Shown here one piece after another: positions 1-40,016 of a stretch of DNA of 40,016 nt (positions are counted from its first letter, which is position 1; every line of letters begins with the position of its first letter). The stretch spans positions 3,034,686 through 3,074,701 of the forward strand of contig CP070764.1 in the NCBI GenBank assembly GCA_020349245.1, given 5' to 3'. Under the pieces are notes generated by a model that searched no databases, was not told the origin of the DNA, and was given only the letters and a program-made list of their open reading frames with translations. Source of the stretch: Chloroflexota bacterium. Its GTDB lineage: Bacteria > Chloroflexota > Anaerolineae > Anaerolineales > UBA4823. The position numbers were made by a program, and so were the translations under genes.

Positions 1-702
1 GGCACTGATGCCCTCGGCAGGGATCTGCTGACCCGCTGCTTATACGGTGGGAGAATTTCCCTCTTCGTCGGTTCGATGGTGGTTGTCATCACCTTGCTGA
101 TCGGTGTGCCCGTGGGCGCGATCGCGGGGTATCTTGGGGGCTGGGTGGATGACATCTTGATGCGCATTATCGATGCATTTTTATCCCTGCCTGCACTGCT
201 TGTCCTAATCTTGTTAAGCGCAATCCTCCGAGAAATTGACGTACCACTGCTGAAAAAAAACAGCGTGATCACCATTTCCCTGGTGATCGGCATTCTTTCC
301 TGGATGACGGTAGCCCGCCTGGTGCGAGCGGTGTTTCTCTCCGGCAGGGGGATGGATTACGTTAAAGCAGCCCGGGCTCTCGGTGCGGGGAGCCTGCTGA
401 TCATGGTCAGCGAAATTCTGCCAAATGGTTTTGGCCCGATCATCGTCGAATCGACTCTGGAGGTTGGCTACGCCATCATGGAGGAATCCGGCCTGTCATT
501 CCTGGGATTCGGCATCCAGCCTCCAAACGCCAGCTGGGGAAGTCTGCTAAGTGACGCCCAGGAACACCTGACGCAACATCCCTGGTTGGCAATTTTCCCG
601 GGCTTGATGATCTTCTTCACCATCATCTCTGTAAACTATATCGGTGACGGGTTGAGAGATGCCCTCGATCCATACAAGGTGTTGACAAAGATGGAGGAGT
701 AA
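1..702 (+). CDS. Oligopeptide/dipeptide ABC transporter permease, DppC-like (5' partial)
   Basis: Inner-membrane permease of a peptide/nickel-type ABC importer (DppC/OppC family). The gene is cut by the window start: the reading frame is open from base 1 and begins with the family motif GTDALGRDLLTRCLYGGRIS, so the first ATG at 76 is internal. Several hydrophobic membrane segments follow. The cytoplasmic EAA-type loop is visible as YVKAARALGAGSLLIMVSE, and the conserved C-terminal stretch FLGFGIQPPNASWG is typical of DppC. It would pair with a DppB permease, a solute-binding lipoprotein and two ATPases. Only one ATPase (12890-13924, DppF-like) is in the window, on the far side of the enzyme cluster. 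The substrate cannot be told from sequence; this family also carries opines, polyamine-like compounds and metal chelates as well as peptides. Confidence 0.93.
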   Translation, partial: GTDALGRDLLTRCLYGGRISLFVGSMVVVITLLIGVPVGAIAGYLGGWVDDILMRIIDAFLSLPALLVLILLSAILREIDVPLLKKNSVITISLVIGILSWMTVARLVRAVFLSGRGMDYVKAARALGAGSLLIMVSEILPNGFGPIIVESTLEVGYAIMEESGLSFLGFGIQPPNASWGSLLSDAQEHLTQHPWLAIFPGLMIFFTIISVNYIGDGLRDALDPYKVLTKMEE

Positions 703-947
703 CTCGACCCAGATTTACTAGCATTTTTACTACCTGGTAAACCAAAACGGTTCACGTATCCCCAAAAGTGATTTTGCCGGTATGTGCAATACGAAAAGAA
801 TTCAATCCATCGGTGAAAACGGCCAGAATAAATTGAAGACTTTCCAGCTCCGGAGTTAACAAACTCAGTAGCCTTTGAAAAACCTGAATGCGAGTTTATT
901 TCAGTGCAGTAGAAATGACGGATTAACCCATTTGGAGAAAAAAATCT

Positions 948-2399
948 ATGCACAATGAGAGGCCTTCCCTCGAGCCGATCAAGACAGATTACAGGATGAA
1001 CTTTCTTACAGAAGACCAGCTTGATGGACTGCAGGAAGCAACCTTGCAGGTCCTGGAAGAAGTTGGGGTTCAATTTCCTTCGCTAAAAGCACTGGAAATC
1101 TTTGCTGATCATGGTGCCCAGGTAGACCGCGACTCCCAGTTGGTCAAAATCCCACGCTCCCTGGTAGAGAAAGCGATGTCTGCGGTACCCCGCAGCTTCA
1201 CCATGGGCGCCAGGGATCCCGAGTTCGATCTGGTCCTCCAGGAAGGGATTTCGTATTTCACCACCGATGGCTGTGGTTACGAGACAATTGATTTTAAGAC
1301 CGGAGAGAGACGTTTATCGACAAAAGCGGATGTCGGCATGATGGCTCGCATCTGTGATTTCCTGCCATCTATCGCTTTTTACTGGCCAATGGTCAGCGCA
1401 CAGGATTTTGGTGTCGCCTCCCCGCTGCATGAGATCGATGCCACCTGGAACAACAGCGTGAAACACATCCAGAGCGAAACGCTGATGGGTGCTGAGCCTG
1501 CCCGCTTCGCGGTGGAAATGGCAACCGTTCTGCGCGGAGACCGTGAAGGGGTTCGCCGCAGGCCCCCCTTCTCCCTCTTAGTTTGTACAATCGCCCCGCT
1601 GATGCAGGATAAAGAAGGTATAGAAGGTGCCATGGTCCTGGCAGAAGCGGGTATTCCGGTTGGTTTCCTCGCCATGCCGACCTTGGGCACTACTGCACCT
1701 GCGACCTTTGCCGGTGCCATGGTCGTGGGGGATGCTGAAGTGATCAGCGCTACAGTCCTCATGCAGCTCCTCTCTCCGGGCGCACCGGTTTTCCATTCCA
1801 TCATGCATGCCTGGGCGGACCCCCGCAACGCGGCTTATGTTGGTTATCCCCTGGATACCAGGGCGCGTTATGCACCGGTGGAAATGGCTCACCATTGGGG
1901 TATGCCGGCATTTGGCGGCGCGTTTGGAACAGACAGCTCGGAAGTAGACAGCTGGCAGGCTGCTATTGAAGTCGCCATCGATCCATTTTTGATCGGTCTC
2001 TCCGGTTGTGAAATCGTGACCGGCATGGGACTGCGCGAGACTTACACGCTGCTTTTTCCAGAAGCGATCATCCTGGATGATGATATCTATCACCGGGCCC
2101 GTTATTCCCTGATGAAAATGGATGTTAATCCAGAAACCGTCCCACTTGATGTGATCCGGGAGGTGGGACCCGGAGGGCACTTTTTAGCACAGAAACACAC
2201 CAGGACCCACATGCGCCAGGCGATGCGGCGTTCGATAACCCAACAGCTGGACAGCGAAGGCAATTATAAAAAAGTCCTGGATGTCGCCCGTGAGAAATTC
2301 GCCTGGATCTATGAAAACCACCACCCTGAGCCGCTTGAGGAGCACATCCAGAATGAAATTAACCAGATCCTGAAGAATGCCGATCAAACCTTAGGTTAA
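948..2399 (+). CDS. MttB-superfamily (trimethylamine/betaine:corrinoid) methyltransferase, copy 1
   Basis: A 483-aa member of the MttB superfamily (COG5598), TIM-barrel enzymes that move a methyl group from a tertiary or quaternary amine to a corrinoid protein. The full length is read without an in-frame TAG, so this is a non-pyrrolysine homologue, as in glycine betaine, proline betaine or carnitine demethylases. Visible family stretches are TDGCGYETIDFKTG, FYWPMVSAQDFG, ICTIAPL-like CTIAPLMQDKEG, ILDDDIYHRARY and VGPGGHFLAQKHTRTHMRQ. GGAGA lies just before the ATG at 948. The gene is 245 bp after the permease, where I see no gene, so a promoter may lie there. It is followed after 11 bp by a second paralogue. 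Closest in the window to copies 3 and 4 (3809 and 7301). The substrate is unknown, and no corrinoid partner gene is in the window. Confidence 0.9.
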   Translation: MHNERPSLEPIKTDYRMNFLTEDQLDGLQEATLQVLEEVGVQFPSLKALEIFADHGAQVDRDSQLVKIPRSLVEKAMSAVPRSFTMGARDPEFDLVLQEGISYFTTDGCGYETIDFKTGERRLSTKADVGMMARICDFLPSIAFYWPMVSAQDFGVASPLHEIDATWNNSVKHIQSETLMGAEPARFAVEMATVLRGDREGVRRRPPFSLLVCTIAPLMQDKEGIEGAMVLAEAGIPVGFLAMPTLGTTAPATFAGAMVVGDAEVISATVLMQLLSPGAPVFHSIMHAWADPRNAAYVGYPLDTRARYAPVEMAHHWGMPAFGGAFGTDSSEVDSWQAAIEVAIDPFLIGLSGCEIVTGMGLRETYTLLFPEAIILDDDIYHRARYSLMKMDVNPETVPLDVIREVGPGGHFLAQKHTRTHMRQAMRRSITQQLDSEGNYKKVLDVAREKFAWIYENHHPEPLEEHIQNEINQILKNADQTLG

Positions 2400-2410
2400 C
2401 GGAGGGCTGC

Positions 2411-3799
2411 ATGGGCCTATCACTCGGGCCAGTTTTAACCAGACAGGAAATCGAAAAGATCCACAGCCTCAGCCTGGATATCCTGGAAAGGGTTGGTATC
2501 GATTATAAAACTCCCCAGGCGCTGGAGGTTCTGGAAAATTTTGGCTGTCCTGTAGATTATTCCCGCAATTGGGCCAGCTTACCAAAAGATGTCGTGGAAT
2601 GGGCTCTCCAACAAACCCCGCGGGTGATCAAGCTGCTCGCCCGCGATCCCGAACGGGATGTCGTCCTGAATGGTCGCCGCCCTCACCATACCACCGACAG
2701 CCAGGGCACCCAGGTCATTGATATTGAGACTGGAAAGCAGCATGGTTCAACCGCGAAGGACCTGGAAAAAGGTTTTCTATTCGCCGATGCGCTGGACAGG
2801 ATCGAAATCGTGAATGTGATGGTCGCAGCCAGTGACATTCCGCAACACCTGCGGAATTTACACCATTTCGCCACGGCCTTCAACCAGACCAGCAAGCATG
2901 TACGCAGTGGAGTCCACCATGCGGGTGAAGTTCCTTTCCTGGTTGAATTGGTCAAAGCAGTGACCGGGGAGGAGGATTTCAGACCAATTTTCTCCGCGGT
3001 TGACTGCACGATCTCTCCGCTGATGCACGATGGGCCGATGACCGAAGCCTGCATCGCCCTGGCGAAATTAAATGTCCCCATAATGGTCTATCCCATGCCG
3101 TTAGCTGGAGGGACATCCCCGGTCACTGGGAGCGGAACGATCTTGCTGCATAATATCGAATTCCTCAGCGGGCTGGTGCTTTTTCAACTGGTGAATCCAG
3201 GCACACCGATCATATATGGCACTGGAGCCTCCCAGCTGGATATGCAAACCGGTCGTTATGGCGGCAGCCCGGATGGACACATCATGCGGCTGGGATTGGT
3301 GGAAATCGCTCGTTTCTATAACTTACCCGTCAACCTTGGCGGGTTATCGACTCGTTCGCGAACATTGGATGCCCAGTATGGCAGCGAAGCGATCACCCAG
3401 GGACTGTTAGCCTACCTTGCAGGTGTCGATGAAATTTACAGCATGGGATTGCTTGGAGACGCACAAATCCTTTCCTTCGAGAAGATGGTCCTGGATAATC
3501 ACCTTGCCCACCTGCTGGAATCCATCTGTAAACCGCTCAATGTCGATGATTCTCATTTGCAGGCAGATTTGATTGAACAAGTAGGTATCGGAGGGCATTA
3601 TCTCAAGATGCCGGAGACTCGCAATTTCACCCGCCAGGAATATATCCCTATGTGGCCTCCAGCTAATCAATCGGTCAACGACATCGCCCACGAACAGGCC
3701 CTGCAAATTTATTACCATCATCAACCGCCTCCTCTTCCAGAAAAAGCTGATCAGAAAATTGCTGAGATCCTGGCAGAAGCGGACGCTTTACTGCAGTGA
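2411..3799 (+). CDS. MttB-superfamily methyltransferase, copy 2 (divergent)
   Basis: A 462-aa MttB-superfamily protein, read without an amber codon. The start ATG at 2411 is set by GGAGG at 2401-2405, six bases after the stop of copy 1. It keeps the fold-defining stretches (HHTTDSQGTQVIDIETG, CTISPLMHDGPM, VGIGGHYLKMPETRNFTR), but the TDGCG motif of copies 1, 3 and 4 reads TDSQG here and the C-terminal QKHTR motif reads MPETR. This suggests a different substrate or a different role. Position 3 of the operon, 9 bp before copy 3. As a family member it would transfer a methyl from a methylated amine to a cobalamin protein, but a shift to a non-methyltransferase role cannot be excluded. Confidence 0.88.
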   Translation: MGLSLGPVLTRQEIEKIHSLSLDILERVGIDYKTPQALEVLENFGCPVDYSRNWASLPKDVVEWALQQTPRVIKLLARDPERDVVLNGRRPHHTTDSQGTQVIDIETGKQHGSTAKDLEKGFLFADALDRIEIVNVMVAASDIPQHLRNLHHFATAFNQTSKHVRSGVHHAGEVPFLVELVKAVTGEEDFRPIFSAVDCTISPLMHDGPMTEACIALAKLNVPIMVYPMPLAGGTSPVTGSGTILLHNIEFLSGLVLFQLVNPGTPIIYGTGASQLDMQTGRYGGSPDGHIMRLGLVEIARFYNLPVNLGGLSTRSRTLDAQYGSEAITQGLLAYLAGVDEIYSMGLLGDAQILSFEKMVLDNHLAHLLESICKPLNVDDSHLQADLIEQVGIGGHYLKMPETRNFTRQEYIPMWPPANQSVNDIAHEQALQIYYHHQPPPLPEKADQKIAEILAEADALLQ

Positions 3800-3808
3800 G
3801 CAGCATCA

Positions 3809-5269
3809 ATGGTTTCTTTTACCCCTGATATCCTATCATTTCACACCGACCGCAGGATAAATATTCTCTCCTCGGAACAGGTTGAGACTTTAAAATCGGG
3901 CACACTGCAGGTGCTGGCTGAGGTTGGTGTTCACTTTCCATCCCGGAGAGCGCTGGGTATATTTGCTGATCACAGCGCCTGGGTGGACTGGGAGAGAGAG
4001 ATTGTCAAGATCCCTCCTGACCTTGTGGAGAAAGGGATGTCAACCGCACCGCGCACATTTACCCTGGCCGGACGGGAACCTCGCTTCGACCTCCTGCTGG
4101 ACGGGAAGAGATCCTACCTGGCGACGGATGGCTGTGGAGTCAAGGTCTTCGATATTGAAAGTCAGCAGCTTCGTCCTTCGAAAAAAGACGATGTAGCTAC
4201 CATGGCCAGAGTATGCGATAGTCTGCCAATGGTCAGCTTCTTCTGGCCACTGGTAAGTGCACAGGATCACGGATTGGCCGCACCGCTGCATGAATGTCAT
4301 GCTGGTTTAACGAACACATTAAAGCACGTGCGCGGGGGAACGACCGCAATACCGCAAATCGCCAGGCATATCGTCGAAATGGCTACAGTGGTGGCAGGCA
4401 GCCAGGAAGCACTGCGCCAGAGGCCACCGATCTGTGCCAACATCTGCACGATCGCCCCCCTCGGCCATGACCAGGATGGGATCGAAGCGGGTTTGATTTA
4501 CGCTGAAGCAGGTATCCCGACCAGCTACATGGCCATGCCCACCATGGGATCGACTGCTCCCGCGACACCCCTCGGTGCCCTGACAACCGGGGATGCAGAG
4601 GTTGTCAGCGCCATGGTGCTTGTGCAGCTGCTTTACCCAGGAGCACCGGTATTTCATTCGGTGTTGGTCTCCTTGATGGACCCAAGGACAGGAGGCTATA
4701 TCAGTGACCTTCCCCTCCCGCTAAACTATATCGCCGTGCAGCTGGCACATGCCTGGAAGGTACCCAGCCTCGGTGGCGGCAGCCTTAGCAGCGACGCCCA
4801 GGATATCGGCTGGCAATCGGGAACCTCCTCGGGTATGGGAGCTTTGCAGGTCGCATTAGCTGGTGGCGAGGTTTGCGGCTATCTGGGAATGTTAGGTGGG
4901 TCGATGATCCTTTCCCCTGAGCAGATTATTCTTGATCACGAGATCAGCCAAAATGCTTTCGACTTACTGCATGGATTTGAATTCAAGGAGGAAGACATCG
5001 CCCTGGACGTGATCGCTGCAGTTGGTCCAGGCGATCATTATTTACTGCAGAAGCACACCCGCCAGCATATTCGCGATTTCAGACTTTCAGGACTGCTGCG
5101 GCAAAAAGATGAAGGCGGTAAATGGCGGGATCCCAGGCAGGTCGCGCAGGAAGAATTCAAGCGCAGAACGGCTTCTCACCAGCCTGAACCACTCAACGAT
5201 GACCTCCTTGCCGAACTAGACAGCATTTTGCAGGCCGCGGAGATGGAGAGCCAGCAACTTCGAGAGTAA
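3809..5269 (+). CDS. MttB-superfamily methyltransferase, copy 3
   Basis: A 486-aa MttB-superfamily protein without an amber codon. Motifs run parallel to copy 1: TDGCGVKVFDIES, FFWPLVSAQDHGLAAPLHE, NICTIAPLGHDQDG, FHSVLVSLMDPRTGGY, ILDHEISQ and VGPGDHYLLQKHTRQHIR. The ATG at 3809 is 9 bp after the previous stop and has only a weak ribosome site, which fits translational coupling. Next gene is agmatine deiminase, 11 bp on. Probably a methylated-amine:corrinoid methyltransferase; the exact substrate cannot be given. Confidence 0.9.
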   Translation: MVSFTPDILSFHTDRRINILSSEQVETLKSGTLQVLAEVGVHFPSRRALGIFADHSAWVDWEREIVKIPPDLVEKGMSTAPRTFTLAGREPRFDLLLDGKRSYLATDGCGVKVFDIESQQLRPSKKDDVATMARVCDSLPMVSFFWPLVSAQDHGLAAPLHECHAGLTNTLKHVRGGTTAIPQIARHIVEMATVVAGSQEALRQRPPICANICTIAPLGHDQDGIEAGLIYAEAGIPTSYMAMPTMGSTAPATPLGALTTGDAEVVSAMVLVQLLYPGAPVFHSVLVSLMDPRTGGYISDLPLPLNYIAVQLAHAWKVPSLGGGSLSSDAQDIGWQSGTSSGMGALQVALAGGEVCGYLGMLGGSMILSPEQIILDHEISQNAFDLLHGFEFKEEDIALDVIAAVGPGDHYLLQKHTRQHIRDFRLSGLLRQKDEGGKWRDPRQVAQEEFKRRTASHQPEPLNDDLLAELDSILQAAEMESQQLRE

Positions 5270-5280
5270 CTTGATTTACC

Positions 5281-6378
5281 ATGGATAAATTGACGCCTCG
5301 AGAGCAAGGATTTTTTATGCCCGCAGAATGGGAGTGCCATGAAGGCACCTGGCTGCAGTGGCCGCATGACGATACGCACAAAGGTTCCCAAGTACGCCTG
5401 GAACACCTCTGGGTGACGATGACCGCGGCTCTGCACGAGGGGGAAATTGTCCATATCATAGTCCCCGATGAACGGAGACACGAGCATCTCCTCCACCAGT
5501 TATCTTATTATGGGATCGACCAGAGCCAAATCGATGTTCACGCGATCCCCACAGATGATGTCTGGTCAAGGGATAATGGGCCAATCTTCCTTATCTCCGA
5601 TCGAGGGGAATTATCAGTTACCAGCTGGAATTTTAATGGCTGGGGCGAGAGATATCCCTACCAGAAAGATCGGCGAGTGCCCCTACTAGTATCCGAAACC
5701 CTGAACCTGCCATTATTCACAGCACCCATCACGTTAGAGGGCGGTGCAATAGAAGTGAATGGCGCAGGAATCCTAATGGCTACACGCACTTCAATTGTCA
5801 ATCCCAACCGGAATGCTGGCATGGACCATGCATTTATCGATAAGGCGATTCAAGATTATTTAGGTGTTGAGAAAATCATCTGGCTCACCGGGGCACCACG
5901 TGAATTCTGTGATGCTGTAGGTGATGATACAGATTTGCACATCGACCTCCTGGCCCGTTTTGTCGAGGAAGCGACTGTTCTTTATGCCTGGACAGAAAAT
6001 AAGGACCATCCCTTTTACCCCTACCTGGAACAGCATCTCATAGAACTGCAGGCTGCCAGCACACAAGCCGGCAAATCACTCTCCCTGGTTCCCCTCCTGC
6101 TGCCTGAAAACCGGATGTATTCGACCGTTTACCAAAATTCAGCTGCACCGTTTCAGGCAGCCCTTTCCTTGGCAAGCTATGCAAATTTCTATATCGCGAA
6201 CCAGGTTGTGCTGGTACCGATCTATGGTGATGTGAATGATGCCCGGGCCCTGGGGATCATTGGAGAACATTTCCCGAAGAGACAGATCATCCCTATTCCT
6301 GCCCAGGCGATCGCCCAGTTAGGCGGAATGATGCACTGCATCACCCAACAACAACCGGTCGCACCGATAAAACTGTAA
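5281..6378 (+). CDS. aguA: Agmatine deiminase (porphyromonas-type peptidylarginine deiminase family)
   Basis: A 365-aa cytoplasmic enzyme that hydrolyses agmatine to N-carbamoylputrescine and ammonia. Visible motifs are EGTWLQWPHDD (residues 21-31), DDVWSRDNGP (92-101), LEGGAIEVNG (152-161), a DDTDLHIDLLARFV stretch (215-228) where most family members read TDGHID, and the C-terminal catalytic Cys353 in GGMMHCITQQQP. Length is normal for the family. The stop overlaps the start of the amidase by one base (TAATG), which is the classic aguA-aguB pairing and gives strong support for a two-step agmatine-to-putrescine route. What is unusual is its place inside a run of MttB methyltransferases. The Gly-to-Leu change in the TDGHID motif might mark a related guanidino substrate; this is inference. 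Confidence 0.93.
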   Translation: MDKLTPREQGFFMPAEWECHEGTWLQWPHDDTHKGSQVRLEHLWVTMTAALHEGEIVHIIVPDERRHEHLLHQLSYYGIDQSQIDVHAIPTDDVWSRDNGPIFLISDRGELSVTSWNFNGWGERYPYQKDRRVPLLVSETLNLPLFTAPITLEGGAIEVNGAGILMATRTSIVNPNRNAGMDHAFIDKAIQDYLGVEKIIWLTGAPREFCDAVGDDTDLHIDLLARFVEEATVLYAWTENKDHPFYPYLEQHLIELQAASTQAGKSLSLVPLLLPENRMYSTVYQNSAAPFQAALSLASYANFYIANQVVLVPIYGDVNDARALGIIGEHFPKRQIIPIPAQAIAQLGGMMHCITQQQPVAPIKL

Positions 6379-7286
6379 TGGAGAATATCGTGAAACGCAG
6401 CGTAACAATTGGTTTGATGCAGATGTCCTGCACAGACGACAAGAGGGCCAACCTGGAGAAAGCTGTGCGCCTGATAAAGGATGCAGCCGGGCAAGGTGCA
6501 CAAATTGTCTGTACCCAGGAGTTATTCCAAACTCAATACTTCTGCCAGGCGTTAAATCCTCGCAACTTCGATCTTGCCGAAAAATTGGATGAAGACACAC
6601 CGCTCATCAAGAATTTTTCCGAGCTGGCAAAAGAACTGGAAATTGTTTTAATCTCCGGTTTATTCGAAAAACGCGCCCCCGGATTGTTCCACAACACGGC
6701 AGTGGTTATCGATGCGGACGGAACCTTCCTGGGAAAATACCGCAAGATGCATATCCCCCATGATCCAGGCTACCTGGAGAAGTTTTATTTCACCCCGGGT
6801 GATCTCGGCTACAAAGTGTTCAAAACAAGATATGCCGATCTCGGAGTGCTCATCTGCTGGGACCAGTGGTTCCCAGAGGCGGCCAGGTTGACAGCCATGA
6901 AAGGGGCCGAGGTAATTTTAATCCCGACTGCGATCGGATTCTCCCCGAGAGCCAAGAACTCCCAGGAAGCTTTGGATAGCTGCAAAACCTGGCAGATCGT
7001 CCAGCAGGGGCACGCTGTAGCAAACGCTTGTTTCATCGCTGCGGTAAACCGGGTGGGATTCGAAGAGACACCAGGCAGCCCCGACGGAATCCAATTTTGG
7101 GGGAAAAGCTTCATCGCCACTCCTTCCGGGGGGTTACTGGCAGAAGCCTCATTCGAGCAGGAAGAAACCCTGATCTGCGAGATAGATTTAAGCGAGGTAG
7201 AACGGACCAGAAACAGGGAGTCTTTTCCCTTCAGGGACCGCCGGGTGGATAGTTACCAGGAAATCACTCGCTTATATTCTGATTGA
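6378..7286 (+). CDS. aguB: N-carbamoylputrescine amidase (nitrilase superfamily)
   Basis: A 302-aa carbon-nitrogen hydrolase that converts N-carbamoylputrescine to putrescine, CO2 and ammonia. The Glu-Lys-Cys triad is visible: Glu48 in CTQELFQTQYFC, Lys123 in GKYRKMHIPHDPGY, and Cys160 in GVLICWDQWFPEAAR. The stretches following CTQELF and the KMHIPHDPGY-EKFYFTPGD region are those typical of AguB rather than of other nitrilases. The ATG overlaps the stop of aguA (TAATG), so the two are translationally coupled. An alternative start is the GTG at 6390, but the coupled ATG is preferred. Followed after 14 bp by a fourth MttB paralogue. Confidence 0.93.
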   Translation: MENIVKRSVTIGLMQMSCTDDKRANLEKAVRLIKDAAGQGAQIVCTQELFQTQYFCQALNPRNFDLAEKLDEDTPLIKNFSELAKELEIVLISGLFEKRAPGLFHNTAVVIDADGTFLGKYRKMHIPHDPGYLEKFYFTPGDLGYKVFKTRYADLGVLICWDQWFPEAARLTAMKGAEVILIPTAIGFSPRAKNSQEALDSCKTWQIVQQGHAVANACFIAAVNRVGFEETPGSPDGIQFWGKSFIATPSGGLLAEASFEQEETLICEIDLSEVERTRNRESFPFRDRRVDSYQEITRLYSD

Positions 7287-7300
7287 TGCGGAGAAAATTT

Positions 7301-8752
7301 ATGTCAGGTGAAACCCCGCGATTAAATCCGATAAATTCAAGGTTCCGGTTGCAGATCCTGGAAAAGAAACAGCTGCAGGACTTTCAATCAGCCACCTTGG
7401 AGATCCTTGAAGAAGTGGGGATTCATTGTCCATCGGAGAAGGTTCGCAAGATCTACCAAGCACACGGGGCGATAGTGGATCCCGTTACCATGGTTGTCAG
7501 GTTTCCACCTCAGGTAATCCTGGAGGCAATGGCAGCTGCACCGCGCTTCTATACCATGGCGGCACGCAAACCAGAATTCGATCTCGTGCTGGATGGGAAA
7601 AACTTTTACTGCGCGACTGATGGCTGTGGGACTGAGACGATCGATTTTGAAACACGCCAGCGGCGTGAATCAACCAAAGACGACGTCGCAAAAATGGCAA
7701 TCGTTTCAGATTACCTTGATTCGATTGGTTTTTACTGGCCGATCGTCAGTGCCCAGGATTTCCCCGCCACTGCCCCCCTTCAAGAACTGGATGCCTCCTT
7801 CAGGAATACCATTAAGCATGTCCAGACCGAGACAGTAATGGATGAAAAGATGGCTCGTTATGCGGTGGAAATGGCACGGGTGATTGCTGGTGATGATCTG
7901 GAAATGCGCGCTCGCCCGCCGCTTTCCAGTCTCATCTGCACCATCGCTCCCCTGGCACAGGACGCCGGTGGGATGGAAGCTGCCCTGGTTTTTGCAGAAG
8001 CTGGATTGCCCGTGGGTTTTATGTCGATGGCGAACGTCGGTTCCACGGGACCGGCAACAATTTCCGGAACCCTGGTCGCTGCGGATGCTGAGATCGTGGC
8101 TGCAATGGTCCTGGTACAGATGGCTTTTCCAGGAGCCCCAACCTACCATTCGATGATGCCAGGCATCATGCATCCAAGGACAGGGGCATACCTGGGTACC
8201 GCGCCAGAAGGCGAACTGCCTTATGTGGTGGGTGTGGAGCTGGCCCACAAGTGGGGGGTACCAACCTTGGCAGGTATATTCGGCACCGATGCCATGCAAC
8301 CCGGCTGGGAATCCGCTGCGGAAGCAGTCGGTCCATTGATGCTGTGTGCCATGTGTGGTGCTGAAACGGGTTCGGGCCTGGGCTTGCTGGAGAGCTGCAC
8401 CGTGCTCTATCCCGAAGCAGTGGTCCTGGACACAGAAATATACCACAGGGTGAGAATCGACCTTGCCGGTATCGATACCAGTCCAGGTGCTTTTGCCCTG
8501 GAGGTGATCAAAAATGTCGGACCACGGGGCCATTACCTTGGCCAGCGCCATACCCGGGAGCACCTGCGAAAGATCCACTTCTCCGAGTTAACCGCCGTAC
8601 CTGCAGAAAATGGCGGATTCCGAGACCCGCTTGAAGTAGCCCAAGAGAAGCTCGATTGGATCTTGGAAAACCACCACCCCGACCCACTTGATAACAATAA
8701 GCAGGCGGAAATATCCAAGATTCTTTCCGCTGCACAGAGAGAATTCTCTTAG
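7301..8752 (+). CDS. MttB-superfamily methyltransferase, copy 4
   Basis: A 483-aa MttB-superfamily protein. The frame opens further upstream (TTG 7283, ATG 7286, the latter overlapping the aguB stop), but the ATG at 7301 has GCGGAGA just before it and gives an N-terminus like copy 1, so it is chosen. Motifs: TDGCGTETIDFET, FYWPIVSAQDFPATAPLQE, LICTIAPLAQDAGG, VLDTEIYHRVRI, VGPRGHYLGQRHTREHLR. Very close in pattern to copies 1 and 3. The gene ends with a TAG at 8750-8752, so amber works as an ordinary stop here, which argues against pyrrolysine decoding. Likely role: methyl transfer from a methylated amine to a corrinoid protein. Confidence 0.9.
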   Translation: MSGETPRLNPINSRFRLQILEKKQLQDFQSATLEILEEVGIHCPSEKVRKIYQAHGAIVDPVTMVVRFPPQVILEAMAAAPRFYTMAARKPEFDLVLDGKNFYCATDGCGTETIDFETRQRRESTKDDVAKMAIVSDYLDSIGFYWPIVSAQDFPATAPLQELDASFRNTIKHVQTETVMDEKMARYAVEMARVIAGDDLEMRARPPLSSLICTIAPLAQDAGGMEAALVFAEAGLPVGFMSMANVGSTGPATISGTLVAADAEIVAAMVLVQMAFPGAPTYHSMMPGIMHPRTGAYLGTAPEGELPYVVGVELAHKWGVPTLAGIFGTDAMQPGWESAAEAVGPLMLCAMCGAETGSGLGLLESCTVLYPEAVVLDTEIYHRVRIDLAGIDTSPGAFALEVIKNVGPRGHYLGQRHTREHLRKIHFSELTAVPAENGGFRDPLEVAQEKLDWILENHHPDPLDNNKQAEISKILSAAQREFS

Positions 8753-8767
8753 CTGGAGTACTCTTCA

Positions 8768-10204
8768 ATGAAAACCTATCTTCAAGTACTCTCAGAAGAC
8801 GAAAAATCACAGGTTCATGAGCGTTCCCTGGAGATCCTGGCCAAAACCGGCATCCGCGTGGATACAGCAACTGGCAGGCAGCTGCTGGAATCTGCAGGTG
8901 CTGAAGTGAACCAGGAAACGAACCTGGTCCGAATACCCCGAAAAGTTGTGGAGGAATGCCTGCAGGTAACAGCGAAAAATTTTTCCCTGGGTGCGCGCAG
9001 ACCGGGTTGGGATCTCGAGATGAATGCCGGTAATTTTACACTTTGCGCAGATGGTGAGGGAATATTCGTTGTTGACGCCGAGACCGGAGACAGGCGACCA
9101 AGCACATCCCGGGATTGGCAAAAAGCAACGCGCCTGATCGATGCAGTAGATGAGATCGGGATTTATTGGTCAATGGTGGAAAGGAGTGATCAAGCTCCCG
9201 AACCCACCCCAGCAGACCAGGTCGAGTATTTCCGCAAAGTGTTCTCCAATTTTTCCAAACATATACAGGATCCGATACCGGGCAAGCAATATTCCACATG
9301 GCTTTTGGAAATTTTACAGATCATCTTCGGTGATAAAGAGACTATCCGTAAAACACATCCATACTCCTTTTTGCTTTGTCCCCAGTCTCCTCTGGTGATT
9401 GACCAGAAATATACCGATGCGTACCTGGCGTTATTGGGTTGGGATATCCCGGTAGCAATCATGCCGATGCCACTGATGGGCGGTACTGCACCGGGAAGCC
9501 TAATTTCAACCATCATCCTGGGTAACTGCGAGGTATTAGCTGCACTATGCATGATCCAAGCAGGGGCTCCCGGGACACCAATCATATATGCACCGGTCCT
9601 AGCTTTATCCAACCTACGTAGCGGAGGGTACAGCGCTGGCGCTATAGAGAGCGGTCTCACCGGGGCCGCCAGCACCGAGATGGCTCGCTATTACGGACTC
9701 CCTGCTGAAGCCAGCGGAGGCGGTACCAGCCGAGCTCGTCCGGGCATTCAGGGAGCATATGAACGAGCATTAAACTCTCTGCTGCCAGTATTATCCTGGC
9801 CAGATATCCTAGTCGGTCCGGGTTTAACCGGCGGGTCAACTCATCTTAGCTTAGAGCAGCTGCTGATCGATGTTGAAGTTTATAAGATGGGTATCCGCAC
9901 ACACCAGGGGATTGCCAGTGGAGAAGGGCACTGGTTGGATGATGTCATCCAGCGAGTCGGTCCGGCAGGGTATTTTATGGGTGACAAATCAACGGTGGAG
10001 AGTATGCGAGCCGGAGAATGGTACTTGAGTGATTTCGGATGGCATGGCAGCTATGAAGAATGGCGAGCCATGGGCAAACCCAGTGTAATCGAAGAAACTC
10101 GCCAGCGGGTCGATGAAATCCTGAACAGCCATCAGCCCTTACCACTCAGTCCAGAAATGGAGCGAGAATTAGACCACTTATTTACAAGAGCAAAAACAGC
10201 TTGA
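8768..10204 (+). CDS. MttB-superfamily methyltransferase, copy 5 (divergent)
   Basis: A 478-aa MttB-superfamily protein without amber codon, starting at ATG 8768 after a GGAG. Family signs are ADGEGIFVVDAETGDRRPST, the FLLCPQSPLVI stretch where other copies have CTIAPL, MPMPLMGGTAPGS, and VGPAGYFMGDKSTVESMR where copies 1, 3 and 4 have a QKHTR-type motif. Together with copy 2 it forms the divergent pair of the five. It also has an extended insertion around YLSDFGWHGSYEEWRAMGKP near the C-terminus. It lies 15 bp after copy 4 and 67 bp before the saccharopine-dehydrogenase-like gene. Substrate unknown. Confidence 0.87.
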   Translation: MKTYLQVLSEDEKSQVHERSLEILAKTGIRVDTATGRQLLESAGAEVNQETNLVRIPRKVVEECLQVTAKNFSLGARRPGWDLEMNAGNFTLCADGEGIFVVDAETGDRRPSTSRDWQKATRLIDAVDEIGIYWSMVERSDQAPEPTPADQVEYFRKVFSNFSKHIQDPIPGKQYSTWLLEILQIIFGDKETIRKTHPYSFLLCPQSPLVIDQKYTDAYLALLGWDIPVAIMPMPLMGGTAPGSLISTIILGNCEVLAALCMIQAGAPGTPIIYAPVLALSNLRSGGYSAGAIESGLTGAASTEMARYYGLPAEASGGGTSRARPGIQGAYERALNSLLPVLSWPDILVGPGLTGGSTHLSLEQLLIDVEVYKMGIRTHQGIASGEGHWLDDVIQRVGPAGYFMGDKSTVESMRAGEWYLSDFGWHGSYEEWRAMGKPSVIEETRQRVDEILNSHQPLPLSPEMERELDHLFTRAKTA

Positions 10205-10271
10205 TTTTATGGCCGTAGTTGCCTGGAATCCGGCAAAGACAGATTAACAATTCTATTCTAAGGAGTGTATC

Positions 10272-11414
10272 ATGCGTGCATTAGTCCTTGGAGGCGCAGG
10301 GGCGGTTTGCAAGGAGACCACCCGCGATTTAGCCGCCTACAGCCAGTACGATGAAATCGTAGTGGCTGACTATAACCTGAAGGCTGCCACAGAACTGGTG
10401 GAGGATATCAAAAATAAACGATTAAAACCGCTATACTTTGATGCTGAAGATTATGGTTCCATGTTGAAGCTTTTCCCGGGTTTCGACGTTGTGATCAACG
10501 GTTTACCCTGGAAATACGATCTACCCGTGACGAAAGCTTGCGTGGAGGTCGGTGTGAACGGATTGGATGTATCCACAGATGAAGATCAATGGAGTTATCA
10601 CCAGCAAGCAAAGGAGAAAGACATGGTCTTCATCCCCGGTGTCGGAGCAACCCCAGGGATAACCAATGCCATGGCAAAACGGGCTGCAGACCACATGGAT
10701 CAAGTGGATGAAATTCAGATCAACTTTGCTGCTTTCCGCTGCCCCGCCCCAGCGCCTGGCCTGCTGATAACCTTCCTGTGGGAATTCCACCCCGACACAG
10801 AATCACGGGTTTATTATGAGGACGGTGAATTCATCTGGGTTGGACCATTTGAAGGGCTTAAAACTATCAAATTCCCCGGACAAATTGGTGAGCAGGAAGT
10901 CTGTTATATCCCCCATCCAGAGACCCGCACGATGCCAAAAACCCTCGGCGCAAAGAAGGTTTCCGTGAGAGGCTGTTTCCCTCCCCAGGCGATGCGTATC
11001 GCTAAAGTTATGCTCGATTGGGGTCTTTACTCTGCTGAGCCAGTGAATATCAAGGGGATCGAAGCAACGCCTTTTGAGATCATGTTCGATCTTCTATTAA
11101 GGATGCCAGAAACAAAGCAAACACCGGTATGGGCATATGGCTTGATCGTCGATGTATTTGGTAAAGCACAGGGTAGAAAAGTTAAGCATTCACTCTGGAA
11201 CACGCACCCCCCGCAGGAAGAATGGGGCGGATCAGCCGCCTATTACAAGAATATTGCTATCCCGCTGAGCATTGGTGCCCAGATGATCACCAACGGAGAT
11301 GTCACGGCAAGAGGAGTACTCCCACCGGAAAGCAGCCTCGATCCGGATATCTTCTTTGAGGAGTTAGCCAAACGGGGGATTCAAATCGAAGAAAAATGGG
11401 AAGAAATTGATTGA
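10272..11414 (+). CDS. Saccharopine dehydrogenase-like NAD(P)-dependent oxidoreductase
   Basis: A 380-aa member of the saccharopine dehydrogenase/carboxynorspermidine dehydrogenase/homospermidine synthase group. The N-terminus MRALVLGGAGAVCKETTRDL has the nucleotide-binding glycine loop (residues 7-13), followed by DYNLKAA with the ribose-binding Asp. Motifs VINGLPWKYDLPVTKACVEVG, DVSTDEDQW and FIPGVGATPGITNAMAKRAA are those of this family. GG-rich AAGGAG lies before the ATG. Known relatives oxidise or reduce secondary amine links (saccharopine, carboxyspermidine) or lysine. Next to agmatine-to-putrescine genes, a polyamine-type or amino-acid substrate is plausible, but no partner carboxyspermidine decarboxylase is in the window. 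Co-directional with the aminotransferase 36 bp downstream. Confidence 0.85.
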   Translation: MRALVLGGAGAVCKETTRDLAAYSQYDEIVVADYNLKAATELVEDIKNKRLKPLYFDAEDYGSMLKLFPGFDVVINGLPWKYDLPVTKACVEVGVNGLDVSTDEDQWSYHQQAKEKDMVFIPGVGATPGITNAMAKRAADHMDQVDEIQINFAAFRCPAPAPGLLITFLWEFHPDTESRVYYEDGEFIWVGPFEGLKTIKFPGQIGEQEVCYIPHPETRTMPKTLGAKKVSVRGCFPPQAMRIAKVMLDWGLYSAEPVNIKGIEATPFEIMFDLLLRMPETKQTPVWAYGLIVDVFGKAQGRKVKHSLWNTHPPQEEWGGSAAYYKNIAIPLSIGAQMITNGDVTARGVLPPESSLDPDIFFEELAKRGIQIEEKWEEID

Positions 11415-11450
11415 GAAACTTGACAGAATGATATCCATTCGGAGGTTATT

Positions 11451-12764
11451 ATGAGTTTGCAAGGAGAAAAAACAAGAGCACTATTTACCAGGGCAAAGCA
11501 GGTGATCCCCCACGGGGTTAATTCTAATTTCCGATACTGGGGTGATGAAGACACGATGATCATCGCTCGTGGAGAAGGTGCTTATATCTGGGACATGGAT
11601 GGCAAGCGCTACATCGACTACCGCCTGGGTTTCGGTCCGGTCATATTGGGTCATGCATACCCACCCGTTCTGGAAAAAGTTCGGGAAGCACTGCAAGGTG
11701 GAAATATCTTTGCCTGGACAACTCCGTTCGAGATCAGTGTTGCTGAACGCATCACCCGCATGTGCAATACCGATAAGGTCCGGCTGACCAACACCGGTAC
11801 GGAAGCCACCATGCATGCCCTGAGAATTGCCCGCGCATATACGGGCAGGGAGAAATTCATCAAGTTTGAAGGCCAATACCACGGCATGGCAGATTACTTT
11901 ATGTTCAGCACAGCATCCTCTCACCGGGGTGGGTTAGGTTCAATCCGCAGCCCGATTCCGCTGGCTAACACCTCTGGAATACCCAAAGGCATTAATCAAT
12001 ATGTCTTTACGGTTGCCTTCAATGATCTTGAGGGTCTTGAAAATAGGGTGCGTGCCAATTGGGGAGATCTTGCTGCAATTATCGTCGAACCGATGCTGGG
12101 AAACGCAGCCAGCGTCATGCCGCAGCCAGGTTTCCTGGAAAAAATTCGCCAATTATGCGATGAGTACGGCATCGTGATGATTTTTGATGAAGTCAAAACC
12201 GGTTTTCGAGTGGCCCGGGGAGGCGCCCAGGAGCTGTTCGGTATCCGAGCCGATCTCGCCACGTATGCAAAGGCAATGGGCAATGGCTTCCCAATCGCCG
12301 CGATCGCAGGGAAAGAAGATGTCATGATGACCATCGAGCCGGGTTCAATGGCCCACGGCGGCACCTATACCGGCAATATTGTCGGTGCTGCTGCAGCTGA
12401 TATCACGCTGGATATCCTGGAAAATCAGCCCATCTTGGAGACGATCCAACAGCGCGGAAAAGCGCTGATGAATGGTATCGCGGAGATCTTAACCGAAGCC
12501 GGGATTCCCCATGCTCTCACTGGGGTACCCAGTATGTTTGGCATATGTCTCGGCACAGATGAAGTGCCCAAAGACTTCCGTGGTTATTTAGCCGGCGATG
12601 CTGAACTTTATGAACAGATCGGCATGGGATTGAGCCGACGCGGTGTCCAGCCGGATTCTGATGGCAGGGAACCTTGGTTCCTGTGTTATTCATTGAGTGA
12701 GGCAGATGTTGGAGAAACGCTGAATATTTTTAACGATGCAGTCAAAGAAGCCAAAGGCGGATGA
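11451..12764 (+). CDS. Class III PLP-dependent aminotransferase, glutamate-1-semialdehyde aminomutase-like
   Basis: A 437-aa class III aminotransferase close to the HemL type. Visible are RAKQVIPHGVNSNFRYWG at the N-terminus, the cofactor-phosphate motif GTEATMHALRIARAYTGR, FEGQYHGMADY, the PLP-pyridine Asp246 in IFDEVKTGFR, and the Schiff-base Lys274 in TYAKAMGNGFPIAAI. GGAGG lies 5-9 bases before the ATG. Differences from true HemL (FDEVKTGF for FDEVMTGF, TYAKAMGNG for the usual LGKIIGGG) and the operon context suggest a catabolic amino-transfer role and not tetrapyrrole synthesis. It may act on the same intermediate as the upstream dehydrogenase. It is the last gene of the dense operon before the ATPase gene. 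Confidence 0.87.
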   Translation: MSLQGEKTRALFTRAKQVIPHGVNSNFRYWGDEDTMIIARGEGAYIWDMDGKRYIDYRLGFGPVILGHAYPPVLEKVREALQGGNIFAWTTPFEISVAERITRMCNTDKVRLTNTGTEATMHALRIARAYTGREKFIKFEGQYHGMADYFMFSTASSHRGGLGSIRSPIPLANTSGIPKGINQYVFTVAFNDLEGLENRVRANWGDLAAIIVEPMLGNAASVMPQPGFLEKIRQLCDEYGIVMIFDEVKTGFRVARGGAQELFGIRADLATYAKAMGNGFPIAAIAGKEDVMMTIEPGSMAHGGTYTGNIVGAAAADITLDILENQPILETIQQRGKALMNGIAEILTEAGIPHALTGVPSMFGICLGTDEVPKDFRGYLAGDAELYEQIGMGLSRRGVQPDSDGREPWFLCYSLSEADVGETLNIFNDAVKEAKGG

Positions 12765-12778
12765 AGGAATATATTCCT
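12765..12778. repeat. Perfect 14-bp palindrome after the aminotransferase gene
   Basis: AGGAATATATTCCT, starting just beyond the stop codon. No T-run follows, so it is not a good terminator. It sits 112 bp before the GTG of the ATPase gene and could be an operator, but a chance palindrome is possible. Confidence 0.35.
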
Positions 12779-12889
12779 GGTATAAATCTACCGGGAGATA
12801 ATTCCTTCCGGGATGATAAAATTGCCTCCTTGGAGTAAATTCCCTCCCAGCAAGATTTTACGGAACATTACCGTGATTTAAGGTGTTGT

Positions 12890-13924
12890 GTGGTGAATTC
12901 AACGAACTCGATATTCGAGAGTGGGATGAATAAAAAGTCAGACGATCTGTTGAAGGTCAAGAATCTGGTGAAATACTTTCCCGTCCGCGGCGGGATTTTA
13001 AAGCGCATCGTCGCCTGGGTACAGGCTGTGGATGACGTTAGTTTCACCATCCACAGGGGAGAGACATTAGGCCTGGTTGGGGAATCTGGCTGCGGGAAAA
13101 GCACGGTTGGCAATTGCATCTTGCGTTTGATCGAACCTACCAGTGGAACTGTTGAATTAAACGGTAGTAACATTTACGAATTGAACTCGAATGAATTAAA
13201 ACTTATGCGGCGCAATATGCAGGTGATCTTCCAAGACCCCTATTCATCGCTCAACCCGCGCAAACCGATCGGTGATTCTATCCTGGCTGGTTTGAGGATC
13301 CACAACATCGGGAAAGGTAATGAACAGGTCGATATCATGAACAGCATGCTTGAAAAAGTCGGTCTTGACCCCTATTACTCTCACCGATATCCCCATGAAT
13401 TTTCCGGAGGCCAGCGCCAGCGCATCGGTATCGCCAGGGCACTGGTCCTGCATCCCAGTTTCATCGTGTGTGATGAACCAGTTTCCGCTCTGGACGTTTC
13501 AATCCAATCACAGGTCTTGAATTTACTCAACGACCTGCAGGATGAATTGGACCTGACCTACTTATTCATCGCCCACAACCTGTCAGTTGTCGAGCACATC
13601 TCCGACCGGGTGGCTGTAATGTATCTCGGTAAGATCGTCGAGCTTGCTTCTCGAGATGAACTATTTGAAAATCCACTGCACATGTACACCCAGGCCCTGA
13701 TCTCAGCCATTCCCATACCGGATCCGACCCTCGAAAGGGAGAGAATACTGTTGGAAGGGGAAGTTCCCAGCCCGCTGAATCCCCCGAAAGGCTGCCGGTT
13801 TCACCCCCGCTGCCCACTGGCGATGGAAATCTGTTCGCAAGAAGAACCTGTGTTTGAGGAGATCACCCCAGACCATTGGGTAGCCTGCTTCTATGTTAAG
13901 GACTCGAATCTGGTTGAAGTCTAG
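12890..13924 (+). CDS. Oligopeptide/dipeptide ABC transporter ATP-binding protein, DppF/OppF-like
   Basis: A 344-aa ATPase of a peptide-type ABC importer. Walker [10 protein letters not shown] (residues 64-72), Q-loop [13 protein letters not shown], signature [15 protein letters not shown], Walker [15 protein letters not shown], and H-loop region [11 protein letters not shown] are all intact. The C-terminal oligo_HPY region [15 protein letters not shown] carries the paired cysteines typical of DppD/DppF. The start may be GTG 12890, GTG 12893 or ATG 12926; AAGG before the GTGs makes these likely, but the ATG gives a more usual N-terminus. It should work with the permease at 1-702 and with DppB, DppD and binding-protein genes lying upstream of the window. 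The gene ends just before a strong terminator. Confidence 0.92.
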
Positions 13925-13969
13925 CCTTACTCAGCTGATAAATCTATAATTCAATTTTGCTATGTGATG

Positions 13970-13998
13970 AAAAAACCTACAAATTTCGTAGGTTTTTT
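13970..13998. terminator. Bidirectional intrinsic terminator
   Basis: An 11-bp stem, AAAAAACCTAC paired with GTAGGTTTTTT around a 7-base loop, followed by more T. The A-run on the left gives a T-run on the other strand, so it can end both the + strand transporter/methyltransferase operon and the - strand SHOCT gene. Confidence 0.85.
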
Positions 13999-14049
13999 TA
14001 TTTGCAGATTCAATATCTACTTGGTATGGTACTCGAACAGTTCAGAAAT

Positions 14050-14487
14050 TTACAGGCCAAGCAGCTCTTTTTTCTTTGCCTCAAACTCCTCATCTGTGAT
14101 AAAGCCCTTATCCCTGAGTTCTCCCAGTCTCTCTAATTCATCCAGATAAGAAGGTTCAGCTTCACTGGCTGTAGGTTGTGGAGATTGTGAACCTTGCGAT
14201 AAGGCAGCCTGATCGGCTTCTGTCAATGGTTGGGACTGGATGTTCAATTCCTTCATCGCCTGATCAAGATCCTGATCCTCCAGCTGGTCCGGTGGTAAGC
14301 CAGTGTGCTCTTCTATTTTTTTTGCATCCTGCTGGCTGAGCTTCACTGCGGCATATGTACCACCAGCTGCTAGCAGCAAGAAACCACCCAACATGATGGT
14401 TCTGCGCCTGATCCTGCGCCTGGTTCGTCTCATGGTTCGTCGCGTGGTCCGGCGGGCAGTCCGTCTAACGCCTCTGCGTCTGGCCAT
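14050..14487 (-). CDS. Arg-rich, single-TM protein with C-terminal SHOCT domain
   Basis: A 145-aa protein in three parts. Residues 1-30 are almost wholly Arg/Thr in RRT-like steps (starting MARRRGVRRTARRTTRRT), residues 31-48 are one hydrophobic segment (IMLGGFLLLAAGGTYAAV), and residues 113-145 match the SHOCT domain (LDELERLGELRDKGFITDEE followed by FEAKKKELL). A Gln/Ser/Pro-rich linker joins them. SHOCT domains are short oligomerisation modules found at the ends of many membrane proteins; the function of this one is unknown. The Arg-rich tail would lie in the cytoplasm by the positive-inside rule and could bind nucleic acid or lipid head groups (inference). GGAGG precedes the ATG, and a good promoter lies at 14521-14548. 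Confidence 0.85.
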   Translation of the reverse strand: MARRRGVRRTARRTTRRTMRRTRRRIRRRTIMLGGFLLLAAGGTYAAVKLSQQDAKKIEEHTGLPPDQLEDQDLDQAMKELNIQSQPLTEADQAALSQGSQSPQPTASEAEPSYLDELERLGELRDKGFITDEEFEAKKKELLGL

Positions 14488-14520
14488 CTTTTTACCTCCA
14501 ATACAAGATTTTCTTTACTT

Positions 14521-14548
14521 ATTGTAATACATGCAAAGCGAATGTCAA
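14521..14548 (-). promoter_or_regulatory. Sigma-70-type promoter for the SHOCT gene
   Basis: On the - strand TTGACA (14548-14543), a 16-base spacer, then TACAAT (14526-14521). It lies 34 bases upstream of the ATG of the SHOCT gene and gives a short leader that includes GGAGG. Confidence 0.7.
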
Positions 14549-14644
14549 ATCAAAAATATAAATCGAAATATCCCAGATTCATCCAGGGACATCATCACAG
14601 GAATGCTAATTTCCCCATTTACAAAATTGATAGAAATTATCCCA

Positions 14645-14673
14645 TTGCATTATCGCTTCGATATTGATAAAAT
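14645..14673 (+). promoter_or_regulatory. Possible promoter for the 247-aa lipoprotein gene
   Basis: TTGCAT, 17-base spacer, TAAAAT on the + strand in the AT-rich divergent spacer. It would give a leader of about 135 bases before the ATG at 14815. The match is moderate and the background is AT-rich. Confidence 0.35.
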
Positions 14674-14814
14674 TGTACTCAATTAAGCATTTTTTGGTTG
14701 GGGTATCAAAGAAAATTAGAAGCCAATAATCCATCCTCCACTCGATTCAACAAAAATATATATCTGGACATACTTACTTTCTAAAAATTTTAATAGCTGA
14801 GAAAGGTTCCAATC

Positions 14815-15558
14815 ATGAACACCCTGTCCGCAAAATCAATCGCCCTGTTTATTATTCTAGGGATATTCCTGGCGAGCTGTGGGGGCTCACCCACTCCAAC
14901 AAACCCAGATGTCAGCGAGCCGTCACCGACCCAGCCATCGTCTGAATGGCAGGAGGAATTTGGGCTCGAAAATTGCACCATGGTTTCCGAAGGGAAAAAT
15001 GATTACTTTGTCCTCGAACCCGGCTTCCAGCTGGTATTGGAAGGGGGTAATGAAGTTCTGGTGATCACGGTACTTGACGAAACCTTAGAAGTCGATGGCA
15101 CCGTGACCCGGGTTATCGAGGAGCGTGAATGGCGTAATGATGAAATCATCGAGGTCTCCAGAAACTTCTTCGCCATATGTGAAGAGACGAAAGATGTTTT
15201 CTATTTTGGCGAAGAAGTGGATATGTACTCCAGTGGCATTTTAGCCAGCCATACCGGTGCCTGGCGAGCGGGTGAGAATGGTGCCCGCGCTGGAATAATC
15301 ATGCCCGGCGATCCCGCCATAGGCATGAAGTATTACCAGGAGATTGCACCAGACGTGGCAATGGATAGGGCTGAAGTAATCAGGGTGGATGACACGATCA
15401 GCACGCCAGCCGGGGATTTTTCCAATGTGCTTCTAACCAAAGAAGGCACAGCACTCAACCTCCTTGAGAGGGAATTTAAAACCTATGCACCGGGGATTGG
15501 CCTAATCCAGGATCAGAATTTACTGCTGACCAGGTATGGATTTGATTTAGGTGAATAA
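14815..15558 (+). CDS. Secreted lipoprotein, single-domain relative of the 15633-17405 lipoprotein
   Basis: A 247-aa lipoprotein: signal peptide with lipobox LASC and lipid-modified Cys22, then a Pro/Ser/Thr-rich linker, then one globular domain. The domain shows the same order of motifs as each repeat of the neighbouring convergent lipoprotein: a PGFQLVLEG-type opening, VDGTVTRVIEEREW, FFAICEETKDVFYFGEEVDMY, AGIIMPGDPAIG, and KTYAPGIGLIQDQNLLLTRYG at the end. The likeness is by eye (for example FYAQDNDGNVWRMGEYPEVY and LKYYAEGVGNVQVGW in the other protein). I do not recognise the domain by name. Function unknown; envelope location is well supported. Nearby RND pumps might suggest an envelope or metal-handling role. 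Confidence 0.82.
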   Translation: MNTLSAKSIALFIILGIFLASCGGSPTPTNPDVSEPSPTQPSSEWQEEFGLENCTMVSEGKNDYFVLEPGFQLVLEGGNEVLVITVLDETLEVDGTVTRVIEEREWRNDEIIEVSRNFFAICEETKDVFYFGEEVDMYSSGILASHTGAWRAGENGARAGIIMPGDPAIGMKYYQEIAPDVAMDRAEVIRVDDTISTPAGDFSNVLLTKEGTALNLLEREFKTYAPGIGLIQDQNLLLTRYGFDLGE

Positions 15559-15581
15559 ACGCCATAGGAGATAAAAATAAT

Positions 15582-15605
15582 GCGGGCGGTGGAATCACCG
15601 CCCGC
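15582..15605. terminator. GC-rich hairpin terminator between convergent genes
   Basis: A perfect 10-bp stem GCGGGCGGTG/CACCGCCCGC with loop GAAT. On the - strand it is followed by ATTATTTTTATC, so it ends the 15633-17405 gene well; on the + strand the T-run is weaker. Confidence 0.75.
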
Positions 15606-15632
15606 TTATGCTTAGTTTAGATTTTCAATGAC

Positions 15633-17405
15633 TCATGGGACCTGAGAAGGTGCCGTATCGGCGAAAACATCCGGGGCATTTTCATAAGCACTCGCTTCTA
15701 AATCCAGAGCCTTCGTACGAATATCATCGAGCTCCTCCGGAGAGAGCTGCACCATTTCCACCAGCTCAAGCTCTTCCTGGGTAGCATCCGCCCCGCGGAA
15801 GCCAACTTGGACGTTGCCAACCCCGGCAGCATAATACTTCAATTGATAGGCATCCACCTCTTCTAAGCTCGACTCAGCGATAACCAGCACACCATCAAAG
15901 CAATCATATGCCACGCAGGATTCCTGGTCCACCGCGTCCACCTGGCCGTAATCGGTCCACTCGACCTCCGGCCCCCAACCCTGGAAATAAGGTGGAGTTC
16001 CCACCTGCGGATCTGCCCACATCTTGATGCCAGCCATGGCTTCTTGCTGACCATGCAACCAGCTCGGGTTATCGACCAGCTCCCCATTCTCATATTCTTC
16101 CGGATACTCGCCGAAGTACCAGACATTGCCGTCGTCATCCTGGGCATAAAAAGCGATCTCAGCTTCGATCAGTTCGTCATCACTGATATCGACGATATAA
16201 ACGACAACGGTCTGGGTGCCATCAATTTCCTTGGTCAGGTCAGTGACGGTGAACTCGATGCGGTGAGGGATGTCCTCTCCATCTTCAACGGTTGCACCCT
16301 CGTAAATTAATTGGGTTCCAGGCACCAAGGGCAGCCATTCGTTGTCAATACTTGTCGGTTCAGAAAATGCTCCGGGGTCGAACTTATCAAAAACCTTGAC
16401 TGGTTCTTCGCTTCCAGCCATCGTATCCTCAGAGCCAGGTTCCTCTTCCGTTCCACCAGGAGTGCTGACACTCTCGTCAACCTGGCTTGGAGTCGTTTGA
16501 TCGTATACCTCTTTGCTGATCTCGTAGGCCCGGGTTTCCAGTTCCAGGGCTGCTTCACGCGCGGCTTCCATCTCAGCCGGGCTCATCTTGACAATTTCTA
16601 CCAATTCCAGCTCTTCACGGGTAGCATCCAAGCCCCGCCAACCAACCTGGACGTTTCCAACGCCTTCAGCATAATATTTCAGCTGGAAAGCATCCGGTTC
16701 CGTTTCGCTGTATTCTGCGGTGATCAACACCCCGGTATAACAATCCGCAGGGACACAGGTTTCCTGGTCCACCATATCCACCTGCCAGCGATCAGTGAAA
16801 CCAACCGCTGGTCCCCAACCCTGGGAGTAGCTGCCATCTCTGGCACCAGGATCGGCTGCCATCATGATCCCTGCCAGGGCACCTTTGAGACCAGAAATCC
16901 AGGCTGGCGCTTCAACCAGCTTGCCATTTTCATAAACCTCCGGGTACTCACCCATGCGCCAGACGTTGCCATCATTATCTTGAGCATAAAAAGCCAGCTC
17001 GGTTTCTACCAGGTCGCCCCCGCTGTAGTCTTCATCCCAGGTTACCACGCTTAGAACACCATCAATTTCCTTTACTAAATCAGTAACGGTGATAATAACC
17101 TGGTGCTCAGTCACCTCACCTGCATCCTCGGTCACACCTTCATAAATGTACTGCATCCCCGGGGTTACTGGCAACCAAGGATTGTCAATTTTGGTGGGGT
17201 CGTCAAAATTTGCGCGATCAAACTCTTCAAGCATACTGGCAAAATCAACAGCAGGCTCAGCGGTGGGTTCGGGTACATCGGTTGCAACTTGCGCTGGTTG
17301 AGCTGTATCGGGAGCTTGAGTTTCGGTTTGAGCGCTGGCGCATGCTGCAACAGATAGGGCAACCAACCCCAATATGGCTAATATGATTAGGTGACGATTT
17401 CTCAT
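15633..17405 (-). CDS. Secreted lipoprotein with two tandem copies of an unnamed domain
   Basis: A 590-aa lipoprotein. The start is the ATG at 17405, set by GGAGG five bases upstream; a TTG at 17417 is not preferred. Lipobox VAAC gives lipid-modified Cys22. After an acidic/Pro linker come two repeats of about 245 residues (roughly 66-310 and 340-590), joined by a Ser/Gly/Glu-rich linker. Shared motifs are IDNPWLPVTPG and IDNEWLPLVPG, TDLVKEIDG and TDLTKEIDG, AFYAQDNDGNVW and AFYAQDDDGNVW, ADPGARDG and ADPQVGTP, QGWGPAV and QGWGPEV, DQETCVPADCYTGVL and DQESCVAYDCFDGVL, and LKYYAEGVGNVQVG and LKYYAAGVGNVQVG. The CxxxxC pair in each repeat could be a disulphide. Function unknown. It is in line with the RND operon but 224 bp away. 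Confidence 0.85.
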   Translation of the reverse strand: MRNRHLIILAILGLVALSVAACASAQTETQAPDTAQPAQVATDVPEPTAEPAVDFASMLEEFDRANFDDPTKIDNPWLPVTPGMQYIYEGVTEDAGEVTEHQVIITVTDLVKEIDGVLSVVTWDEDYSGGDLVETELAFYAQDNDGNVWRMGEYPEVYENGKLVEAPAWISGLKGALAGIMMAADPGARDGSYSQGWGPAVGFTDRWQVDMVDQETCVPADCYTGVLITAEYSETEPDAFQLKYYAEGVGNVQVGWRGLDATREELELVEIVKMSPAEMEAAREAALELETRAYEISKEVYDQTTPSQVDESVSTPGGTEEEPGSEDTMAGSEEPVKVFDKFDPGAFSEPTSIDNEWLPLVPGTQLIYEGATVEDGEDIPHRIEFTVTDLTKEIDGTQTVVVYIVDISDDELIEAEIAFYAQDDDGNVWYFGEYPEEYENGELVDNPSWLHGQQEAMAGIKMWADPQVGTPPYFQGWGPEVEWTDYGQVDAVDQESCVAYDCFDGVLVIAESSLEEVDAYQLKYYAAGVGNVQVGFRGADATQEELELVEMVQLSPEELDDIRTKALDLEASAYENAPDVFADTAPSQVP

Positions 17406-17485
17406 CAATTCCTCCAATGGAAAGATAACAATGTGTGGATAATCATGGTAATTTCTTATTCCATGTTCCCCATAAGTCTAATTTG

Positions 17486-17580
17486 TCATTCTAAACGAGG
17501 TGTAAACGAAGAATCTCTCATGGCCCGGATATGTTCCTTTGCTTGATGGAGATTCTTCGTTGATTCATACCTCAGAATGA
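17486..17580. repeat. 95-bp near-symmetrical inverted repeat
   Basis: Two arms of 32 bases each, 17486-17517 and 17549-17580, facing each other across 31 bases. Arm ends match perfectly: TCATTCT at the outer 7 positions and CGAAGAATCTC at the inner 11; the middle 14 bases differ. This layout suggests a small mobile palindromic repeat (MITE- or REP-like) and not a terminator. Family membership needs other copies in the genome. Confidence 0.65.
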
Positions 17581-17629
17581 TCGCTGGGCTGATCTAAATC
17601 CGCTAGCTTCCCAGGATCATTTTCATTCT

Positions 17630-20600
17630 TTAAGCTGCCTGAACTTCAGCTGGGGGAGCCGGAGATGCATTCCGCCTGCCAAAGACCAGGTATAACGAGG
17701 GCACAATGAACAGGTTGACCAAGGTCGAGGTGACCAAACCACCCAAAATGACGATTGCCATTGGGTGTTCGATCTCATGACCTGGGATTTCACCTGCCCA
17801 TACAAGGGGCACCAGCGCCAGTCCGGCGGTTAAGGCGGTCATCATGATCGGCGAGATACGTTCTTTAGCACCCCGCAAGACAAGATCATAACCAAAGCTT
17901 TCGCCTTCATACTCCTCTAGATGCTGGTAGTGGCTGATGAGCATGATCCCGTTTCGGGCAGCCACACCCAGGATGGTCAAGAAACCTACCAGGGAACCCA
18001 GGGAGAGCAAACCACTGGTAAAGTATGCGGCCATAATCCCACCTACCAGAGCCAATGGCAGACTCAGGAATGACATGAATGCCAAGCGGAAGCTTCCTAA
18101 CGAGACTCGCAGCAGGAAGAAAATCACCAAGACTGCGGCGACACCTGCATACATCAAGCGCTGGCTGGCAGCCTGTGACTCAGCAAATTCACCCAGCAGC
18201 TCAGCATGGTATTCAAGCGGAAATTCGATCTCTGCCAGAGTAGATTCCACTGCAGTAACAGCGGATCCAAGATCGACCCCATGTACTTCGGCCTCCACAT
18301 CGATGCGTCGGGAAGTTCCCTCGTGCCGGATGGCGTTGGGAACTGGCCGAATTGCAATATCCGCCACTTCCTTCAACTGTACTTTCGTTCCGGAAGGTGT
18401 ATCAATGGGGAGCTCTAGGATATCCGTGTAATTTGCCCGCGCTTCGGGGACACTCCAAACATTTACATCGTACGTCCTGTTAGCAACGTGAATGTCACCT
18501 GCTTCCTCACCGGCCACAAAATAAGCGGCCGCCCGGCGGACGTCACCTGGTTTCAAGCCATATTGCTGGGCTTTTTCCAAGTCGACTTCAACTTGAATCT
18601 GGGGGATGTCCACCAGCAATTCCACATGCAATTCAGACAGGCCCTCGATCTCTGAGAGACGCTCCTCAACTTCATCCGCCTTTGCACGCAGGACATCCAA
18701 ATCCGGTCCAAAGATGCGGATCACGATCGGGTGGCTTGACCCGGTCAACACCTCGCGGATGCGCTCTTTCAGATACGTCTGCACATCGCGATAAAGTCCG
18801 GGATAACCGTCCACGGTTTCTTGGATCTTATTGAGCGTGTCGTCATAATCCACGGCAGGATCAACAGATACCCAGTTCTCGCCGAAATAAATGCCATACA
18901 CTTCGTCCATCAGTAAAGCCTGCCCGATGTGTGAACCGCAATTGCGCACGCCAGGTATGGTCATCAATTCCTGGCAGGCTTCTTGAGAGATGCGTACCAT
19001 CTCGTCCCGACCGGTACCCGGTTTGGTTAACCAGTGCATCAGGAAGTCGCGCTCCTTGAAGGAGGGCAGCAATTCTGAACCCAGTAATGGGTAAAGGACC
19101 ACACCAACCACCAATAGCAAAACCGTGCTTGAGTAGGCGAAGATAGGACGCTTGAGCGAACGAGACAGGATAGCCGTGTAGCTGCGGTGAAGCGGCGGGA
19201 TTATCGGAGAGATGCGCTCACGGATGGGAGCATTCGACAGCAAGATCAGCACCAGGGCTGGGGTGACAGTTAAGGCGATGAAAGGCGAGACCAGGGTGGC
19301 TACGATATATGCCTGAGCCAGTGGTCGGAAGAAAGCACCGGAAAGACCCTCCATGAAGAAGACCGGCACCAATGCTGACATCTCGATCAGCGAAGCGGTA
19401 ACGATCGCCTCCCGTACCTCGACCGAGGCATCCAGGACAATGGTCGCGGTTGGCAAGTCGCTGCCCTCGCGCCGATATTGCCGTAAGCGCCGCACGATGT
19501 TCTCCACGTCCACGATGGCATCATCAACCACGGCCCCGATAGCGATCACCAATCCAGCCAGCACCATCACGTTGAGGGTGGTTCCGAAGGCATTTAACAC
19601 CAGCAATGTGATCACCATCGTAAGGGGGATAATGGTCGCGCTGATCAGAGCAATGCGCCAATCCCAGAGGAAGATGAGCAATACGAGGATGACCAGGACG
19701 CCGCCGATCAGCAGGGACTCGACCAGGTTGCTCATGGCAACTTCCACGAAGGTTGCCGGGCGGAAGATTGTGGTATCAAATTCGATGCCTTCCAAACCTG
19801 GACGCATCTCTTCCATAGCTTCTTCCAAGCCTCTGGTCACCTCGACGGTATTCGCCCAGGGGAATTTCTCAACGATGAGTAAAAGACCGGGACCGTCGTT
19901 AACCACCGCGTCGCCGATCATCGGCCAGGTATCCATCACGGTTTCCGCCACATCGCCTAAGCGGATAGGAGTCCCGTCACTTTTGACGCGGTCGTTGATC
20001 GGCACATTGGCCAGGTCCTTGGCTTCAACCACGGGCAGGACCTGGAAAATCTGCATGCGCTGATTTGGCGTTTCCAGGAAACCTCCTGCACCAACTTCTG
20101 ATCCGGTTGAATATTCAATCAGGCCCACGTCCAATGTATCCGAAGTGACTTGTAGCACTTCATCCATGGAGACATTGTACGCAGCCATCAACTCCGGAAC
20201 GACCTGGACGGTGAGCATATCGATCTGCTCTCCCCAGATAGCCACATTGGCCACGCCGGGCACACGCAGCAGTCTCTCCCTGATCTTCCAGTACGTGATC
20301 ATGGAGAGCTCCCGCAGGTCGTATACCTCTGAGGAAAGGCCGATCTTGAGCGTTCGGGCGGTTGACGACAAGGGCGGTAGCATGAAGGGAGGGCTAGCCC
20401 AGGCAGGTAATTGCGGTGTGGCAATTGCCATTCTCTCCTGAACTAATTGCCGGGCTTCCATCAGGTCGGTCCCTTGATCAAAGATGAGCAGGATCGAGGA
20501 GAGCTGGTTGACAGATTTGGATCGCATTACGTCGAGCCCCGGCGTACCGGCAAACACCTGTTCCAAGGGTATCGTCACCAGAGATTCGACTTCTGCCGAT

Positions 20601-20776
20601 GATAGACCCAAGCTGGGTGTCTGAATCTCGACCCTGGGTGGGGCGAATTCAGGAAAGACATCGATCGGCATATTGCGAATAACTCCGATACCCAAGATCA
20701 TAAACACCGCGCCCAGGAAGACCACGATATAGCGATACTTTAGGCTCGTCGCAACGATCTTGTAGAAAATGTTCAT
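17630..20776 (-). CDS. RND efflux pump, heavy-metal (CusA/CzcA) type, pump B
   Basis: A 1048-aa RND transporter of normal length for the HME family. The N-terminus has one membrane helix then the conserved MPIDVFPEFAPPRVEIQTPS and GLSSAEVESLVTIPLEQ, which is the CusA/CzcA pattern. The TM4 proton-relay region reads VIAIGAVVDDAIVDVENIVR. Two large periplasmic loops and 12 membrane segments are visible, with internal duplication. It would pump a metal ion or small organic molecule by proton exchange. Its ATG overlaps the stop of the adaptor gene by ATGA (20773-20776), so the two are coupled. Divergence from CzcA means metal specificity is uncertain. No outer-membrane factor gene is in the window. 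Confidence 0.9.
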   Translation of the reverse strand: MNIFYKIVATSLKYRYIVVFLGAVFMILGIGVIRNMPIDVFPEFAPPRVEIQTPSLGLSSAEVESLVTIPLEQVFAGTPGLDVMRSKSVNQLSSILLIFDQGTDLMEARQLVQERMAIATPQLPAWASPPFMLPPLSSTARTLKIGLSSEVYDLRELSMITYWKIRERLLRVPGVANVAIWGEQIDMLTVQVVPELMAAYNVSMDEVLQVTSDTLDVGLIEYSTGSEVGAGGFLETPNQRMQIFQVLPVVEAKDLANVPINDRVKSDGTPIRLGDVAETVMDTWPMIGDAVVNDGPGLLLIVEKFPWANTVEVTRGLEEAMEEMRPGLEGIEFDTTIFRPATFVEVAMSNLVESLLIGGVLVILVLLIFLWDWRIALISATIIPLTMVITLLVLNAFGTTLNVMVLAGLVIAIGAVVDDAIVDVENIVRRLRQYRREGSDLPTATIVLDASVEVREAIVTASLIEMSALVPVFFMEGLSGAFFRPLAQAYIVATLVSPFIALTVTPALVLILLSNAPIRERISPIIPPLHRSYTAILSRSLKRPIFAYSSTVLLLVVGVVLYPLLGSELLPSFKERDFLMHWLTKPGTGRDEMVRISQEACQELMTIPGVRNCGSHIGQALLMDEVYGIYFGENWVSVDPAVDYDDTLNKIQETVDGYPGLYRDVQTYLKERIREVLTGSSHPIVIRIFGPDLDVLRAKADEVEERLSEIEGLSELHVELLVDIPQIQVEVDLEKAQQYGLKPGDVRRAAAYFVAGEEAGDIHVANRTYDVNVWSVPEARANYTDILELPIDTPSGTKVQLKEVADIAIRPVPNAIRHEGTSRRIDVEAEVHGVDLGSAVTAVESTLAEIEFPLEYHAELLGEFAESQAASQRLMYAGVAAVLVIFFLLRVSLGSFRLAFMSFLSLPLALVGGIMAAYFTSGLLSLGSLVGFLTILGVAARNGIMLISHYQHLEEYEGESFGYDLVLRGAKERISPIMMTALTAGLALVPLVWAGEIPGHEIEHPMAIVILGGLVTSTLVNLFIVPSLYLVFGRRNASPAPPAEVQAA

Positions 20777-21519
20777 TTTCCAACTCCGGTATCGGCACCA
20801 TGCAGCTCAGCTACGCCGACGGTTACCACAGCGGTCCCAACAGAAGGTCCTTCAGTCAAAACGACCTGATCCCCCTTGACGTAATCGACCGTAACAGGAA
20901 CCCGCAAATACTGCAGGGATTCAGGATTGATGTAGACCCAGGTCCCGCCATTGATATCATAAATCAATGATGAGAAGGGGACGACCAGGCGGGGACCTTC
21001 ATCGCCTTTCAAGGGAACCCGGACCTTTAATCGCTGACCGGACACCAGGTTTGATCCTCCACCTGCCACTGTGTAGTACAGGGCAGTCACTGGATTTTCC
21101 TCTGGATCGTCCATGCCAGGTGTTTCGTCCAGTTCGGCAGGCAAATCGCCGTTATCTTCATCTTCAGGATCATCGTCATGCAAGGGAATAACAAAGGCAG
21201 ATCCATTTAAATCAACCGTATTCATCTCATCCCTGGTGAGGCTGACCATGATCTTCGCGCCCCCGTTTTCACTGGCTTCCATCACCTCGCCTCCAAAGGT
21301 ACGCGTCAGGGCGATCTCTTCCTCGCTGACTGTTTCCGTCTGGATACCCAGGCGCTCAGCTGCTTTTTCCGTGAGGATAACCAGGTTGCGTCCGTCTCCC
21401 TGGTCTACCAGCTCGGCCGGTTCAATCTTTTCTGGAGAATTGTTTCCTGAACAAGCTGATAGTCCGAGGGCAACGACCACGATTAATATCCATCCAAACC
21501 AAAGTTTGCTTTGTTTCAT
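20773..21519 (-). CDS. Short lipoprotein membrane-fusion-type adaptor
   Basis: A 248-aa lipoprotein (signal with lipobox LSAC, Cys23). After residue 50 it has the adaptor-type RLGIQTETVSEEEIALTRTFGGEV stretch (split here: RLGIQTETVSEE, then ALTRTFGGEV), and later the C-terminal beta-barrel/membrane-proximal pattern LVSGQRLKVRVPL, LVVPFSSLIYDINGGTWVYI and VLTEGPSVGTAVVTVG. Ordinary RND adaptors are 350-450 residues with a lipoyl domain and an alpha-helical hairpin. These are missing, and in their place is an acidic loop rich in Asp/Glu (about 112-140, HDDDPEDEDNGD). GGAGG lies before the ATG. It lies between the two RND genes and probably serves one or both. Confidence 0.82.
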   Translation of the reverse strand: MKQSKLWFGWILIVVVALGLSACSGNNSPEKIEPAELVDQGDGRNLVILTEKAAERLGIQTETVSEEEIALTRTFGGEVMEASENGGAKIMVSLTRDEMNTVDLNGSAFVIPLHDDDPEDEDNGDLPAELDETPGMDDPEENPVTALYYTVAGGGSNLVSGQRLKVRVPLKGDEGPRLVVPFSSLIYDINGGTWVYINPESLQYLRVPVTVDYVKGDQVVLTEGPSVGTAVVTVGVAELHGADTGVGK

Positions 21520-21546
21520 TTTTTTCCTCCGAATGCTTATCTGTAC

Positions 21547-24500
21547 TTATGATTGCGAGTCTGTCGCGAATGTGTGTGTTTCGATTTTATGAGAGCTCTC
21601 TGCTTCTCGATGCATACCGTAGCGCAGGTAAATCGCCGGCATAACAAATAGAGAGAACAAGGTTGATGTGATCAAACCACCGAATGAAATAACGACCATC
21701 GGATGTAAAATCTCCAATCCAGGATCAGCTCCTTTAAAGAGGATGGGTAAGAACGCTACCCCAAGACCGATGGCAGTAATCAGCACCGGTTTCATCCTTT
21801 CTACTGCTCCACGGACTACCAGATCTGGACCGAATTCTTCGCCCTCTTCTTCCAGATGCTGCATGTGCTTCACCATCACCATGTTAAATCGCATGGAAAG
21901 CCCCAAGATAACCAGGAAACCGAACAGTGATCCCAGGGTGACCTCTCCCCCGGCGATAAACGCAGTCAACAAACCACCTGACAGCGATGCCAGGACGATG
22001 AAAAATATCGACAAGGCGATCTGCCAGCTCCAGAATGTAGCCTGCAAGAGCAGAATTATTCCGAAAACAGCAACTCCAGCGATGATCAGGGTTTGCTGCA
22101 TGTTGGCTTGTCGTTGAGCGAAATCGCCCAGGAGCTCAACATGGTATTCAAGGGGCACATCTACACCTGCAACGACGTTTTCTACATCCGCCACTACCGC
22201 GCCATAAGATCGGCCTTCAAGATTGGCAGTGACATCAATATACCGGGAGACTGCATCTCGCTTGATATTGATCGGAGTAGGCGAAATGCGGACATCGGCG
22301 ACTTCTCCCAGGCGGACATGACCACCGCCCGGCGTATCGATCAGCAGGTTCTTTATATCCGTCAGGTTTCTGCGAACCTCCTCCTCGCCCCACACCATCA
22401 CATCGAACACTTTCTGTTCTTCGTACAGATTCCCCACTCTCAAACCGGATAATAGTGTGGTTGCCGAACGGCGAACATCGCCGGGTTTTACCTGGTAACG
22501 CTCAGCAGCTGCCAGGTCAACTTCAATCTCGACTTGTGGTTCGACCTCCAGGTACTCAACCTCTACATCACGCAAGCCATCGACGGAAACCAGACCTGCC
22601 TGGATTTCTTCAGCCTTACTCTCCAAAATATCAAAATCCCAACCATAGACACGGATGACCATGTCTTTATCACTTTCACCAGAGACAATTTGACCCAGTC
22701 GATCGGGTTGGTACGTGTCAACCTTGCGGATTAATCCAGGGAATCCATTAACCACCTCATTGACCGTAACCATCGTAGCATCATAATCAGCTGCTGGATC
22801 GATGCTGATCCAAATCTCGCCGGAATTTATTCCCGTCAGCTGATCACCAGTGATCGCTCTGCCCACATGGGCACCGACATTGCTAACCCCGGGGATTGCC
22901 TGCAGTTCATTGGTCGCTTGAGCAACGATACGATTCATTTCCGGTTGTGAAGTACCAGGAGCAGCATCCCATTGAATGCGGATATCTGTTTGTTTAAATG
23001 TCGGCAGCAGGGATACGTTCAAGAATGGTATCGCAACCAAACTGACCACCACGATTACTCCAGCGACAACGTAGGTCAACCGGGGTACTCTGATGACTCC
23101 AGATACAATTCCGGAATAAACTCGTCCCAGGAATCCTATGACCGGCGACTCGCGGCGTTCGTGGTTCCTGAGCAACACCATGCTCAGCGAAGGAGTCAGG
23201 GTTAAGGCAACGATAATGGAGAGCAACATCGCCACCGCATAGGCAATCGCAAAGGGTTGGAAGAATCTTCCGGTCACACCCTGGATCAGGAATACGGGTA
23301 GCAATACCAGCAACATGATCAAGAAGGCCGAAATGATTGAACCTCGCATTTCTGCTGATGCATTGGCAATCAGGTCCTCTTTCTCGTCACTGTCCAGGTC
23401 CTTTTCCTGGCTGCGGAATCGACGCTGTATGTATTCCGGATCGATGATGGCATCATCGACGATAATCGTCAGGGCGACTACCATACCGGCGAGAAGCATC
23501 ACGTTTATTGTCGAACCAAATAAGTACAGCACGAGCAGGGCAATGATTAAAGACGCCGGGATGGCAATCAGACTGACTAAGGTTGGTCGCCAATCCCAAT
23601 ATAGAATGAACAGAACCAGAAGCAAAAGACCAGCCCCGACCAGTAAAACTGTACTCAGGTTTCCAGTCGCCAGTTCAATATAATTCGCCGGCCGGAATAC
23701 GGTGGTATCAATATTGACGCCACTTAATCCAGGAGCCATTGCTTCAAGGGCTTCCTCGACGCCTTTTGTCACTTCTAATGTATTTGCATTGGGGAATTTT
23801 TCGATTACCATCAACAATCCTGGATTCCCATCGTTGAGAACCGCATCTCCGATCAGAGGCTGGTGGTCTTCAACGACTTCGCTCACATCCCCAAGTGTAT
23901 AAGCAGTCCCTTTCACTGGGATCTTGCTGAGTTCCTCTGCGGAGGAAATCGGGAATCTATGTAGGATACTCAATCTTTGATTGGGCGTATCGATCCAGCC
24001 AGAGGTCCCGGGTTTCGAGGATTCCAGGTAGCTCAATGGAGAAACCCACATCGCTTCTCCGGTGGTCGATATCACCTGATTGAGGGTGACACCTTTTTCC
24101 TGCAAATCTTCTGGGCTGACCAAGACCTGCAGCTGCCATTCTCGCAACCCCCAGGTGGCGACATTAGCAACACCCGGGACACCCATCAAGCGGGGTGCGA
24201 TAACCCAGCGAGCCAGGACACCCAAATCGATCAGGGATAGGTCTTCTGAGGAGAGAGAGACCATCATCGCCCGGCTGGTTGTTGAGAGAGGCTGCATCAT
24301 GACTGGCGGTAAAGAGACGTTCGGCAGGGCGTATGTCTGGGTTAACCGCTCCTGCACCATCTGGCGAGCCTTGATGGGGTCAGTTCCCGGTTCGAAAATC
24401 ATGATGATTGAAGACAAGCCATTCACCGAATTCGAATAGATCCTTTCCAACCAGGCCACCCCGTTTAACAGGTCTGCTTCCATCGGGACTGTCAGCAAGG

Positions 24501-24687
24501 CTTCTACCTCCGTAGCTGATAAACCCAAGGCCTCCGTCTGGACCTCAACAATGGGCGGATTAAACTCTGGATAAACATCTACCGGCATCTCGCTCAATTG
24601 GTAGACTCCAAAGAACATCAGCACCACTGCCAGGATGATCACCAGGTAGCGCAGCTTTATGCTTTGTTTAATGATCCCTCTAATCAT
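21547..24687 (-). CDS. RND efflux pump, heavy-metal (CusA/CzcA) type, pump A
   Basis: A 1046-aa RND transporter, first gene of the - strand operon. N-terminal motifs MPVDVYPEFNPPIVEVQTEA and GLSATEVEALLTVPME are the HME-family pattern, and the TM4 region reads MVVALTIIVDDAIIDPEYIQ, where the last part departs from the usual VEN. The C-terminal half shows the family glycine-rich segment GSLFGFLVILGLSMRFNMVM. GGAGG lies 10 bases before the ATG. It shares order and length with the pump at 17630-20776, so the two may form a heteromeric (MdtBC-like) pump or work separately. Substrate unknown. Confidence 0.9.
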   Translation of the reverse strand: MIRGIIKQSIKLRYLVIILAVVLMFFGVYQLSEMPVDVYPEFNPPIVEVQTEALGLSATEVEALLTVPMEADLLNGVAWLERIYSNSVNGLSSIIMIFEPGTDPIKARQMVQERLTQTYALPNVSLPPVMMQPLSTTSRAMMVSLSSEDLSLIDLGVLARWVIAPRLMGVPGVANVATWGLREWQLQVLVSPEDLQEKGVTLNQVISTTGEAMWVSPLSYLESSKPGTSGWIDTPNQRLSILHRFPISSAEELSKIPVKGTAYTLGDVSEVVEDHQPLIGDAVLNDGNPGLLMVIEKFPNANTLEVTKGVEEALEAMAPGLSGVNIDTTVFRPANYIELATGNLSTVLLVGAGLLLLVLFILYWDWRPTLVSLIAIPASLIIALLVLYLFGSTINVMLLAGMVVALTIIVDDAIIDPEYIQRRFRSQEKDLDSDEKEDLIANASAEMRGSIISAFLIMLLVLLPVFLIQGVTGRFFQPFAIAYAVAMLLSIIVALTLTPSLSMVLLRNHERRESPVIGFLGRVYSGIVSGVIRVPRLTYVVAGVIVVVSLVAIPFLNVSLLPTFKQTDIRIQWDAAPGTSQPEMNRIVAQATNELQAIPGVSNVGAHVGRAITGDQLTGINSGEIWISIDPAADYDATMVTVNEVVNGFPGLIRKVDTYQPDRLGQIVSGESDKDMVIRVYGWDFDILESKAEEIQAGLVSVDGLRDVEVEYLEVEPQVEIEVDLAAAERYQVKPGDVRRSATTLLSGLRVGNLYEEQKVFDVMVWGEEEVRRNLTDIKNLLIDTPGGGHVRLGEVADVRISPTPINIKRDAVSRYIDVTANLEGRSYGAVVADVENVVAGVDVPLEYHVELLGDFAQRQANMQQTLIIAGVAVFGIILLLQATFWSWQIALSIFFIVLASLSGGLLTAFIAGGEVTLGSLFGFLVILGLSMRFNMVMVKHMQHLEEEGEEFGPDLVVRGAVERMKPVLITAIGLGVAFLPILFKGADPGLEILHPMVVISFGGLITSTLFSLFVMPAIYLRYGMHREAESSHKIETHTFATDSQS

Positions 24688-25350
24688 AGCTTGTTAGCCT
24701 CCAAAAATGAATTTTAAATTGTTTTACCCTGTAGGCTGAAATCAGCCTGCAATACAAAGAACGATATTTTTTATAGATTGAAGATATATGCATCCAGGAT
24801 CGCATTAAATCCAGTACTAATAAACACCTTGAAGTGATAAAACTCACAAGTTCTCGCAATCCAAGTTTTTATTGAACGACACCTCCGAGCGCAACGTTAT
24901 CTCCTCCGACCCCTTTGCTAATCAACGTAATTTAATTCTCAGTTTAGCTGGTGCAATAATCTTGATAAGCACATGAGAATTACCCCGCCAAATAATCTCT
25001 TTCATTAAGCAAGTCTTATCTCCTCTCCCCAAATCTTTCTCTACCAATACATATCATCCAATTCACAAAATTAACTGTTCAAAAAATATTATGGCTCTCA
25101 ACTGATTACAACGACTTATTCGTACTCCCTGCTCCCACTCACTAAAATCCCAGCTTTTCAATTCAACGAGAAATCTTCCTACAAGAATGACCTTTTGATA
25201 AAAAATATATATAACAAAATTAATTTAGATTCATTAGGTCATAATTATCCGAAATTCCCATACTTGACTATCTCCCACTGCATGGGATAGCTACTAGCGA
25301 TTATACAAATTTTTGTCAAAATTCACATACTACTTCCGCGGTAAATCATC

Positions 25351-25366
25351 TACCTCATTTGAGGTA
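25351..25366. promoter_or_regulatory. Inverted repeat TACCTCA-TT-TGAGGTA, possible operator
   Basis: A 7-bp perfect inverted repeat with 2-base centre, upstream of the SGNH hydrolase gene. Its centre is 31 bp, about three helical turns, from the centre of the palindrome at 25382-25397. Confidence 0.45.
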
Positions 25367-25381
25367 TATGAAATGGCTGAA

Positions 25382-25397
25382 CAAAGTGGCCACTTTG
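25382..25397. promoter_or_regulatory. Perfect 16-bp palindrome CAAAGTGGCCACTTTG, possible operator
   Basis: A perfect even-length palindrome 85 bases upstream of the SGNH hydrolase start (ATG 25483). Its length and symmetry fit a dimeric transcription-factor site. It overlaps the alternative TTG start at 25399 only at its edge. Confidence 0.5.
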
Positions 25398-25482
25398 GTT
25401 GAAGTATTTATTTGCCGATTATATTCAATACCTGCTAAAATCTTTGCAATTGATTTATATCCAGAGGAGATCACTTTTATTT

Positions 25483-26166
25483 ATGACAAGTGCGATGAAC
25501 CTACAAGCAAATACTCGACTGCTTTTCATCGGTGATTCCATCACCGATTGTGGACGCAAAAGGCCGATAGGTCGAGGCACTGATAATTTTGGTTTAGGCC
25601 AGGGATATGTCAGCTTGATAGATGCTGCCCTGGCATCTGGCTACCCGGATTACGGGATTGAGATAATTAACATGGGTATATCAGGAGACACCGTCAACGA
25701 CTTGAGGTACCGCTGGGTTTCGGACGTGCTGGACCTGGAACCAGATTGGCTCAGCGTGCTGATCGGCATTAACGATGTCTGGCAGCTGATCGACCAGCCG
25801 GATTATGCATACGGCAGTCGATCTCCAGATGAGTTTGCAGAGATTCTTGGTTCGTTGATCGAGCAGGCTCTCCCGAATCTACAAGGCCTGATCTTGATGA
25901 CCCCGTATTACCTTGAGACGAACAAGAGTGATCCCATGCGGAATTTAATGGATCGATATTCCCAAATGGTCGAACAGGTTGCTAATGAACATAAAGCGAT
26001 CCTGGTTGATATCCAGGGAGCGTTCGATTCAATCCTTAAGTGGAAAGAACCTTTTAAACTGGCGCAGGACCGTGTGCATATTAATCTGCAAGGTCACATG
26101 CTGCTGGCACGTTCTTTTTTGCAGCAAATTAATTTCTCCTGGGATAGATACCCGGGTGAAAGATAG
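25483..26166 (+). CDS. SGNH/GDSL-family hydrolase
   Basis: A 227-aa esterase/lipase-type hydrolase. All four SGNH blocks are visible: FIGDSITDCG (nucleophile Ser19, block I), NMGISGDTVNDL (Gly, block II), IGINDVWQ (Asn, block III) and DRVHINLQGH (Asp and His, block V). The frame is open from TTG 25399, but GAGGAG at 25464-25469 points to ATG 25483, and the catalytic Ser then lies at the usual distance from the start. No signal peptide is seen, so the enzyme is cytoplasmic; it may remove acyl groups from small molecules or nucleosides (inference). It is followed by a nucleoside hydrolase on the same strand. Confidence 0.87.
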   Translation: MTSAMNLQANTRLLFIGDSITDCGRKRPIGRGTDNFGLGQGYVSLIDAALASGYPDYGIEIINMGISGDTVNDLRYRWVSDVLDLEPDWLSVLIGINDVWQLIDQPDYAYGSRSPDEFAEILGSLIEQALPNLQGLILMTPYYLETNKSDPMRNLMDRYSQMVEQVANEHKAILVDIQGAFDSILKWKEPFKLAQDRVHINLQGHMLLARSFLQQINFSWDRYPGER

Positions 26167-26267
26167 TGGTTTCAATTTTTATGTTTTGATGTCGATTTCA
26201 CGGACAATTTCAGAATGGCAACTTGGAAAATTAGCCACTCGCAGAGATCTGCTGACTGCAAGCCGGC

Positions 26268-26282
26268 TGTGATAAAATCACA
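26268..26282. promoter_or_regulatory. Inverted repeat TGTGAT-AAA-ATCACA, possible operator/promoter of nucleoside hydrolase
   Basis: Perfect 6-bp arms with 3-base centre. The centre includes TAAAAT, which could be a -10 box, so a bound repressor would block it. It is 105 bases before the ATG of the nucleoside hydrolase. TGTGA arms are also seen in CRP/FNR sites, but the spacing here is shorter. Confidence 0.4.
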
Positions 26283-26386
26283 TCACCACGCCCGGATAGA
26301 TACCTCGCACTAGATCAGATTCAATCGGTGACCGGATTTGACCACGCTTTCTCTTCTTCCGTCAACCAGTTCCAGAATTTCCGAAA

Positions 26387-27340
26387 ATGAAGAAAAGACG
26401 CATCATTATTGATACCGATCCTGGCATTGATGACGCCCTGGCTATACTGCTTGCCCTGGCTGAACCGCGGGTGACGCTGGAGGCGATCACGGTCACCTTT
26501 GGCAACTGCTCTCTAGAAAATGCTCAAAAAAATGCGTTATGCATTTTAGAATTAGCCCGGGCGAACCAGATACCTGTTGCCCGCGGAGCACACCGCCCAC
26601 TGGTCCAGCCATTACTGCTGGCACCTGAGACTCACGGCACCACGGGTATCGGTTACGCCAATCTTCCAGAACCGAGTCTGCAGATATACCCTGAACCTGC
26701 GGTAAACCTGTTGATTCAAAAAGTCATGGATAACCCGGGAGAGATCACGATTATCGCCATCGGGCCCCTGACCAATATTGCCCTGGCAGTGAGAGTCGAA
26801 CCGGATTTCGCTCCGGCTGTAGGAGAAATTTTTATCATGGGTGGCGCCATCCGCCATGATGGCAACACAACTCCCCTGGCTGAATTTAATACCTTTTGCG
26901 ATCCACATGCAGCTCACATCGTATTTCACTCCGGGATGCCGATAACCTTGGTTCCCCTGGATGTCACTTACCAGGTCGTTTTTTCCTCGGCGGACCGGGA
27001 TCGCCTTCTTGAAATCCCTTCCCCGTTGACTAGGTTCATCTCCGAGGCAACCCGCTTCTACATGGAGTTTCACAATGAATACCAGCAGATTGACGGTTGT
27101 GTGATCAACGACCCCCTTGCTTTAGCGGTAAGCTACTTACCGTACCTTGTTGAAACCCAGGAGCTCTACGTGGACGTGGATATCTCTGGTGGGGTATCAA
27201 TGGGCAAAACATATGCTGATGCTTACCGCTTGCTGAAGAAAGAACCCAACATGCGGGTAGCTCTGAACGTCCATCCCAGGAAATTCATGGAATATTTCCT
27301 GGAGCGGATGGAGTGGCTTGCAGGTGAAATTGGTTGGTAA
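26387..27340 (+). CDS. Inosine/uridine-preferring nucleoside hydrolase family protein
   Basis: A 317-aa nucleoside hydrolase that splits the N-glycosidic bond of ribonucleosides to base and ribose. The N-terminal calcium-binding Asp cluster is IIIDTDPGIDDALAI (residues 6-20). Also seen are VTFGNCSLENA, the TIIAIGPLTNIALA stretch, MGGAIRHDGNTTPLAEFN and PLDVTYQVV. The C-terminal motif reads INDPLALAV, where many members have HDPLA; the Asp for calcium remains, but Asn replaces the usual catalytic His, a change worth checking. No strong ribosome site precedes ATG 26387. The downstream ECF transporter suggests a purine or pyrimidine nucleoside uptake and salvage unit. Confidence 0.9.
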   Translation: MKKRRIIIDTDPGIDDALAILLALAEPRVTLEAITVTFGNCSLENAQKNALCILELARANQIPVARGAHRPLVQPLLLAPETHGTTGIGYANLPEPSLQIYPEPAVNLLIQKVMDNPGEITIIAIGPLTNIALAVRVEPDFAPAVGEIFIMGGAIRHDGNTTPLAEFNTFCDPHAAHIVFHSGMPITLVPLDVTYQVVFSSADRDRLLEIPSPLTRFISEATRFYMEFHNEYQQIDGCVINDPLALAVSYLPYLVETQELYVDVDISGGVSMGKTYADAYRLLKKEPNMRVALNVHPRKFMEYFLERMEWLAGEIGW

Positions 27341-27425
27341 CAGGAGGTGATTATCGAAGGAACCCCGGCTGGCTCAAAACAAAATAATCTCGGATTTATT
27401 GCAACTAATTTGAGGAGAATTCAAG

Positions 27426-28121
27426 ATGAGATTGATTGAGTCTATCAAGAAAGATTTCAACACCTTAACCTGGGTGCTGATCCCGGTAGCGATCGCAATA
27501 AACGTTGTCATAGGCCAGATAATAATGGTCCTGCACCTGCCAGTTTATCTTGACTCCATTGGCACGATACTCGTGGCAGCAGTAGCAGGTCCCTGGGCTG
27601 GCGCATTGACTGGCACATTATCAAACCTCATCTGGGGATGGTTGATTGACCCCAATGCTTTGCCCTGGTTCCCGGTGGCATTGATGATCGGCTTTGTGGC
27701 AGGCTGGTGTGCAGTACTCGGTTTGTTTAAATCCTGGTGGAAAGTAATGATCACCGGCTTCCTGGTCGCCATCACCGCGGCTGTTGCCTCAACGCCGATC
27801 CAGGCGTACCTGTACGGAGGCATCAGTGCCAGCGGTTCATCTTTCATAACCGCTTACCTGCTACAAACAGGTCGCGATTTAATCCCGGCAGTCTTAAGCA
27901 CCACCTTCCTGGTTGAACCTTTTGATAAGATCGCCACCTGCTTGCTGGCCTTCGCCATCATCGGTGGACTGTCCACACGTTACCTGGCTCGATTCCCGCG
28001 ACCGGAAAACGTCGAAATTGACCGCACCGAGAGGCGAACGCAGATCATCATCTCCGTTGTCGTAGCCATTGTCTTGATCCTGATCTATTCTTATATCCTG
28101 GTCCGCATTCTGGGCTTATGA
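27426..28121 (+). CDS. ECF transporter substrate-binding S component
   Basis: A 231-aa membrane protein with about six hydrophobic segments. The S-component pattern is DSIGTILVAAVAGPWAGALT followed by GTLSNLIWGWLIDPN in the first half, and a repeat-like second half containing TAAVASTPIQAYLYGG and SFITAYLLQ. GAGGAG precedes ATG 27426. S components bind the substrate in the membrane and dock to the EcfAAT module encoded just downstream. The preceding nucleoside hydrolase suggests a nucleoside or nucleobase as substrate; sequence alone does not prove it. Confidence 0.82.
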   Translation: MRLIESIKKDFNTLTWVLIPVAIAINVVIGQIIMVLHLPVYLDSIGTILVAAVAGPWAGALTGTLSNLIWGWLIDPNALPWFPVALMIGFVAGWCAVLGLFKSWWKVMITGFLVAITAAVASTPIQAYLYGGISASGSSFITAYLLQTGRDLIPAVLSTTFLVEPFDKIATCLLAFAIIGGLSTRYLARFPRPENVEIDRTERRTQIIISVVVAIVLILIYSYILVRILGL

Positions 28122-28131
28122 ATTTATCACG

Positions 28132-28165
28132 GAGGTAATCCGGATAAGTTTCCGCGGATTACCTC
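28132..28165 (+). promoter_or_regulatory. Strong hairpin between ECF S and T genes
   Basis: An 11-bp perfect stem GAGGTAATCCG/CGGATTACCTC with a 12-base loop. Only a weak T-run follows. It is in a 92-bp gap inside an apparent operon and could lower or stabilise transcription of one side; alternatively, a partial terminator. Confidence 0.5.
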
Positions 28166-28213
28166 TACTTAATTTAGATCGATCGGAAATATATTCGTCC
28201 AAGTATTCACCAG

Positions 28214-28990
28214 ATGCAGCAAAGATTATCATTTTACATTGACCGGGACAGCTTCCTGCACAGGTTGAATCCCCTGACCAAACTGACCCTGGTTTTCACA
28301 ATCATCACCCTGGCATTTCTAGGTTTATCTTACTGGCTGCCTAGCATCTTGTTCGTTCTGGTGATCGTCCCGCTGAGTTATGTGGGAAAGATATCCCGGG
28401 AATTCGTAAAGACCACTTTACGGCTGCTGCTGCCGGTGGTCGGATTTTTATTTTTCATGCAGGCTTTCTTCCACCCGGATGGATCGACCGAGCTGTTTCA
28501 CATCTGGATCCTTGATGTCACTGTAGAAAGTGTACAGTTCGCCTATTTGACTGCCACAAGGATCCTGACCATGGTAGCCTCTTTTTTGATCCTGCTGCTG
28601 ACCACGCATCCCAGCGATTTAATGAGTGACCTCACCCGGCGGGGTGTGCCAGGAAATTTGTCTTATGTGATCACATCCACCCTGCAGATCATCCCCCAGA
28701 TGCAGGCCAAGGCGGCCACGATCATCGATGCGCAGCGTTCGCGCGGCTTGGAAACCAAGGGCAACCTCATAAACCGCACCCGTGCCCTGATCCCTCTTGT
28801 GGGACCGCTTGTGTTTGGATCGCTTGTCGAAGTTGAAGAAAGAGCGATTGCAATCGAAGCCAGGGCTTTCACTGCCCGAATAAAGAAAACCTCTCTGCGA
28901 GCAATAAAGGACACAAATGGTGAAAGGTTGGGACGTTGGTCGATGTTGTTTCTGATTATCCTGGCGATTGGTCTGCGCATATGGCTTTGA
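28214..28990 (+). CDS. ecfT: ECF transporter transmembrane T component (EcfT)
   Basis: A 258-aa membrane protein of the EcfT/CbiQ family: N-terminal MQQRLSFYIDRDSFLHRLNP, then five hydrophobic segments, and the conserved coupling-helix motif AATIIDAQRSRGLETKG containing the Ala-Arg-Ser type signature (AQRSRG). This motif contacts the two ATPases. The stop overlaps the next start (ATG 28981) by ten bases, showing tight coupling. No good ribosome site is seen before ATG 28214. Confidence 0.9.
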   Translation: MQQRLSFYIDRDSFLHRLNPLTKLTLVFTIITLAFLGLSYWLPSILFVLVIVPLSYVGKISREFVKTTLRLLLPVVGFLFFMQAFFHPDGSTELFHIWILDVTVESVQFAYLTATRILTMVASFLILLLTTHPSDLMSDLTRRGVPGNLSYVITSTLQIIPQMQAKAATIIDAQRSRGLETKGNLINRTRALIPLVGPLVFGSLVEVEERAIAIEARAFTARIKKTSLRAIKDTNGERLGRWSMLFLIILAIGLRIWL

Positions 28991-29838
28991 TTGAACTACG
29001 CGAGGTTAGCTACACATACCCCACGATTGAATCCCCCGCCCTGAAAGATATTAATCTAACCGTTGATGAGGGGGAATTTGTAGCCATAATCGGTGCGAAC
29101 GAAGCAGGGAAATCCACCCTGTGTTACACATTGTCAGGTTTTGTGCCACATTTTTTCCGCGGGGAACTTCAAGGGGAGGTGAAAATTGGTGGTATTAATC
29201 TCAAGGAGTCTTCTCTAAGTGAATGGGTTTTAAATGTTGGCCTGGTTTTTCAGAATCCTTTTAATCAGATCTCGGGATCAAAATTTACCGTATTCGAAGA
29301 AATCGCCTTTGGTCTGGAAAACCTCGGGATTCCTCGCCAGGAGATGACCTCCCGCGTGGAAGAAGCCATGTCCAGGACGGGTATTGGCGATTTAGCTGAT
29401 CGTTCTCCCTATTCCCTATCGGGAGGTCAGCAGCAAAAAGTTGCCCTCACCTCGATCCTGGTCATGGAACCGAAAGTGATGGTGCTGGATGAACCCACCT
29501 CCCAATTGGATCCGATCGGCACCCGCGAGGTTTTCGGGGTGATCAAGGGGATGAGCCAGCGAGGCATCACCATTATCATGGCGGAACACAAAATAGAGTG
29601 GGTTGCAGAGTTCGCCGATCGCGTGATCGTGATCAGCGAAGGTATGATATCCAACCAAGGAACTCCGCAGGAGGTCTTGATCTCGCCGGATCTTCCTGGC
29701 CAGGGGATTGGACTCTCACGCTATACCCTGGTCGCTCACCAGGCCCGCCAGGAGGGACTCTGGTCCCAGGATCGTCCTCTACCAGTTACCCTGGACCAGG
29801 CCTATAGCGGCTTTTCAGGTTTTCCCGATGCGAATTGA
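28981..29838 (+). CDS. ecfA1: ECF transporter ATPase, first copy (EcfA)
   Basis: A 285-aa ATPase. The ATG at 28981 is chosen as it gives MALIELREVSYTYP, the normal start; the frame opens earlier. Walker A reads GANEAGKST (residues 38-46), where the usual pattern is GxNGAGKST; the key Gly-Lys-Ser is kept. Q-loop VGLVFQNPFNQISG, signature LSGGQQQKVALTSIL, Walker B VMVLDEPTSQLDP and H-loop MAEHKIEWV are present. It overlaps the next ATPase start by eleven bases. It forms with the second ATPase and EcfT the energising module for the S component. Confidence 0.9.
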   Translation: MALIELREVSYTYPTIESPALKDINLTVDEGEFVAIIGANEAGKSTLCYTLSGFVPHFFRGELQGEVKIGGINLKESSLSEWVLNVGLVFQNPFNQISGSKFTVFEEIAFGLENLGIPRQEMTSRVEEAMSRTGIGDLADRSPYSLSGGQQQKVALTSILVMEPKVMVLDEPTSQLDPIGTREVFGVIKGMSQRGITIIMAEHKIEWVAEFADRVIVISEGMISNQGTPQEVLISPDLPGQGIGLSRYTLVAHQARQEGLWSQDRPLPVTLDQAYSGFSGFPDAN

Positions 29839-30643
29839 AGTAAAAAATCTCCACTTCACCTATCCTGGTGAGGTCGTTGCCTTGCGGGGGATCGACCTCA
29901 TAATCGAACCGGGAGAGCAAGTTGCCATCGTCGGTCAAAATGGCTCTGGGAAGACAACGCTGGTCAAGCATTTCAACGGTCTCCTGCAGCCAACCGAAGG
30001 CTCAATCCGCATCGGAGAATGGGATACCAGGGAACACACAGTTGCTGAATTCGCGGCCCGGGTGGGTTACGTCTTCCAGAATCCTGATGAACAACTTTTC
30101 AACAGCACGGTACGCGCAGAGCTCAGGTTTGGACCCCGCAACCTCGGTTTCGATGCAGATAAAACTGAAGCCCTGGTGGATGATGCCATCCAGCTGACCA
30201 ACCTGGAGAAATTCCAGGAAACCAATCCATACGACCTGTCTGCCACCTGGCGAAAAATGGTCGCCATGGGATCAATCATCGCACTGGATTCACCGATCAT
30301 AATCCTTGACGAACCGACAACCGGGCAGGATGCACGCAGCATAGAACGGATTGCAGGAATTGTTCACGAACTGCACAGGCGAGGAAAAACGATCATCACC
30401 ATTTCTCATGATATCGATTTCTGCGCGGAAAACTTTGAGCGCATCATTGCCCTCTCTCAAGGGGAGTTACTCCTTGACGGCCCTGTGCTGGAAGTAATCA
30501 CCCAGGATAAGGCCTTGGCAACCACTTATATCGACCCACCGCAACTCACCCGCCTGGCGAAAAAAATCGGTCTGGCCGAATCTATTAGAGATCAGCAGGA
30601 ATTTTTGGCAGCCTTTCGCAAATTCAGGCAGGAGATTCCTTAG
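29828..30643 (+). CDS. ecfA2: ECF transporter ATPase, second copy (EcfA'), degenerate signature
   Basis: A 271-aa ATPase starting at ATG 29828, inside the end of the preceding gene. Walker A VGQNGSGKTT is intact, Q-loop is YVFQNPDEQLF, Walker B IIILDEPTTGQD and H-loop ITISHDIDFC. The ABC signature at residues 137-141 is LSATW followed by RKMVAMGSI, where LSGGQ is expected. The first copy has a good LSGGQ but an odd Walker A, so the pair may have one main catalytic site, as in heterodimeric ATPases. Last gene of the ECF operon. Confidence 0.9.
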   Translation: MRIEVKNLHFTYPGEVVALRGIDLIIEPGEQVAIVGQNGSGKTTLVKHFNGLLQPTEGSIRIGEWDTREHTVAEFAARVGYVFQNPDEQLFNSTVRAELRFGPRNLGFDADKTEALVDDAIQLTNLEKFQETNPYDLSATWRKMVAMGSIIALDSPIIILDEPTTGQDARSIERIAGIVHELHRRGKTIITISHDIDFCAENFERIIALSQGELLLDGPVLEVITQDKALATTYIDPPQLTRLAKKIGLAESIRDQQEFLAAFRKFRQEIP

Positions 30644-30705
30644 CAGTTGCCAGTGTGGTGATCTTCGCAAGAACCAGGCAGAACATAACTGACGGAAAAA
30701 TCAAA

Positions 30706-30736
30706 TTCTCGCCGGAGCAGCGAACTCCGACGAGAA
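30706..30736 (-). terminator. Hairpin terminator, mainly for the 59-aa gene
   Basis: TTCTCGCCGGAG/CTCCGACGAGAA (12 bp, one mismatch) with a 7-base loop. On the - strand it is followed by TTTGATTTTT, so it ends the - strand small gene; on the + strand there is no T-run. Confidence 0.6.
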
Positions 30737-30784
30737 ATCAAGACTTACGGTTCTGAGGTGGAACCTATTGATTGGAAATAGCGA

Positions 30785-30964
30785 TCAACGGAACAGCAAG
30801 ACGACTGCTGAACAAATTGTACAAGCAGAGACAAGAACAAGGAAGATGACACCGACACCGTATAGCACACTCCGGCGATTCGCGGCCTGATATCTTTTGA
30901 GATCGCCCTCAAATTCTTCCATGTCCCGTTGAGCCATCTCTGAGAATGACGTCGAAGGGTACAT
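30785..30964 (-). CDS. Small single-TM membrane protein (59 aa)
   Basis: A 59-aa ORF with GGGAGG five to six bases before the ATG. The N-terminal 33 residues are charged (SEMAQRDMEEFEGDLKRYQ), and the rest is one hydrophobic segment with two Cys (VIFLVLVSACTICSAVVLLF) ending in Arg. Function unknown. A strong ribosome site and a downstream terminator support it as a real gene. Confidence 0.65.
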   Translation of the reverse strand: MYPSTSFSEMAQRDMEEFEGDLKRYQAANRRSVLYGVGVIFLVLVSACTICSAVVLLFR

Positions 30965-31209
30965 TTTATCCTCCCTGTTTCAAACGAAACCGATTTCTCT
31001 CTTCCCTGGGTTTAAAGCCGGGAATTCTCCTGATCAATCGCTCAAAGCAATTAATCTTCTCTCTCTACCTATATTAACGCAAAATTTGTCGAAATGTTTC
31101 GCGTATTTACTAGTAAATTTGTACTGATAGCCTATACAGTTATGTTAGGCGTGTTTTCCGCCCCGCAGCTAGCAATTAACATACTAGATTTAACTTTAGT
31201 AGGTTTGTC

Positions 31210-31692
31210 TTAAGGAGAAATTTCATCCCGGGTGTGCAGGACAACCACCGCTTTCTGGCTGGCAAATTCTTCAAGCTCCTGCCGAGTGTGCTGGAAGCGC
31301 AATCCCTCCATCCTGACCATGAGTTTGATCATTATGGGATGCGACCGCTGACGATATTCGAAGAAATCGGCAATTTGTTGCGGATCGGTGATCAGCTCGG
31401 CTTGCACCGGGATCAGCTCAGCGCCGATTTCGATATGTGCTTCGGGATTTACAGAGAGGTTGCGATACCAATCCGCTGCTGTACCCCTGGCAGAGCCGAC
31501 ATAAAAGTCTCCATCGATCTTCTCGTACTGGAGTGGAGTGCGGTGGACCTTTCCGGATTTACGTCCGATTGTGCTCAAGATGAGAACACTTTCAGCAGGT
31601 TTACCACCTGATCGAAATCTGCTGGAAATGCGCGGGTTCAACCAGCGCATGATACGCCAGAGGAAACCCAGAGAGTGATCTTTGTTCTGCAT
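31210..31692 (-). CDS. DUF385/deazaflavin-dependent nitroreductase-family protein
   Basis: A 160-aa protein of the split-barrel family that includes F420-dependent Ddn and relatives. The family motif LSTIGRKSGKVHRTPLQYEK, then FYVGSARGTAADWYRNLSVN, is well matched. Some members bind F420 and reduce quinones or nitro compounds; others bind heme or fatty acids, so the cofactor is uncertain. AAGGAAAG lies before the ATG at 31692. 99 bp after the toroid-type gene on the same strand, so they may be co-transcribed. Confidence 0.85.
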   Translation of the reverse strand: MQNKDHSLGFLWRIMRWLNPRISSRFRSGGKPAESVLILSTIGRKSGKVHRTPLQYEKIDGDFYVGSARGTAADWYRNLSVNPEAHIEIGAELIPVQAELITDPQQIADFFEYRQRSHPIMIKLMVRMEGLRFQHTRQELEEFASQKAVVVLHTRDEISP

Positions 31693-31791
31693 ACTTTCCT
31701 TGAAAATCTAACCTGCTGCGCTGAATATCCAAATCATATCGCTGGAATCCCTGGAGTAATGATCGGGGAAAGTGTCTTGAAGATACCTCAT

Positions 31792-32778
31792 TCAAAGCGT
31801 GGGAACAAATTGTCCCGAGCGCTTAAGAATCCTCAGAACCAGGAAAGTGATCCACGGAGAAGGTTGTTTTTTATCTGCGAATGACCAGCCCTTCCAGGCC
31901 TGGTACATCGAGGAGGCTGTGTACAGGCCATCCCCGTCGGCTTGGGCGATGATGACAGCCACCATTTCAAAAAAACGCGGATCGGCATGTACCCAGGGGA
32001 ATTTGCTCAGCACATCGATTACATGGAGGATGTCATACCAGACGAAAGGGTATTTCAATTTCGCGAAATCTGTGCCCATACCAAAGAGGAAGTATTTTCT
32101 CTCTTTTCTTCTTTGCCAGTGAGTTAACAACATCTCTGTGGATAAGCGCACAGCCTCACCTGATTTGTACCTGTCCGTCAGGGCTAAAGCCTTCAGCGCG
32201 TAGACGTTAGCCATCGGGCATGGATCAGCTTTCCTCCCAGGGCCTTTGAAATTCCCCAGGTCGGGAGATGCCGTGCATCGCCAACCATTTTCAGCAACGA
32301 GGTCTGCGAGATGTTCCACTGCCCGATCGACAGAGTCATCTTCACCTTTTTCCATCGCCAGCATACAGTAAAGTAGAGTTGGTGCATCACACAGAACCCA
32401 GGACCACATCTCCCGCCCGCTGCCGCCAAAGGCTTCGGGGATCAGGATTGGTGTTTCGTACGCTCCTTGGGGAGATTGGTGAGCGCGAATTTTATCAATA
32501 ACCTGCTGTATACCTGAGTCTGTCGATTCGAGACCGAAATCCGCTAAGGTACTCAATTTGTATAGCGGGTGTTTTGCATCGTTATGGCGCTTCAAGGCAT
32601 AGCCGGGCCAATTGGCAAGCTCATCTACAATCCGCCGAACACTGGGATGGTCTATCATCTCCCTGCGGGCATCCTGCACCAGAGATGAATCGACCGGGAG
32701 ATCGAGTAAATCCAGAAAAGTCCGGTAGCGCGTCCAAGGCTCGTCTGATCCGAGCAACCAGTCCAATTGATCATTCAC
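31792..32778 (-). CDS. Alpha/alpha-toroid-like (terpenoid cyclase fold) hypothetical protein
   Basis: A 328-aa protein. The start is uncertain: GTG 32778 gives the longest form, with only a distant GGAG. It is helix-rich with repeated short motifs of the toroid type: HQSPQGAYETP, NGWRCTASPDLGNF, WYDILHVIDVLSKFPWVHAD, QADGDGLYTASSMYQAWKGW, and a tail PSPWITFLVLRILKRSG. This resembles the prenyltransferase/squalene-cyclase alpha/alpha barrel, but no DXDD or metal site was found. Relatives are common in Chloroflexi and Firmicutes as unannotated proteins. Function unknown. Confidence 0.7.
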   Translation of the reverse strand: MNDQLDWLLGSDEPWTRYRTFLDLLDLPVDSSLVQDARREMIDHPSVRRIVDELANWPGYALKRHNDAKHPLYKLSTLADFGLESTDSGIQQVIDKIRAHQSPQGAYETPILIPEAFGGSGREMWSWVLCDAPTLLYCMLAMEKGEDDSVDRAVEHLADLVAENGWRCTASPDLGNFKGPGRKADPCPMANVYALKALALTDRYKSGEAVRLSTEMLLTHWQRRKERKYFLFGMGTDFAKLKYPFVWYDILHVIDVLSKFPWVHADPRFFEMVAVIIAQADGDGLYTASSMYQAWKGWSFADKKQPSPWITFLVLRILKRSGQFVPTL

Positions 32779-32839
32779 TGGTTTGATAATTTCACTCCAT
32801 CAGATTCTCACTTGGTGGAGTTAGTCCTGACCTGGCAGG

Positions 32840-33217
32840 TTAAAGCAGCACGGCGAGGATATACAGGATAGCGACAAATGATTTAACAAATGGACAGGCT
32901 TTCATCGGCAATATGCTCGTGCGGGCTCCTGTAAATGCACTCCAAACAGCCATGACGATCAGCATCACCGCAGCTGCGATGAATACCATATCGCCTGTCG
33001 GGTTCCCGGGTCCAAAAAGCATCGTTGCTGCCAAGGCAAGCATGCCGATGAAGATCAGGGTCAAACCTTCAGCAACCCACTCCATGGTGATTATCCGGTA
33101 ATTATCTGATGACAGGCTTCCGAAACCAGCAACGACTGATTTTGTCGGCGCTATATGGGCAATACCCCACAATATAATGACAGTTGAACCAATGTAAAGC
33201 AAGACCATAGATGTCAT
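32840..33217 (-). CDS. Small four-TM membrane protein
   Basis: A 125-aa hydrophobic protein with four predicted membrane segments (starting MTSMVLLYIGSTVIILWGIA). AAGGAG precedes the ATG at 33217, which overlaps the end of the methyltransferase gene by four bases, so the two are coupled. No known motif. Likely a partner of the upstream membrane methyltransferase, by operon position only. Confidence 0.7.
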   Translation of the reverse strand: MTSMVLLYIGSTVIILWGIAHIAPTKSVVAGFGSLSSDNYRIITMEWVAEGLTLIFIGMLALAATMLFGPGNPTGDMVFIAAAVMLIVMAVWSAFTGARTSILPMKACPFVKSFVAILYILAVLL

Positions 33218-33846
33218 TTTGACCGCTCCTTTCTCGGTTTCCTTTTGGGAATGAAAAATCCAGTATGCTCTTGATATTCAGCATACTTATCACCATAACG
33301 GATCAATAAATCCTTCTCCTCTGCCAGGCACATAGCGACAAATATTGGTATCCAGATGATCGAATACAGCGCCAGGAAAGGTGAGTTGAGCAGCAAGGAC
33401 AATACCCACCACAAGGGCAGCTCTCCCATTGACTGCGGGTGGCGTATTCGCTTGTATATACCGCCGTAAAGCTTGTGTTTCTTCTTCGGCAGCAAAGATT
33501 CCTCACCCGCATCAAGCACGCCGCGCAGCATCAGGTAGGCACTAGGAACGCCGATAATAATCGCCACAATAATTGATATGGTGTATGGCCAGGGAAAAGT
33601 AAGTGGGATTCCAAGGGGTAGCGGATAGTACGAATAAACAACATAATTTGCGACTACGAGCAGCTCAAACACGCTGGCAATAATACGGTACTGCCCGCAT
33701 TTCTTATATGCGATATCTCCGATCTTCTTCTCTAATTGTGCAGGCCGGGCACTCTGCATATAGAAATAAAACATGAACAAGGTGGCAACTATCATGACGG
33801 TGAAATTAATCCAGGGGATCAGGGTTGCCCAGTCTAAGTTGACCAT
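33214..33846 (-). CDS. ICMT/PEMT-like membrane methyltransferase
   Basis: A 210-aa membrane protein of the isoprenylcysteine carboxyl methyltransferase/phospholipid methyltransferase superfamily. About five membrane segments; the SAM-binding part shows KRIRHPQSMGELPLWWV and the C-terminal EEKDLLIRYGDKYAEYQEHT, the RHP and EE...YxxY signatures of the family. AAGGAGG lies before the ATG. Methyl acceptor unknown (lipid, quinone or protein). Coupled with the downstream small membrane gene. Confidence 0.83.
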   Translation of the reverse strand: MVNLDWATLIPWINFTVMIVATLFMFYFYMQSARPAQLEKKIGDIAYKKCGQYRIIASVFELLVVANYVVYSYYPLPLGIPLTFPWPYTISIIVAIIIGVPSAYLMLRGVLDAGEESLLPKKKHKLYGGIYKRIRHPQSMGELPLWWVLSLLLNSPFLALYSIIWIPIFVAMCLAEEKDLLIRYGDKYAEYQEHTGFFIPKRKPRKERSK

Positions 33847-33908
33847 TTATCCTCCTTGGAGAGTTTCGATGCAAGGGATAGATGACAATCTCTCCCTCTC
33901 TACCAGCC

Positions 33909-34289
33909 CTACTTATCCTCCATTATACAATCGAGAATCAAGTTACCGAAAAGTATTCTTTTAATTCTTTTCTTAACCGGGGGGATTTTACTTGCAATGG
34001 CTTCAAGAAGGTGATTTTCCACCACCCAGGTGCACTCAACACGTTTTATCAAGAATTCTGGCCCATGCCCGGCCTCTTCGCTTCCATGGTCGTGACGTCG
34101 CAGAAACAGCATTACATCCATGAGTAAACCGCCAAAGGCAAGAAATCATAGTGGGAAAACTACTCCAAAACTTACTGCCGGATTGACCTGGAAAAAAGCT
34201 GGTTTAACCACCGCCCCTGTTAAAGTGAAAACCCCCATGATGAAGGCTGATTTTGCACTCTTATTGTCTCTTACCCTATGCCCAGCCAT
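33909..34289 (-). pseudogene. Possible remnant of a membrane-protein gene with in-frame TGA
   Basis: Reading from ATG 34289 (-) the frame gives a hydrophobic 47-residue stretch (MAGHRVRDNKSAKSAFIMGV, then TLTGAVVKPAFFQVNPAVSF) and a TGA at 34148-34146. Without the stop the same frame goes on as FLAFGGLLMDVMLFLRRHDH and 60 more residues to 33909. The two halves look like one protein with a Trp-to-stop change. No SECIS-like element was sought; spacing to a GGAG at the start is long (15 bases). It may also be chance ORF overlap in an AT-rich gap. Confidence 0.3.
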
Positions 34290-34384
34290 CCAGCAAAGGT
34301 TTTACTCCTGCTATCGGCAATCGTCACAAATCCTCGACCAAATTCTCAGCCCCGATCTCTGCTGGATTGGAAAATTCCATTGTA

Positions 34385-35542
34385 TCAATTCTGGTCGAAG
34401 AGAATTTCCTCCAGTCCGGCGACAAGCGAATCAGTGTCTTCTGTTTCAATATTGGAAAGAAGGATAATGGTAGCCTGATCGTCGATATAACGACTGAAGG
34501 AGGTATGGAATCCATTAATCCCCCCCTGATGCTCAACTTTGCGGTGACCAAGATACTCACTGAGCTGCCAGCCAAAGCCATAATCACCTCCGGTACCATC
34601 TTTCGCGTTGTGTGGAGAATACATTCGGTCGAGGCTTTCTTTGTTGAGCAGCTGATCTGAGTACAGTGCCTGATCAAAGCGGAATAAATCCTTGACAGTT
34701 GAATACATTCCGGCTGTTGCAAAGGCATTGCTCATGTCTAGGTATGGTGCATTGACCAGAACCGTTCCAATGATCTGGTACCCGGAAGCCCTGTCGTGCA
34801 ATATCATGGCTTGCATTTCCACCCCGCTGTCTTCCATCTGTAATGGGCCGATTAATTCTTGGTTCAAGTAATCAGCGTAGGTGCGATTGCTTACCTGCTC
34901 GATCACTGCCCCGAGCAGGACATAATTCGAATGGCTGTAAAAAAAACTATCTCCAGGCGTAAATATCAGCGGCTCGTTCTTAAATAAATCGATTAATGCA
35001 GAGACATTATGGGGGTCGCGCGAATCTTCCCTCGCTCCCGGAAGCACAGTGTAATCAGGCACACCGGATGTATGGTTAAGCAAATCCTCGACCTGGATCT
35101 CTTGCCACTGGTCCGGACAATCTGCTAAGTATGAGCATAGGTCGGCCTGGAGATCTATTTTCCCTTCTTCGGCGAGCATCATGACCAAAGTAGCAGTGAA
35201 GGGTTTCGAGATTGATGAAATCCGAAATTTTGTCTGGGGTGTATTCGGGACCTTCAATTCCCAATTGGCAAAGTTATATCCTTTACTCAACACAATTTCG
35301 CCATCTTTAGCAACCAGAATCGCGCCGCTAAATAATGGATGGTCGCGAACAAAATATTCATCCAGCGCTCTGCCAAGATCGCCAATGACAATATTATTGG
35401 CATCCGTTCTTTCCACAAGCTGTGGGGTTGCTGTCGGGGAGGTTTCGCTAAATTCAGCATCAATCTGATTGCTACAAGCTGAGCTGATTGTTACGAGTAT
35501 TAGGAATGCAATTAATACCGGCAAATAAGCAATTTTCTTCAT
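34385..35542 (-). CDS. Serine hydrolase lipoprotein (class C beta-lactamase/PBP-like family)
   Basis: A 385-aa protein. The frame opens at 35617, but the ATG at 35542 has GGAG seven bases upstream and gives a clean lipoprotein signal with lipobox SSAC (Cys23). The beta-lactamase-family SxxK motif is SISK (Ser110, Lys113) in ISSISKPFTATLV. The second motif, usually YxN, reads FFYSHSNYVLLG with His in place of the usual Asn after YS, and the third motif is HQGGINGF (HxG). Family members include D-aminopeptidases, esterases and penicillin-binding proteins. Extracytoplasmic; substrate unknown. Confidence 0.87.
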   Translation of the reverse strand: MKKIAYLPVLIAFLILVTISSACSNQIDAEFSETSPTATPQLVERTDANNIVIGDLGRALDEYFVRDHPLFSGAILVAKDGEIVLSKGYNFANWELKVPNTPQTKFRISSISKPFTATLVMMLAEEGKIDLQADLCSYLADCPDQWQEIQVEDLLNHTSGVPDYTVLPGAREDSRDPHNVSALIDLFKNEPLIFTPGDSFFYSHSNYVLLGAVIEQVSNRTYADYLNQELIGPLQMEDSGVEMQAMILHDRASGYQIIGTVLVNAPYLDMSNAFATAGMYSTVKDLFRFDQALYSDQLLNKESLDRMYSPHNAKDGTGGDYGFGWQLSEYLGHRKVEHQGGINGFHTSFSRYIDDQATIILLSNIETEDTDSLVAGLEEILFDQN

Positions 35543-35656
35543 CGATGCTCCATCATCAAACTTCCCGTCTTCAAAATAAAAATCATTGAGTTTCGGGAGA
35601 TACAGTACAGCTTGCAATCTTCACCGGATACCTACAACAGCCTAATTGTGCCCGAG

Positions 35657-35685
35657 CTGACTGCCTCCTGCCTTCAATATATATT
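35657..35685 (+). promoter_or_regulatory. Possible promoter CTGACT-17-TATATT
   Basis: CTGACT, 17-base spacer, TATATT on the + strand, 85 bases before the 30-codon ORF at 35770. Matches 4 of 6 and 5 of 6 of the consensus boxes. Confidence 0.4.
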
Positions 35686-35769
35686 ATGCTAACACCCTAT
35701 GAGCACTCACTGGATTGGTGGTTGCCTGACTTCTCCAAATAGCAGGTGTATACTTGATGGAGGATCGTA

Positions 35770-35862
35770 ATGAAAAATGTCGACGACCTGCAGGCTGAGA
35801 GCGAATTAATCCACTCCGGTCAACAATTTGTCGAGAATATTAACTGCGGTAATCAGATTTGA
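35770..35862 (+). CDS. Possible 30-aa small ORF
   Basis: ATG 35770 follows GGAGG (35759-35763) with a 6-base spacer and gives a 30-residue acidic peptide (starts MKNVDDLQAESELIHSG) ending at TGA 35862. No match recognised. It could be a real small protein, a leader peptide, or the remains of a longer gene. Only the ribosome site supports it. Confidence 0.3.
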   Translation: MKNVDDLQAESELIHSGQQFVENINCGNQI

Positions 35863-36021
35863 CTTATAACTGGGTAATTATAACCTCGCAAAAATTGATC
35901 GTTCCTGCTGTCATCAAATTCTCATCAGCCAATTTTTGATTGCAGAGAGCTTCAATATTGCATCCATAAGTTATAAAAATTCGTCTTAATCTGACCGGGA
36001 CAAATTTTTCTAGCAGCCGCC

Positions 36022-36027
36022 TATAAT
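36022..36027 (+). promoter_or_regulatory. -10 box TATAAT before the CMD-family gene
   Basis: A perfect TATAAT 38 bases upstream of ATG 36066. The -35 region is poor. AGGAAAGGAAAG before the ATG is the likely ribosome site. Confidence 0.45.
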
Positions 36028-36065
36028 TCTCAGTAGTATATATTTACTTAGGAAAGGAAAGTACT

Positions 36066-36389
36066 ATGGGCAAAGAAGACAGCTTGATCAGTGAGGCATT
36101 CAAGATATTCATGCTTGAAGCGCCCGAACACGCCCAAGCGTGGAGTTCGCTCGTTCAAGACTTGGCGAAAGCAAATGCCTTAGACCCCAAGACAACCTCC
36201 CTGGCATACCTGGCTGTACTTGCCTCAGCTGGTTTATTAACTGGCATCCCCTTCCATGTCCAGGCGGCAAAGGAGGCAGGAGCAGCCCGCGCGGAGGTCA
36301 TCAGCGCGATCTTAATCGGACTCCCCGCTGTTGGGAACCGTGTTACGCAAGCCTTACCAGCTGCTATCAGGGCATTTGGTGAGGATTGA
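36066..36389 (+). CDS. Carboxymuconolactone decarboxylase/AhpD-like protein without CxxC
   Basis: A 107-aa all-helical protein of the CMD/AhpD family. The pattern LAYLAVLASAGLLTGIPFHV followed by QAAKEAGAARAEVISAILIG is the family core, with His64 kept. The redox CxxC that normally lies seven and four residues before this His is absent (Leu57 and Gly60). It therefore cannot act as a thiol peroxidase of the AhpD type; a non-redox role is expected but unknown. AGGAAAGG lies before the ATG. Confidence 0.85.
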   Translation: MGKEDSLISEAFKIFMLEAPEHAQAWSSLVQDLAKANALDPKTTSLAYLAVLASAGLLTGIPFHVQAAKEAGAARAEVISAILIGLPAVGNRVTQALPAAIRAFGED

Positions 36390-36507
36390 CCATAACCATC
36401 CAGGGGAAAATCAATCAAAACGCCAATTCTGCTAATCCGCGTTCGAACTTATTGGTGCTGACCATGGTAAATAGTGTGATAGAGGGAAGTATGCGAAGGA
36501 GGCTATC

Positions 36508-37320
36508 ATGGAAAGCGTACCAATCAGCGGAATACGGGTCTTTTACGATCTGGACGATCGTCAGGTCATCGATGAGATCGTTATAGCCTGCGAACGCAGC
36601 ATCCAAACGATCAGCAACTTATGGAAACTCGATGTTCCCCAAGATTGTCGGGTTTATATTATGACCGCTTGGCCGCGCTGTGTTTTCCAGGGTGCCCCCA
36701 TTGGATCACAGATCCTGCTCGGATTAACTTTACCCCTTTGGTATTCAGAGTTTAAGAAGCGCTGGCAATACGCCGGGGGTTGGTCACAACGTTATGGTTC
36801 ACGAAATGTTGTCGGAATCAAAACTCCACAGCTGATCGCGAAGACGCACGCTTCTTTTGGAGAGAGTATTTTTATCCCGCCTGACACTCCCCAGGAAAAG
36901 ATCCATTCGATCTTAGCTCATGAGCTAACCCACGCTTTCTCATCCCATCTTGGCCTGCCAGCTTGGCTCAACGAGGGAATTGCGATGGTCAGCTCGGACC
37001 ATTGCCTGGGAAAAGCGACTGTGCTGCCGAACACGCTGCAGCAGTTGAATGATCAAGATCAACCAAATGCCACCGCGGAGACAATTAATCTCAATCAGCA
37101 AAAAAGGGATGAAATCATTTTGCTTTATATTCGTGGTTATTGGCTTACCCGGTTTCTATGCGACTTCCATCCGAAGTTGTTGAATGAATTACTTATGGGC
37201 GGCTACAGCCACCGAGAAATCGAAGATTTTGTCAGCGCGCGCCTGGAACTTACACCGGGAGCATTCTGGCAAAGGGCTGGTCAACTGGTTGTAACTAACT
37301 ACCAAATGGATTTAACCTGA
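36508..37320 (+). CDS. Putative zinc metalloprotease (HExxH, peptidase-MA-like)
   Basis: A 270-aa protein with the gluzincin-type site: HELTH at residues 138-142 and Glu156 in AWLNEGIAM, the HExxH-E spacing seen in peptidase_MA-like proteins. AAGGAGG lies before ATG 36508. No signal peptide is seen at the N-terminus (MESVPISGIRVFYDLDDRQ), so it is probably cytoplasmic or an inactive-fold relative. A hydrophobic stretch near residues 66-80 might be a core strand. Target unknown. Confidence 0.8.
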   Translation: MESVPISGIRVFYDLDDRQVIDEIVIACERSIQTISNLWKLDVPQDCRVYIMTAWPRCVFQGAPIGSQILLGLTLPLWYSEFKKRWQYAGGWSQRYGSRNVVGIKTPQLIAKTHASFGESIFIPPDTPQEKIHSILAHELTHAFSSHLGLPAWLNEGIAMVSSDHCLGKATVLPNTLQQLNDQDQPNATAETINLNQQKRDEIILLYIRGYWLTRFLCDFHPKLLNELLMGGYSHREIEDFVSARLELTPGAFWQRAGQLVVTNYQMDLT

Positions 37321-37370
37321 ATAATATGATACTGCACGGACGTCTATGCGCAAACGTGGATAATTAACCA

Positions 37371-37859
37371 ATGGATGCTGCCTCCCAAGCTGAACCAAAA
37401 CCTCCAGACAGGCGCATATCGAGACCCGCAGTACTTGGATTAGTTTGCCTGCCCCTGGGATTTTTACTGATCTTGCTTTTTTACCCTCAGGACAGAAGTT
37501 CAATTCTCAATTCTCCATCCTTTGGGGAAAATGTCTGGCAGGTGGTCATCCTTGCAACCGGTATACTCGCCCCCATTGCAGCCACCTCGTTGGGCGTTTG
37601 GAGCATTTTTCAGATCCGCAGATCCGCAGGTTTGATCTTCGGATTACCCCTTGCAGTGACCGCGAGTCTGTTTTACCCGATCATCCTGCTTGACCTGATC
37701 CTGATCATCCTCGGTTGGTTAATCTTCGGTCAAATCCAAGATAGCGGTCTGATCCCACTGGTCTGGTTTTTCCTGATCTTGCTGATGGATTACCTGATCA
37801 TTCGCCTCACCTGGAAAGCTGTCTCCAAAAGTCCTCCAGGACCAACTATTGGAGAATGA
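37371..37859 (+). CDS. Integral membrane protein of unknown function
   Basis: A 162-aa hydrophobic protein with four to five predicted membrane segments (for example VLGLVCLPLGFLLILLFYP). The N-terminus is Pro/Ala/Glu-rich. No known motif. Only a weak ribosome site; it lies 50 bp after the metalloprotease-type gene on the same strand and may be co-transcribed. Confidence 0.65.
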   Translation: MDAASQAEPKPPDRRISRPAVLGLVCLPLGFLLILLFYPQDRSSILNSPSFGENVWQVVILATGILAPIAATSLGVWSIFQIRRSAGLIFGLPLAVTASLFYPIILLDLILIILGWLIFGQIQDSGLIPLVWFFLILLMDYLIIRLTWKAVSKSPPGPTIGE

Positions 37860-37883
37860 TGATTAACAGCGGATATTTAATAG

Positions 37884-37925
37884 AATTAACCAACCTCTCT
37901 CCCACCTCGTGTCCCTTGGTTAATT
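37884..37925. terminator. Inverted repeat between convergent genes
   Basis: Perfect 10-bp arms AATTAACCAA/TTGGTTAATT with a 22-base loop at the junction of the converging membrane-protein and GNAT genes. AT-rich stem and no long T-run, so a terminator role is likely by position only. Confidence 0.45.
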
Positions 37926-37926
37926 T

Positions 37927-38439
37927 CTAGTATGGATTCTTAATCAGGTATTTCTCGCAGACCATTCCAAAATACTCTGCTTGTTCCTGGTGCTTGAGAC
38001 CAATTTTTTCTAATACCCTGCGCGAGGCGATATTCTCCGGATGGACAATCCCCACAATTTCCGGGATTTTCAAGCGAGTAAACCCATAATCTAATCCTGC
38101 AGAAGCGGATTCTGACGCCAGTCCTTGTCCCCAATAAGGTTTGGCGAAAAGATAGCCAATTTCTGTCTCGTTCGTTTCTGGTAAATACTGCAGCCCACTC
38201 CAACCGATCAAACCACTCCCGGTCTTCGTTTCTACCGCCCACCAACCGTAGTTGAATTCACTCCAGTGGTTTATCTGCCTCTGTACCAGCCTCTTTACAC
38301 GGTCCAGGCCAGGCGTGTCGGAATTGGGAAAATATTGCAAAACACCCGGAATCCCCAAGATTCTGTGCAGGGGTTCCACGTCACCCTGGGTGAACGGGCG
38401 CAGAATTAAGCGAAACGTTTCCAGCTGCGGAATGTTCAC
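37927..38439 (-). CDS. GNAT-family N-acetyltransferase (RimJ-like)
   Basis: A 170-aa acetyltransferase. The opening LETFRLILRPFTQGDVEPLH and the later EIGYLFAKPYWGQGLASESA (acetyl-CoA loop, QxxGxG/A type QGLAS) and NIASRRVLEKIGLK are the standard RimJ/RimL pattern. The start is GTG 38439 as no ATG is near. It follows the 81-aa gene by 22 bp on the same strand, so it is probably the last gene of the ars operon. Substrate unknown. Confidence 0.83.
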   Translation of the reverse strand: MNIPQLETFRLILRPFTQGDVEPLHRILGIPGVLQYFPNSDTPGLDRVKRLVQRQINHWSEFNYGWWAVETKTGSGLIGWSGLQYLPETNETEIGYLFAKPYWGQGLASESASAGLDYGFTRLKIPEIVGIVHPENIASRRVLEKIGLKHQEQAEYFGMVCEKYLIKNPY

Positions 38440-38461
38440 CCACTGAGTATATCAGTAAATT

Positions 38462-38707
38462 TCAGCAAGCCTGGTAATCGACCGCCTCGATACTGCAGGT
38501 CGGGTCTTGATGTGTTTGCGGGTTAAGCCCAGTATTCTTGATTACATTCCCTGCATATCGCAGAAATTTCCAGGTAGATGTCACCACCCGGGATCTTGGG
38601 CGTGGATCTGCACGTTTGATAACTTTCCGGCTCTGGTTTCTCTGGGAGATCAACTCTCTCTGGTGCTCCTTGGCCAGCTGCTGAAGTATGTAATAGTGGA
38701 GATACAT
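38462..38707 (-). CDS. Small hypothetical protein (81 aa) in the ars unit
   Basis: An 81-aa basic protein beginning MYLHYYILQQLAKEHQRELI and ending with a Cys. A very strong ribosome site, GAGGAGG, lies five bases before the ATG at 38707. There is no known domain. The N-terminal half looks like a helix, the rest is basic and Arg/Lys-rich. It lies 36 bp after arsM. Real by the ribosome site and operon position; function unknown. Confidence 0.65.
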   Translation of the reverse strand: MYLHYYILQQLAKEHQRELISQRNQSRKVIKRADPRPRSRVVTSTWKFLRYAGNVIKNTGLNPQTHQDPTCSIEAVDYQAC

Positions 38708-38743
38708 CTTATCTTACCTCCTCAATAATTTACCGAGAAATTA

Positions 38744-39601
38744 CTACCTGCTGCCATATGAAACGGGTTTGCGCGCAGTGATCGAAGCAGAAAATAAGCT
38801 GTTCTGAGGTATTTTTTCAAGAAGGTCACCCTCCCCAGATTTAGCCACCAGTTTGACCTCCTCAAAACCTGCTTGCTCCAAGCCGTGAACATACTCGTCC
38901 ATCTCGAGCGCACCTGCGATGCATGCACCCCAGGCCAGCATGTCCTTCTTGATCTGTTCTGGAAGTTCACCGCTGCTTACGATATCCGAGACCGATACCC
39001 GGCCACCTGGTTTCAGCGTCCTGAACATCTCTGCAAATACTGCTGGTTTATCGGGTGAAAGATTGATGACGCAATTTGAAATAATCACATCCACGCTACC
39101 GTCTTCGACCGGTAACTGCTCAAGAAAGCCTTTACGAAACTCAACATTCTTGATGCCCATCCGCTCCGCGGCTGACCTGGCACGCTGCAACATTTCTGGC
39201 GTCATATCTATCCCGATCACCCTTCCATGCTCCCCAATCTGTCTGCCGGCCAGGAAGCAATCCAATCCTCCACCCGACCCGAGATCCAGTACAATTTCTC
39301 CCGCTTGCAGCTGGGCCAGGGTAATCGGGTCTCCGCAGCCCAGGCTGAAGCTAGCAATATCCTCCGGGAGATCCTGAAGCAGATCGGATTCATAGAGCAG
39401 ATTTTGTGAGCTATCCCCACAACAGGAATTTAAATTCTCTGCTCGATCAGCATAATACTGCTGAACCTGGGTCCGGATTTCATCCCCTTCCAGGAGGGCG
39501 ATCTCCTGGCTTGAGCCTCCACAACAAGAACTTTCACCAGAAGGTGAAATTATTCGCAGTTCATCAATTCCTTTACCATCCTGTCTCTTTTTTTCTAACA
39601 T
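38744..39601 (-). CDS. arsM: Arsenite S-adenosylmethionine methyltransferase
   Basis: A 285-aa class I SAM methyltransferase that methylates arsenite. SAM motif I is VLDLGSGGGLDCFLAG (104-119), motif II GIDMTPEMLQRAR (130-142). Cysteines typical of ArsM are at 60/61 (NSCCGD), 177 (SNCVINL) and 227 (WGACIAGAL). A second CC pair at 26/27 (SSCCGG) is an N-terminal addition. AAGGAG precedes the ATG at 39601. Downstream of an ArsR regulator with a 135-bp gap that holds a possible ArsR operator. Confidence 0.93.
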   Translation of the reverse strand: MLEKKRQDGKGIDELRIISPSGESSCCGGSSQEIALLEGDEIRTQVQQYYADRAENLNSCCGDSSQNLLYESDLLQDLPEDIASFSLGCGDPITLAQLQAGEIVLDLGSGGGLDCFLAGRQIGEHGRVIGIDMTPEMLQRARSAAERMGIKNVEFRKGFLEQLPVEDGSVDVIISNCVINLSPDKPAVFAEMFRTLKPGGRVSVSDIVSSGELPEQIKKDMLAWGACIAGALEMDEYVHGLEQAGFEEVKLVAKSGEGDLLEKIPQNSLFSASITARKPVSYGSR

Positions 39602-39677
39602 CTCTTACTCCTTAAAATTTTCTAACGTGAATCGGTGGTGAGATTAAGGGATAGCAAATATACTCAAATCGTTTCAA

Positions 39678-39693
39678 ATCGATAAATATCTAT
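39678..39693. promoter_or_regulatory. Possible ArsR operator upstream of arsM
   Basis: Imperfect inverted repeat ATCGATA-AA-TATCTAT (6 of 7 pairs), next to a direct repeat TCAAATCG (39664-39671 and 39674-39681). AT-rich imperfect palindromes are usual for ArsR-family sites, and the position between arsR and arsM fits. Confidence 0.4.
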
Positions 39694-39736
39694 ATTTTCA
39701 GGCAAAAAAAGAGAAATCTATTAAATTCCTGAAAGG

Positions 39737-40016
39737 TTAAGTTTCTCCATTGATCTCTGCTCCACCAATTTGCGGTGCAAAAACTTCAATCAGGTTCCCG
39801 CAGCAGACCAGGACCCGTCCCTGGTTGAGATTATAAAAAGTATGTTTTCCCTCATTGCGAATGTTGACGAGACCCGCGTCGCGTAATATTGCCAGGTGAT
39901 GGGAGACAGTCGGTTGGCTTACCCCGACTTCATCCACGATATCCCCGACACTCATTTCACGGCAACAGATCAAACGCATGATCTCCTGCCGGGTCGGATC
40001 AGCGAGAGCCTTGGCA
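39737..40016 (-). CDS. arsR: ArsR-family metalloregulator (N-terminus beyond window)
   Basis: The frame is open to the window end, so the 5' end of the gene is missing; the ATG at 39979 is internal. The upstream part reads AKALADPTRQEIMRLICC, the classic ArsR start, then the winged helix VDEVGVSQPTVSHHLAILRDAGLVN. Cysteine pairs occur in LICCREMS and near the C-terminus in LVCCGNL, both plausible As(III) sites. It would repress the ars genes until arsenite binds. ArsM lies just downstream. Confidence 0.92.
   Translation of the reverse strand, partial: AKALADPTRQEIMRLICCREMSVGDIVDEVGVSQPTVSHHLAILRDAGLVNIRNEGKHTFYNLNQGRVLVCCGNLIEVFAPQIGGAEINGET

Follow-up and report, generated by a model that had tools for sequence, protein, structure and literature searches.

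Five genes of the MttB superfamily stand together in the DNA of a Chloroflexota bacterium, and neither a corrinoid protein nor a reactivase is visible beside them. Where is the protein that receives their methyl groups, and what do five enzymes of this kind demethylate? We analysed a stretch of 40,016 nucleotides (hereafter the window), a single contig lying between two 100-N gaps. The gene content and order of the region in question, as read directly from the DNA, are as follows:

1..702, + strand, oppC-like permease gene, 5' part missing (PF00528; open frame at window start)
948..2399, + strand, MttB-superfamily c1 (483 aa; PF06253, 204 bits)
2411..3799, + strand, MttB-superfamily c2 (462 aa; PF06253 match)
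3809..5269, + strand, MttB-superfamily c3 (486 aa; PF06253, 220 bits)
5281..6378, + strand, AguA-like guanidine deiminase; 6 residues inserted ahead of the catalytic HxD (PF04371, 323 bits)
6378..7286, + strand, AguB-like carbon-nitrogen hydrolase (PF00795; TIGR03381, 323.5 bits)
7301..8752, + strand, MttB-superfamily c4 (483 aa; PF06253, 204 bits)
8768..10204, + strand, MttB-superfamily c5 (478 aa; PF06253, 218 bits)
10272..11414, + strand, saccharopine/lysine-6/carboxyspermidine dehydrogenase-like amine dehydrogenase, sdh (PF03435, PF16653)
11451..12764, + strand, class-III aminotransferase near GSAM (PF00202; NF041362, 574.6 bits, cut-off 525)
12890..13924, + strand, oppD/F-type ABC ATPase with oligo_HPY domain, probably the last gene (PF00005, PF08352)

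The window opens inside the oppC-like gene, with frame 0 open from base 1, where the 100-N scaffold gap ends. From its first ATG on, this permease is 76% identical to residues 103-309 of OppC in the related genome G251, and the oppD/F-type ATPase shares 68% identity with the corresponding protein of the G251 operon. A tRNA search across the window gave none, and no aldehyde dehydrogenase was seen adjoining the array.

The five MttB-superfamily paralogues

The first-pass annotation had described five MttB-type ORFs of 462-486 aa without in-frame amber codons, with spacers of 9-15 bp except at aguA-aguB and with TAG as a plain stop in copy 4, and all of this stood up to analysis. The spacers are 11 bp (c1-c2), 9 bp (c2-c3), 11 bp (c3-aguA), -1 bp (aguA-aguB), 14 bp (aguB-c4) and 15 bp (c4-c5). 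No in-frame stop or amber codon is present in c1-c5, and copy 4 terminates with TAG; its mechanical ORF begins at TTG 7283, and an ATG at 7301 is preceded by GGAG. A profile search places all five copies in PF06253 (MTTB) at 204-252 bits, against a cut-off of 25, over nearly their full length. They score 316-378 bits against TIGR02369, the model of MttB proper, under its cut-off of 525, and the search for PylS in the same genome returned nothing over its cut-off (22.5 versus 178.15 bits). With no in-frame amber and TIGR02369 scores under cut-off, we rejected an assignment of c1-c5 to the pyrrolysine-type trimethylamine methyltransferase MttB proper.

The relationships among the copies were examined in a quick tree with SH-aLRT support only, for which the program warned of long branches meeting. 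It was built from 104 matching ORFs, of which 98 were kept after dropping one duplicate and those with fewer than 380 aligned residues (among them the split c1 of relative G104), plus seven added rows. The five copies fall into five separate clades. Copy c1 sits in a 5-row starred clade (98) with the operon copies of G251, G151, G175 and G163, inside a 7-row clade (100) that also takes in the L043 locus and the own-genome paralogue L028. The other clades detailed here all have an SH-aLRT of 100: c3 in 13 rows (among them L027, a paralogue from the same genome, and sequences of other loci), c4 in 11 rows, and c5 in 13 rows extending to loci titled Desulfobacterales, Deltaproteobacteria and Aminicenantes. 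The comparison with characterised homologues that the first-pass annotation had proposed was made with MtgB, which in this quick SH-aLRT tree groups with none of c1-c5 and pairs instead with a G031 sequence. Pairwise identities among c1-c5 are 26-48%, which together with a separate clade for each copy rules out a recent tandem duplication.

Genomes with many MttB genes are no rarity: 13 are found here, and published accounts give 42 for Eubacterium limosum and 82 for strain DCMF.

The probable corrinoid partner and the assembly gap

Genome-wide profile searches place no corrinoid protein (PF02607) and no reactivase (PF14574) inside the window, as had been noted at first pass. One of the explanations offered at that stage, that the five enzymes catalyse a reaction of another kind than corrinoid methyl transfer, could draw on this absence and on the corrinoid-contact residues of MttB: at the letter level, Thr111 and Gly372 are not conserved in c1-c5. 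However, MtgB lacks these letters as well, and the structure model of c2 matches the TIM-barrel fold of both MttB and MtgB over almost its entire length. We consider non-corrinoid chemistry very improbable, above all because mttC, the corrinoid-protein gene, heads the operon in relatives.

This position of mttC was observed directly in operon maps of the relatives, in which overlapping ORFs were thinned by length. Among 400 genomes sampled from the order, eight, counting the window's own, have an orthologue of the window AguA (E <= 1e-70), yet some MttB is present in 32 of 41 close relatives; the operon is therefore not general. In the seven relatives that carry it, aguA-aguB adjoin MttB genes in the window's order every time, on both sides in six; the contig of the remaining one, G182, is cut inside aguA and displays only the c4-c5 side. 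The full set of five, arranged as in the window, is found in G104 only, with its c1 broken into two ORFs; c3 is missing from G251 and G151, and c2 from G163 and G175. The 5' end of the operon is visible in four of the seven (G251, G104, G151 and G163), and in all four its first gene is mttC, encoding a protein with both PF02607 and PF02310. At L043, which has four MttB genes, no mttC is visible; the contig stops 133 bases short of oppA, which leaves the 5' end of this locus out of view. More broadly, mttC lies within 6 kb of 19 of 28 tandem MttB groups in the fetched stretches, which were chosen by hand, partly after corrinoid matches nearby, and are thus no random sample.

Since the window is bordered by 100-N gaps and opens inside oppC, genes just upstream are not visible in this assembly. 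A genome-wide search, which had been suggested at first pass for MttC-like proteins and RamA, found three short corrinoid-protein genes. One of them, the mttC at 1,610,863 on contig L026, is 72-77% identical to the mttC of G251, G104, G151 and G163 and joins them in a starred clade (99); for the other two short corrinoid proteins the values are 39 and 44%. The L026 piece reads mttC-oppA-oppB' and is orthologous to the operon start in relatives. Across the genome, oppB finds one close match, the fragment of this piece at 1,613,518-1,613,769 (68% over residues 1-84); nine other matches are at 48% or less, and the rest of oppB has no close match elsewhere. An N gap follows the fragment at 1,613,774. 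The piece and the window are placed 1.42 Mb apart, and the joint between them is absent from the assembly. We infer that the two are halves of one operon, between which about 1 kb (the rest of oppB and the start of oppC) would be missing. The "missing" corrinoid protein of the window would then be mostly an assembly effect, its mttC likely cut off by the gap. The suggestions that the partner lies upstream and that one partner serves all five thus gain support together. This is how a scaffold gap in a metagenome-assembled genome can make a partner falsely appear to be missing.

Alternatively, the operon of this genome might truly be without mttC and depend in trans on a corrinoid protein encoded elsewhere in the genome. 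Three short candidates are available, 10 of the 13 MttB genes have no such gene within 10 kb as assembled, and a precedent is described in E. limosum. Service in trans is nevertheless improbable in our view, given that mttC comes first wherever a relative's 5' end can be seen and that a gap cuts short the orthologous mttC-oppA-oppB' piece, the remainder of its oppB having no close counterpart elsewhere.

The search for a reductive activase gave RACo-family matches at 67,936 and 3,872,971, both under the curated AcsV and RamA cut-offs among the matches listed, so that the genome offers a RACo-type reactivase and, among those matches, none at RamA level. A cluster elsewhere combines a RACo reactivase, a methyl-THF:corrinoid methyltransferase (over cut-off), a MetF-like protein and a second mttC, and a CODH/ACS cluster is also present elsewhere in the genome. 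No reactivase match was obtained in the seven operon stretches or at L043.

The predicted guanidine-hydrolase pair and a possible pathway

The aguA-aguB pair is the agmatine route to putrescine. Here both proteins fall under the equivalog cut-offs for that route: AguA scores 243.2 bits against agmatine deiminase (TIGR03380, cut-off 381.8) and AguB 323.5 bits against N-carbamoylputrescine amidase (TIGR03381, cut-off 410.25). Aligned with 1xkn, the window AguA keeps the WxRDxGP, EGG, HID and HC motifs, which we take to hold the catalytic Cys, His and acidic residues. The 6-residue insertion beside the catalytic site is observed in 10 of 10 operon copies (nine aligned, and the tenth, the partial copy of G182, inspected afterwards) and in none of 16 other Chloroflexota AguA; residues neighbouring the catalytic His are also changed in the operon AguA. 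Around those 16 AguA genes, which belong to two families, no MttB ORF of at least 300 aa was found in the fetched 6.5-20 kb. What looks new, as judged from these genes, is the fixed link of an MttB array to a guanidine-hydrolase pair with an AguA insertion. Since both hydrolases score under the curated agmatine cut-offs and the operon is known from its genes, it is family membership and linkage that point to a guanidino substrate. A literature search on arginine betaine, trimethylarginine, trimethylagmatine and guanidino betaine returned nothing beyond a single mention of trimethylarginine.

For sdh, carboxyspermidine dehydrogenases are the best matches in both sequence (8deb, 84 bits; 3abi, 29 bits) and fold (Foldseek 2.8e-25 and 8.3e-15, on a middling model with pLDDT 68). 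Several sdh relatives are named lysine 6-dehydrogenase by one source. Matches to sdh in 18 relatives have an MttB within about 6 kb in eight cases and none in the other ten, several of which are short or gap-cut contigs; by this measure the sdh-MttB linkage is looser than that of AguA with MttB. The aminotransferase scores 574.6 bits against NF041362, the guanitoxin transaminase GntE model, over its cut-off of 525. An NCBIfam scan of 10 window proteins brought up no other guanitoxin model, and the GntE name was rejected as a function for this protein.

We think it probable, on balance, that the genes form one transporter-linked, mttC-led operon in which c1-c5 demethylate a quaternary amine, probably one also carrying a guanidino group. 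The activities proposed in what follows are predicted from sequence. The Opp-type ABC transporter would import a quaternary guanidino compound, and AguA and AguB would hydrolyse its guanidino end to a free amine. Either the sdh dehydrogenase or the class-III aminotransferase could convert the amine to an aldehyde. Its oxidation to a betaine-type acid may fall to an aldehyde dehydrogenase, which the G251 and G151 sister operons carry. Each of the five MttB enzymes would act on a different quaternary intermediate or substrate, with a single MttC/MtgC-like corrinoid protein receiving the methyl groups from all of them.

It is conceivable that the enzymes of the array act on common betaines, the AguA/AguB pair, dehydrogenase and transaminase handling agmatine and putrescine and being merely co-transcribed. 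Characterised MttB enzymes within one genome differ in substrate, according to published descriptions. The aldehyde dehydrogenase of the G251 operon has aminobutyraldehyde dehydrogenase as its best model (458 versus 615 bits), and the G104 aminotransferase has 4-aminobutyrate transaminase in its top three, after the 'aspartate aminotransferase family' and acetylornithine models; both would fit an agmatine-to-GABA route. The constant adjacency of aguA-aguB to MttB in the seven relatives, set against 16 other AguA genes of the phylum with no MttB ORF in the stretches fetched around them, speaks against mere co-transcription, as do the insertion beside the catalytic His and its changed neighbours. 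We regard such an ordinary betaine locus as unlikely.

A fuller version of the guanidino reading is offered tentatively, and we hold it to be possible. In an undescribed anaerobic pathway for quaternary guanidino amines of the arginine-betaine or trimethyl-agmatine type, a specialised AguA/AguB would open the guanidino end, and up to seven MttB (the five here and two further genes beside mttC on L026) would take methyl groups from one intermediate after another and load them onto a single corrinoid protein, from which they would enter the Wood-Ljungdahl pathway of Anaerolineales. The first-pass suggestion of an undescribed methylated-amine pathway remains fair through the conserved AguA/AguB pair and the five clades; the absent partner no longer argues for it.

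Comparison with known systems

The MtgB/MtgC/MtgA system of Desulfitobacterium hafniense (PDB 2QNE/9YCE), which acts on glycine betaine, likewise pairs an MttB-superfamily enzyme lacking pyrrolysine with a corrinoid protein that has PF02607 and PF02310, and the MttC of the G251 operon is best matched by the NCBIfam MtgC model, under its cut-off (222.7 versus 310 bits). Unlike that system, the operon here holds five paralogues, an Opp-type transporter, guanidine hydrolases and an amine dehydrogenase. With the agmatine route it shares two enzyme families encoded by adjacent genes; it differs in the scores of the pair, under both cut-offs, in the active-site insertion of AguA and in being embedded in an MttB array.

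In E. limosum, as described in PMC8604678, one MtqC serves MtpB, MtcB and MtyB, so that several MttBs of different substrate share one corrinoid protein, with the reactivase and THF methyltransferase encoded apart. In that work MtyB had to have its corrinoid partner to be produced in soluble form. By that published description, which is the basis of comparison in place of the tree, the MttB genes there lie in separate clusters, whereas here they are in tandem.

As of 2025, only six MttB-superfamily members are stated to have a distinctly identified physiological substrate (PMC12155760). Five distinct and uncharacterised MttB clades would gain a testable substrate class at once from a conserved operon that links them to guanidine hydrolases. 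In the MthK-MthB choline pathway, to the knowledge of its authors the first such case, the compound undergoes an enzymatic conversion ahead of its demethylation by the MttB-type protein, as we propose here; the converting enzyme there is a kinase acting on choline and here would be the predicted guanidine-hydrolase pair (PMC12155760).

The probable corrinoid partner of the array

The first-pass annotation described five MttB-superfamily paralogues (c1 to c5, with aguA-aguB between c3 and c4) in one operon and no corrinoid protein or reactivase in view. The five-gene array is correct, and the absence holds for the window itself. Genome-wide profile searches gave 13 matches to PF06253 (MTTB), 4 to PF02607 (three short corrinoid proteins and one 446-aa frame) and 2 to RACo; the PF02607 and RACo matches all lie elsewhere in the genome. 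The absence is probably accounted for by an assembly gap and by the corrinoid protein gene (mttC) found in relatives.

The source assembly (4.5 Mb, completeness 92.7 %, contamination 5.4 %) is scaffolded, and both flanks of the window (3,034,686-3,074,701) are runs of exactly 100 N, so the window is one contig. Its first base lies inside an oppC-like transporter gene whose reading frame is open up to the edge, and the assembly is therefore silent on what lies directly upstream.

Using the window AguA as query against 400 genomes of the order (E <= 1e-70), we found matches in 8 genomes including its own, and we mapped the operon region in each of the 7 relatives. MttB genes lie next to aguA-aguB in the window order in 7/7, flanking the pair on both sides in six; in the seventh, G182, MttB is found on the c4-c5 side alone and the contig is cut inside aguA. 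The 5' end is also cut in G210, which ends in c3, and in G175, where an N gap lies 54 bases before c1. In all four relatives with an assessable 5' end, mttC is the first operon gene, arranged as mttC-oppA-oppB-oppC-c1 in three (G251, G104, G151) and as mttC-c1 in G163. All four products have both B12-binding domains; the G251 product, the one scanned with NCBIfam, matches MtgC best, below cut-off. In the fetched stretches, mttC occurs no more than 6 kb away from 19 of 28 tandem MttB groups, a count from stretches that we chose, partly after corrinoid matches had been seen, and not an unbiased rate.

The genome's own mttC lies on a separate stretch, L026, behind two MttB genes and followed by oppA, about 84 first codons of oppB and an N gap. 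It shares 72-77 % identity with the four operon copies and forms one clade with them (support 99 %); for the remaining two short corrinoid proteins of the genome, the identity is 39 and 44 %. The G251 oppB gave 10 matches in this genome, the L026 fragment being the sole close one (68 %) and the other nine reaching at most 48 %. Two genus mates (G002, G001) have the same mttC, likewise behind MttB genes and near a contig end. The data are most simply read as one operon split during assembly of this genome, its two halves placed 1.42 Mb apart, a joint that we infer; the missing stretch would be about 1 kb. The two further MttB genes directly precede mttC-oppA-oppB' (L026:8798-14774, genome 1,607,797-1,613,773); an operon of which this contig forms the other half would have seven MttB genes.

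Clades of the MttB paralogues

A quick maximum-likelihood tree built from 105 rows places each of c1 to c5 in a supported clade of its own, together with its counterparts from operons in other families. Copies encoded at further loci also occur in the clades of c1, c3, c4 and c5; two of these copies are paralogues in the window's genome. c1, c3 and c4 are related to each other, c2 and c5 branch separately, and none of the five groups with MttB or the glycine betaine methyltransferase MtgB (2QNE) in this tree.

The genus mate G003 has two versions of the array end (c5-sdh, on L110 and L061), with c5 copies 80 % and 56 % identical to that of the window. In G104, c1 is split into two ORFs of 344 and 139 aa (L098:4958-6422) and the array is followed by a gene resembling transposases (L098:16882-18222; NF041680/IS701 models, scores below cut-off), which points to decay or assembly error.

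The guanidine-hydrolase pair and neighbouring modules

The operon AguA keeps the catalytic motifs and scores well below the agmatine-deiminase cut-off. Among the operon sequences, which come from 8 genomes and include a second AguA in two operons, 10/10 have an insertion of 6 residues immediately ahead of the catalytic HxD. The insertion is found in 0/16 further AguA genes from the phylum, which belong to two families, and the fetched 6.5-20 kb around these 16 contain no MttB ORF of at least 300 aa. Judged from sequence, the insertion and the score make a specialised deiminase likely, its target perhaps a guanidine different from or larger than agmatine.

The genes downstream of the array vary, from sdh (a saccharopine dehydrogenase-like gene) in the window to an aminotransferase, an aldehyde dehydrogenase, a pipecolate-oxidase-like flavoprotein or a second sdh type in sister operons. 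They could act to remove and oxidise the amine that AguA/AguB would release. Other known non-pyrrolysine substrates bear a carboxylic acid group, according to PMC12155760, which would accord with conversion of a guanidino compound to a betaine acid; the compound's identity is a guess.

A destination for methyl groups exists in the genome. In one cluster (L023), an MttB gene and a second mttC lie with genes for a RACo-family reactivase, a MetF-like protein, a homocysteine methyltransferase and a methyl-THF:corrinoid methyltransferase that exceeds its cut-off. Another (L093) encodes CO dehydrogenase, acetyl-CoA synthase and the gamma subunit, each over its cut-off, and an AcsV-like protein under its own.

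At an Anaerolineales locus (L043:3879-17914), oppA-oppB-oppC-c1-c4-c5-MttB leads straight into flavin/4Fe-4S genes, which we take to be HdrA-like, and an FlpD-domain gene; this layout suggests that demethylation is linked directly to an electron complex of the Hdr type. At L052, L055 and L058 (G210, G133, G192), DMGDH-like flavoproteins or ORFs of similar length (~820 aa) adjoin c3- and c4-type MttB genes; two were confirmed with Pfam (DAO and GCV_T), and sdh and the aminotransferase gene gntE are also present. These loci may be a second module, performing further demethylation to THF without corrinoid.

Two further features lie in the window, the second probably a nucleobase or nucleoside uptake cluster:
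17630-24687, minus strand: two AcrB-family RND efflux pump genes flanking a 248-aa ORF
26387-28990: nucleoside hydrolase, weak ECF S-component match and CbiQ-type ECF transporter protein, then further ORFs

Relation to known systems

Among the searched papers that mention both agmatine deiminase and corrinoid, or both agmatine and trimethylamine methyltransferase, none concerns a gene cluster of this kind, judged by title and the start of the abstract. The conserved guanidine-hydrolase module renders the substrate class of the array testable. In E. limosum it is established that several MttB enzymes share one corrinoid protein (PMC8604678), and the glycine betaine cluster of strain DCMF combines three MttB genes with two corrinoid proteins (PMC9768040). 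The MttB array is a variation on a known kind of system, and its apparently new part is the link to the guanidine-hydrolase module.
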